Shown: positions 1 through 64,000 of the stretch, piece after piece | Layout of the letters: each line of letters starts with the position of its first letter | Numbering within the stretch: the stretch's first letter is position 1 | Source: Sipunculus nudus | Lineage: Eukaryota > Annelida > Sipuncula > Golfingiida > Sipunculidae | DNA length: 64,000 nt | Reading direction: 5' to 3' | Assembly (NCBI GenBank): GCA_026874595.1 | Contig: CM049308.1 | Location: forward strand, 95,528,624-95,592,623 | The notes under the pieces: model-generated | Seen by the model: only the letters and a program-made list of their open reading frames with translations | The model's database searches: none | Told to the model about the DNA's origin: nothing | Program-made: the position numbers and the translations under genes

Positions 1-890
1 TTACTTGAAATAGGTCACCATGGTAACAGCAGAATGAGGTCAAGTGTACCCAGGAATAAGCTCATTGACCGTAGTTTAAGATTCCGTAATAAAAGTTGAG
101 ACATTGTATATAGTTTTGAATCTGTGAGACAAAAATCATATTTTGAAGTGTTTGCACTGCAGCGCCCTCTTGTGGATATATTAAAAAAAAAATGAAAAAT
201 TTCATTCGAGATATTTCTATTTAACATATAATGTATGAGTTTTTTAAAAGATTATTTCAAAACTGAGGGCCATTTCGTTTGATCTTACTAGACTAGGGTT
301 ATTTGTTATTACATTGTATCATCATTAACCAATGCTTTTGAACAAATAAATATTATTACCTTTCTTACAATCAAAAATATTACTCCATGTACATTCGTTG
401 TCTAGGTTATCTGGTACATGTCTGAAAATGAAGCTTTCGTCCGAAAAAGCCGTGGGTTTTTAATGTTTTGAGAAACCTATTACCAATCGGTTGTGACAGA
501 AATTAACATACACCGCTTTATTTTAAAGGTTTATCTTATAAACTTAAAACTTAATTCAGACAGAATGACTCAGTTTATACTGTTGATTTTTGGATCAGTT
601 ACTCCTATCATTATCCCTTCATGAGTAAAAAATTCAGAATACAGAAAACCTTTAATAACGCTTAAACCAAACACAGGTATAAATATAGGTCTAATTTGTA
701 TTGAGACTCGATAAGAAGTATAAGTGAGTCTTGGCTGTCATTAAGTGATATAAATATTGACGTCGAATCTTCTTGGAAGACAAGTTCAAACTAGAATATG
801 CCTGTCAACAAGCGCCTACGAATATTCCCCGATTCTCGGAGGCCTATATAAAGTGAAACATTAGGGAATGACGTGACAGCCGTCAAAATT
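1..890. other. No recognisable feature
   Basis: AT-rich sequence with only short open frames broken by stops on both strands. I see no splice-bounded exon, transposon end or tandem repeat that I can support. Confidence 0.5.
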
Positions 891-2260
891 AATGATATCA
901 GAAATGCCAAAGATGGACGAAACTAAAAACATTTTCGTAGGTGGCACAACGAGCCATGTACACGAAATAAATGATAGCTTTGGACATGCACTATTTCGGA
1001 CATGCGCAGGTTGGACATTAAAATCCCAGGCTGATGCATCACACCACCCCTTTTATATATTTGGATTTATACCAAATATACACACACAGATGTACAGCTT
1101 GCATGCAATAAAAAATCATCAGAAATGAATCATTGATTTCAGGCATGTACATCGAACCACTTCTGAGATAAATGCATGGATATATTCAAGGAGTACGTAT
1201 ATATGATTGTAGATAAAGCCATACGTTTTGTGTAAAAGAAAGCCACGGAAGATGGGTGGACATGCAAAATTTCAGGGCGATATGCCAAACCACTCTTGAG
1301 ATAAGGCTATCAATGAATTCTACGCAAATAAGACTGTAGGTGGTGCCATCAGCCTTGTCTACGACAAATCTATCCAAGATAGATAAATGTGCAAATTTTC
1401 AGGCTGATGCATCTATCTAATCGTGAGATATGTGTAATGCCCCCCCCCCACACACACACAAAAAAAAACCCCATAAAATAATAGGTGCAAAAATGATTGT
1501 AGGTGGCGCCACCTGGCAAATGTAAGAGATTAAGATGTCCAGTAATGAGAAGAGCACCGTAAATGGGGCATAATATTATAATATGCATAATAATATAATA
1601 TGCATATTTTGTGACCTCTGACCTCATTAAATATGCGTGAATTCGCTGAGATTGTAATTCAGGTGAGAAACTGTATTGATTTATATATACTCATCATGAG
1701 TTATATGAAAATCCGTAAGATTTTTTTGTAAGTCTGGGTGTCGCCACCATGGTGACCTCTAACCTCATTAAATATGCATGCATTTTGCTGAGAATTTAAT
1801 TTAGGTAAGAAACTCTCTTGGCAAATATATGTAAGTCACCACGGTGCCTCCAAAGTGCGTTGACCTCTGACCTCATTAAATAAACGTGGATTTGCTGGAA
1901 ATCGAATTTAAGCGAGATATTTTATTGATTAACATTTCTTATAAACTTTATCAAAATCCATCACATTCCTCTTACGTTATCACGGCGACACCACAAAGTA
2001 GCCTAGTGACCTCTGACTGTATTAAATATGAACGGATTTTGCCCATAATCGAACTTGGGCAAGATAATTTATTGGAACGTAGTTATGGTGAGTTTCGTGA
2101 AAATCCATCAAAGCCCCGGCAAGTTATCGCGGCCATACTATCACTGACGGTCGGACAGACGGACGGATTTTGGGTATACCATTATACGTCCCGTAATAGG
2201 CGGGCGTATAAAATGCATTATTTCAGCTAAACACATTGAACTGCTCCTGAGATATGTCCT
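890..2260. repeat. Degenerate direct repeats
   Basis: Four diverged blocks start with a GACCTCTGACCTCATTAAAT-like motif near 1612, 1752, 1860 and 2008 and continue with a shared tail (TTTGCTGAGAAT-like, then GAGAAACT or GAGATATT). Spacing is roughly 110-150 bp. Short GGCGCCACC motifs and a CGGACAGACGGACGG tract near 2150 resemble the interior of the TTTTTAGCTC element family seen elsewhere in the window. A C10 run followed by (AC)n and A-rich sequence lies at 1440-1468. Open frames here are short and none looks genic. Confidence 0.5.
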
Positions 2261-2629
2261 ATCATTAGTAAAAGAGAGATGGAAGCTACGCATAAAGGAA
2301 CTGTATGTGGCCCCACAAATCTTTTTCAGACACCAGTTCACATGTGATAGTAGAAGTTTAATAAAAAATATATAAGGAACGTCGCGCATAACCCGAAAAA
2401 AACACTTGCTAACGTTGGCCTTCAACTGCATATCTGTTAAATTTTATTCGTTTACGAGAAGTTCTGATATTCAAACAGCCCCAGTAACTTCGAAATAACC
2501 TTCATAACTTCCTCTGAAGTACAAAAGTTACAGAAACTGCTGCCTCTTGAAAGAATGAAAATAAAATGGATGCTCGAGGTATATACTCTAAACTGATGAG
2601 AATAGTCTTACATATATCATGCGTCCGTA

Positions 2630-2790
2630 CTGAGGGGAAGTAAAGAATAACTGCCGTATACAAAGGTAGAAGAGCCAAAGAAGAAGTAAATAACTACAGG
2701 CCTATTTCTTTTCCTCCTCATATCAATGCGTATTAGAAAAGGTTCTGTATGGTCAATTTTGTCACCGGCGTGACGAAATAACTCATCTGC
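2630..2790 (+). pseudogene. LINE reverse-transcriptase scrap
   Basis: One frame reads PVYKGRRAKEEVNNYRPISF, matching the block typical of LINE reverse transcriptases in which a variable stretch is followed by NYRPIS. The match is lost within about 40 codons and stops follow. It is far too short to place in a LINE clade. It is a decayed 5'-truncated or internal fragment, not a host gene. Confidence 0.5.
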
Positions 2791-3224
2791 TTCTTTGGAA
2801 CATCAATCGACTCCAACAGGGAACAAGGACTTGCGTCTCTCTTTGTGTGGACGACAACCAACCTGGTTTTTGTTATCTTCACGGGTGATTTATGCATGCG
2901 GCAAACTGGCAACAGTTAATAAACATGTATGTTCATTGTAGAAACCATTAGGAGCAAATAGTTTGAGAATATATAGGGGGGGGGGGGATGTGGAGTCGGG
3001 GCTCAAGCCGATCACGTGTTAGCCCTGTAAGGGCCCCCACCGGCTCCCTCACCAAAGACGACAGAAGAGAGTAGAGTTTTTTTCCAGCAGTTTGGCCTCC
3101 AAGTTATTTAAGGAGAAATAGAAGCGATGTCAATGGAAATTTTGATGCCACACCAAGCCAAGTGCAAAGGAATCAAAAACGCCTTTCCTGATCATCCCTA
3201 GAACGACACACACCGAGTCCAAGA

Positions 3225-6200
3225 AGCGAAGAAGCACCCACGAACTCTCCGTGTCGCAGAGCACCAGCAGCCACGAACTCTCCGTGTCGCAGAGCACCAG
3301 CAGCCACGCACACTCCGTGCCGCAGGTCACAGCAGCCACGTAAACGCCGTGCCGCAGATCACAGCAGTCACGCACACTCCGTGCCGCAGATCACAGCAGC
3401 CACGTAAACGCCGAGCCGCAGATCACAGCAGCCACGCACACTCCGTGCCGCAGATCACAGCAGCCACGTAAACGCCGTGTCGCAGATCACAGCAGTCACG
3501 CACACTCCGTGCCGCAGATCACAGCAGCCATGTACACTCCGTGCCGCAGATCACAGCAGCCACGAACATTCCAGGCCGCAGAATACCAGCAGCCACGCAC
3601 ACACCATGCCGCACATCACAGCAGTCACGCACACTCCGTGCCGCAGATCACAGCAGCCATGTACACTCCGTGCCGCAGATCACAGCAGCCACGCACACTC
3701 TGTGCCACATCACAGCAGCCACGCACCCTCCATGCCGCAGATCACAGCAGCCACGCACACTCTGTGCCACATAACAGCAGCCACGCACCCTCCATGCCGC
3801 AGATCACAGCAGCCACGTACCCTCCATGCCGCAGATCACAGCATCCACATACACTCCGTGCCGCAGATCACAGCAGCCACGCACACTCCATGCCAGAGAT
3901 CACAGCAGCCACATACACACCGCCCCGCACAGCACCGGCAGCCACGCACACTCTGTGCTGCAGAGCACCAGCAGCCCGAACACTCTGTGCCGCAGATCAC
4001 AGCAGCCAAGCACACTTCGTGCTGCAGAATACCAGCAGCCACGCACACACCTTGCCACAGATCACAGCAGCCACGCACACTCCGTGCCCCAGATCACAGC
4101 TGCCACGCACACACTGTGCCGCAGATCACAGCAGCCACGCACACTCTGTGCCGCAGATCATATCAGCCATGCACACTCCGTGCCGCAGATCACAGCAGCC
4201 ACGCACAATCCATGCAGCAGATCACAGCAGCCACGCACACTCAGTGCCGCAGATCACAGGAGCCATGTACACTCCGTACTACAGATCTCAGCAGCCACGC
4301 ACACTCCGTGCCACAGATCACAGCAGCCATGTACACTCCTGGCCGCAGATCACAGCAGCCACACACACTCCATGCCGCAGATCACAGCAGCCACACATAC
4401 TCCGTGCCGCAGATCACAGCAGCCACGTACACTCCGTTCTGCAGATCACAGCAGCCACGTACACTCCGTTCTGCAGAGCACCAGCAGCCACGCAGACTCC
4501 GTGCCGCAGGTCACAGCAGCCACGTAAACGCCGTGCCGCAGATCACAGCAGTCACGCACACTCCGTGCCGCAGATCACAGCAGCCACGTAAACGCCGTGC
4601 CGCAGATCACAGCAGCCACGCACACTCCGTGCCGCAGATCACAGCAGCCACGTAAACGCCGTGTCGCAGATCACAGCAGTCATGCACACTCCGTGCCGCA
4701 GATCACAGCAGCCATGTACACTCCGTGCCGCAGATCACAGCAGCCACGAACATTCCAGGCCGCAGAATACCAGCAGCCACGCACACACCATGCCGCACAT
4801 CACAGCAGTCACGCACACTCCGTGCCGCAGATCACAGCAGCCATGTACACTCCGTGCCGCAGATCACAGCAGCCACGCACACTCTGTGCCACATCACAGC
4901 AGCCACGCACCCTCCATGCCGCAGATCTCAGCAGCCACGCACACTCTGTGCCACATCACAGCAGCCACGCACCCTCCATGCCGCAGATCACAGCAGCCAC
5001 GTACCCTCCATGCCGCAGATCACAGCATCCACATACACTCCGTGCCGCAGATCACAGCAGCCACGCACACTCCATGCCAGAGATCACAGCAGCCACATAC
5101 ACACCGCCCCGCACAGCACCGGCAGCCATGCACACTCTGTGCTGCAGAGCACCAGCAGCCCGAACACTCTGTGCCGCAGATCACAGCAGCCACGCACACT
5201 TCGTGCTGCAGAATACCAGCAGCCACGCACACACCTTGCCACAGATCACAGCAGCCACGCACACTCCGTGCCCCAGATCACAGCTGCCACGCACACACTG
5301 TGCCGCAGATCACAGCAGCCACGCACACTCTGTGCCGCAGATCATATCAGCCATGCACACTCCGTGCCGCAGATCACAGCAGCCACGCACACTCCATGCA
5401 GCAGATCACAGCAGCCACGCACACACTGTGCCGCAGATCACAGGAGCCATGTACACTCCGTACTACAGATCTCAGCAGCCACGCACACTCCGTGCCACAG
5501 ATCACAGCAGCCATGTACACTCCTGGCCGCAGATCACAGCAGTCACGCACACTCCGTGCCGCAGATCACAGCAGCCATGTACACTCCGTGCCGCAGATCA
5601 CAGCAGCCACGCACACTCTGTGCCACATCACAGCAGCCACGCACCCTCCATGCCGCAGATCTCAGCAGCCACGCACACTCTGTGCCACATCACAGCAGCC
5701 ACGCACCCTCCATGCCGCAGATCACAGCAGCCACGTACCCTCCATGCCGCAGATCACAGCATCCACATACACTCCGTGCCGCAGATCACAGCAGCCACGC
5801 ACACTCCATGCCAGAGATCACAGCAGCCACATACACACCGCCCCGCACAGCACCGGCAGCCATGCACACTCTGTGCTGCAGAGCACCAGCAGCCCGAACA
5901 CTCTGTGCCGCAGATCACAGCAGCCACGCACACTTCGTGCTGCAGAATACCAGCAGCCACGCACACACCTTGCCACAGATCACAGCAGCCACGCACACTC
6001 CGTGCCCCAGATCACAGCTGCCACGCACACACTGTGCCGCAGATCACAGCAGCCACGCACACTCTGTGCCGCAGATCATATCAGCCATGCACACTCCGTG
6101 CCGCAGATCACAGCAGCCACGCACACTCCATGCAGCAGATCACAGCAGCCACGCACACACTGTGCCGCAGATCACAGGAGCCATGTACACTCCGTACTAC

Positions 6201-8990
6201 AGATCTCAGCAGCCACGCACACTCCGTGCCACAGATCACAGCAGCCATGTACACTCCTGGCCGCAGATCACAGCAGCCACACACACTCCATGCCGCAGAT
6301 CACAGCAGCCACACATACTCCGTGCCGCAGATCACAGCAGCCACGTACACTCCGTTGTGCAGATCACAGCAGCCACGCACACTCTGTGCTGTACATCACG
6401 GCAGCCACGCACTTTCCGTGCCGCAGAGCATCAGCCGCCACGCACACTCCGTTCCGCAGATCACTATATGCCGCAGATCACAGAAGCCACGCACACTTCA
6501 TGCGGCAGATCACAGCAGCCACGCACACTCAGTGCCTATCACGGCAGCCACGCACACTCGGTGCCGCAGAGCATCAGCAGCCACGCACACTCGGTGCCGC
6601 AGAGCATCAGCAGCCACGCACACTCTGTGCTGCAGATCACCAGCAGCCACGCACACTCCGTTCCTCAGATCACAGCAGCCACGCACTCTCCGTGTCGCAG
6701 ATCACAGCAGCCACGCACACTCAGTGCCGCAGAGCATCAGCAGCCACGCAAACTCCGTGCTGCAGATGACCAGCAGCCAGGCACACTCCGTGCTGCAGAT
6801 CTCAGCAGCCATGCACAATCCATGCCGCTGATCACAGCAGCAACACACACTCCCTGCCGCAGATCACAGCAGCCACGCACACGCTGTGCCGCAGATCACC
6901 GGCAGCAACACACACTTCCTGTCACAGATCACAGCAGCCACGCACACTCCGTGCCGCAGATCACCAGCAGCCACGCACACTCCGCGTCGCAGATCCCAGC
7001 AGCCATGCACACTCCGTGCCGCAGAGCATCAGCAGCCACGCACACTCCGTGCCGCAGATGATCAGCAGCCACGCACACTCCATGCCGCAGATCACCAGCA
7101 GCCACGCACACTCCGTGCCTCAGATCTCAGCAGCCAGGCACTCTCCGTGTCGCAGATTACAGCAGCCACGCACACTCAGTGCCGCAGAGCATCAGCAGCC
7201 ACGCAAACTCTGTGCTGCAGATGACCAGCAGCCAGGCACACTCCGTGCTGCAGATCTCAGCAGCCACGCACAATCCATGCCACTGATCACAGCAGCAACA
7301 CACACTCCCTGCCGCAGATCACAGCAGCCAAGCACACGCCGTGCGGCAGATCACCTGCAGCAACACACACTTCCTGTCACAGATCACAGCAGCCACGCAC
7401 ACTCCGTGCCGCAGATCACCAGCAGCCACGCACTCTCCGTGTCGCAGATCACAGCAGCCACACACTCTCCGTGTCGCAGATCCCAGCAGCCACGCACACT
7501 CCATGCCGCAGAGCATCAGCAGCCACACACACTCCCTGCCGCAGATCACAGCAGCCACGCACACTCCGTGCCACAGATCACAGCAGCAACACACACTTTC
7601 TGTCGCAGATCACAGCAGCCACGCACACACCATGCCGCAGATCAAAGCAGCCACGCACACTCCGTGCCGCAGATCACAGCAGCCACGCACACTCTGTGCC
7701 ACATCACAGCAGCCATGTACCCTCCATGCCGAAGATCACAGCATCCACATACACTCCGTGCCGCAGATCACATCAGCCACGCACACTCCATGCTGCAGAT
7801 CACAGCATCCACATAAACTCCGTGCCGCAGATCACAGCAGCCACGCACACTCCATGCCAGAGATCACAGCAGCCACGCACACACCGTGCTGCAGAGCACC
7901 AACAGCCACATACACACCGCCCCGCACAGCACCGGCAGCCACGCACACTCTGTGCTGCAGAGCACCAGCAGCCCGAACACTCTGTGCTGCAGATCACAGC
8001 AGCCACGCACACTTCGTGCTGCAGAATACCAGCAGCCACGCACACACCTTGCCACAGATCACAGCAGCCATGCACACTCCGTGCCCCAGATCACAGCAGC
8101 CACGCACACACCGTGCCGCAGATCACAGCAGCCACGCACACTCTGTGCCGCAGATCACATCAGCCATGCACACTCCGTGCAGCAGATCACAGCAGCCACG
8201 CACACTCCATGCAGCAGATCACAGCAGCCACGCACACTCAGTGCCGCAGATCACAGCAGCCACGCAAACTCCGTGCCACAGATGACCAGCAGCCAGGCAC
8301 ACTCCGTGCCGCAGATCTCAGCAGCCACGCACAATCCATGCCGCTGATCACAGCAGCAACACACACTCCCTGCCGCAGATCACAGCAGCCACACACACGC
8401 CGTGTCGCAGATCACCGGCAGCAACACACACTCCCTGTCACAGATCACAGCAGCCACGCACACTCCGTGCCGCAGATCACCAGCAGCCACGCACTCTCCG
8501 TGTTGCAGATCACAGCAGCCACGCACTCTCCGTGTCGCAGATCCCAGCAGCCACGCACACTCCGTGCCGCAGAGCATCAGCAGCCACACACACTCCCTGC
8601 CGCAGATCACAGCAGCCACGCACACTCCGTGCCACAGATCACAGCAGCAACACACACTTTCTGTCGCAGATCACAGCAGCCACGCACACTCCGTGCCACA
8701 GATCACAGCAGCCACGCACACTCCGTGCCGCAGATGATCAGCAGCCACGCACACTCCGTGCCGCAGATCACAGCAGCCACGCACACTCCGTGCCGCAGAG
8801 CATCAGCAGCCACGCACACTCCGTGCCGCAGATCTCAGCAGCCACGCACATTCCGTGCCGCAGATCACAGCAGCCACGCACACTCCGTGCCGCAGATCAC
8901 AGCAGCCACGCACACTCCGTGCCGCAGATCTCAGCAGCCACGCACACTCCGTGCCGCTGATCACCAGTAGCCACGCACACTCCGTGCCGA
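3225..8990. repeat. 32-bp satellite array with higher-order repeat
   Basis: About 5.75 kb (about 180 copies) of a 32-bp unit containing CAGCAGCCACGCACACTCCG and then TGCCGCAGATCA. Variants such as TGTACACTCC, CACCCTCC, GTAAACGCC and GAGCATCAGCAG recur in a fixed order. The block starting near 3529 returns at 4713, and the CACAGCAGTCACGC marker at 3617 returns at 4801. Both offsets are 1,184 bp, which is 37 units. A further partial copy starts near 5535. Because 32 is not a multiple of 3, three consecutive units give a 32-residue peptide period in every frame (PQITAATHTPCRRSQQ and so on). The unit rarely contains stops, so long open frames appear on both strands without being genes. Confidence 0.93.
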
Positions 8991-10108
8991 ACACATGTAC
9001 ACCAGCTTCGTCTGCATGCAGACAGTCTGGCCTTGCCTGGATCTCTTATTTCGAAAGATAACGAGTCGCTTTTTAGCTTCATTCAAAAGCCGTCACACGT
9101 GAGGTAGCGGGCCCATTTATGACAATAATATGAGCATGTATTTACTCGGGGACTATATCTGCTGGTGTTTCAAGTGTGGCATTGTACAATGAAGTGCTCT
9201 GCATCGTTTTCAACGTAAAATAGGAAAGACCTGTGCATGACGTATTAGAGGTCGGTAGGAGGTGTCACGTACACTGCGTAGTCATTCTAATATGTTCTCA
9301 TCATGTATGCCGCATATATCGCTTGGTTAAAGCTTTACTGTCCAGACCCGCCTTCAAACGCCTACTAACGGTCTTTCTACATACCATAAATTTATTTGAG
9401 AGTTATGTTTTTTTTTTTTACATTTACTGACCATGCACGTGGGTCAGAGCCTGGGTCAGCCAAACATGCTTAAAACCCTCCCCGAAAGATTGGGCTGTAC
9501 ATTTGCACTATATAGTCCTTAATCCTGTGCTGCATTGGGCAATCAGGTCTTTGCCGAAAGCAGGCTGTTTTCGGTGGAAACCTCCATGCAGATCATAAAA
9601 AATGTAAAATTTACTCAAATTGATGTGTAAATTAAAAATTATTTATTCTAATAACGGCGAGTACATTGCGGGAAAAATAACCTTTAAAACGAGGTTTCGT
9701 ACGCAAAGCGGTTTTAGAGAACATTGCGAACAAATATTTACTCATATACTTTATTATATATTGAGGTATACATATTAGGTGTAAATTAAATAAATTTTAC
9801 TTGATTTTCAAAAGACAATATATATTCACAAGAAACTAACCGCGTGGCCGCCCGCGCGCCATACGCCTGCCGCCCCCGCTATCTATTTGTCATAAGTCAT
9901 GTATATATGTAATTTATCACGTAAAAATAAATTGGTGTTTTCTTTGTCAAACGGCGACGTTGTCAACTTAACCGCAAGATTTGCATCTGAAACATTTTTT
10001 AACCGGCTATGAAGTATCATGATATATATTTATTGTATGTTAATATCATTCACAAGTTGTGTCATTTCATTTATATAACATGATGTATATTTATTTCATG
10101 TTTATTTC
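8991..10108. other. Non-coding, nothing recognised
   Basis: Unique-looking AT-rich sequence after the satellite ends. A short GC-rich patch rich in CCGCCCGCG occurs near 9842-9885, with a weak echo near 11010-11045. No exon or transposon boundary can be supported. Confidence 0.45.
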
Positions 10109-10604
10109 CACGCTCTTTACACAGCGCTTTACCTATAGGCCTACTACCTATATCGTAAGCGCTGTTTATTTTGACCTCGTATCGCTACATCAGAGGGGAA
10201 CACTGCATTTTGGTCCAATCAGATGAGATCCTGTGCTGGAAGACAAAACGGTATACCAGCCAAGCGAGGAATACAGGGAGCCAATGTTGTCCATTTCGTT
10301 TTTTCAGTGACAGCTTATCGCCCCGGCAACCATTTGAACAGGCCACAGGCTCCGAGAGAATGGCCCCTCACGTGGTTTTCTCAGGTCCTTGTGTACATAG
10401 GATGCCCGGCCGGTGAGCTGTAATTCAAACGAAATGAAACAACATAGGTTCCGTGCACACCTCGCTGGCTTTCCGTTTTACCGGCAAACGGATACATGGA
10501 TACGCTAACACAGTCGTAATGTCATAATCGAATCGGTCGAGGATGCGAGAACGTAGAGCTAGGGAGCAATTAAAATTCGACCATTAACTGTCATCAAGCG
10601 GCGC
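10109..10604 (+). repeat. Dispersed repeat, copy 1
   Basis: This ~496-bp block is matched in inverted orientation at 46981-47700. Shared landmarks include the CTCTTTACACAGCGCTTTAC start, TATCGTAAGCGCTGTT, CAGCCAAGCGAGGAATACA, GCATCCTATGTACACAAGG (as its complement) and a GATGACAGTT/GCGGCGC end. No transposase frame is visible. It behaves like a non-autonomous mobile element of unknown class. Short open frames across it are incidental. Confidence 0.7.
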
Positions 10605-11100
10605 ATGAAGCGCAGCTATGGGCGGAGTCAGGATGCCTGTCGAGTGTTTGTTAATTGGCATCTGGTTGACTGCTTGTCACATCATATGCACGTTTTTCCA
10701 GCAGACAACGAACCGCCATCTGGTGTCTAAATGTATCATAAACGGTCAAAGCAGGCAGCGGGAATATCAGTAGCTTCTTTAGAAGCGCAAGATTTCCGCT
10801 GCCTCAGGAGCGTATTTTATCTCATTCACAACCGGACCTTAATATATTTAATTTGTTTTAATTGTTTTCAAAGTATAGTGCTTCATAATCCCTGGAGGCT
10901 GGATGTGTTACGATGTATGTTTAAATTGGAGAACTATGTACATGTTGCACTTTAAAAATAAACTACTACTACTGTATTGGGGGGGGGGGGGGAATCTTGC
11001 CGACTAGCATGTCGCCCGCGTGATGCACGCGTGCCGCCCGCGCTAGTGTGTTTTGGCCTTGACTGACACCACGCACGTGGGAAAAAGATGTTTTACAAAT
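10605..11100. other. Spacer with a poly(G) tract
   Basis: No gene recognised. A run of about 13 G residues lies near 10979-10992, followed by a GC-rich patch with CGCCCGCG. Confidence 0.4.
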
Positions 11101-12663
11101 GGGTCATTCTATGAAAAACGGCCCAGTTCAGCCGTACATCATCTGAAAACTCACTTATCTTATTAATTAAACATTTGTTGTATAGAGTCTCACATGGAAA
11201 TAAAAAAAATGTAAACTATATAAAATATCAGCAGAACACTTTAGTCCATGCATGAAAAGTTAAGTATTTGTGGCTTATTCATTGCCCTAAATGTATCATC
11301 AATTTCAACACCGTTACAGATTTTAGACAGTTTGAGTTGGATATTTTGATGCCAATTTCACGGTTCCACATAATCAATTAAGAAAACAATATTAAAGACT
11401 CACCTGTACGATGTATTTTATTATAAAAATATAATTTAACCCTGCAAAATGCGTATTATTAATTTTATTAGTTACATTTAAATCCTGAAACAAAATACAG
11501 CTGCAATTCACTGAAGGTATAATGCAATAAATGGAAGGAAAATAAAGTAATCTACCTCGGATAATAAAATGTGGGAGACAAAAGCATTTTCTATTATGTT
11601 TTAGGTCATTTTTTTTTCTTGAAATTATGCCCATTTTCAAAATATAACGGTGTTGAAGAAGATTAACGGTGTTGAATTATAAAATGTATGTTATCATTGG
11701 CAAAAGTATTACTTAAAGAATGCAGACTTCTGTTATAATACCTAAAAGTTTAAAATTTAAAAATACATAACACAGTGATCCCTATAAAAACGGTGAAATT
11801 CTGAATATCTATGTCAGTTTGTAGAAATAAGATGTTACATCCTGACACCTTTATGTTTTAACACCGTTCATCGACATTGACCACCGTTGAAAGTGAAAAG
11901 TAATGATGTTGATATATAATGGTTTTGAAAAAAATGTGATATTTATTCGAAGAAAATTAATTACTCCTTCAACCTGTCTAGAATTCTCAGTAAATTTGAG
12001 AGTTGATATATAGTGTGAGCTATATTCTAATACTACGAAAAGCATTCATGTTTCCATAATTTTTTAGAAATATATGTAACGGTGTTGAAGAGCAATAAAT
12101 ATACGGACATTTTTACACAATTATTGATTTTTAGTTGTTGTAAGATGACATAATACATACCGATAATGATTTATGGAGTCATTCTGTGACGTTACTTCAA
12201 CTTAGACGGGTTTAAACACAATCAACATTGTGCCATTGCGATCAAATCCACTTTATAATGATATAATGAAATGAATATGGGGACATGCATTTTAATCGCA
12301 ATACAAGTGAAAAAAGAGGGATGTCAAGATACTTATGAAAGTTTTAAGGAACGATGATATTATTTATAAAGAGTGAAAAATCCTAGGGCTACACCATTTT
12401 TAATAAAGATAAGAGGATAATCAGTAATTTATTATGGCATCGGGACAGGTAGTTTTTGATGACCTATGAACCATTAAGGACAAATTTGAAGCATTTCAAG
12501 TATTACTTCGCTTACAAAAATAGGTCAGATTAGACTGAAAATATAAAAAACTGAAATTCAACCCTGAAAACCTGATGGCAGATTGCATACATGTACTAGG
12601 GTACTGTGAATGCTATAGGAACATGAATTTTCATGAATTGTGTCGTCTTTTGTAGAATGACCC
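11101..12663. mobile_element. 1.56-kb inverted-repeat DNA element
   Basis: The block starts GGGTCATTCTATGAAAAACG and ends with the inverse of GGGTCATTCTACAAAAGACG, giving imperfect terminal inverted repeats of about 20 bp. No clear target duplication is visible. The interior is AT-rich and lacks a recognisable transposase. It holds several copies, in both orientations, of a ten-base motif close to AACACCGTTA (near 11308, 11646, 11665, 11861, 11880 and 12077). Such subterminal and internal motifs can be transposase binding sites. Probably a non-autonomous DNA transposon; superfamily not assigned. Confidence 0.55.
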
Positions 12664-13275
12664 AAACATCATATAATAAGGCTCAATATCTCGGATTAAC
12701 AATTGACAGTGGTCTTACATGGAGAGCACATATCAATGAACCTGCTTCCAAACCTTAACTAGGCGCTCTTGCTCGTCTGAGCAAAGTTTTATCTTCACAG
12801 GAACTCGCTCATATTTATATGACCACTATACAACCCTTTATTGATTACGGTTTAATCATTTGGGGCCATCAAAGCCAAATTAACATGAACGTTGTCCAGA
12901 AATTCCAAAATAGGGCTGCCCGTATAATTTCTGGGAATTATAATATGAATAAACCTAGTACAATATTGATATTGTGGCAATACATCAATCAACGATATTG
13001 TATCTCTCTAATATATTCATGTTTAAATGCCTGAATGGCCTAGCACCTGGTTATCTTATAATTATCTATCAGAAACCCGTTCTGAAATACACTCTTATAA
13101 CACGAGATATTCTTGTCAAGTCAAAGTACCTACAGTTAGAACTGAATTGATGCGAAAATCTTTTATTATCAGGGACCGAAATTATGGAACTTGTCACCGG
13201 AAGCTTTACGTAAGATAGATAATTTAGATAGATTCAGAAAAGATCTTAAGCAATATTCTCTAAGCCCCTGACATA
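12664..13275 (+). pseudogene. LINE reverse-transcriptase C-terminal fragment
   Basis: The frame opens with QYLGLTIDSGLTWRAHI, the YLG-x-D...W..H block of Jockey/CR1/RTE-type reverse transcriptases. It continues through IQPFIDYGLIIWG and QNRAARIISG, and after a frameshift near 13020 through KCLNGLAPGYL. A stop interrupts the frame near 12755. This is the thumb and C-terminal part only; the catalytic core is missing. AT-rich sequence to about 13680 ending in AATAAAGATATATTAATAAAT could be the element's 3' UTR and tail. Its 5' edge abuts the inverted-repeat element that ends at 12663. Confidence 0.75.
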
Positions 13276-13689
13276 ATATCAATAAATCTTTTTTACTTCT
13301 TTTTCATGGTATGCGTGCATTTTGACATTTTATGCTTTACGAATACCAGTAAGTGAATAAACACTAACATAACTATGCACACTTGCACTTGTGGTTTGTA
13401 TTATAATCTGCACTTATTTCATACAATGTTATCAACATTGTTAATAATCTGAATAGCCCATGACTGTCTAAATAATATTCTTTAATAAAATCTTAATAAT
13501 GGTCACACTAGTACAGGGACTAACAATGTGTTATATGTTTGCTCAATTGTATAGTACTGTCATGCTATTTGATCATGTTTAAAATATCAATTATTATCAG
13601 GGCCTTAATTGTGGAAGATAAGTATATTCTGAACAAGCCACCCTGAATAAAGATATATTAATAAATTAATAAATAATAATATGAGTGTT

Positions 13690-13909
13690 TATCCTAAATA
13701 TTAAGATACTTGTATAACTCGAAGAAACTTTCATATATTATGTTATATTATATAAAACAACATATTCGGATTTTCGTTATGCGCATGCACCACTGTATAA
13801 TTGAAATGATAGGAAGACAGCTTGGTAGGCAAATATGACTGAAAATCCAATTATACCATAAATTTCCTTTGCTGATTGATAAAAGATTAAAGAGCCGCAG
13901 TCATACAAC

Positions 13910-13956
<47 letters not shown>

Positions 13957-15233
13957 CAAAAGGTTTATTTTCTTTGATTCGAACTTGCCCCCTTTGAAGA
14001 CCCAAAATACCACAGGTTGTCGACTTCTTTTTTAAGCCTTTGCCACAGGCTCCGATAGATTGGGGAGTTGCGGAGCGCCACCGTGTGTCTTTGTAAGAGA
14101 CTACTTCTTTTTTAGCCACCCGACCTTGTCATTGCATGTTTGATCGCACAAGGCAATTAACCAATCACTCAGAAGATGTTTGGCGGAAAGACAGGACACG
14201 ACATGTGGCCAGCCAATCGGGGATTCGGAGTGAAAATTACGACTTTGACACATCTATATTAATCATCCAAGGATAATGGCATAATTTACAGTATCGGCAA
14301 GCCGTAGGGTACATGGTCCACGTCTCTTCAGCTGACGGACTGGTCAATACAGAACAATAAATACCCAAGAGGTCATAACTTGTACAGGTGCTTCAATAGA
14401 AGTATGAAATTGGTGCTGCACGTTGGTGTATAACTAAAACTCTCACCTCCTAGCCCCTGTCAGGGCGTTAGTATTTTTCTTTACTACTTAAATGCGTAAA
14501 TAATACGTGAGCATCAAATCACGTAGCTCCGTGTTGGTTCTTATAAGAGGGCCAGAGTGGGAAATAGTAATTCAATTTACCGCAAGGTGGCAGTACCGAT
14601 ACTAAGCGTTATAAGACCGTAAGTGAACGTTAGATTTCTCTGTCACCGGCAACATTTGAGTCTTAACCATTTCATGGACTTGGCAAGTCTATACGCCTCC
14701 TTGAAGCCTGGAGAGACCGCATGCTTTTTTCCCGAAACTTAAGTTATATCAGCAGTGTGAGACTAACCACAATAAGAGGGCTTTAAAATATAATTAGAAA
14801 AGTTGCATATGAAGGTCACAAGATAAGATATATATGATAGAAAAATTATGTCTATTTGAAGTTAGGTCTCGTATATACATTTAGTGAACCAAGGAATTTT
14901 GTGTCTCAAAATTATAAAATGTAAACTTCTCACTTTTCTTCAGGTAAAATTGAATTGAAATACCTGTATACTTTATATTTTCATTTTATATTCATTTAAT
15001 ATGATATAAAAATGCTTCATTTAAATATCATTATAATAAAAACGTTTGTTCGTAAGAAAATATTGGGAAAATATTTAAATGAATGTTAAAAGTGCAAACT
15101 GAAGACCTGGATGTTAGTGAAAAAAAAAGTCCTTTATGATATAAGAATGTAACGTGATACATCAAAGAAAACGTAGTCACTCTAGACGTGGGTATAATTT
15201 TGATATAAGCCTATAATGCTGAACTCACGTATA
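13690..15233. other. Non-coding with (AT)n and a SINE-like segment
   Basis: An (AT)n microsatellite lies at 13912-13953. Next to it, on the minus strand, about 13975-14115 has a possible Pol III B-box (GTTCGAATC) and an A-rich stretch leading into the (AT)n tail, an arrangement seen in tRNA-derived SINEs. I could not define a convincing A-box. The rest is AT-rich and unremarkable. Confidence 0.35.
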
Positions 15234-15235
15234 TA

Positions 15236-15419
15236 CAGTGAAACCTCGTTGTGTCGAAGTCGAAAGGACTCTCAGAAAACTTCGACACATCCGAGGTTCG
15301 ACACAAGCGGATTTTAATTGGTACAAATTTAACTAGAGTTGTCCGGAATACCGAGTGTGTAACTTTGACATAAGCAGGGTATTCGACTTAAGCAAGTGTG
15401 ACACAACGAGGTTTCACTA
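15236..15419. mobile_element. Tigger/pogo-like MITE
   Basis: A 184-bp element starts CAGTGAAACCTCGTTGTGTC and ends with the inverse GACACAACGAGGTTTCACTA. It is flanked by TA on both sides (15234-15235 and 15420-15421). The TA duplication and the CAGTGAAACC terminus are characteristic of Tc1/mariner-superfamily pogo/Tigger elements. It has no coding capacity, so it would need a transposase in trans. Confidence 0.88.
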
Positions 15420-15421
15420 TA

Positions 15422-17091
15422 TTTGAATAACATATCATACATATTAACGAACTGTGAAAAAATATGTTTATTTTGTGTTACTTCATAATCGTATCCCCAC
15501 AATCGTATCGTTTTTACCACATGTTTACAAACGAGTATACTATTGATGGCCAACTGGCCAAGTACTGCCTTCTTTATACAAGTAATTTTATTTTATTTAA
15601 TTGCACAGCACCTTTGTTTATTGTTTAACATGAGCTTTAAGAAGTATCCTGTTGCGTAATAATATCTATATATTGGCGTGGTATATTTTTCTCACCAAAT
15701 TATTTTCTTCCAGTTATAAATAAGCAATAGAATAGTGTACAAAAATAAAGGATCCACCATGATGAGACGAAACCGCCAGCCCTAAGCCCCCAATCGCGTA
15801 GGATCTAAGATTTAACCGTAATCGACCAAGAGTCGGCAGTGTTTATCTGTGTTCTGCCACGTGTACGGTTATGTACATTTAAAAAATCCTGAAAAAAAAT
15901 TCCAAATAAACTATGACAACATTTACGTTCACTAGTTTAAGATGAATAATTCATAAGTTACATAATGAACATACACCTGTTAGTATACTGAAAACGTAGG
16001 GTTGTCGAATGTCCCAATTAAGACACCCTAACGGGGAGTCAGAGGGTGAAAATTGCTAACACAGCCCGTAACTGCCACAGGCGAATGCATTATAAATGCT
16101 GACAATTTTATATATAGATATCACCAAAGATTACTGAGTAAATGTATTTTAAATAAGTATGTTTAGACATGTAAAAAAATAAAATTAATAATCTGAACAG
16201 TAAAGCGTTAAGACGGTCAGTTTAGGAGTCAATAAAATGTCGCAGTACGACGGGCTGATTTTGTCAGATTGCATTTAAATCTATTTTATATGTCATTTCC
16301 TTTCGCTTTCACCCTCACGCTTTCTGTTCATTTGCTCGGTCAAGCAGTATAATCTTTAGTGAATCAGTACAATATACATGTAATAGAAAAATATATGAAC
16401 AAAGTAGTTGCATGGACTATAGAGGGGTCTGTTCACACTGGAAGGTGGCGCTTCATCACCTTCCAAGGTTAATTACTTTGATAAAAAAAAGTCAAGGTCA
16501 CGATTAATTGAATGAGTCTCTTAAATATAACACATAAATGTTTAAATCGTTCTGAACCGTTAGAGCAGTAATAAAAAGAATGTGACTAATCCCCTGAGTA
16601 AAAACACTCCTGCTGCACGAGGGTGTTGAACCTTTTTATCGACCTTTTTATCGTTCGTTGTCATGCAAGACCTCCATTTTAACTCAGAAACCTGTCGATG
16701 TTGCATGCGTTGGTAACCATGGTTTCAACTTGACAGGCACAACGTGACGAGCTGTTTTTCTTCGTTAATTGATTTATTTGTCATATCACCCAATTAGGCC
16801 TGAATTTACAACACCAGTGATATTTGGATCCAACCAAATGTTTTCGAAGCATTCATGCCAATTATTTTTACGCAAATGTGTCTCTAAGAACGGGTAACTA
16901 CTAAATGGATATTTTTGGCCTAATTTCTGTTACGAACGATGAAATTTCGTCAGTTTCAAAGAAAATTTCATAAAATTTATAAAAACCTCTGGTGATCATA
17001 AAACCTTACCAACCGAGCCATATTCGCCTCAAGACATCACTTCTGTTGTGAACAGTTAAGAATCTTTCATTTTTTTCTACTTTTTATTTTT
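15422..17091. other. Non-coding, nothing recognised
   Basis: AT-rich DNA with no open frame, splice-bounded exon or repeat that I can support. Confidence 0.45.
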
Positions 17092-17400
17092 AGCTCGGCT
17101 GACTGATCGATGGACGATTCTTGTCCATCGTCCGTCAGTCCGTCTTCAAATCAGTCGTGTTTCACAGGGCACAAATCAACCGTCTGCCAGAGGGCATAAA
17201 CCAACCGTTATATAGTTTAAGACTTGAAATGATACATACACTAAGCAAGAGGCAAAACTATTACCATACCTGAAAGTAGGTAAATGTGACCTAATTCCTT
17301 AGAGAGAAAGTGAGCAAATATACTTATTTTTTTTTACCTCAAGAAGGCCTTATATCCAATCTATCGTCGTTATATCCTCAATCCTCTGCCTAACAGTTCT
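17092..17400 (+). mobile_element. TTTTTAGCTC element, 5' end only
   Basis: Begins AGCTCGGCTGACTGATCGAT after a T run, then a GTCCATCGTCCGTCAGTCCG tract and CAGGGCACAAATCAACCG, in the same order as the complete copies at 22251 and 54608. The CACTTGTT end is not found, so the 3' side is truncated or diverged. The right boundary given is approximate. Confidence 0.6.
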
Positions 17401-19507
<2,107 letters not shown>

Positions 19508-19588
19508 CAGAGATGGTATGATTGATTACATAACAGCTGGAGCCACTGACTATGAGTATGACTATGCTTAAAAAAGCAGGGTATACAC

Positions 19589-19765
19589 TGTAATGATAAT
19601 TAAATATTGCGACTTTTGAGACAACCCCTCATGACTGTAGGTGACCCCACCGGAAGTGGGGGAACCGGAAGCGGCGAGATAGATGAAACACATGGCATGT
19701 CGTGTTACAGGACTTGAACAATTTTTGTGTGTAATGACGAATTTAAAGTGCTGAAGATCAAAACA
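19589..19765 (+). repeat. 5' LTR of gypsy element 1
   Basis: Starts TGTAATGATAATTAAATATT and ends GATCAAAACA directly before the primer-binding site. It matches 27826-28002 over its full 177 bp with only scattered differences. A conspicuous inner motif is CCCACCGGAAGTGGGGGAAC. Confidence 0.95.
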
Positions 19766-19779
19766 TGGTGTCAGAAGTG
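19766..19779 (+). other. Primer-binding site of gypsy element 1
   Basis: TGGTGTCAGAAGTG follows the 5' LTR immediately. The leading TGG pairs with the universal CCA end of tRNA. The rest is compatible with a leucine tRNA 3' end, which I could not verify. The second gypsy element in the window has the same 12-base core. Confidence 0.75.
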
Positions 19780-19796
19780 TGTGAACAGGTCATACA

Positions 19797-20395
19797 GTGA
19801 CATCATTTAATCGGATTTAATCGGACTCAATATTATTAGACCCTGCCATATATCGAGTCCGATGGCTATATACAGTGAGAGTTTCTGCAATATAAGCCTC
19901 AGACCACACCACCCAACGGCATTGTAACCAGGGCCAACAGGTGTTTATTACCCCGTGCCAGCGCGTCAATCTTCAGAGCTAGGCCATTGAAACAAAATGT
20001 AACAAAATTTTAGCTGTCAATCACTCGAGTCAGCGAGGCTCCCAGCGAGGTCTTCAAGTGCGCCCATTCGACTGTTCTTCTCTGTCCCTACTAAACTCGC
20101 TCACATGCCTCTGGTAAAAAGGTCAGTAAATGTTTAAAAATGGTGACCCAAGTTTAATTTTAGTTGCTATCGAAACCATGAAACACATACTTATTGGTGT
20201 TAATATGGTGTAATCCTGCGGCTTGTTGTTTAGCAGGAACCTGAACAGGCAGTCAAAGAAGATGCAACGGATCCGTTGCACGTTCCGTGGATTATAAGTT
20301 TTATTGTAGAATCTCTCACTGTATGGCCATCGGACTCAATATATGGCAGGGCCTATTAATATTAATTCCGATTAAATCGGGCTACATCATATGTG
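19797..20395. mobile_element. Inverted-repeat element in the gypsy-1 leader
   Basis: The segment 19825-19895 (GACCCTGCCATATATCGAGT, then CCGATGGC..ACAGTGAGAG) recurs inverted at about 20290-20375. The arms are about 60 bp and fairly similar, and weaker inverted similarity extends to about 95 bp. A TATTA direct repeat flanks the inner GACCC...GGGCC core. No transposase is visible. It sits between the primer-binding site and gag and so probably inserted after the retroelement. Confidence 0.65.
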
Positions 20396-20537
20396 TGTAA
20401 CTGTCAGGGCACCATCGTACATGTAAACTGAGCTCTCGCTAATCGTGAGTACACCGGGACTGTTTTATTTGTATTGTGTCACTGATTAAGGACTTTATCC
20501 ATCTCCGATATCCTGTGTCGCCTTGTCATTGTTAATT

Positions 20538-21298
20538 ATGGAAAATTTAAGCCCTCTAGCTCCTCTTCAAGTAACAGGAAACCTCGCTGACAAATGGAAG
20601 CGCTTTGTGCAGCGTTATAAACTGTATGCTTCTGCCTCCGGGCTTGACAGTAAGCACAACAATACACAGGGCTCAGTGTTCCTGCATGTTATCGGGGAAG
20701 ACGGGCTGGAAATTTATAATAGTTTTCAGTTTGAGGAAGGTGCAGAACTGGATATTTCAGCTATTGTACCAAGGTTTGAGGAATATTGTGTGCCAAAGAA
20801 AATGTGACATATGAAAGATACAAATTTTTCACCTGTGTTCAGACCAGTGATGGGGGGATTAATGAATATGTGAAGAGACTTAGAATCCAGGCAAAAGATT
20901 GTGAATTTGGAGGCTTGAGAGATGAACTGATACAAGATAGAATTATTTGTGGCATTACAGATGACAATTTGCGGGAAAGGTTGCTGCAGAAGAAAAATCT
21001 GACATTGGATGATATTGTTGACATGTGTAGAGCTGCAGAAACAACTAGAAATAGGGCCAGAGAGATTAATCCAGATGAGAGTTCTGTCCATGCAGTCAGT
21101 AGAAATCTGTCAAAATACAGATCAGACATCAAAGAGAGAAATTTTAGCCAGAGTCAAACAACTCAGAAAATCAGTAAACAAGGCCAGAATGTAGCTGAAG
21201 AAAAGGGGGCCGTCTCAAAAACGTTCAATATACATCGCATATGTGGATACTGTGGATTCACCCATGTTGCCAGGTCATGCCCAGCATTTGGCAAATAG
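20538..21298 (+). pseudogene. gag of gypsy element 1, broken
   Basis: The ATG at 20538 opens a capsid-like reading frame (MENLSPLAPLQVTGNLADKW) typical of gypsy Gag N-termini. It runs off frame near 20790-20805, and the rest of Gag continues in a second frame to 21298. The second part contains the first CCHC-type zinc knuckle (CGYCGFTHVARSCPAFGK). A TAG at 21296-21298 falls exactly between the two knuckles; the second (CSNCGKMNHFAKCC) lies just after it. Gag would package element RNA in the cytoplasm. The frameshift and stop mean no intact product from this copy. Confidence 0.9.
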
Positions 21299-22248
21299 TG
21301 TAGTAATTGTGGCAAGATGAACCATTTTGCAAAGTGCTGTCGTATGACACGTTCCCAAATGCACACTCTGGATTATGAGGTCACCCAAGAAACTAAAGGT
21401 TATCATGAACCTGAACTTTTTATTGATTCTATTGACAATCAAGATAATTTGAATAAAGACTGGGTACCTCTGGTTCTAAATGAAACTGTTGTTCCAATGA
21501 AACTGGATACTGGGGCACAGGTCAATTTAATTTCCAAAACAGTGTATAGTACATTACAAACCAAACCAAAGTTGCATAGAGTTAATGCCAGAGTTACATC
21601 TTATACTGGGGAGCGAGTCCCAGTTTGTGGAAAATGCCTCATCACAGTGAAACACATAGACCAGCAGGTCAAAATGTACTTTATGAATGTTGATGGTGAC
21701 CGACAGCCAATACTAGGACTTCAAGGCTGTGAAATACTTGGCCTAGTGAAACGCGTATTTCTGCTGGAAAAGAATACTGTAGGCCCATATGATCAGTTGA
21801 AACAGGATTTTCAAGATGTGTTTACAGGGTTGGGCTGCTTGCAGGGTGAACACACAATAAATATCGATGAAACTGTGACACCAGTTATACATCCCTGTCG
21901 TAAAGTTCCATTTGCTCTCAGAGATAAACTAGCACGAGAACTCGATAGAATGGAAGCAATGAGCATTAACATGAAGGAGGATGAACCTACAGACTGGGTG
22001 AGTTCTCTGGTGATCGTAGAAAAGAAAAACGGCAACTTGAGGATATGCCTCGATCCCCGTGATCTGAACCGTGCCATAAAGAGAGAACATTTCAAGCTTC
22101 CGACCAGGGAGGCAATCATGGCAGAGTTTGCGGGTGCTAAATTTTTTTTAGCAAACTGGACGCCTCTCAGGGGTTCTGGCAAATGAAATTGGACACAAAA
22201 AGCTCAAAGCTGTGCACATTTAATACCCCAAGAGATAGGTATCGTTTT
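21299..22248 (+). pseudogene. Protease and RT N-terminus of gypsy 1
   Basis: Continuous frame from about 21299 through the second zinc knuckle and an aspartic protease with LDTGAQVNLIS (catalytic Asp near 21506). It then enters reverse transcriptase with WVSSLVIVEKKNGNLRICLD and DLNRAI. A frameshift lies near 22140-22150, where the FF-L-AN/LDASQGFW region switches frame, followed by the QMKLD block. The frame is then split at 22249 by a 2.4-kb insertion. Catalytic residues of the protease are intact, so decay is mainly by frameshift and insertion. Confidence 0.9.
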
Positions 22249-22250
22249 TT

Positions 22251-24682
22251 AGCTCAGCTGACTTTCAGTCATGCTGGGCTATAGCGATGGGTCTTTGTCC
22301 GTCGTCCTTCCGTCTGTCCGTCCGGCCGTCCGGCCATCCGGCCGTTAGCAGGGCACAAATCGTAACCGTAGGGGCTAGGGCCATGAGCCCTATGCAGTCT
22401 TAGAGGTTCTAAAAAGATCTCCTTGCAAACCTGAAATTAGGTCACTGCGACCTATATTCTCGAAGTTATGGGGTGTGTTTGCACCCCCAAGAAATAATTC
22501 TTTTATCCAAAATTTTCATTCCAAACCTTCCATCTTTCACATACAGCTCACCTACCAACAGGGGAAGAACCATAATTATTTTGGGGTCACAAGTTCAAAG
22601 GTCAGGGTCACAGAACCAACTTCTTTGAAAAGCCTGTGGATGCATTTTAAGCCAAACCTTTCATCCCAATTCTTTGATCTTTCACATATAGCTAACCTAC
22701 TAAGTGGGAGAAGAATCCTATAGATGTTGAGGTCAAAGGTCAGGGTCACAGGATCCACTTCTTTGAAAAGGTTGTGGACACATTTCAAGCTAGACCTTTC
22801 ATTCTAAACCTTTCAGCACTGATATCGCTTCTTTGCCAACAGGGGAAAAGACCTGTTGATTTTGAGGTCAAAGGTCAAGTTCACAGCACCCTCTTCTTGC
22901 GTGGAGTCATTTTCAGGCAAAATTTTCAATCTATACTTTCCATCTGTCATATATGGCTTACCTATCAATAGGGGAAGAAGCCTATTGATATTGAGTTCAA
23001 AGGTCAAAGGTCAAAGTCACAATATTGTTCTAAATGCTTGTGAACATATTTCAAGTGAAACTGTTCAACCCAAACCTTCAGTCTTTCACATATGCCACAT
23101 CTATGCATCATTGAATGTGATTCAAACTTCATATTTATGGGTTTTTTTGCATGAAGAAATAACTAATTGATTTTGAGGTCAGCTGGTCAGGAGGTTAAAG
23201 GTTGCAGGTCAAAGTTATTCACTCATTGGTTGCCAAGTAATTACACCCGGCCAGATGTAAGTGGTTAGTAGTTACCCATCATTTAGAAAGAATCCAGTTG
23301 ATATGTGGGCAAAAGGCCAAGGTCATAGGTCAGGGATGTTCAGAATAACTTATTTTGTAGACCATCTCTATTTTTCTTGTTTTCTTGTATATTTAACCAT
23401 AGCACTCAAAACTGGTACATCTCACTGTGTGCCCATAATTGTCAGTGACACTTGTGATATATGACTCCCTTTTGTATCAGCTCATGGAGTGATAAGGATA
23501 TATCATTAGTGCATAACAAAAACACTGTTGCCGGAATGCTTTGGCCAGGCATTAAGACTATGAGAGTTATGTGTTAAGTTTTAGCTACTGATTTATAAAA
23601 TGATGGAAACATTTTGCAGTTTATATCATGGAATCATAGCAATAAACTTAGTTTTCTAGACATCTGAATATTATTATACAAATCATCAAAAATACCAGCA
23701 AGTGTTTGTTCTGATAATATGTGGGTCTGTACCTGGATTTAGGATGGCTTTATTTGATTACAAGACTCTTAGTGATGCTTTCTGCATTTCTTTTCTTTTA
23801 GGTTTTGCGGTTTACCTACCCTGCTGACCCCATTGTATAGCAAGCTGATAATTAAAACAAATTGGACTTGTACTTATTACATTTGCATGTTCATAAATCT
23901 GATATGAGAGCTCTCCAACCTGATCATGCCTTTTGAATTGTTTTGGACATTCATAACTGTTACATTCTTTGGAGCAATTGCTACAAGTTTAGTCTCTTAT
24001 TGGAGGATGTGTGATATCAAATGCCAGACTTGTCAGAAAACCATTATGTCTGCCATGTAGCCATTTTAGAAATCCTTTTGTCAGGGCAGTTTCTGTGATT
24101 TTTTTATGATGTTTGGTCGCTTTTAGAGGATGTTTGTTGTTCAATATCCGACCTGTCAGAAATCCAATATGGCCACCAGGAAGCCATCTTAAAATTCCTT
24201 TAGAACATATTATCTCAATAACTATTAAAGTGAAAGCAGTGGGATGTATATTAATGTAAAGATGTCAAAGATTTCTTAATTAATATGACCATTATTTATG
24301 AAAGCTCAGTACAGTTGGCTTGTATTGAATAAAAAATAATATAGAAGCACCCGTTTCACAATAATTCTTGCATGGTTTTACTTGATCTTTTGCTATATTT
24401 TGATCTAATATGTAGCCTGTGTGGTATTCCTTTTGAGACTGACAGGTATCGAGCAAGCTGTGGGATTAGTTCCTGATAGCTCAACAACCATACATTTTGC
24501 CTCAGACCATCATTCACTATGTTTTAACCAGACATATATGATAAGAATTTATGGCAACGTAGAAAGTTTAAACAAAATTGGCATATAGGTTCTGCAACAA
24601 TTTTACTAGAAGTTGTGAATCGCAGCCCATGATGTCGCAGGTCATGCTTGGCAGCTGAGCGTCATGACCCATGGGTCACTTG
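22251..24682 (+). mobile_element. TTTTTAGCTC element inside gypsy-1 RT
   Basis: Starts AGCTCAGCTGACTTTCAGTC, carries GTCCGTCGTCC and TCTGTCCGTCCGGCCGTCCG and then GCAGGGCACAAATCGTAACC, and ends CATGGGTCACTTG. It is flanked by TT (22249-22250 and 24683-24684). Removing it together with one TT restores the RT reading frame exactly across the junction (R-F-L-R-L-P-F-G). The boundaries and a 2-bp duplication are therefore well supported. The interior from about 22500 to 23200 contains diverged direct repeats of roughly 130 bp built around GAGGTCAAAGGTCAGGGTCA. No protein-coding capacity is evident. The family is related to the 808-bp copy at 54608. Confidence 0.88.
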
Positions 24683-24684
24683 TT

Positions 24685-26048
24685 GAGATTGCCATTTGGG
24701 ATCAAATCGACACTGGAGGTCTATCACAAGCGAATTCAAATGATCTTTGAGGGCATAGAGGGTGTGAACACAACCATGGATGACATTATTGTGTAGGGTG
24801 CCAATCAAATGGAACACGACAGGCGCCTGAGAATGGTGCTTGAGGCAGCAAGAAATGCAAATCTGAAGCTAAACAGACAAACATGTGAATTCGTGTGTCA
24901 CAGTTGGTTTTCATTGGTGTTGTGATCAGCAAAGATGGGATTAAACCTGACTCAACAAAGATTTCAGCAATTGAGAACATGGAAAGGCCTACCTGTGTGA
25001 AGGAGGTTCAACGTTTCCTTGGGATGATTAATTACCTTGGAAAATTTATTCCGGACATATCAGCTACTGCGGCCTCATTGAGACATCTGGTTGAAAAGAA
25101 AAATGAATGGTGCTGGTTCATGAAACAGGAGGAAGCCTGGCTCACATTGATGAAAAGTTTAACATCAGAACCAACACTGCAGTTCTATGACCCGAACAAA
25201 CGCACCAAGATTTCAGCAGATGCCTCGCAGAACGGAATTGGTGCCGTACTCCTACAACAACATGAAGCCCAGTGGCAACCCATAGCCTATGCCTCCCGTT
25301 CCATGACCAGTGCCGAAACACGATATGCGTTGATTGAAAAAGAGCTCCTGGCCATTACATTCGCATGTGAACGTTTTCACCAGTATATATATGGGCTCAG
25401 TGTGGAAGCAGAAACCATTGATACCAAATTTGGTTAAACCTCTGAATGAATGTCCTCTTCGCCTACAGCGACTTCTGCTAAAACTCCAAAAATATGATTT
25501 AGAACTGTCTTACACACCTGGCAAATTTATGGTGGCCGCAGACACATTGTCTCGGGCAGTGGACAAGACAGCAATTCCCAACCAGTCTACAGTAGAATGT
25601 GATACTGCTTCATATGTGGATATGATAATTTCTTCACTGCCAGGGTCCGTGCAAAAGCGCAATGAATTTCAGCTGGAAACGGCTAAAGACCCTGTTCTTC
25701 AACAAGTGATCTAGTTTATTCAAAATGGATGGCCAGAATTCTAGAAAGACTGTCCAACAAATGTCAAGGATTTCTGGAACTGTAGGGCTGAGTTGATGGT
25801 TGTTCAAGACACTATTTTTAAAGGGTGTAAGGTGGTTATACCCACCAGCATGCGGACGGCGATGCTGTTAAAATTACATGAGGGACATTAAGGGGAAGAG
25901 AAATGCAAAAGAAGGGCACGAGAGGTCATGTTTTGGCCTCGCATAAACCAGGATATATCAGACAAAGAAAGAAATTGTCAAATCTGTCAGAGACACAGAC
26001 CAAAACAAACTGCAGAACCGCTCATGCCCCACCCGGTCACAAGCAGGC
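24685..26048 (+). pseudogene. RT, RNase H and integrase zinc finger of gypsy 1
   Basis: RT resumes at LPFGI. The catalytic box reads MDDIIV, with a TAG stop straight after it at 24794-24796. RNase H follows (KISADASQNGIGAVLLQQ, then YALIEKELLAITFA), with a frameshift near 25400. After the tether region the H2C2 integrase zinc finger is recognisable (LLKLHEGH, CQICQRHRPKQ), with further in-frame stops near 25712 and 25891. The frame is interrupted at 26049 by a solo LTR. Confidence 0.88.
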
Positions 26049-26865
26049 TGACACAAATGTGCTACCCGCCTAGTGTATGTCAAATGGAATGTCATAAATA
26101 ATGAAATAAGTTAGGGAAAACATAATTTCTGCAGTGCATTAAAAGGTCAGTTTATATTAAAATGAAATATCAGATCATAAAGTGTAGTTTGAGAGACAGA
26201 GCTAATATTAATAATATTTGGTAAAGTTGTCAGCTGTTGTTGTCATCATGTTTGTTTACATCCGTGCTGACGACGATGGGGAATTGTTCCATAGTATTTT
26301 ATTTATTATGTAAGTAAATGGACTTACTGTACCATGATTTATTATAATTAGATGACAGAAGGTTCTAGAGAATTCAGGTAATGTGTATTTTCCAATAGGT
26401 AAATTCTAGAAAATCCCGTAGGTGCTAGTCTTGACCAGAAACGACTTGATTATTCTAGAGACTTCTAGAAGTTTCGGCTACCCAGGTATAAATAGGGCGG
26501 TGTCAAGGCCAGGGGAGAAGGGAATGAATTTGGAAGTTACCGTCGACTGGTGACAGGTCGTTTTATGTCAACGACAGATTAATTGAACACCGAGCGGGGT
26601 GTGTTACAAATTCCGCGAGGACAGTATTAGTCCTGGAGAGAATATACATAGGTGCAGCCGATCAGGGCGTTAGAAGATATACATGATTGGTATTTGTTGA
26701 AGACGTTGTTATTGTGAGATTGGAGCCAGTCAACGACGACGGTGGCCAATTGTTGGATGTTACCGGAATAAACCGTGTTCTTCAGTTCAGACAACGAGTG
26801 GTATTTTGGACTTTTCAGTGTGAAAGAACTCGGGAATATATGTCCGCTGCGTGTGTGGTGTGACA
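26049..26865 (+). mobile_element. Solo LTR nested in gypsy-1 integrase
   Basis: An 817-bp block starts TGACACAAATGTGC and ends GGTGTGACA. It is flanked by the perfect 5-bp duplication CAGGC (26044-26048 and 26866-26870). It contains a TATAAATAG box at 26487-26495 on the plus strand and no coding region. TG...CA ends, a 5-bp duplication and an internal TATA box fit a solo LTR left by recombination of a different LTR element. Excision in silico rejoins the integrase frame (SR-P-Y-E-K-V-A-A-D). Confidence 0.87.
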
Positions 26866-26870
26866 CAGGC

Positions 26871-27597
26871 CATATGAGAAAGTAGCAGCAGATCTTTTTG
26901 AATACAATGCTCAGAACTTTTTGATCGTTACAGATTAATGGCTAAATTTGCGGAGGAATGGGATTTTACCATGAACACATCCAGTCCCCATTTCCATCAA
27001 TCAAATGGAATGACAGAAACCGGTGTTAATAGTCAAGAGACTTCTGAAAAAGGCCATAGAAGGAGCTGGAGATTTTCAGAAAGGACTTTTAATTTACCGC
27101 AGCACACCACTTGAGAGTGAGTTATCCCCAGCACAACTACTAATGGGCAGACGAATCCGTTCAAATCTCCCCATACATGAATCGCTTTTGAATGTGCCCA
27201 ATATGGATGAGATGTACCAAGTAAAAGTAAAAAAAAAAAACAGAAGCAACAACTGTATCATGACCAGAATGCCCAAGCATTGCCCCCGCTACATCCCGGG
27301 AACACAGTTCGTCTGAGGAATTTTGTCAACTCTCGCAAGGGCACTTGGCCAGAGGAAGGCACTGTTCAAAAGCAGGTGGCGCCTAGATCATATCTAGTGC
27401 GCACTAGGTCTGGAGCCATGCTGCGTCGCAACCGTAGAGATTTACTATTAGTGCAGCAAAGGAGAGTGGTCCATGACGATGATGAAGACAATCAGGTAGA
27501 TGACACTCCAATCAATAGACAGGATGCAGTTGTCCCACAGCTTCGACGCTCAAGCAGGAAGCGTGGTGCACCAAAAAGACTCATTGAGGAATGTTAG
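26871..27597 (+). pseudogene. Integrase core and C-terminus of gypsy 1
   Basis: Resumes with EKVAADLFEYNAQNFLIVTD, which holds the first catalytic Asp of the DDE integrase core. Stops near 26937 and 26970 and frameshifts follow. Recognisable pieces are LLKKAIEGAGDFQKGLLIYR with SPAQLLMGRR (after the catalytic Glu region), then 27280-27597 with the barrel-like C-terminal segment (GNTVRLRNF, VAPRSYLVRT, LRRNRRDL). The last residues are basic (SSRKRGAPKRL). No chromodomain follows. Confidence 0.87.
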
Positions 27598-27825
27598 AGA
27601 CTTGCTATTCAGAATCACATATATAAACATTTGTAACAACTAGGACAACCAGCAGTGCAGTCTCTTAAAGTGAAGTCTCTTAAAGTGCATATCTGATAAA
27701 TTCTAATCAGATCTTTAAAACCTTCAATAACATTCACAAGTCTATATTTAATGTAATTCTGAGAAGTAATACTTTTAATATTTTAGTCAATAAGGACATT
27801 AAGTAATTGTTTAGAAGAGGGGAAG

Positions 27826-28002
27826 TATAATGATAATTGAATATTGCGACTTTTGAGACAACCCCTCATGATTGTAGGTGATCCCACCGGAAGTGGGGGA
27901 ACCGGAAGCGGCGAGATAGATGAAACACATGGCATATAGTGTTACAGGACTTGAACAATTTTTGTGTGTAATGACGAATTAAAAGTGTTTGAGATCAAAA
28001 CA
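27826..28002 (+). repeat. 3' LTR of gypsy element 1
   Basis: Preceded by a purine-rich polypurine tract (AGAAGAGGGGAAG). Starts TATAATGATAATTG, so the canonical TG has become TA, and ends GATCAAAACA before TACAC. The few differences from the 5' LTR date the insertion as older than the most recent activity. Confidence 0.95.
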
Positions 28003-28007
28003 TACAC

Positions 28008-29774
28008 TAGAGCTGCATCCCTTATAGTTCAGTTATACCAGTTTTAATTAGAAGTTTTTTATGTGTTAATTTTGAATGATATATTATTTACATGCATCTT
28101 CTTGGTATTCCTGGGTATTCAGCCGCCCACTGAACGCTTCTGCTAGACGCTGCCTAATAGTATGTAGATTTCAGGCTTTTACATCAATAAAGAAGTGTTT
28201 AGAAGCATACGAGGAGCGCTTTTCACAGCCACCATGCAAACGAAACGATCGAGGTACATGTTTTGGTCTTAACTGAAAATATGCGTCTATTTATATTTAT
28301 CACACCCCTAAATGTATGATCGACCAGGTTTTTTTCCAATGTGGACTAGAACGGCTGAAACTCACAGATAACTTCCAAGAGATGAATAAGACATAAGTAA
28401 ACAAAACTAATTAATATATTAAAAAAATATACACATATTTCTCTGGATAGGCGCATACATATAAACAATGATGATCACAAGCTCACAAGTATCACAAAAT
28501 TACTTGGTCCGTTAATCAAACTGCACAGGGGAGCCCTCTTTGTTTCCACAGTTCTGATCACGTGACCATTGAGCACACTTGACATCGGGATGTCAAACCG
28601 CTCACATTACAGTTCACTTGCACTTGTGTATATGCACGGGGGCCAACCACCAACAGTTTCTCGCCGGTGTACTCGTTTCGCCCCTCGGGAGCCAGTTCAC
28701 CCAGCACTTACTGATAGGCACGCAGCCTATTCTATCTGAACTTAGAATCAGTGTCTTCACAGCTGATGTCACCTGGAATCATCCAGTACAAGGTAATTGG
28801 ATATGTCTAAACACAACGATTTCTAGTACCTCTGAAGTTTCGCGTGTATATAGTGTCCTTAGCCTGTTACTTGAAGCGCTCACAACAGGAACAAATCGTC
28901 AGATTGTGATATCCTGCGGACACTGACTGTTTACACCTTCAGACAACTTCGCTCAGCTGTCCAGACTCTGATGACACAGACCTGCTTTTAGACTGCAGAT
29001 AAATCGTCAGACGTCACCGAACTGGCGCGCTGATCAGACATTTGTAGCGAATTTATTCTCAACCCTGGATTATGCTTGCTAACTTCACAAGTCCCGACCG
29101 CAATCTGGCCTATCATTACTCTTTATTATGCCGATGGTCAATAATCACAGTACATTCGGTCATAATAATTAATATTGTGTTATAAATTTGTATCGGAAAC
29201 AAGTTGGTATAGGCTAAAATGATACTCATATAATGTTTAAGCTATAATATTTGTACCAGCAGGTGACAATTGTTGTTTGTCATTTTAGTTGACGTTTTCT
29301 CTCCAGGAATTATATCAGTTTTAAACAAACTGGCTACTTCTTTCCTCTCATTCTTTTCCCGATGACACACAGACACACGCACACAGTCCATGTTTGGAAT
29401 GGATCATTTCAGACAGATAGGGTTTATGATTTGGTTTCCTCATGGCCTTCAGGTGTCATCCCTGTGGGCTTACGATCACTCCATGTTTCTCTCCGTGTTG
29501 ACATTAATTTTAATCAGTTTCTACCTCTGCGTCAAAGCAATCTGCATTGTGCCTTGAAACTCCTCCTACCTCCCCATCCGAATAATACAGATAATTGCAA
29601 TAATATTTCCTATAGTTTATTACCCAAATCGCTGGAAACATTAAAACAACACATAAACAAATAATAAAAAACAAAAAGTATACAGGACTTTCTATCTAAT
29701 AGTGAATAGTAAATAACAAATAGTAAATAAAAAAAAACAGGAACAAAACATACAACCCTAATAGGCATTGACTG
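28008..29774. other. Non-coding, nothing recognised
   Basis: The longest open frame (28579-28926, 115 codons) lacks a recognisable domain, signal peptide or splice context. The open frame at 29362-29664 is similar. I see no gene I can defend. Confidence 0.45.
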
Positions 29775-30312
29775 TAGAGCCCGGCGCCGCCGCCATTTTT
29801 CGCCGCCGCCAGCCAAGTAATGATTAAGCCGAGCCAGCCGAGTTTGTCAGGGGTACCGTCGATATTTCAATAAGCCAAAGTGAGCTGATTTTGTGCAGCT
29901 CAGTTTTGTTTGACTAAAATTAATACAAAAAGATAAGTATTTAACAATTAAAAATGCCTAAAACCAATGTTCACTTTTTGTTCTTTTTTCTTTGCGTCTT
30001 GACACTGAAAGGTAAGGTGTGATTATTTAAGTATGAAATTGTAAACCAACTAGAAAAGCTACACTATATTTAATAACAAACTAGTTTAAGGTAAAATGGA
30101 TGCAGTATGTCACACGTAATATATATAGATAACTTGTCTAGATAAAACGGATATTTTGTAACATCGTCAAATGAATAGGCTTTTAGGTCAGTTTAGGCCA
30201 GCCGACATTTTGCAATCCGAGTCGAGCCATGAAACTCGGCCTACTACTAAAGTCAGCCATATTTTTGTCAAAGCAAGTCGCATTTGTGTGGCTAACTCGG
30301 CTCCGGGCTCTA
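29775..30312. mobile_element. Short inverted-repeat (hAT-like?) element
   Basis: Starts TAGAGCCCGGCGCCG and ends CGGCTCCGGGCTCTA, imperfect inverted termini about 538 bp apart. Repeated GCCGAGCC and AACTCGGC words lie inside, which is common for hAT non-autonomous elements. I could not find the 8-bp duplication expected for hAT, so the class is uncertain. Confidence 0.45.
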
Positions 30313-30989
30313 ACTAATTGGTTAAAAGTAATACACTGAACTTACCTTGAAACTGCAGTACCCAGATAAACAACAGACTAATGGTGGCACATGCCCCACT
30401 GCTAATCCTGGCATTGTGCCAAAGTGATTTATAGATATTTACAAATTCTTTGCCTGTTGCCAAATCTAAAACAAAGAAGACATTATAGCCATAGCTGTTT
30501 ATACTTACTGACAAAGTCTTGGAATGTTTTCTCGAAATTTTTTTCTTCTTAAAGCTGGTGTATTCTTATTTTTTATCAACATTTCGAAAAAGTAACAGAT
30601 GCTTATTAAATGCAAAACCTTATTTTGGGTATGAACACCGATTATTTATAAGGGCATATTTCCTATTAACTCTTTTTTATAAACCTCTCGGAAAATCTTA
30701 GAAGCCCATGATTGTAAAAGATTGATTATTTTTAATCTTAATACTAATCAATCAAATTTAAATTATGATTCGGTGTAAAAAATAGGCCTCTATCAACGGC
30801 ACTAAAGATTAATGATCATAAAATAAATATTTTATAAGCAGAATGAGGCCCATATCTATTGTCTGAATATTTGCGCATATAAACATCAGCCGCTCTCTGG
30901 GTAAACACAGTAAGCGTGTCCGCTGTTTCACTAAACTTTGTTCATTTGGTAAATGCAACAATCTGTAAAGTTTTGTGTGATAACAGAAT
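30313..30989. other. Non-coding spacer
   Basis: AT-rich spacer before a minisatellite. No feature supported. Confidence 0.4.
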
Positions 30990-32690
30990 GGTCCTACTAC
31001 TGCTTTACATAGACTGGGATGGGTCCTGGTCCTGTTTTATAGAGACTGGGATGGGTCCTGATCCTGTTTTATAGAGACTGGGATGGGTCCTGATCCTGTT
31101 TTACATAAACTGCGATGGGTCCTGATCCTGCTTTACATAAACTGCGATGGGTCCTGATCCTGCTTTACATAAACTGCGATGGGTCCTGATCCTGCTTTAC
31201 ATAAACTGCGATGGGTCCTGATCCTGCTTTACATAAACTGCGATGGGTCCTGATCCTGCTTTACATAAACTGCGATGGGTCCTGATCCTGCTTTACATAA
31301 ACTGCGATGGGTCCTGATCCTGTTTTATAGAGACTGGGATGGGTCCTGATCCTGTTTTATAGAGACTGGGATGGGTCCTGATCCTGCTTTACATAAACTG
31401 CGATGGGTCCTGATCCTGCTTTACAGTGTTACGGAACCTTATAACAACAGATCACGTAGTCGTGACGAGCTTAATTTTGTTGTGGAGAAAAAAAATCAAG
31501 ATTCTGTAACACTATGCAGCGTGAAATGTCTAGGGGAATGAATAAAGAAGTCAGTGGTTTTTCGTTAACAAATAATTATAATTTATTCTTAAAAGAATCC
31601 TAACATTACAATACACTAAATCAATACAATTACACAGTATAACAACGGTACAACTGCAGACCAATACAGTTACACAGTATAATAAATAAAGTGTACAGCA
31701 CCAGGATACCATCATTGTCACAGCTAAACAAGTCCTTTAAAGCATATAATCCAGATATACAGTTCACATAAATCTTCTCAGAGAATAATAGTCCAATTCA
31801 ATCACAAAATCCAAAAGTGAAGTTCTAGAAGTTATCCCAAAAGCAAATTGAAGACTATATAAAATCCGTTAGAAATATCGAAAAAGATCTATAACTGCTA
31901 CAATTATCGGAAAGGTCCACAAACTGACTCACATTCTTCCGTGTACGCTGGAATATTTCTCTCTCCTCCCCTCGGCTCTAAAACAGAGCCCCTATTTATA
32001 AATTTTCATCCTAGATATCTAGAAATATTTAGAAACAATCAAAAGAACCCAACAATACATAATACACACGCCCAAAGAACATTACAAGACGCGCTTATGA
32101 GCGCGACCAGCCTAGAAAGTTCCAGATCAGCATGAGCACTGTGATTCTACACGTCAGACCCCACACGTGGGCCGGCCCGGCTCGCGCGTCTCCCAGGGCA
32201 ACGGACAATGCTAGCGCTACACAGAGACTGCGTTGAGTTCTGATCCTGCTTTACAGAGACTGCGATAGGTCCTGATACCGCTAAACAGAGACTGCGGTGG
32301 GTCCTGATGCCACTTCAGGTAGACTGGGGTGGGTCCTGATGCCACTCCACGTGGACTGGGATGGATCCTGATGCCGCTCCATGTAGACTGGAATGGGTCC
32401 TGATGCCACTTCACGTAGACTGGGATGGGTCCTGATGCCACTTCACGTAGACTGGGATGGGTCCAGATGCCACTTCACGTAGACTGGGATGGGTCCTGAT
32501 GCCACTTCATGTAGACTGGGATGGGTCCTGATGCCACTTCACGTAGACTGGGATGGGTCCTGATGCCACTTCACGTAGACTGGGATGGGTCCTGATGCCA
32601 CTTCACGTAGACTGGATTGGGACCTGATGCCACTTCACGTAGACTGGGATGGGTCCAGACCCCGTTTCATGTAGACTGGGATGGGTTCTG
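30990..32690 (+). repeat. 32-bp satellite, arm 1 (interrupted)
   Basis: Tandem 32-bp units: first GGGATGGGTCCTGATCCTG followed by TTTTATAGAGACT or CTTTACATAAACT variants (30990-31426), then, after an LTR insertion at 31427-32220, the GATGCCACTTCACGTAGACT variant to about 32690. Roughly 28 units in total. The second half is the exact reverse complement of the unit at 35985-38050. The early units carry related but diverged right halves, so the array grew by local homogenisation. Confidence 0.93.
31427..32220 (-). mobile_element. Minus-strand solo LTR in satellite arm 1
   Basis: A 794-bp block interrupts the satellite cleanly. ACAG lies directly before and after it (31423-31426 and 32221-32224), and the 32-bp unit resumes in register. 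It starts TGTTACGGAACCTTATAACA and is alignable to 61397-62140. On the minus strand it has TATAAATAGGGGC near 31985-31999 and an AATAAATTATAATT stretch near its end, the order promoter then poly(A) expected of an LTR. No coding region. The exact right end is uncertain because the two copies differ there. Confidence 0.75.
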
Positions 32691-33664
32691 AGGACCGCAC
32701 TGCAAGGACCCATAAGGGTGCAGATTTTGATCAAATTTTTGGCATGGTCTTTTGGCCTACACGCTCGCTGTCACTTGATATACTCTGTACAAATGGCCAG
32801 CGTTTTTCTATACCTTTATAACAACACCTTTCATTTGCAAGAGAAATTCAGTTTTTCAGCATTTTGGTCAATCCCTCTGCATGCTTGTTTAATTTAAAAG
32901 TATAGCTTGCACAGTTACTGGACAGCAGCCCACTTGTACGCGATAAAAGAAATGACTCGTTACCATTGAGACGAATTCTCAGTTTGTTTTTATGGGCTCA
33001 TATGTGTTCTTTTTTGTTAATTCATCACTCGTAGCCTCTATAGTAACTGAATAAATGACAATTGCAGTATGTTCTCCCGTATGGTTTATACCGCAACTCA
33101 AATTAAGCTTACCAGCCCAATAAAATTGCTTACCGAGTCGTGGCTAGTTCCACATGCATGTGATTGGACGCTGTATTTATGTTTTCCGACTCTCAGATTG
33201 TTGTATTTGGGCTATGTAAGACGAGATGATGGCACCTCAAATTAACCCGTACATCAAAACGTCTAAAGCGTATTGAAAAATACTGTCATAGTTTCTTATT
33301 TGAACTCGTTTTAAAAACTTAAGTCATCATGGTTTGGAAGGTTTCATTATCATGCAAGCCAATAAGTTATCCATTACACAGAGCTTAACATCGAGTGGTC
33401 TAAACAACAGCATGGAATATAGACCTACAGGTTCAACAAAAAAATTTCTGTGTAAACTGACTTTGCGCCTGTGAAAATTTCAAGACATATGTCTGTACTA
33501 GGGATTTTCAAACTTTGGCTGCCAATGTTGGACTGCTCACATTCATATGACGTGTCATCTGAAAGTAAGAGTATAAAACTGTTATTATTGTTTGTTGACC
33601 GTTTATCGTTCGCTGCCTCCATGCTCAGCTTTAGAACAGGATGAATAAAATATCATTACAATAG
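32691..33664. other. Non-coding spacer
   Basis: No recognisable gene or repeat. Short frames only. Confidence 0.4.
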
Positions 33665-34262
33665 TCAGTGCTTGTGATGGAGTGTATGAGAGGGACAGCT
33701 GCTCGTGATGGAATCTTCGTATGGGACAACTGCTCGTGATGGTGTGTACGGGAGGGACAGCTGCTTATGATGGAGTGTATGAGAGGGACAGCTGCTCGTG
33801 ATGGAATCTTCGTATGGGACAACTGCTCGTGATGGTGTGTACGGGAGGGACAACTGCTAGTGATGGAGTGTACGAGAGGGACAGCTGCTGGTGATGGAGT
33901 GTATGGGAGGGGCGAATGCTCGTGATGGGGTGTATGAGGGGACGGTTGCTCGTGATGGAGTGTATGGGAGGGACGACTGCCCGTGACGGAATGTACGGGA
34001 GGGACAGCTGCTGGTGATGGAGTGTACGGGAGGGACAGCTGCTCTAGATTGCGTGTATGGGAGGGACGACTGCTCATGATTAAGTGTAAGGAGGGACGAC
34101 TGCTGATGAAAGAGTGTACGGGAGGGATGGCTGCTCATGATGTAGTGTATGTATAGTACGGCTGCTCGTGATGGATTGTACGGGAGGGACGACTGTTCGT
34201 GATGGAGTGTATGAGAGGGACGGCTGCTCTTGATGGAGAGTATGGAGGGGACGGCTGTCCCA
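33665..34262. repeat. 31-bp minisatellite
   Basis: About 19 units of 31 bp built on GTGATGGAGTGTATGAGAGG followed by GACAGCTGCTC. Some units replace GGAGTGTATGAG with GGAATCTTCGTATG. A three-unit higher-order block is duplicated near 33673 and 33765. Proline/serine-rich open frames on the minus strand follow from the unit and are not genes. Confidence 0.92.
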
Positions 34263-35984
34263 TTTTATGATGTCTATCTGTTTGTCTGTCTAGGGTAAAA
34301 ATCACATACCTTGGCAGTGGTTTGACCTATCCGCCTGAAATATTGAATGCCTATTCATCATGGATAGATTTTCTGCTAAGTTGTCAGGTGGCGCCACCTA
34401 TAAACACGTTTACACGGCAGGCATCCCTACAAATATCTAATTATTGGTTTGATGTATCGGCCTGGAATTTTGCATGAGAGTAAATCTTACATAGCTCTAC
34501 AATTTATCCAAAGTTTATAGGCCCAACCCATAACCATGTTTGCGTAGGGCACATCTTTTCATCCGCCTGGGGTAAAAATCACTCGTATCTCAGCACTGTT
34601 TTGACTTATCTACCTGAAATTTTGCATGTGTATAAATCTTTTAGAGCTTTCTCGTTTAAATTACAGGTTGCGTCACCTACAATTCTGTTTACGTGGCACA
34701 CATCCATGCTAATATACAAAACATCTCACTCTTCTTCCCCTTACAACTCCACGCATGCCTCACTTCACCCGTACCACTCTGATATCTGCGAATACAAGAA
34801 GTCTCTTGTCGATTACCCGTATTCTGCATAACACTGGTGTGTTAAAGAGTTTATTAATAACATTGTAACAAAATTAATATAAACATGGTGTCCACGTAAG
34901 TGATTGAAAATTATTATGTATATGTGAAAACAAAATGAAATATCATCAATAGTTGTAACGTACTAGGTTATAGGGCGAAGATTTTCCTGAGTATTCGCTT
35001 AAACAGACTGAACGTAAAACCTCATATAATATAAAAGAACACATATAATAAAATACCCTGGTGCAAGGAAAGAATGAGGAAAGATTTTACATACAAAAAA
35101 AATTAAAGTGAAAGGAACCCATCTTAGCTGGTGCCATAGCGACAAAACATTCTTGCTGAAAGGAAAAAGTGAATGCGTACTAATTCGACATCTCCACCTA
35201 ATCTCATATAAAAAAAAAACCATGAATGAGCGATTACGAAAGAGAAAGAAAGGTGTTACGTTGGGAGACGTACAGGAGGAAGTATCGTCAGATATACGCG
35301 CGGCCTGGCTCATCTTGAAGTTTGTTTTGGCAGGATTCTCTTTAACTGGTTCATAACCCGGTGTGCAGGTAGGAATGTATTTCGTGTATGTCTTGCGTTA
35401 TATTCTTTTGTCAATTGGAATTTCTTATCAGACATTAAGAATGAATATTATATAACATTTTGAATATTGTAGACTTTTAAATTTTTTTAGAATTTTAGAC
35501 TTATTCCTGGTAGAGTAAACATCATATTAAGTGACAGATTTAATTGATTTTATCCAGCTATAACTTAAGGACTTGGGCGTTGTCCAAAACAAGCGCTATT
35601 CCGCTCTCAACTTTGACAATACAGGATTCTAGCAATCCAAACTTCTGCGCGTATAGATTCTCGCCTAGACCTGTCCTAGGAGTACTTCCGTGTCGCATCC
35701 CGCGCCCTTATCGAACTTTGGAAGGTTATTTTTCCACTTTCTTGCAACCGCTCAGGTGTGCCATTTTCGCGCACACTAAAAGATAAATAACATTGATTTA
35801 AACGCAGAAACATGCTCCTTCCTCTCCCGTTTTAAAAAAGGGCTTTTCATTTGTCTTGCCTTTACGGTTATACCGTCTTCACAACGCGTGCTCTGGTATT
35901 ATTTTAGGATAGTTCATATGGTCACCTCGCTCATTAAATGAATGCATGAGAATGTGCTGACCTGGTAGTGACAAAAGTAAGAGC
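34263..35984. other. Degenerate repeats, then spacer
   Basis: 34263-34720 holds two diverged copies, about 280 bp apart, of a block with GGGTAAAAATCAC, TTTGACCTATCCGCCTGAAA and GGTGGCGCCACCTA. The words resemble the region at 1.0-2.2 kb. From 34720 to 35984 nothing is recognised; the frames at 34999-35356 and 35544-35786 have no family signature. Confidence 0.4.
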
Positions 35985-38050
35985 CCATATCCCAGTCTAC
36001 GTGAAGTGGCATCAGGACCCATCCCAGTCTACGTGAAGTGGCATCAGGACCCATCCCAGTCTACGTGAAGTGGTATCAGGACCCATCCCAGTCTACGTGA
36101 AGTGGTATCAGGACCCATCCCAGTCTACGTGAAGTGGCATCAGGACCCATCCCAGTCTACGTGAAGTGGTATCAGGATCCATCCCAGTCTACGTGAAGTG
36201 GCATCAGGACCCATCCCAGTCTACGTGAAGTGGCATCAGGTCCCATCCCAGTCTACGTGAAGTGGCATCAGGACCCATCCCAGTCTACGTGAAGTGGCAT
36301 TAGGCCCCCATCCCAGTCTACGTGAAGTGGCATCAGGACCCATCCCAGTCTACGTGAAGTGGTATCAGGATCCATCCCAGTCTACGTGAAGTGGCATCAG
36401 GACCCATCCCAGTCTACGTGAAGTGGCATCAGGACCCATCCCAGTCTACGTGAAGTGGCATCAGGACCCATCCCAGTCTACGTGAAGTGGTATCAGGATC
36501 CATCCCAGTCTACGTGAAGTGGCATCAGGATCCATCCCAGTCTACGTGAAGTGGCATCAGGCCCCATCCCAGTCTACGTGAAGTGGCATCAGGACCCATC
36601 CAAGTCTACGTGAAGTGGGATCAGGACACATCCCAGTCTACGTAAAGTGGCATCAGGCCCCCATCCCAGTCTACGTGAAGTGGCATCAGGCCCCCATCCC
36701 AGTCTACGTGAAGTGGCATCAGGTCCCATCCCAGTCTACGTGAAGTGGCATCAGGACCCATCCAAGTCTACGTGAAGTGGGATCAGGACCCATCCAAGTC
36801 TACGTGAAGTGGCATCAGGACCCATCCCAGTCTACGTGAAGTGGCATCAGGCCCCATCCCAGTCTACGTGAAGTGGCATCAGGACCCATCCAAGTCTACG
36901 TGAAGTGGGATCAGGACACATCCCAGTCTACGTAAAGTGGCATCAGGCCCCCATCCCAGTCTACGTGAAGTGGCATCAGGCCCCCATCCCAGTCTACGTG
37001 AAGTGGCATCAGGTCCCATCCCAGTCTACGTGAAGTGGCATCAGGACCCATCCCAGTCTACGTGAAGTGGCATTAGGCCCCCATCCCAGTCTACGTGAAG
37101 TGGCATTAGGCCCCCATCCCAGTCTACGTGTTGTGGCATCAGGACCCATCCCAGTCTACGTGAAGTGGCATCAGGTCCCATCCCAGTCTACGTGAAGTGG
37201 CATCAGGACCCATCCCAGTCTACGTGAAGTGGCATCAGGACCCATCCCAGTCTACGTGAAGTGGCATCAGGACCCATCCCAGTCTACGTGAAGTGGCATT
37301 AGGCCCCCATCCCAGTCTACGTGAAGTGGCATCAGGCCCCCATCCCAGTCTACGTGAAGTGGCATCAGGTCCCATCCCAGTCTACGTGAAGTGGCATCAG
37401 GACCCATCCCAGTCTACGTGAAGTGGCATTAGGCCCCCATCCCAGTCTACGTGTTGTGGCATCAGGCTCCCATCCCAGTCTACGTGAAGTGGCATCAGGC
37501 CCTATCCCAGTCTACATGGAGCGGCTTCAGGAACCATCACAGTCTACATGGAAAGGCATCAAGACCCACCCAAGTCTACGAGAAGTGGCATCAGGACCCA
37601 CCCCAGTCTACTTGAAGTGGCCTCAGGACCCATCCCAGTCTACGTGAAGTTGCATCAGGACCCATCAAAGTCTACGTGGAGTTGCATCAGGCCCCATCCC
37701 AGTCTCCATGGAGCGGCATCAGGACCCATCCCAGTCTACGTAAAGTGTCATCAGGCCCCATCAGGACCCTTGCAGTCTACGTGGAGTGGCATCAGGACCC
37801 ATCCAAGTCTACATGAAGTGGCATCAAGACCCATCCCAGTCTACATAGAGCGGCATCAGGACCCATCCCAGTCTACGTGAAGTGGCATCAGGACCCATCC
37901 AAGTCTACATGAAGTGGCATCAGGACCCATCCCAGTCTACGTGGAGCGGCATCAGGACCGATCCCAGTCTACGTGGAGTGGCATCAGGACCCATCCAAAT
38001 CTACATGAAGTGGCATCAGGACCCATCCCAATCTACGTTGAGTGGCAAAA
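35985..38050 (-). repeat. 32-bp satellite, arm 2 (inverted)
   Basis: About 64 tandem units of CCCAGTCTACGTGAAGTGGC followed by ATCAGGACCCAT, the reverse complement of the unit in 32221-32690. Variants GGCCCC, GGTCCC and TTAGGCCCCC recur in blocks; for example the series near 36595-36730 returns near 36890-37020. Units become more diverged after about 37500. Open frames such as those from 37423 to 38136 are by-products of the repeat. Confidence 0.94.
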
Positions 38051-38084
38051 GTATGCCCAAGAGATGCAAAGAGGTCGTTCTCGA

Positions 38085-38285
38085 GTGCCCATATTTTCTA
38101 GTTTGTCTGCATTTGTCGACTGCCCGTATATTCTAGTTTGTCTTGTTTGATGACTGTCCGTATGTTCTAGTTTAACCTTATTGTCGAATGCCTATATATT
38201 CTAATTTGTCTTGATTGTCAAATGCCTATATATTCTAGTTTGTCTTTATTGACGAATGTCCATATATTCTAGTTTGTGTTTACTT
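38085..38285. repeat. 34-bp minisatellite
   Basis: Five to six diverged 34-bp units around ATATTCTAGTTTGTCTTTAT followed by TGACGAATGTCCAT. Confidence 0.8.
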
Positions 38286-39104
38286 CAAAGGTACAAGGAC
38301 AAGTGTAACTCTAGTAAATTTAACAAATGTTTGTATCACAACTTTGATACGATTTTGTCGGTGCGTTTTCAGTTTATCCTTGTGCAATCTTAATTTAAAT
38401 TGTTATATTTGCATTGCAAAAGTATCTGTATCTTCCAGAAGTAAAAGTGCTAAGGGAACTCGAACATTCCGGATGATGGTAAGTGCATTACTGGTTAATA
38501 AAAATCATCTGCTCACATGGAAGCAAAAGTAGTGAATTTCGCCGCGTGAGTCGCATTGCCTCGTTCTTGTGTCGCCGGCATTTTGAACCCTTTGAAACGT
38601 GGGACAAAGGTTCTGTTAAAATAGTCACAGCGTCCACGCGGGTACCTCGAAGTCAGAAATTGGTGGATCGTCAGGTGTGTAACTCGATAGAAAATATGAT
38701 ATCTCAATTTCATTAAACAGAGCGGTAGATTTGCCCTTAGACGAGTCAGTCACCAAAGCCTTGGGTCTAGGCAATCATCTGATCATCTGGTAGAACATCT
38801 AAAACATATTGAACGACAGACCTGGTTATTTGGAGTAACATGATACGTGTTTTGTCGGGACGTTATCCAGAGAAGATGAAAATTATTTTTCCACAGGGAG
38901 ATTTCCTCCGCAGTTCATAATATAATTTTCTATGTCATAATGTCACAAATAATTAAAAAAAAACAATTTTTATAAAGACACGTGTTTCAAAAGGGCTTTT
39001 GTATAACTCAATGAACAAACCTGTTATGAATTTTTCCCAGAATCGGGCCTGGTCATATTACAGATTATGGAAGAAACGCATATTTGCTTGTGACTTTTGC
39101 TCAG
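38286..39104. other. Spacer upstream of deaminase pseudogene A
   Basis: One segment (38412-38475) looks like an exon, with CTTCCAG before it and a GATG/GTAAGTGC donor after it. Another open stretch (38530-38675) reads SSEFRRVSRIASFLCRRHFE and ends at a CAG/GTGTGT donor. These could be remnants of 5' exons of the deaminase copy that follows, but I see no similarity to exons 1-4 of copy B. Confidence 0.3.
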
Positions 39105-39592
39105 TTACAATGATGAAGATTAGGGGGGGGGGGTAAGGTTTTTTTTAGCCGTTCTTGAGTCCTCAATTTTACGTCTACTTGAAGGCTGCTATCATGTCCT
39201 TCGAAAAAAAAATGCCTGGCAGCAGGTGTTTACAATTGTCTGCAGAAGCCGTGTGGCAGAGGGAAGGGTTGGAAATCATGCTGAGGACAATCTCAACAAC
39301 TACCTGCACAACGAAATTAACGGAAATCAACGGCAAAAGATCAAGGAAATGAATAATGAATATAAGATAAGATAATGAATATGGAAAGAAATACCTCTGA
39401 GCTCTGCGTCTTCATCAACAGACAACCTTGCGCTAATTGCACCAATCATCGTTTGTGTGGTGTGAAGGACTGGATTTGAAGATTGTCTTACAGAGTGGTG
39501 TTAAGGATTGCCTGGGCCGGTTTTTGATCTCATTTTGATTACAAACAAATCGATATTTGCCAGGAGAAGTACTACCTTGAAATTAACGTGCA
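39105..39592 (+). pseudogene. AID/APOBEC-like deaminase pseudogene A, N-terminal part
   Basis: Homologous to the deaminase at 59749-60466. In order it shows PFLSPQFYVYLKAAIM, then QVFTIVCRS, HAEDNLNNYL (His-Ala-Glu at 39277-39285), CVFINRQPCANC (39426-39440) and VVLRIAWAGF. HAE supplies one zinc ligand and the catalytic glutamate and PCxxC supplies two cysteine ligands, as in zinc-dependent nucleic-acid cytidine deaminases. The PC-x2-C, helix, then LRIAWAGF order fits AID/APOBEC-like members. Lesions: a TAG just before PF, a one-base shift at the A9 run (39201-39209), a small tandem duplication near 39350-39380, and TGA stops at 39477 and 39525. It may begin after a CAG at 39104. The gypsy insertion at 39593 splits the gene; the C-terminus lies at 44270-44467. 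Confidence 0.82.
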
Positions 39593-39710
39593 TGTTGCGG
39601 AAGGTACCAGTCTAAGCGAAACGTCATTTGACCCATGACCTGCGAGTCAGCCTCGTTATGGATATAATAAAGTTCTGTGTAGTTGAGCCGGAGTTCGTCA
39701 CTTTATAACA
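39593..39710 (+). repeat. 5' LTR of gypsy element 2
   Basis: Starts TGTTGCGGAAGGTACCAGTC and ends CACTTTATAACA before the primer-binding site. 118 bp, unusually short for Ty3/gypsy but clearly matched by 44155-44269. Confidence 0.93.
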
Positions 39711-39722
39711 TGGTGTCAGAAG
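39711..39722 (+). other. Primer-binding site of gypsy element 2
   Basis: TGGTGTCAGAAG directly after the LTR, identical to the first 12 bases of the site in gypsy element 1. The two elements therefore probably use the same primer tRNA even though their LTRs are unrelated. Confidence 0.75.
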
Positions 39723-39981
39723 CGCAAAATAATCGGATCCACGGGCCAGTGATGTATGTAAACGCTGTCAGTACTTAGATGCATGCGTTCCTCACCCTTG
39801 GACTAACGGACATTACAATATTCGGCCAGACGAACCTGTTTGAACTCAGTTTGTACACGGCGCTTGGCATTCACATGTACGGATTACCGTTTTGGGTTCA
39901 AGACACGTGCACTGGATTTTCACGGCTGCAGCTGGGTGAGTGACAAGATTTGACGCTTATGAACGGAACACAAGTATATTT

Positions 39982-40880
39982 ATGATGGCAATGTCGGCCC
40001 CAATGCATGTCATACCTCCTCCGGAGAAAATGGATTTGAAAGGAGATTTAGCCTCCAACTGGCAGTTTTTCAATGATAGCTGGAAAAACTATGAAGTAGC
40101 TACAGGACTTGACAAAAAGAGTAATGCAGTATGTGTAGCCACCTTGTTAGCAGTGATCGGAAAAGAATGTCACCAAGTGTATAAAACTTGCCGCTATCAG
40201 AAACAGACCGCTCTGACAGTGACACAATCTGAATGAAACTAGCAGAACATTTTCAGCTGTCTATGAACACTATCTATGAAAGATATCTGTTTAATTCATG
40301 TACACAGGAAACCGGGGAGACGGTCGGTCAGTTTGTAAACAGACTGAGAATAACAGCTGCTACATGTGATTATGGCTCATTATTGGATGAAATGCTGCGC
40401 GACAGAATCGTTATTGGAATCAAGTGTCATCAGACTAGAGCACGTCTGCTTCGCGAACCAAATTTAACACTTCAGAAAACACTGGATCTATGCCGAACAA
40501 GAGAAACAGCAGCAGCACAATTACAGAAGATGGTACATACAAACACAGACACTGTACATTATGTAAAGTCAAGAGAACAACGACATGTGAACAAATCTAA
40601 AACAAGTTATATGATAAACAATTGCAAGTATTGTGGTAACAGACACCAAAAAGGCAGTTGTCCAGCATACAGAAAAACATCCACACACTGCAATCGTCAA
40701 AACCATTTTGCTAAAATGTGCAGATCTAAAGGAAATAATGCAAAAAGCAGTTCTAGGCAAAAGAGAAGTTATAGGACACGCAGAAGCACACAGCAAGTTC
40801 ACCATGTATTGGAAGAGAAAAGTGATGAAAACAGTGACCCGCCACGTAAATCAAATACTAAGCTGAAAGCATATAACATT
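39982..40880 (+). pseudogene. gag of gypsy element 2, broken
   Basis: A likely start is the ATG at 39982 (MMAMSAPMHVIPPPEKMDLK). The capsid-like part matches gypsy Gag style (NWQFFNDSWKNYEVATGLDK). The frame ends near 40236 and continues one frame over from about 40233. The second part holds KYCGNRHQKGSCPAY and HCNRQNHFAKMC. In the second knuckle the first Cys is replaced, reading T-HCNRQ rather than C-x2-C, so that finger is probably non-functional. Confidence 0.88.
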
Positions 40881-41000
40881 TCATACATCCAGGCAATAGG
40901 TTCAGCAAGTCTGCGATGCACAGCCAATGACATTACCAGAAAGATTCATTTTGGAATTGTAGAGGAAGGTCACACATTTTTATTGTCTGGCAAGGCATGT
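40800..41000 (+). pseudogene. Protease remnant of gypsy 2, catalytic motif missing
   Basis: After the zinc knuckles the frame reads HHVLEEKSDENSDPPRKSNT and continues LKAYNISYIQAIGSASLRCT. In related elements a flap-containing half like this is preceded by an LDTGA-type catalytic segment. Here acidic linker and post-catalytic half are directly adjacent, so an internal in-frame deletion has removed the catalytic Asp region. Confidence 0.65.
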
Positions 41001-42847
41001 GAAGCACTGCAGTTAATTAGCTTCAATCAAGACTGTTTGGTGAACTCTCTCATAAATGCCCTCAACAATACCAAAGATAAAGTGTTACAAGACTACAAAG
41101 ATGTCTTCTCTGGACTTGGCAAATTCCCAGGTACCTATCATATCAACATGAATCCTAATGTCAAACCCGTACAAAACACCAAACGTCGAGTTCCAATACC
41201 AGTTAAGAATGAACTGCGGAACAAAATAGCTGACCTAGAAAAAATGGGAGAGCTAAAAAAGTTACGGAGCCAACACCATGGATCAACAGCATGGTTGCAG
41301 TTAGAAAGCCAAATAAGCTCAGACTCTGCTTGGATCCTCAAAATCTGAATAAGGCGATCCAGAGAAACCATTATCCAATACCCAGAGTTGATGATGTCGC
41401 ACCACGTCTTACAAAAGCCAGAATCTTCTCAGTAGCCGATGCCAAAGATGGTTACTTGCAAGTGTGTCTTGATGAACCATCAAGCTTGCTCACCACATTC
41501 TGGACACCATTCGGTCGATACCGATGGTTGCGTATGGCCTTCGGACTGAGCTCATCACCAGAAGAATTCCAAAGACACCTTGACGAATGTCTTGAAGGTC
41601 TTGACAATGTTGAAGTCATCGCTGACGATATCATCATATATGGATCAGGGAATACAGAGGCAGAAGCACTCATCTCTCATGACAAAGCATTTATAGCTTT
41701 ATTGGAGCGATGTAGAGACAGAGGACTTAAGTTGAACAAACACAGGCTCAAGTTCAAACTGAATAGTGTTTCATACATGGGACATATACGGAGTGACAAG
41801 GAATTGTCCCTAGATCCAAACAAGGCACAAGCTGTTCTTGATATGCCTCCCCCAACAGACGCACAAGGAGTTCAGCGACTAATAGGAGTTGTCACATACC
41901 TGGCAAAGTTCATGCCACAACAAAGTTCAGTTTGTGAACCACTACGTCGTCTTGCTGATAAAGACACTGAGTTCAAGTGGTTACCACTCCACACTGAAGC
42001 AATGGATAAAAACAAAACACTGATCACACAGGCTCCAGTACTACGGTACTATGATGTGAATAAAGACGTGACTATAGAATGTGACAGCTCAGATGTTGGC
42101 CTAGGAGCAGTTTTAACGCAAGAGGGACATCCTATCGCGTATGCGTCACGTGCACTTACCAAAACAGAACGCAACTACGCACAAATTGAGAAAGAGTGCC
42201 TAGCGATTGTGTATGCAACAGAGAGATTTGATCAGGATATACTGGGCAAGAAAGACGTATTGATACAATCGGACCATAAACCCTTGATGGCCATATTCAA
42301 GAAACCAATACTCACAAGCCCGAAACGTCTGCGGAGAATGAGACTCAGACTGCAGAAATACTCTCTGAAAATTGAGTATAAGCCAGGACCCAAAATGTAC
42401 ATAAGTGACACATTATCAAGAGCGGCTCTGCCATTACACAAAGTTGAACCAGACACTCCAGAATATAAGATATTCCAACTTGAAGATGAACAGAAGTTTC
42501 GAGATGAACTGGCACAAATCAACATGGATGATGACGTGTTTGTTACTGATAACTGTTTGAACAAGATCAAAGTAGAAACTAACAGAGACATTACTTTACA
42601 AACACTGATGAATGCGATCAGCAGCGGTTGGCCTGATGACAAATTTGAGGTACCTTTGTGCATACGTGAATACTGGCCGTATAGAGATGAGTTAGCCACT
42701 CAGAATGGACTAGTATTTCGAGGAACTAGAATTGTCATACCTACAGTAATGAGACGTGATATGATAGCGAATGCACATGCTTCACATTTAGGTATCCAAA
42801 TACTGCAAGAAATATCATGTATTGGCCGAGAATGCATGCAGATCTAA
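41000..42847 (+). pseudogene. RT, RNase H and integrase start of gypsy 2
   Basis: The gag-pol frame shifts near 41285-41345, inside the first RT block. A 1.5-kb open frame then runs from 41291 to 42847. RT blocks: LRLCLDPQNLNKAIQRNHYP, VADAKDGYLQV, WLRMAFGLSSSPEEFQRHLD. The catalytic box is IADDIIIYG (ADD with Ala before the two Asp). RNase H: VTIECDSSDVGLGAVLTQEG, YAQIEKECLAIVYATERF, QSDHKPL, ISDTLSRA. The integrase zinc finger begins at HASHLGIQ, where a frameshift near 42800 breaks it. This is the best-preserved coding stretch in the window. Confidence 0.93.
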
Positions 42848-43885
42848 CGAAAGCAGTGCAGAGATGTCCTGCATGCCAAGAATTCCAACCTGCCTTAGCC
42901 AAAGAACCATTGATGACGTACCCCATACCAAAAACGCCTTGGCAAGTAGTAGCCAGTGATTGTTTTGAACTGGATGGTCAAAACTGCTGTGTATTTGTAG
43001 ACTTGTACTCTGACTACATTGAAGTTTGTGAGTTGGATAAAATGTCCAGTGAATCACTTATAAGCAAAACCAAACCAATATTTGCAAATCATGGAATACC
43101 TAATGTGCTGATCACAGATAATGGACCTAATTATGCGTCACAAGAGTTCAGCCTGTTTGCACAAAATAGGGATTTTGCCCACCTAACGTCCAGTCCACAG
43201 CAAGTCCAACGGAAAGGCCGAGTCAGCGGTCAAAATAGCTAAAGGACTAATAAAAAAGTCCAAACGCACTAATGGAGATATGTGGAAGGCCATATTGGAA
43301 TGGAGAAATACGCCAACACCAGGAATGGACAGTTCTCCAGTTTAAAGATTAATGCCACGCCGCACCAGATCGTTCTTACCATGCAAAGACACGCTTTATG
43401 CCCCCAAAGTGGAACAACAAGTACCACAGCAAGTTATACAGAGGAGAAAGAAAGCCAAGACCTACTATGATAGAAATGCTCGCCCGTTACCAGAACTTGT
43501 AATAGGTCATCCAGTGAGAACTAAAGTACAACCATACGCTAAAAACGCGAATTGGAAAGCGGGAGTTGTAACTGCAAAACTTGCCCCAAGAAGTTACGAG
43601 GTAGAAGTTGATGGTCGCAGCTACAGACGCAATCGAGTTCATATAAGAGAATCTGTTGACACAGATGACCTGTCTAATTACGCGGAGACTCAGCTTAACG
43701 GTACAAACAATACAAACACTGAGTCAAACACACCAGTTGATCCACCTGTCGAGCCTGATACCTCTGACACGTCCGCCCCTACGCGTAATGAGGAAGTGAA
43801 CCCCTCATTAGAGATACCCACGAGTGTTATTACAAGGTGTGGAAGAGTATCCAAACCGCCTCAGAGATTCAGAGACTATATATAA
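42800..43885 (+). pseudogene. Integrase core and C-terminus of gypsy 2
   Basis: Frame 42817-43242 completes the H2C2 finger (CPACQEFQP) and shows the first catalytic Asp (VVASDCFELDGQN) and the second (LITDNGPNYASQEF). A frameshift near 43190-43210 precedes the Glu region (NGKAESAVKIAKGLI). A stop near 43345 precedes the last part. 43352-43885 holds the C-terminal segment (GHPVRTKVQP, LAPRSYEVEVDGRSYRRNRV) and an Asp/Thr/Asn-rich tail. No chromodomain. Confidence 0.9.
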
Positions 43886-44154
43886 ATGTTCAGTAGAAGC
43901 AGTATAAGTTTAGTCCTAAGTAGTTTGAGCAACCACATGACATCATGTGTAACACAGAAATAAGGACTCATTGTTATTGCTTATAATGTCTTTAATAAGG
44001 ATCCATTACAAACCATGAATGTCATGTGGGCATTAGCAAAATATAAAAAAAGAGCGCGCACCAGTAATTGTTCAACAGTAATTTTACGTACTCTTAATGT
44101 AAGTTTAATGATCTCTGATGTGACAATTTTCTTAATTTTTGGTTGAGAAAAGGA

Positions 44155-44269
44155 TGTTGTGGAAGGTACCAGTCTAAGCGAAACGTCATTTGACCTATGA
44201 CCTGCGAGTCAGCCTCGTTATGGATATAAAGTTCTGTGTAGTTGAGCCGGAGCTCGTCAAATTATTACA
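44155..44269 (+). repeat. 3' LTR of gypsy element 2
   Basis: Follows a purine tract (GAGAAAAGGA). 115 bp, starting TGTTGTGGAAGGTACCAGTC and ending CAAATTATTACA, with a 3-bp deletion (AAT) relative to the 5' LTR. Confidence 0.93.
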
Positions 44270-44467
44270 GTGCATGGTGCGTATGACTCGTATAGGAGTC
44301 TTGAGAATATTGGATTTAATGTTTATCGGTGTGATTTCCCGAACGAATGGTTTCATTTTAAGCAAATAAAGGATCCAGCTGAATATAAGGGGCGGCAACA
44401 AACTCGGAGCATGAAGCAACGATACCCGGAAGTTCAAATACCCTTCAAGTCTGACTGCCTTGCTTGA
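44270..44467 (+). pseudogene. AID/APOBEC-like deaminase pseudogene A, C-terminal part
   Basis: Directly after the GTGCA duplication the deaminase frame resumes in phase: GAYDSYRSLENIGFNVYRC, then DFPNEWFHF, ending at TGA 44465-44467. It aligns with AYNGYRRLRRLHFRLYRC and EYPWFTRW of copy B. The layout (L..L...GF.V....F..W..F) matches the C-terminal strand and helix after the LRI..A strand in AID/APOBEC-like proteins. The continuity of frame across the retroelement proves that both parts are one gene. Confidence 0.82.
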
Positions 44468-46316
44468 CAGACTGGGCAACGTGTCAAATCCCCTTACTGG
44501 CCTGAAGAGTGAGGAATCCTGTGGATTTACGCTATATACCAGCCATGGACATAAACATGGACATTTTTTCTACTTTTTATATGACACAAACGCAAAATGA
44601 CCAGCAGGCAGTAACGTTTCACCATTCACCTGTACTTTCTTAAATATACTTCTTTTCGAACCTGACATCCTTGTCATTTGTGATTTAAATACGGTGTTGA
44701 ATAACTGCGACTCACGTTTTGAAGAAACGAAAGAAACGAATGATCAAATATTCCTAAAAAAATATAATTCAAAGGAAATATTAAAAAATGTATCCAGGCA
44801 ATGGGGCCTTATTTGGGAAAGGGCACGATCTCCATGTGTCTTCTGCACTGCTGAATACTTCGTACAATTCACACACACACCCACACCTCTTCATCCACAC
44901 ACACACACAAATATATATAATTGTGTAATCTGCCACTAGGCAATAATTGTGTCAAAAGTGTGCCTCCGGTCTAACAATATATCATAGTTGTTGCAGATAA
45001 AAACAGTTGAGGATACCAGGTGGTAACTTTAAACTTCTAGCTTAAGGGGGACCAGTAACGTATCGTACCTTTATAAACTTGGAGCTTTTATAAAAATAGG
45101 CCAGAAAATGTGGATATCACCGCACACAAGCTGCTTGTTTTGTTTATATCGACGTGTTTATATGATGTGGGGGCCCGCCAAAATAATCAAAACAAATTTA
45201 ACAAGGGCATATGGTGGCAAGTCAGATAAAGCCAGAGTTTTGCAAATGGCGTTTTGCAACAACTGATCTTTCTATCTCTGCATATATGCAACCTATAACC
45301 TAAGATGTTTTTCCGATCTGTCAACATTGCTGTGTTTACAAACATGTTAATAAACAAGTTCATACATCCTTCACGGAGGCCTTATACGACTTTTTATGAC
45401 CAGAATTACACAGAGGAAGCCAGAAATCACATAAATTCTTTTTCAAAAGGTAAGTGAATAGGCACCTATAATCGGTCGTGTGTCATCGTTGGATAAATAT
45501 AATCAGTAAGTAACAAATAGACGATTCATAATTATTTTTTATCGGCTTCATATCTATCTGTCATATCTATCCTCGTTGGCTGAACATTCTTAGTCTTGTG
45601 GCAACGTCTGTCGCATAGTACCCCTGTGCAAGCATTGATTGAGTGGAGTTAGTCATCAGACTGATAAACATTAACATGAGCATTGTACAAGGAGTGTTAC
45701 CTGCAAGTATTCACCAGTGATTCAGGTCTCATATTTCACAGGTCTCGGTCTTGATCTCTGAGGTACTGATTTTGGTCTTTTTCTAGGAGCATTGTCTCTG
45801 TCGCTGATCTGTACTAATTGTCTTCGAGATCAAGCAGAAATCAGGTACTCTACAATTACGTGGGATTTGCTCTTTGTTTACCCTTGTCTTTCCTAAACGA
45901 GAGTTTATGTGCCCACACTGCTGATCCCAACATGACGCAATCTGCCCTATAAAGGGTTCACTGATATTTCTGAGAACATTGGCCCCTGGTATAAAGGAAT
46001 AAATGAAAGCTGGTTAAACATATGGTCACGTGGTATCGGTCTTGGTCTCACTCTAAAATGTCGTATGAAATTTTACGTCATGTGTCGCTTCACTGGCTAC
46101 AGACATTGCTTACTTAGACGTTGGATGACATTTTCGTCACAAGTCTAATGAACCAGGCCAGACATCATCCCCTATGTTATAGATTATTACAGATAATTTG
46201 AACAAGGCATGGTTAAATTACGTGGCGATTATTACACTTGTTCAGGACAAGTAAATGTACAGCTGAGAAAACGATATGTATAGCCAGACAAAAAAAGGTA
46301 GTTCCATAGTTAACGT
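44468..46316. other. Non-coding, nothing recognised
   Basis: Intergenic sequence between deaminase pseudogene A and the 3' end of the minus-strand acidic-protein gene. A short (AC)n stretch lies near 44870-44912. No exon, transposon end or tandem array that I can support. Confidence 0.45.
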
Positions 46317-46322
46317 TTTAAT
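46317..46322 (-). terminator. ATTAAA poly(A) signal of acidic-protein gene
   Basis: ATTAAA on the minus strand 18 bases beyond the TAA of the acidic-protein gene. It is the common variant hexamer and the only candidate close to the stop. Confidence 0.6.
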
Positions 46323-46339
46323 TCTAAAAGTTGACCTCT

Positions 46340-48391
46340 TTACTCGTCGTAGTAGTAGTAATAGTAGTAATCATCATCATCATCATCTTCATCATCATAT
46401 TTAGGGTAAGGATACGTCGGGTAGTCATCTGGTTGATTCCAGTCGTTGTTTCGGTTGTTTCCGGAATCCTGACATCCGAATGGACCGCAGTCTCCGCCAC
46501 CGACGATGATATCCAGGAACTTCCGGTATCTCTTGTTTTCAGCTTCATCCTCCGAGTCACGTGACGCTTGGTGCACGGCCCGGGTAGTTACTACTCCTAT
46601 CACGGCCAGCATCACCAGAAACACCTAAAGAGAAAATATAATCACCATCACCATTATTATGATCAGCGTCAGCGCCATTCATAAAACATTTCTTGTAATG
46701 CTTGGTGACCACTTACTGCAAACTATGCGGCGTAGGTATCCAGTTTCATGGATACCCGCCGCATAAAAAGCTTCAAGAAAACGAAAGAACGTAAATCCTG
46801 TGCCAGACCAAAAAATGTATAAAATCAAATATTGTGTATGACAGGAAAACTTATGGATTTGGGGAGAAAATGTTAATCGAATCACCAAGACTGTTTTAGT
46901 GCCTAAACCGTACTCACTTTAAAAGTATAGCATCCAATTCCATGACATTGACGGTTGATCCTAAATTTGTGATAATCACCGCGCCGCTTGATGAGAGTTT
47001 ACGGTCGAATTTTAATTGCTCCCTCTGTATTCTCGCATCATCGACCGATTCGATTATGTCATTATGACTGTGTTAGCGTATCCATGTATCCAGTAAAACG
47101 GAAATCAGCTAGCGAGGTGTGCACGGAACCTATGCTGTTTCATTACGTTTGAATTATAGCTCACCGGCCGGGCATCCTATGTACACAAGGACCTGTGAAA
47201 ACCACGGGTGGGGCCATTCTCTCTGAGCCTGTGAGCTGTTCAAACGGTTACTGGGGCGATAAGCTGTCACTCAAAACGAAATGAACATGATTGGCTCCGT
47301 GTATTCCTCGCTTGGCCATGTATCTGTTGTCTGCAGAACTGAAACCAGCAAGCGAGGTGTGCACGCAGCCTTTGTTGTTACGTTTCGTTTGAATTACAAC
47401 TCACCGCCGGGCATCCTATGTGCCCAAGGCCCTAAGCAAACCACGTCTGGGGTAATTCTCTCTGAGCCTGTGGCCTGTTCAGACGGTTACTGGGGCGATA
47501 AGCTGTCACTAAAAACGAAATGAACATGATAGGCTCCGTGTATTCCTCGCTTGGCTGTGTCTTCCAGCACAAGGTCTCATCTGACTGGACAAAAATACAG
47601 TGCTCCCCTCTGGTGTAGCAATTCAGGATACGCGGTCATAACAAACAGCGCTTACGATATAGGGAGTAGCCCTATAGGTAAAGCGCTGTGTAAAGAGCGT
47701 AAGAGCAGGGGAGCTAGGAGTAGGACTAGGTGAATACATACATGATACACCAGGAAATCCGCTCTCGTTGGTCTGATTACACCAGGACACCCGCTTTCGT
47801 TGGTCTAATGCTTATCCCTGTGACAGAAACGGTGTTATCAGCCAACCGTGAGCGGGTGTCGCATGTTTCAAGGAGCGTAAGGAGCGTAACCAAATTTTAT
47901 ACTGATGCCGGATCGAGCTAATTTCATACAAATCCTTCTTGTTTTTTACACAATGAAGGAACAATAAATTAGTGGCACTAAAATTGGCATAAATACCAGT
48001 AAATGCTCAGCAAGGTTAGTGTTAGTTTAATATAATATAAAACAATTATTTAATTAATTTTATATTTGGATTTCCAGGTGCATACACGCATAGGTCGTTA
48101 GTTTGAGCATCTGTTTCTACCTCAGTTATATCAATACAGGCAATGGATTACGTTTTATTTTTGGAAGGTTAGTGATAAATGGCCTGGCAGGTATATTCAG
48201 CCTCTTCTTACCTTGTAAACATGGCATACTCTAAACGAGGAAGTTTTATATCAGTATTCAGTGGAAGGGATGACCATATGACTCAATATATAGGTGTATA
48301 AATTAACATGTGTAAAATTGATGCAAGATGAACAAGAGATACTTAAACTGAAAGAACCACGTACCTTGAGCTGCGCGATTTGTTTCATCAT
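46340..48391 (-). CDS. Secreted acidic protein with Asp and Tyr runs
   Basis: Two coding exons on the minus strand, about 103 residues. Exon 2 (48394-48365) has a TTCATTAACAG acceptor, GTC and ATGATG, encodes MMKQIAQLK and ends at AAG/GTACGT. Exon 3 (46624-46340) follows a TTTTCTCTTTAG acceptor in phase 0 and continues VFLVMLAVIGVVTTRA, giving a classic signal peptide of about 25 residues. The mature part starts near VHQASRDSEDEAENKRYRKF, has two cysteines (GGGDCGPFGCQDSG), an Asn/Trp/Pro/Tyr stretch and a tail of six Asp and seven Tyr. The exon-2/exon-3 join creates the signal peptide, which strongly supports the model. Role unknown: acidic secreted proteins occur in biomineral matrices and mucus, but nothing here decides. 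Intron 2 (46625-48364) holds a dispersed repeat. Confidence 0.8.
46981..47700 (-). repeat. Dispersed repeat, copy 2, internally duplicated
   Basis: Inverted counterpart of 10109-10604. It contains an inner tandem duplication of about 240 bp: ACTGGGGCGATAAGCTGTCA occurs near 47250 and 47490, each followed by AACGAAATGAACATGAT. The whole copy lies inside intron 2 of the acidic-protein gene. Confidence 0.7.
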
Positions 48392-48666
48392 GACCTGTTA
48401 ATGAACACAGAAGAAGAACAGAACTTGGTTATGTATCGAATGAAAGTCATAAAACTGTGCGATGCTTCATTCATACCTTATTTTAACTGTTTAATTCTAT
48501 CATACGGATTTCAAAAACTGGTCACAAACATGGAAAAACTACGCATTTAGAATTTTCAGTGAATGCTAATAAATGATTAAATTTAGACGCATTATTATAT
48601 ATATGACACAATGTGTAAAATATAATGTTAAATCACAAACGTTCTAGAAACCTTTTTAATACTCAC

Positions 48667-48760
48667 CTGTCTGCTTCTATGTGTTAGGATGGATTGGGCG
48701 GGATGTTTTCTGGCCCCCGTTGTGGGTAGACTGTGGACAGTAGCTGGCACTTTGTGTATT
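48667..48760 (-). other. 5' UTR exon of acidic-protein gene
   Basis: On the minus strand CAGACAG/GTGAGT at 48667/48666 is a strong donor 270 bases upstream of the exon-2 acceptor. The preceding sequence (ATCCTAACACATAGAAGCAG) has no ATG in frame with the CDS and would be 5' UTR. The transcription start is not defined; I see no perfect TATA box, only TTTTATG and AAATACA stretches further upstream. Confidence 0.5.
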
Positions 48761-50769
48761 TAGTACTGCACACCCTTTGGTTCTGCTCACGGTTCAATTT
48801 GGGATCAAGCAAAATAACATAAAAGCCCCCATTTGTTGATCCATTTTTTTTTCCACATGCGGGTATGATGACAGTAATATGTTACTTAATAACTGTTGGT
48901 AGCGTTCTGTTGCCCTTTGCTCTATGACAAAGAGAGGTAGTTTGTCTGTAATTGACCCTGTTGAGATAATAACACCTGTGGAGAAACACACGTGGGCCGA
49001 ACATTGGATTTAAAAGCTGAAAGAGTTTTGCTTTAAAAAATAACACTATCATAAAATTTTTAAAAAATATCCTGATACAGAATAAGTTATAATAAAAGAA
49101 ATTTTCGTTTTATTTTTTAAAGTTACATGACTTCTGTTCTGTTCTTCAGAATTATTTTACTATCGTAATAAACAAACAAACAGTAGAACGGAAAAAAACG
49201 ATCATTGATAAATAACCAAAATAAAAACAGAGAAGATGAGAATATGGCACCTTTGTGGGTATATATCCAGGTACACAGTTTAATTACACTTACTTATAAA
49301 ATTAGTTTAAATCGTGTGCACCAACCGTTCCAACATTTTGAAATGTAGGTTTCAGTACTAGATGGGGATTTTCGTTATTGAGTGAATTAATCTGAGGGAT
49401 AGTTGTTTTAATTTGATGGTTTTTAGGTGAAATTGATTGTTAGGTGATAATGTTCATGTGAAGAGCGGCTGACCGTTATGTGATGCTATAGATTTCAACA
49501 TTCAATAAACGGAGATAAGATCATATTGACTCATATGTTTATGTGAAGTTTGAATGCTCACTAATGCCTCGGCTCGCAATGTGCTGGTTTACTGACGTAC
49601 AGCCAGACGTAACTGAATATACCTAATTATCTTTTCAAAATCTTCTGTCATTTATATTTTACGTATTCTCAAAAAAACTGTCTCACGTAAGATTTTCGTA
49701 TTCAAGAAATAGTAAGGTCAGAACAAAATGCTAAACTTTAAGTAAGTATTAATACTGTTCTCGATAGACTCAATATTATATTAAATGGATAAATGCCCTT
49801 ATTTATGGACTAATAGGATAGCACACATTAAGCGATAACATATAATTATTTGAGTCTTATTTAGTCATTTGAATTGTCCTGGTAATCATATCGTCAACAA
49901 ACATTATTCACTGTGGGGCTTGTGTTCCCCAGTATTATGTTATAGATCAGTCGGCGCCTCGTTTTAAACCAAGTTGCAGAAACTCTTTACCCCTGGTGTT
50001 AGAATATCAAACTGACACAGCTATATCGAAGTTATGTTGCATATAATATTATAGGTTGGTTTGACTGATTGCCTTATGTTATTGGATGTGTGGCAAACAG
50101 GCAAAATTAAGGCAACATATACATGTTTATTAATTAATTTATAACGCTGTTACTAGATTTGTGTTTTTGTGTTACGGTGTGTATTTGTGTGCCTGGTATT
50201 GTTCACAATCCAAAACCTATAAATTACATACATACGCAGCATTAAAGGGAGAGCTCTGCAGGAACGTTTGGGGATAACTTAAATATAAACAGCAAGAAAC
50301 TCAATGGAGAGACATCGCCTCCTATGAACCAGATATTTTTTTCCTACGTGGACATTTTACATAACGACAATATTGACCACTGTATATATATATATATAAA
50401 CACAAGTATCATCAGGATAGCACCACAGAAATCTATTCACACCTTTACATGTTTTATGAAATATTTACAATGGTTGTATTTTTATTGTTTTCTGTCTTGT
50501 AATTTCTCAAAACAACACAGTAAAACTACACCTCAGACTATCATGCTACACAAATAAGCTAGCTTAGAAGACAAACCATACAAAATTTCATGATAATTCA
50601 TGCTGAACTTGGGTTCTGAATTGAGTGCGAGTTTAATTCACAAAGGACAACAAGTAAAAACAACAAGTTGTTGGCGTCACCATTTATAACAAACAAAACA
50701 ATACTTTACTCTCATGTACACAACAGTTCTTCTAATATCAGATGAACACCCAAGTAAGAACACTGGGCT
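48761..50769. other. Non-coding, nothing recognised
   Basis: AT-rich intergenic sequence, including the probable promoter area of the acidic-protein gene near its left edge. No gene or repeat supported. Confidence 0.4.
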
Positions 50770-50775
50770 TTTATT
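50770..50775 (-). terminator. AATAAA poly(A) signal
   Basis: Minus-strand AATAAA 38 bases after the TGA of the micro-gene at 50808-50921. Confidence 0.6.
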
Positions 50776-50807
50776 TCATAGTTCCTTCTTAAAGAACAAC
50801 GGAGCCC

Positions 50808-50921
50808 TCAATGTCTACCGCAAAGTCCCTTCCTTGTGTTTGCAAAAACTGATAGTATCACCAGTATGACTATAACCACGGGGAGGGCAGTTGTAACAGG
50901 AATGCCTTGTAAACAGTACAT
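50808..50921 (-). CDS. 37-aa single-pass membrane micropeptide (candidate)
   Basis: On the minus strand the ATG at 50921 opens 37 codons: MYCLQGIPVTTALP, a hydrophobic stretch VVIVILVILSVFA and a basic tail NTRKGLCGRH. That looks like a one-pass membrane peptide. It lies between a TATAAATA box about 80 bases upstream and an AATAAA 38 bases past the stop, so the whole unit could be about 200 nt. A strong acceptor (TTTTTTTCTCTCAG at about 50934-50947) lies just before the ATG, so it may instead be a terminal exon. The overlapping frame reads HSCYNCPPRGYSHTGDTISF with CKHKEGTLR and a stop, resembling a cysteine-rich extracellular module. Only one frame can be the product; I slightly favour the cysteine-rich terminal exon if upstream exons exist. 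Confidence 0.35.
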   Translation of the reverse strand: MYCLQGIPVTTALPVVIVILVILSVFANTRKGLCGRH

Positions 50922-51002
50922 GTTCGATGTATATCTGAGAGAAAAAAAGTCAGCAGCTCAAAAAGCGACAGTCGACAAGACGTGCTAGTACCGCACTGCT
51001 CC

Positions 51003-51010
51003 TATTTATA
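51003..51010 (-). promoter_or_regulatory. TATAAATA box
   Basis: TATAAATA on the minus strand followed by GGAGCAGTGCGGTAC. Transcription would start near 50975, about 54 bases before the micropeptide ATG. Confidence 0.45.
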
Positions 51011-51680
51011 TGTGCTGAGAGAGCGGCCTTCACAAGGTGAGGGATGCACAATCAATGCGCTTTTTCTGTTCATTTTTTTAAAGAAGTCTCTGTCTCTATT
51101 CGTGTCTGTCAGACATAATTAGTTATATCCTGTGGGACTATTTCATTTTAAATCCAGACGCATCCACGCTTTTATTCAGTTGTACTTCGAGTTCGTCATG
51201 CCAGAAACCAGTCGTATTTTGATTGTATTTCGCTGCAACACGAGATGTTAGGAAGTTTGTAATCTGCCGATTTTCAATGCTTTGAGGTTGTTGGCCTGTG
51301 TTCTGATATAGCTGTCATATATTACAAACCTGCACATTAACTAATCATGTTTCATCTTGTATAGATTTTATTTGCAAACGGCTAGTTTTTTTCGGGTCTA
51401 ATTTTGAGACTGAGAATGGTTAAATTACTATTTGTTCTTGTCAGTGTACAGTAAACCTGACTGTACAAATACACAATACAGGTAGTGATATCCCTGCATG
51501 GATAACAGAGTGGTATAAAATATACCATTATCTAAAGTTTACAATATGCATTTTCAGTAAACTCTTCCTAGATGCTTGTATTAACATATTTATTATGATT
51601 CAGTTCTTATAACGGGTTAATAAGTCTGGACCACATATACATGTTGTAACTGTCCAATCTGCGTGGCTTGTATGAATAAA
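51011..51680. other. Intergenic, divergent promoter region
   Basis: Sits between the minus-strand micro-gene and the plus-strand signal-peptide gene. No coding exon recognised. Confidence 0.4.
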
Positions 51681-51687
51681 TATAAAA
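51681..51687 (+). promoter_or_regulatory. Possible TATA box of the signal-peptide gene
   Basis: TATAAAA about 115 bases upstream of the ATG at 51800, in a locally A/T-rich stretch, so specificity is poor. Confidence 0.35.
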
Positions 51688-51799
51688 AATAAATAGATTA
51701 TATTTCAGTTAAACCTATACCCTTGTTAGTTATTCCAAAAGACTCAATTTATCACCAATTGCCAGAGGGAACTGAAACGTCTTCAGAACGCCACTCACC

Positions 51800-51860
51800 A
51801 TGAACAGCCGGTATAACTATCAGCTTACGCTTGTGCTGCTGACCGTCACGTTGATCATAG
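51800..51860 (+). CDS. Exon 1: signal peptide of secreted deaminase-type gene
   Basis: CTCACCATG provides a good start context. The exon encodes MNSRYNYQLTLVLLTVTLII and ends after one further base at a perfect donor G/GTAAGT (51861), so the intron is phase 1. The short polar start and LVLLTVTLII core form a typical secretory signal. It is the founder of the 93-bp array that follows: CTGCTGACCGTCACG and GATCA..AG/GTAAGTACACG are shared. Downstream phase-1 exons at 55443, 58295, 59615 and 59749 are the natural partners. Transcript evidence is needed to prove the linkage. Confidence 0.7.
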
Positions 51861-54470
51861 GTAAGTACACGTTTGTTATTCGATATATCACCTGTCGGTA
51901 AGATGAATCAGCTGAGGGGCCCGGCTGTGCTTCTCACCGTCACGCTGATCACAGCTAAGTACACGTTTGTTATATGATATATCACCTGTTGGTAACATTA
52001 ACCAGCTGGAGGGCCCGGCCGTGCTGCTGACCATCATTCTGATCACAGGTAAGTACACGTTTTTATATGATATATCACCTGTTAGAAAGATGAATCAGCT
52101 GAGGGGCCCGGCTGTGCTTCTCACCGTCACGCTAATCACAGGTAAGTGCACGTTTGTTATATGATATATATCCTGTTGGTAACATTAACCAGCTGGAGGG
52201 CCTGGCAGGGCTGCTGACCGTCACGCTGATCACAGGTAAGTACACGTTGTTATGTGATATATCACCTGTCGGTAACATGTCCCAGCTGAGGGGCCCGGCC
52301 GTGCTACTGACCGTCACGCTGATCACAGGTAAGTACACGTTGTTATATGATATATCACCTGTTAGAAACATGTCCCAGCTGAGGGGCCCGGCCGTGCTAC
52401 TGACCGTCACGCTGATCACAGGTAAATACACGTTGTTATATGATATATCACATGTTAGAAACATGTCCCAGCTGAGGGGCCCGGCCGTGCTACTGACCGT
52501 CACGCTGATCACAGGTAAGTACACGTTGTTATATGATATATCACCTGTTAGAAACATGTCCCAGCTGAGGGGCCCGGCCGTACTACTGACCGTCACGCTG
52601 ATCACAGGTATGTACACGTTGTTATATGATATATCACCTGTCGGTAACATGTCCCAGCTGAGGGGCCCGGCCGTGCTACTGACCGTCACGCTGATCACAG
52701 GTAAGTACACGTTGTTATATGATATATCACCTGTTAGAAACATGTCCCAGCTGAGGGGCCCGGCCGTGCTACTGACCATCATGCTGATCACAGGTAAGTT
52801 CAAGTTGTTATATGATATATCACCTGTTAGAAACATGTACTAGCTGAGGGGCCCGGCCGTGCTACTGACCGTCACGCTGATCACAGGTAAGTACACGTTG
52901 TTATATGATATATCACCTGTTAGAAACATGTCCCAGCTGAGGGGCCCGGCCGTGCTACTGACCGTCACGCTGATCACAGGTAAGTACACGTTGTTATATG
53001 ATATATCACCTGTTAGAAACATGTCCCAGCTGAGGGGCCCGGCCGTGCTACTGACCGTCACGCTGATCACAGGTAAGTACACGTTGTTATATGATATATC
53101 ACCTGTTAGAAACATGTCCCAGCTGAGGGGCCCGGCCGTGCTACTGACCGTCACGCTGATCACAGGTAAGTACACGTTGTTATATGATATATCACATGTT
53201 AGAAACATGTACCAGCTGAGGGGCCCGTCCGTGCTACTGACCGTCACGCTGATCACAGGTAAGTACACGTTGTTATATGATAAAACACCTGTTAGAAACA
53301 TGTCCCAGCTGAGGGGCCCGGCCGTGCTACTGACCGTCACGCTGATCACAGGTAAATACACGTTGTTATATGATATATCACCTGTTAGAAACATGTCCCA
53401 GCTGAGGGGCCCGGCCGTACTACTGACCGTCACGCTGATCACAGGTATGTACACGTTGTTATATGATATATCACCTGTCGGTAACATGTCCCAGCTGAGG
53501 GGCCCGGCCGTGCTACTGACCGTCACGCTGATCACAGGTAAGTACACGTTGTTATATGATATATCACCTGTTAGAAACATGTCCCAGCTGAGGGGCCCGG
53601 CCGTGCTACTGACCATCATGCTGATCACAGGTAAGTTCAAGTTGTTATATGATATATCACCTGTTAGAAACATGTACTAGCTGAGGGGCCCGGCCGTGCT
53701 ACTGACCGTCACGCTGATCACAGGTAAGTACACGTTGTTATATGATATATCACCTGTTAGAAACATGTCCCAGCTGAGGGGCCCGGCCGTGCTACTGACC
53801 GTCACGCTGATCACAGGTAAATACACGTTGTTATATGATATATCACCTGTTAGAAACATGTACCAGCTGAGGGGCCCGGCCGTGCTACTGACCGTCACGC
53901 TGATCACAGGTAAGTACACGTTGTTATATGATATATCACCTGTTAGAAACATGTCCCAGCTGAGGGGCCCGGCCGTGCTACTGACCGTCACGCTGATCAC
54001 AGGTAAGTACACGTTGTTATATGATATATCACATGTTAGAAACATGTACCAGCTGAGGGGCCCGGCCGTGCTACTGACCGTCACGCTGATCACAGGTAAG
54101 TACACGTTGTTATATGATAAAACACCTGTTAGAAACATGTCCCAGCTGAGGGGCCCGGCCGTGCTACTGACCGTCACGCTGATCACAGGTAAATACACGT
54201 TGTTATATGATATATCACCTGTTAGAAACATGTCCCAGCTGAGGGGCCCGGCCCTGCTACTGACCATCATGCTGATCACAGGTAAGTACATGTTTTTTTA
54301 TATATATATCACCTGTCGGTAGCATATACCAGGTGAGGAACCTGCCTTTCCGTTGACCGTCACGCTGATTACAGATAAGTACACGTTTGTTATATGATAA
54401 ATCACATGTCGGTAACATATACCAGCTGAGGGGCCTGGTCATGCTGCTGATCATATGTAAAATAACGTTT
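51861..54470 (+). repeat. 93-bp array of duplicated signal-peptide exons with donors
   Basis: About 28 tandem units of 93 bp (31 codons). A typical unit reads GTAAGTACACG, TTGTTATATGATATATCACC, TGTTAGAAAC, then ATG and a segment translating as MSQLRGPAVLLTVTLIT, then CAG/GTAAGT. Each unit therefore holds a start codon, a signal-peptide-like core and a splice donor in the same phase as exon 1. Most donors are GTAAGT. Others are GTAAAT, GTATGT, or lost (CTAAGT in the first unit, near 51956). A nine-unit block (837 bp) is duplicated: ATGTACTAGCTGAGG occurs near 52836 and 53673. The ends, especially after 54280, are more diverged. Long frames on both strands result from the 93-bp period. Confidence 0.9.
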
Positions 54471-54607
54471 GTTATTTTATATATCATAATGAAATGTGAT
54501 GTCATAAAGGTTTACCTAAAACTCACAGAATGCTATTTTTTCCATTCGTTTAGCAAATTGATGCATAATCTGGTGTATGCTCAGCCATTATCTGACTGAT
54601 CATTTTT

Positions 54608-55415
54608 AGCTCGACTGACTGAAACTCAGAAGTGACCCCCCCACCATATTATTACAATTTAGTACAAAACCTCCAGTTTCTGAAGAAATAGTGCATGATC
54701 TCCATGATTCTTTGCATGCTTATTAATTATGGAGTGTTTCATCAGTTTCTGCATACTGGTGGTGCCACCCTGACTTTTTTTCAAATGTTTACCCCTTTTT
54801 TTATTCTCTATTTTTGATACCCTCAAAGATGTAGTCGTCCGTTAAGAGGGTACAAATCGTAATCATTCAATCTATAACTTTTATTTTAACATCCAGGGAG
54901 GCCAATGAAAAATCTTCTCGGAAACCTGAAATTAGGTCTCTGGTGTCCTTTGAGCTAAAGGGCTTTTAAGTACCCCTCTGTATAATAAAAAATCTTAATA
55001 CAAAACCTCCCGTTTCTGAACAACTAATGCATTCATCACCATGATTCTTTGCATGCACATTCATCATGGAGTATTTCATCAATTCCTGCAGGTTGGTGGT
55101 GCCATCTGGATTTTTTTTTCAAATTTTTACGCATTTTCTTTTAATTTTTTATTGTTAAGACCTTCAAAGAAGTAGTCGTCTGTACACAGGGCACAGCTCG
55201 TAACCATGTTCCTGGAATACTCTAAGTTGACATCCAAGAGAGGTCAATGAAACATCTCCTTGGAAACCTGAAATAAGGTCTCTGTTACCCATATCCTCCA
55301 AGCTATGCTTCAATTGAATGGGGATACCACCTACAAAATTTGGCATTTAAATGATAATATGCCTTTTGCCAATGTCTTCCTAGTCAGCTGTGCATCATGA
55401 CACCTGGGTCACTTG
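54608..55415 (+). mobile_element. TTTTTAGCTC element in the gene's first intron
   Basis: An 808-bp element beginning AGCTCGACTGACTGAAACTC and ending ACACCTGGGTCACTTG, flanked by TT (54606-54607 and 55416-55417). It contains two diverged halves, each with CAAAACCTCC.GTTTCTGAA, CATGATTCTTTGCATGC and a GGTGGTGCCA.C motif, and GGGCACAGCTCGTAACC-type sequence. No coding capacity. It lies between the signal-exon array and exon 2 of the candidate secreted gene, ending only 27 bases before that exon. Confidence 0.85.
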
Positions 55416-55442
55416 TTAATTTACATCTATTCTTTGCTTCAG

Positions 55443-55469
55443 TGGCCACCCAACGTTGCGAGGATATGA
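55443..55469 (+). CDS. Exon 2: 27-bp mini-exon
   Basis: Acceptor TCTTTGCTTCAG and donor GAGGATATGA/GTAAGT bound 27 bases. Joined to the one base left by exon 1 it reads VATQRCEDM plus one base (phase 1 in, phase 1 out). VAT completes a plausible signal-cleavage site, and the first cysteine of the mature protein follows. Both splice sites are strong for so short an exon. Confidence 0.6.
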   Translation, partial: WPPNVARI

Positions 55470-56039
55470 GTAAGTTTATATTTTTTAATAGTTTTGCAAA
55501 TGTAAAATAAGTATTGACTTTTCTGACAAAGGTCACTAATAGAATATGTTAACATTTTGGAGGAATTCCTTAGACGGTGCAGTTGCAGTGTTTTATGCAA
55601 AATTCATAAATTCACCGCCCATATCCTTCAAACATTAAGTGACTTACAGAGAACCGTGCGCTTTTCACTTTTCTCCCAAACAGTTTATTTGATCACGAAA
55701 ATATTGTACAATATATCGAAGTGTTGTCTCATATTTTGAATAAAATTGCTCCATTTAGACATAACACAGTTGTTGTCAGAAGTGAAATAGCCTTGTACAA
55801 CGAAAATATCCGCAGCGAAAAACAAAGATCATTGAGGCTTGAAAGGCAATGGCGTAAAACCAGGTTTGCAGGTGCATCGCCAAGTGTTTATTTTTAGCAA
55901 CGAAATCGCTTATTTTGAGCAATGAAATGTCTTCATCAAACGTTTCCTTGTTGCCTAAAAGGTCAGTGAATGTTCAAGTGACCTTAAGCCTCTTTCAAAA
56001 TTATAAATGGTCTCTTTGGAAATGACACTCAGAGTGAGT
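55470..56039. other. Intron sequence
   Basis: No additional exon supported in this stretch, which leads into a LINE fragment. Confidence 0.4.
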
Positions 56040-57030
56040 TCCCCCGCTATAAATCCACCTCTGCTTTGGCAGATGCTGATACTGCAGAAAAGTTAGAGAA
56101 AATACGCTTTGATAACAAGACGTTTTTGATAACAAGTCCTAACAAGACGTTTTATCAGCGGAGCAAATAATATTTACTCAGGTCAGCCATTCTGAAGAAC
56201 AAGTCAGGGTGATCATCCGTCGCTCAACCTGTAAATCGTGCATGCTCGATCCTATTCCGACTTGGATGGTTAAAGAACTCATCTCAGTATTAGTTCCTGT
56301 TATAACAAAGATTATCAATGAATCATTGCTTAAAGGACATGAACATGGCTCTATGAAAATTGCACATGTTACCCCACTGCTAAAAAATAAGTCGCTCAAT
56401 CCAGAAGAGTGTCGGCCAATGTCGGATCTTAATTTTCTCTCATAGATGCTTGAGCGTGTAGTCGAGAGTCAATTTTTAAACCATATGGAACAAATAATCT
56501 GCATGAACTGAAGCAGTCAGCCTACAAGTAACCACATGGAGTTCAGACAGCCTTGCTCAGTGTTCAAAATGATATTTTGTGTCCTCTTAATAGGAAAAAA
56601 TCGTACCCCGTACTTCTTTTCGTAACTTGGGTGTCATCTTTGATGAACATTTAACAATGACTTATATTAATTCGGTCTTGAGGAGCGCATATTTCCATTT
56701 ACGAAATACTGTTAAAATAATGCGGTATCTTTCAAATGGACTTACCTGCTGGTTCAGGTCTTGTTCATCTGTCTTATAACTTACCGTGCACTGCATGGTC
56801 TATCACCAAAATACACCAATGAACCGGTTTCATCAAATCAATCATCTCGCGCTTTCAGATCTTCAAATCAGCCAGCAGTACATTTATTCACGTTTGGTGG
56901 CAGGGCTTATGCAATTGCTGCCCCAGAAATTTGGAACAAACTTCCCATTCAATGTTCGTTGTACGGACACACTGATTTGTTTTAGGAGTCGTTTATTAAG
57001 ACTGATCTGTCCAGGGAAGCGTAATTTATA
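56040..57030 (+). pseudogene. LINE fragment, internally deleted
   Basis: The 5' half reads RRSTCKSCMLDPIPTWMVKE, then VITKIINESLLKG, KIAHVTPLLKNKSLNPEECR and a LERVVESQ block. This is the start of a Jockey/CR1-like LINE reverse transcriptase. The central catalytic part is missing. The sequence jumps near 56570-56640 to LGVIFDEHLTMT and then the C-terminal region (LTYRALHGLSPKY, GGRAYAIAAPEIWNKLP). Stops and frameshifts throughout. A (TA)n tract starts at 57111, where a 3' tail might be. It lies in the intron between exons 2 and 3. Confidence 0.88.
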
Positions 57031-57110
57031 GTTGTTTCTGATGTTTTTCGGGGATGCTTATAAATATTTTAGATGCTTTTTTAAATCTATTTTATTCATT
57101 TTAATGTTTT

Positions 57111-57111
57111 A

Positions 57112-57162
<51 letters not shown>

Positions 57163-57260
57163 ACGCCGTTAGCTTCATTCTAACCACATTCACCTGATGA
57201 TCGGGTCGCATCCCGTGAAACAGTCTATTGTTAATTTACAGTGGTTTTTCTTCAGTGTTT

Positions 57261-57318
<58 letters not shown>
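57111..57318. repeat. Two (TA)n microsatellites
   Basis: TA tracts at about 57111-57161 and 57261-57318 flank a short unique stretch; either could be a LINE tail. Confidence 0.9.
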
Positions 57319-57321
<3 letters not shown>

Positions 57322-58290
57322 CGCCTTGATTAATCATACATGCTTAGATATGTTGCGCTTTATATATGTGTATAATATAATAATAAAAAACATCCTTTTG
57401 TCTGGGATTTAGCGACCCTAAGATATAAGTGTAAGATTGCGTTAGGAGCACTACAAATGTGATGAACGTTTCTTTGATATGACATGCCTGAAGACCAGAA
57501 ACTAAAGATTCTTAGGCCGAGGTCAGACTTTTCTGCTTGAAAACCAAAAAAAATAGGACCAGCAACAACCCGCAAAAAGACAGAAAAAGCTTTTGGTCTG
57601 CATTATACGCAAATCAAGCTGAAGGTGTACCGGCAAGTGGACATTACCTCCCTGAAACATGGCTATGGAACCTGGACGCTGTGCAGCAAACATCTGAAGA
57701 TTCACGATCAGTTTTACTTTTGCCTACGAAAAAAAAAAAATTGGATGTCATGGGAAGACAAAATCCCCAACACAGATGGGCTGCTCAAAGACAACTAACG
57801 GCAGTTTGCACTCACCAAAGTCCTGCTTTGGCGAGGGGGGGGGGGGGGGGGGGGGTTTAACGTGTGGTGCTGGTGGAAGACCTCTGACCTCTAGCCCAAG
57901 AAACAGAGGACGGCAACTCGAAAGCGCTTTAAAGACGTTCATGGAGTATCCCTTAGAGCTTGTGCCATGCCTGAATATGACTTTGAAGTTTTTGGCACTT
58001 ATCACAGGCACAGGCTCAGGACTGCAGGAATGGCGACCGGACTTGTAGTAGTCTGACCAGAGTATGAACGCTTATCTGTAACGTTTGGACTGCGCCCTCA
58101 AATTGGCAGTTACCGACGTCTCCGTTTATTCGCCTCCCTTGACAAGTTAACATCTATTACTAACAGATATTTAATGTCGCTTTACATTTTAACATCTTAT
58201 ACATACAACTTTAAGAAGTATAATACTATACTGTACATTTTAAGAACTTCAGATATATACTGCCACTACATATATATACATTTTCTACCT
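57319..58290. other. Intron sequence with a G20 tract
   Basis: About 20 consecutive G residues at 57836-57855, continuing the GGCGAG lead-in. Open frames near 57537-58048 have no family signature and run through the G tract. No exon recognised until 58295. Confidence 0.45.
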
Positions 58291-58294
58291 ACAG

Positions 58295-58342
58295 ACATGC
58301 CACCAGAACTTGACAATTCTGGGTGTACCATTTCAATAAATG
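58295..58342 (+). CDS. Exon 3: second cysteine mini-exon
   Basis: Acceptor TTTTCTACCTACAG and donor AAATG/GTGAGT bound 48 bases, phase 1 in and out. In the frame set by exons 1 and 2 it reads N-MPPELDNSGCTISIN plus one base. It adds the second cysteine of the predicted mature N-terminus, so the pair could form a disulfide. It joins in frame to either exon 4 (59615) or the deaminase exon (59749). Confidence 0.6.
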
Positions 58343-58653
58343 GTGAGTATGGTGCCGGATCTTTAAGTTGAAATCTGGCTTTTTCACTGAGAAAGGAGGT
58401 TACGTTCAAACTAATCATTTGACATTTACAGAAAATCGTGTATATAACGATATGTATAACTCAGTGTTTCATTTTTTTATTTCTTGGTCATCTCAGCTTG
58501 ACATTTAAGATAATCAGAAAATGTAATAATCCTGGCAGATAAAAGTAATATATCCGAGCAAAAGTACTGGTATAATCCTCGGGTTGCATCCTTTGGCTTA
58601 CTTTCAGACTAAGCGGGACATTTTAACAGCGAGTAAGAGAACGAAAACAAGGG

Positions 58654-58806
58654 AAAATACTGGGACACGGTCAGCAAATTAAATTTCACAATGCGCCCTC
58701 CCATAAATACTGGGATACGGTCAGCAAATTAAATTTCACAATGCGCCCTCCCATAAATACTGGGACACGGTCAGCAAATTAAATTTCACAATGCGTCCTC
58801 TCATCA
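58654..58806. repeat. 50-bp tandem repeat, three units
   Basis: Three copies of AAATACTGGGACACGGTCAG followed by CAAATTAAATTTCACAATGC and GCCCTCCCAT. Confidence 0.9.
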
Positions 58807-58810
58807 AAAA

Positions 58811-59468
58811 ATGGTGTCCACACCATCTGTGTCTGAGTTCAAGTCCGAGTCAGGTTACTCGTGTCTGAGTCAGGTTAGTCGTGTCCGAGTCAGGTTACTC
58901 GTGTCCGAGTCAGGTTACTCGTGTCCGAGTCAGGTTACTCGTGTCCGAGTCAGGTTACTCGTGTCCGAGTCAGGTTACTCGTGTCCGATTCAGGTTACTC
59001 GTGTCCGAGTCAGGTTACTCGTGTCCGAGTTCCCAAGAGTTCTTGAGATTTGATTCCAAGTCCACCTTATTCAAGTCCGAGTCATTTTGAACCGGAGTTC
59101 AAGTCTGAGTCCGAATCGAATACAAATCTCCGTATTATAAGAAATTTAAAATTTAAAATTTAAAATTGAGATTATCATGTGTATTTTACGTTAGTACATA
59201 TGCTTTTTACTTAAATGTTTAATTACATTTTTCTCTCTATGCAGAGCAAAAGCTTGCTATATATAATCCTTTTGGTGTATTCTGTTAGTATTTCGGATAG
59301 GTATGAGAGACTCGAGAGCGCTTAGGCTAATTTATCGAGTCCTAACCTCAGAGTCCGAGTTCAAGTCCGAGTCCAGGACCCCTGAGTCCAAACCTAAGTG
59401 CGTGTCACAAAAAATGGGCTCTAGTTCGGACAAGAGTCCATGTCCGGACTTGAGTCCTACATCACTGA
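58811..59468 (-). mobile_element. hAT-like non-autonomous element with 20-bp minisatellite
   Basis: Read on the minus strand it starts CAGTGATGTAGGACTCAAGT and continues with repeated GGACTCGGACTTGAACTC words, a terminus style common in hAT non-autonomous elements. The distal part contains about nine copies of a 20-bp unit GTGTCCGAGTCAGGTTACTC (plus strand, 58856-59036). A matching far terminus was not found, so it may be truncated. It lies in the intron between exons 3 and 4. Confidence 0.5.
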
Positions 59469-59614
59469 AAATTGCATATTTAAAAAATAAGAGAAAATAA
59501 TTATCCACCATGGTGATAAGGTTTAACTTGTGCAAATATTTCTAATGCTTCGACCAAAAGATTTGAAATTCCATTCTAATGACTAATTTATCTTAAACAC
59601 TTTTCCTCTTTTAG

Positions 59615-59670
59615 ACATGAGACAGCATCTTGAGATATCAGACCTGACCGAAATTAGAAGAGAGGAGTAA
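59615..59670 (+). CDS. Exon 4: alternative terminal exon (candidate)
   Basis: A strong acceptor (TTTTCCTCTTTTAG) precedes ACATGAGACAGC. In the frame from exon 3 it reads D-MRQHLEISDLTEIRREE and then TAA (59668-59670). Used as the last exon it would give a short secreted peptide of about 60 residues with two cysteines. An alternative weak donor (GA/GTAATC at 59667) exists, but it leaves phase 2, which does not enter the deaminase frame. Both outcomes are possible; a lost base here would also explain the mismatch. Confidence 0.45.
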
Positions 59671-59748
59671 TCATACATCCTTACTTCCTCTAATACATGT
59701 ACATCTTCCATTTGCCAGTATATTAAAATCAATGAATAAATCTTTCAG

Positions 59749-60466
59749 GGATGGAGACCCTTTTGAGAAGCGAAGGATTCCGTGCTCCGTTCATGGCTCC
59801 CCAGATGTACGTCTTTCTGAAGGCCGCCATCATGTGCCAGGGATCAAGTGACTGGAGTCAGGTGTTTGGGATAGTGTGTAGAAGCTGTAGAAGGCGGAGC
59901 GGATCAGCTCTACATGCCGAGGACAACCTCAGCTCTACCTGAGCCATAGACTGTCACCAAGAGATGTTGGTTATTTAAGGAACCAGGTCACAGGTAAACG
60001 GTGTGAGCTGTGGCTGGTTATTAACAGACAACCTTGTCCTACGTGCAGCAGTGCCCACCTACCAGCCGTGAGTAACTGGATCAGAGCACAGCTGTCTTCC
60101 TCAGTGGTTGTCAGGATGGCCTGGGCAGGTTTCCATCCTCATTTCTTTTACCTTTCTCTCAGGACTTGTCAGGCACAGAGGGGCACGGATCGGAGAATCC
60201 AGGAGGCGTACAATGGCTATCGCAGGCTTCGCCGTCTTCACTTTCGGCTGTATCGTTGCATATTCGAGTACCCTTGGTTTACTCGGTGGGGTGTCCAACA
60301 ACGCACAATATATTACAGACAAGGACAAACCAGGTGTGAGTGGCGGAGCATGAGTCGCTGGGCTCGTCGTCGGGCTCGTCGTCTACCGTCCATCGGTGTC
60401 AAGAACGACTGTCTGGGTACACCTGGCAAACCCAGTACAGCCATCATAGGCCTGAACTGGGCTTGA
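59749..60466 (+). CDS. AID/APOBEC-like deaminase domain (copy B), one frameshift
   Basis: Acceptor TAAATCTTTCAG at 59748; with the one base left by exon 3 the frame is G-METLLRSEGF. It continues RAPFMAPQMYVFLKAAIM, QVFGIVCRS and HAEDNLSS (His-Ala-Glu at 59913-59921: zinc His and catalytic Glu). One base is missing at 59935/59936, exposing a TGA at 59940. The following frame is then open for 177 codons to TGA 60464-60466: ELWLVINRQPCPTC (PCxxC at 60032-60046: zinc Cys pair), VVVRMAWAGF, AYNGYRRLRRLHFRLYRC, EYPWFTRW, then an Arg-rich tail. The motif order fits zinc-dependent nucleic-acid deaminases of the AID/APOBEC-like group; other deaminase-fold clades, including toxin-type, remain possible. 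With exons 1-3 it would be secreted; from the ATG at 59751 cytosolic. The intact downstream frame suggests recent loss or an assembly error. Confidence 0.72.
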
Positions 60467-60829
60467 AGGCTCATATTGGAATGCATCAGGTACATCAGGA
60501 CTCGGTTTCATGTACAACTGAAAAATCAGTTTTGCTAAACTTGTCATGAGACTAAACAGTCAGAACTCCCGCCCCCACCCCAAAGTTTCTCTTTTGTTCT
60601 TTCATTTTCGTTCACTACTGTCTTGTTTATTTTTGCACAGTCATTCAGAGGATTAAATTCAAGTGTATCGACTTACCATAGACCCAATAACCCTGAAAAT
60701 GTTAACCAGCTATTCATTAAACCTCAGCCTATACTCATTATGCAGTTTATTAAAATTGAGAATAGATGGAATAATAGAAGTTCATGAGCCTCTCAGTCAA
60801 GAAAGACATATCCCTGTTATATAAAGGCC
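60467..60829. other. 3' flank of deaminase copy B
   Basis: Candidate ATTAAA poly(A) hexamers occur at 60652-60657 and 60716-60721. Nothing else recognised. Confidence 0.4.
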
Positions 60830-61396
60830 TACGTGTGTGCGTGTACAAGGAAAAACCCATCCCTGACGTCCCTGGGGGTATGCACGTATCCATATGTACC
60901 TATTTCACTACTGACCTCCCTATATGTATACATGAATAAATTCACCCCTGACGCCCTTGTGCGTGTAAACGTACAAACATTCACCCCTTGACGCGACTGT
61001 GCGTATAAACGTAAAAACATTCACCCTTGCCGCGACTGTGCGTATAAAGTATAAACATTCATCCCTCGACGCGACTGTATATATAAATGTATTAACATTC
61101 ACCCCTTGACGCGACTGTACGTACAAACGTATAAACATTCACCTCTTGACACAACTGTACGTATAAACGTATAAACATTCACCCCTCGACACGACTGTAT
61201 ATATAAATGTATAAACATTCACCCCTTGACGCGACTGTACGTATAAATGTATAAACATTCACCCCTTGACGCGACTGTACGTACAAACGTATAAACATTC
61301 ACCCCTTGATGTATATATAAATGTATAAACATTCACCCCTTGACGCGACTGTACGTATAAACGTATAAACATTCACCCCTCGACGCGATTGTACAT
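60830..61396. repeat. 40-bp minisatellite
   Basis: About 14 units around TGACGCGACTGTACGTATAA followed by ACGTATAAACATTCACCCCT. The first units are more diverged. The array resumes for one partial unit at 62141-62175 after the LTR insertion. Confidence 0.9.
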
Positions 61397-62140
61397 TGTT
61401 ACGGAACCTAATAACAACAGATCACGTAGTCGTGACGAAAAGAAGTCAGTGTTTTTTTTTGTTTAACAAATAATTATAATTTATTCTTAAAACAATCCTA
61501 ACATTAAATCCACTAAATCAATACAATTACACAATAAAACAATAAAAATGTACAGTACTAGAGCGTTCGGGTCCTAGGCTTTGATTCTGGATACCACCAT
61601 TGTCAAAGCTCAACAAGTCCTTTAAAACATATAATCCAGATGAACAGTTCACGTAAAGTCTTCTCAAAATCAATCTGTTGTAATCCAAAAGTGAAGTTCT
61701 GGTAATAGTCCCAAAAGCAAACTAAAGACTGAATAAAATCTGTTACAAAGTTCGAAGAATATCTATATGTGCTGCAATTATCGGAAGATCCATAAACTGA
61801 CTCATACTTTTTCGCGTCCGCTGGAATTTTTCTCTCTCTCCCCTCGGCTCTAAACACAGCCCCTATTTATAACTCATTTTCCGAAAATTCTAGAAATGCA
61901 AATCTCCACAGAAAAACACACACGTTACAGGAACAGACTTGAAACATCTAGAACAAAGAACTCTGTGTTTTTACATTTCAGACCCCACACGTGGGCCAGG
62001 TCAACTGGCACGTCTCCCATGGCAACGAACTATGCCGGCCTAACAGACACATGCAAGACTCTAGCGCACAACAAACCCGGGCCTGCCTAACACGAATCAG
62101 AATGTCAACAGCGCACAATAAAAAAAAGACAACTATAACA
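61397..62140 (-). mobile_element. Minus-strand solo LTR in the 40-bp array
   Basis: A 744-bp block aligns with 31427-32220: TGTTACGGAACCTAATAACA and CAGATCACGTAGTCGTGACG at the left, GCTCTAAACACAGCCCCTAT in the middle and CAGACCCCACACGTGGGCC near the right. On the minus strand it starts TGTTATAGTTG, has TATAAATAGGGGC near 61861-61873 and ends TTCCGTAACA, giving TGTTA...TAACA termini. No clear target duplication, perhaps because the array itself is variable. It is longer at its minus-strand start than the copy at 31427. Confidence 0.75.
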
Positions 62141-62179
62141 ATATATAAACGTATAAATATTCACCCCAATGCCTCTGTT

Positions 62180-63630
62180 GTCACAAGTAAGATGTGACAG
62201 TTTGTCTTCTTTATGATAGCTATTACAGAATTAATTATGGTTATTGGAATATATTAAAAGTTATGTTCGTTTTGGCCTTTTGCTGATACGTTGCGAGGTA
62301 AGGGATCATGTCTGTTTTAGACTTCTCTGCACCTGTCGTATGATCTACATTCGGAGACACCGGTATTTGCTTCATAGCAACGCCAGCACGTCATAGACTG
62401 TCAGGTCTTATCTATAGGTTTTCACAATTTACACAGCTACTCATTTAGTGACGTGGTGACTGACGGTTGACTGTCAGATTCTGAACACATCGTGATTACT
62501 CATCTGTAGAGACTTTGAAAGTCTTGCTTGACATTTAGGGATGCACGTATTAAACTTTCCAATTTAACAACATATGTTTAATAAAACATTCCTCTCGTTG
62601 ATCAGAATCTTACGCAGTTTGTCAGTCAAGGATGGGTTGATTTTACTTATTAGTAATGCTTGCTTTCTGACATGTTGTATGGACCCGTCAGGAGTTTCCT
62701 CACCTTTGGCAGCTCTTATAGTTAAACTAAATCAGGAACTTCAGTTCAATAGAACATAGAAATAGACATTGTTACATAATATTAACGTACAATTGATGTA
62801 AGACTGAATGTCAAAGCCGTAGTAGACACGACAGATCACGGAAAACTGTCAGATCTGGAAAGAATGTTAAAAAGGACTCCGTGAACTGACATTTCTGTGT
62901 GACACCATGTGATCTCATTGACCTTGAGTTCATATATTCATACATAGGTTAGGTACTGCTCTTACTTATGTACCTATAACATGCTAACTCCAAAGTATGT
63001 AATATAGTAAGTAGGATAGATATATTAAATTATAATTTTGAAGGCTAGGGTGGGATGGCGGTTTGAGAAGATCGGGACTACCTGTCCCTTCTCTTTGAAT
63101 CAGATCATTTAAATTCATTTATATATCATGCTTCACGGGAACCACTATTGTATTAACCTGCCCATCTTTATTTACAAAACTCTAACTATACAATTTGAGT
63201 GATTTTTTTTTGTTAAGCTAACCATCTACCATTTTAAACGGAAGCTTAACTAAATATCTAAATTGGCAGAATTCCACGTTTCCTAGCTTTTTAAAGGGCG
63301 CAGCACAAATTGGTGAATATATAAGGTGAGAAGCAAAGATATATCACATTTATGCTAAAAATAAGTTTAATTATGTCCTTATATATTTTATATCAAAAGA
63401 ACACTTTAGAGACAATTTTAAATCCATACTCCTTTACGTGTAAACAAACCACTCATTTACTGGAATAATGTAATGGATAAATAAAAAGAAAATACCACCG
63501 GATTTTCCATTTTTTTGAGTAAAGAAAAACTATTTCTGCAGTTTAGCAGAATATATCATTAAAGAATAGAAGGAACCTATTTTCAGATTTATGACGTTTT
63601 CCAGTAACGAGAAACAAATACCCATTGTTG
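62180..63630. other. Non-coding, nothing recognised
   Basis: AT-rich. The open frame at 62574-62759 (61 codons) has a hydrophobic, cysteine-containing middle but no splice or family support. Confidence 0.4.
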
Positions 63631-63680
63631 CTCACATTGTTGCTGCTGACCGTCAAACTGATACAGATAAATAAATCTTT
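63631..63680 (+). pseudogene. Relic of the signal-peptide exon and donor
   Basis: TCACATTGTTGCTGCTGACC then GTCAAACTGATACAGATAAATA aligns with the 3' half of exon 1 and its donor (CTTGTGCTGCTGACCGTCAC, then GTTGATCATAGGTAAGTAC). The GTAAGT donor is degraded to ATAAAT and no upstream ATG lines up. It suggests that a further copy of the secreted-gene 5' end once lay downstream of copy B. Confidence 0.55.
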
Positions 63681-64000
63681 CGTATTTGATGATACAGCTG
63701 CCTATGCAATGTCTCTTTTGAGAATTTCCAATTTAACATTTACTAAAATTTAACTTTCGCTCGAACCATAGTGAAGTAAGGGTAGCGCAAAATTGATGCT
63801 CGGTTTTTTCCCAGTATGCTTATTGTTCTCAAGTGTGATCTGTTAAAAAGGAGTATAATTACTGCGACTGATTAAAGTATATATTTTTCAGTTTACGTTT
63901 TTCAGGATAATGTGTTGAAATTCAACAATTTCCTGCATGTTGTGGTTTTGAGATAAAGTCTAAGAAAGGACCACAGAAAAACAAACGACTTAGGTCCACC
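63681..64000. other. Window end, nothing recognised
   Basis: No gene or repeat supported. Confidence 0.4.

Follow-up and report, generated by a model that had tools for sequence, protein, structure and literature searches.

Behind the predicted first exon of a putative secreted-protein gene in Sipunculus nudus, a 93-bp unit is repeated in tandem, and most copies carry a start codon, an open frame and a splice donor. Does this array provide a choice of alternative first exons, or is it a minisatellite that grew at an exon–intron boundary and leaves with the intron? We analysed the array in its window, a 64,000-nt stretch of contig CM049308.1, whose numbering is used throughout (Table 1). The exon structure of the array-bearing gene is a prediction from splice sites, phase and an in-frame spliced reading. 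It includes a fitting acceptor and exon at 55443, where the earlier note had placed the splicing partner of the units. A possible extra exon near 59616 was out of phase by eye and was omitted from the gene model. Candidate exon 3 is followed, before the last exon, by two further tandem arrays. Intron 1 also holds, between the array and exon 2, a 290-bp direct duplication with 78% identity (54659-54942 and 54995-55284).

Table 1. Features of the array, its predicted host gene and a related junction copy.
Feature	Positions	Strand	Basis
Predicted exon 1: start codon, hydrophobic signal-peptide core MNSRYNYQLTLVLLTVTLII, donor GTAAGT at 51861	51800-51860	+	In-frame spliced reading with exons 2-3
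3′ end of exon 1 (28 nt), the portion found in the repeat unit	51833-51860	+	Local alignment; upstream similarity no better than shuffles
Tandem array, 27 full units and a decayed 28th	51861-54486	+	TRF (to 54450), unit alignment, local alignment for the right end
Left edge, u01-u04: higher divergence; no ATG in u02 and u04; donor GT missing after u01	51861-52235	+	Unit alignment
Homogenised core, u05-u26: higher-order period of nine units (837 bp); u11 and u20 contain stop codons	52236-54281	+	Unit alignment
Right edge, u27-u28: without ATG; donor GT missing after u27; u28 with a 12-nt gap	54282-54486	+	Unit alignment
Candidate exon 2 (VATQRCEDM), acceptor tgcttcag, donor gtaagt	55443-55469	+	Splice sites and phase
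Candidate exon 3 MPPELDNSGCTISIN, donor gtgagt	58295-58342	+	Splice sites and phase; spliced reading
Candidate last exon with deaminase-like motifs HAE ... PCPTC, the pieces lying in different frames with a frame break between	59749-60466	+	Sequence reading
Lone degenerate junction copy (exon-1 end and intron start), without array or GT donor, weak match	63641-63690	+	blastn and alignment

TRF reported a period of 93 bp with 28.1 copies and 92% matches at 51833-54450, in agreement with an earlier count of about 28 units. The unit alignment resolved 27 full units of 93-94 bp (94 bp in u01, u02 and u04), followed by the decayed u28, through which local alignment carries the similarity to 54486. 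At the position of the unit ATG, u02 and u04 read ATT, and both right-edge units, u27 and u28, read ATA. Including the native donor, 20 of the 34 plus-strand GTAAGT sites in the 64-kb window fall within 2.6 kb at the array. An open frame of up to 278 aa that crosses the array was considered as coding sequence and rejected, as the unit consensus is open in one opposite-strand frame too. Because of this, and because frames in a 32-bp array of the same window reach 801 aa, open frames here are no evidence of coding. Three Pfam matches to a repeat-array open frame were judged to be chance: two fell below the curated cut-offs, and for the third, CovS-like_HAMP (30.9 bits, cut-off 27.4), no single stretch passed alone.

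What was copied is narrower than a first exon. Local alignment of the exon-1 region with the unit consensus covered the exon's final 28 nt (GTGCTGCTG...ATCATAG) and ran into the start of the intron. Upstream of this match, the 65 nt that include the start codon were no more similar to u01, u02, u05, u12, u27 or u28 than expected by chance, with 0.18 to 0.71 of 2000 shuffles reaching the observed score. Since the alignment ends at 28 nt and the upstream sequence does no better than shuffles, the unit is, as judged by alignment, 28 nt of exon joined to about 65 nt of post-donor intron. By the same alignment, the ATG of the units is not derived from the start codon of the gene and sits in intron-derived sequence. 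The description of the unit as the end of exon 1 with start codon and donor therefore holds for the last 28 nt and the donor; the gene's start codon lies outside the unit. Similarly, the proposal of a satellite born from an exon was right in that the array is gene-derived, while its source is an exon–intron junction, mostly intron, rather than a whole exon. A weak match to the same junction occurs alone at 63641-63690 (best blastn E of 8e-4 with the u28 region, 0.003 with the unit and 0.013 with the exon-1 region). Upstream of that junction, likeness to exon 1 or to the units was no greater than in shuffles (0.08 to 0.56), and the match may mark where another, decayed copy of the gene begins and continues past the window.

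The units have not diverged evenly. Mismatch per cell was 0.0215 in the 22 core units and 0.153 in the five full edge units, a difference of about sevenfold, and this pairing of divergent edges with a uniform core is, on the unit alignment, homogenisation that spares the edges. Core units nine apart differed at a mean of 1.46 positions; for every other lag between 1 and 13 the mean was 3.2-4.1. As lag-nine pairs are the most alike, the alignment points to duplication of an 837-bp block of nine units within the core. The same periodicity would also fit an array that is partly an artefact of assembly, with the nine-unit block or the copy number absent in the animal. Six of the 13 core pairs nine apart are identical, and one of the comparable arrays of lancelets discussed below was aberrantly assembled in a genome draft, according to the cited part of PMC3087553. 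However, the remaining seven pairs differ and the edges are diverged. We regard an artefact as unlikely, and it would in any case be compatible with a minisatellite origin.

To function as first exons, the units would have to keep their start codon, donor and frame. Among the 27 full units, the donor GT is present in 25, GTAAGT in 19 and ATG in 24, with an in-frame stop in two; ATG, GT and absence of a stop coincide in 21. Most donors are thus intact, as had been observed, but the view that this is unusual for a neutral minisatellite was not borne out: fully intact units are nearly confined to the homogenised core (20/22), against one of five at the edges (u01-u04, u27). Preservation of frame carries no weight as evidence either, given the three 94-bp units and a stop in the exon-1 frame at 51899. 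We counted distinct changes from the consensus across the 27 full units, leaving out u28 and scoring a change common to several units once. The five ATG and GT positions received 3 of 55 such changes, against 2.96 expected. Adding u28 as far as column 75 gave a mismatch per cell of 0.043 at ATG/GT and 0.049 overall. In this comparison, which has low power, there is no detectable constraint on the ATG or the donor GT. The substitution test that the earlier note had proposed therefore showed no preference for keeping either, which goes against function.

In all units, variable columns were as frequent in exonic (25/52) as in intronic (21/42) sequence (Fisher P = 1.0). Of the 30 exonic changes, 12 were synonymous, 17 were non-synonymous and one created a stop, so the suggested dN/dS check across units gave no significant synonymous excess (12/30 against 31-35% expected; P = 0.33-0.57). 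In the core alone, exonic columns varied less than intronic ones (7/52 against 11/41; P = 0.12), with mismatch per cell of 0.015 and 0.030, respectively. ATG and GT were never lost from core units, and 34% of random five-column sets were equally clean. The lower exonic variability in the core is a weak hint toward constraint that lies within chance. Only 18 distinct sequences exist among the 27 full units, and with such low power, weak selection on the units may be present.

We consider it very probable, from the sequence evidence above, that the array is a neutral minisatellite of the type termed mirage in lancelets, spliced out with intron 1, and that its copies are not kept for use. The exon 1/intron 1 junction (28 exonic and about 65 intronic nt) would have been duplicated in tandem, and the duplicated units would then have expanded and been homogenised through unequal exchange or slippage, including the nine-unit block duplication. 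The copies would lie within intron 1, and the gene, if expressed, would most likely splice from its native donor at 51861 to 55443, removing the entire array. Core units would owe their intact ATG, open frame and donors to the youth and homogenisation of the copies, and not to selection. The anatomy of the array, its turnover pattern and the absence of detectable constraint are direct observations; the order and age of the events, native-donor use and lack of function we infer, as we do the exon structure. Arrays of this sort would thereby mimic a set of coding exons, their homogenised copies preserving ATG, frame and donor although no selection is detectable.

Less passive roles can be envisaged. 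The array could act in RNA, as U1-binding decoy donors in intron 1, or rare internal starts could give secreted isoforms; we think either very unlikely. If true, a battery of decoy donors could tune splicing or protect from premature polyadenylation, with copy number as the dose. The array would offer a convenient natural test of donor choice among some 20 good tandem donors.

The use of the units as alternative first exons, with transcription starting inside the array and unit donors joined to 55443 to yield slightly different signal peptides, is a shade less probable still. In 22 of the 27 units an ATG opens a frame that runs to the junction, 21 of these 22 also carry the GT donor, and joining exon 2 keeps the downstream frame. 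However, the absence of detectable constraint on ATG and GT argues against such use, four of the five edge units are broken, and the downstream deaminase-like exon contains a frame break in this assembly. The 22 unit peptides also fall into six near-identical kinds, with 14 of the 22 the same. The menu of first exons that had been imagined would consequently offer almost no variety, and each unit would need its own start site.

Equally improbable is that transcripts from the normal promoter use the repeat donors to end exon 1 at alternative sites. The precedent is human IFI6, where splicing from two downstream repeat units produces isoforms, according to the cited passages of PMC4526556. IFI6 and the present array share tandem repeats with 5′ splice sites behind an exon, and GT donors are available in 25 of 27 units here. 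Unlike in IFI6, where the repeat donors yield isoforms, the frame from the native ATG stops at 51899, before the first unit donor. Therefore, the downstream donors do not extend the reading frame, and all 27 would yield the same 33-residue product. Use of unit donors would be noise or down-regulation and not protein diversity. A reading of the units as internal 56-nt cassette exons was rejected because a protein with one unit included would end after 22-32 aa. By itself, acceptor strength would not have been a reason to reject it: an acceptor-like TTAG|AAA is present in 20 of 27 units, with 8-10 pyrimidines per 17 nt. The candidate acceptors have 13 (exon 2), 12 (exon 3) and 9 (last exon), and AG dinucleotides in 38300-51000 are preceded by 7.8 on average.

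The mirage-type minisatellite that we favour has close parallels, although the earlier note knew of no described case. In lancelets, minisatellite-like tandem repeats across exon–intron boundaries, called mirages, are described for Adh3 and the globins BflGb6 and BflGb9 (PMC3087553, cited part). TnC has been added to the mirage genes, and PGBD5 repeats likened to them (PMC3902484, cited part). For the lancelet genes, these sources as cited describe diverged cluster edges and RT-PCR that suggests regular splicing. Three features of mirages that can be tested on sequence recur here. The tandem unit spans an exon–intron boundary (28 nt and about 65 nt, the exon being predicted); splice signals, AG/GT in mirages, are kept in many but not all units (GT 25/27, GTAAGT 19/27); and concerted evolution inside accompanies diverged edges that escape homogenisation (0.0215 against 0.153). 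By these features, the array is a long example of an already described kind.

In the cited passages, lancelet mirages may repeat either the 5′ or the 3′ boundary, which is a further point of likeness. There are also differences. The 27-28 units of 93 bp here, at the donor of the first exon, contrast with haplotypes of six and three units of 150-160 bp in BflGb6, and with units of 10-72 bp in Adh3. The term mirage in the cited papers refers to cephalochordates. For the neighbouring pol protein, the named matches within the 120 of 2276 listed belonged to several marine invertebrates and to fishes, with no lancelet. Human segmentally duplicated genes have variable internal tandem repeats at exon–intron boundaries (PMC2812944, cited part), which share with the array a minisatellite expansion at the boundary. 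In recently duplicated human genes, such expansions can create novel introns and alternative splicing. The human repeats are shorter, averaging four 30-bp units, and were found by comparing transcripts and paralogues (PMC2812944, cited part). Our literature search found no such array described at a signal-peptide exon, which is no proof of absence. Its length and its position at such an exon make the array a striking, well-preserved example of a boundary minisatellite and not a new kind.

The host gene has a relative upstream in the window. Two pieces at 39137-39563 and 44270-44461 share HAE, PCxxC and AWAGF with the downstream gene (59749-60466); they carry stops and are split by a Ty3/gypsy-type reverse transcriptase stretch with open frames at about 40233-43885. 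Both deaminase-like genes resemble invertebrate AID/APOBEC-like deaminases by motif only. The motif is given as H[AVS]E-x(24-36)-PCxxC in the cited part of PMC5956068, and, measured across frame breaks, HAE and PC stand about 37 residues apart in the downstream gene; for the upstream relative the spacing is about 47. Pfam gave no match to the last-exon pieces, or matches below the family cut-off (Zn_ribbon_10 0.099, Pox_E10 0.095). Protein searches found nothing at E 0.001 for the longer last-exon piece (540 candidates) or at E 1 for the X-joined last-exon sequence (31 candidates), and PDB sequence searches with the deaminase-like pieces found nothing at E 1 and E 10. For neither of the two deaminase-like genes did a Pfam or PDB match exceed the threshold. 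AlphaFold2 modelling from a single sequence gave an unusable result (mean pLDDT 34.8). Given the frame break in the last exon and the stops and Ty3/gypsy-type interruption of the upstream relative, the array-bearing gene could be a pseudogene; alternatively, a sequencing error may have produced the frame break.

Scanning the window for Rfam families (gathering threshold) and for tRNAs found nothing. Among the 25 longest of 66 inverted-repeat pairs in 44000-64000, the only candidates were TA-rich arms at 57.1-57.3 kb. Tandem repetition is widespread in the window: the TRF list holds 17 arrays of period 14 or more, including the present one, which cover 13.6 kb (21%). One array of 32-bp units occupies 5.8 kb (3233-8989), with open frames on the plus strand of up to the 801 aa mentioned above, and other 32-bp arrays lie at 31000-31425, 32257-32691 and 35989-38047.
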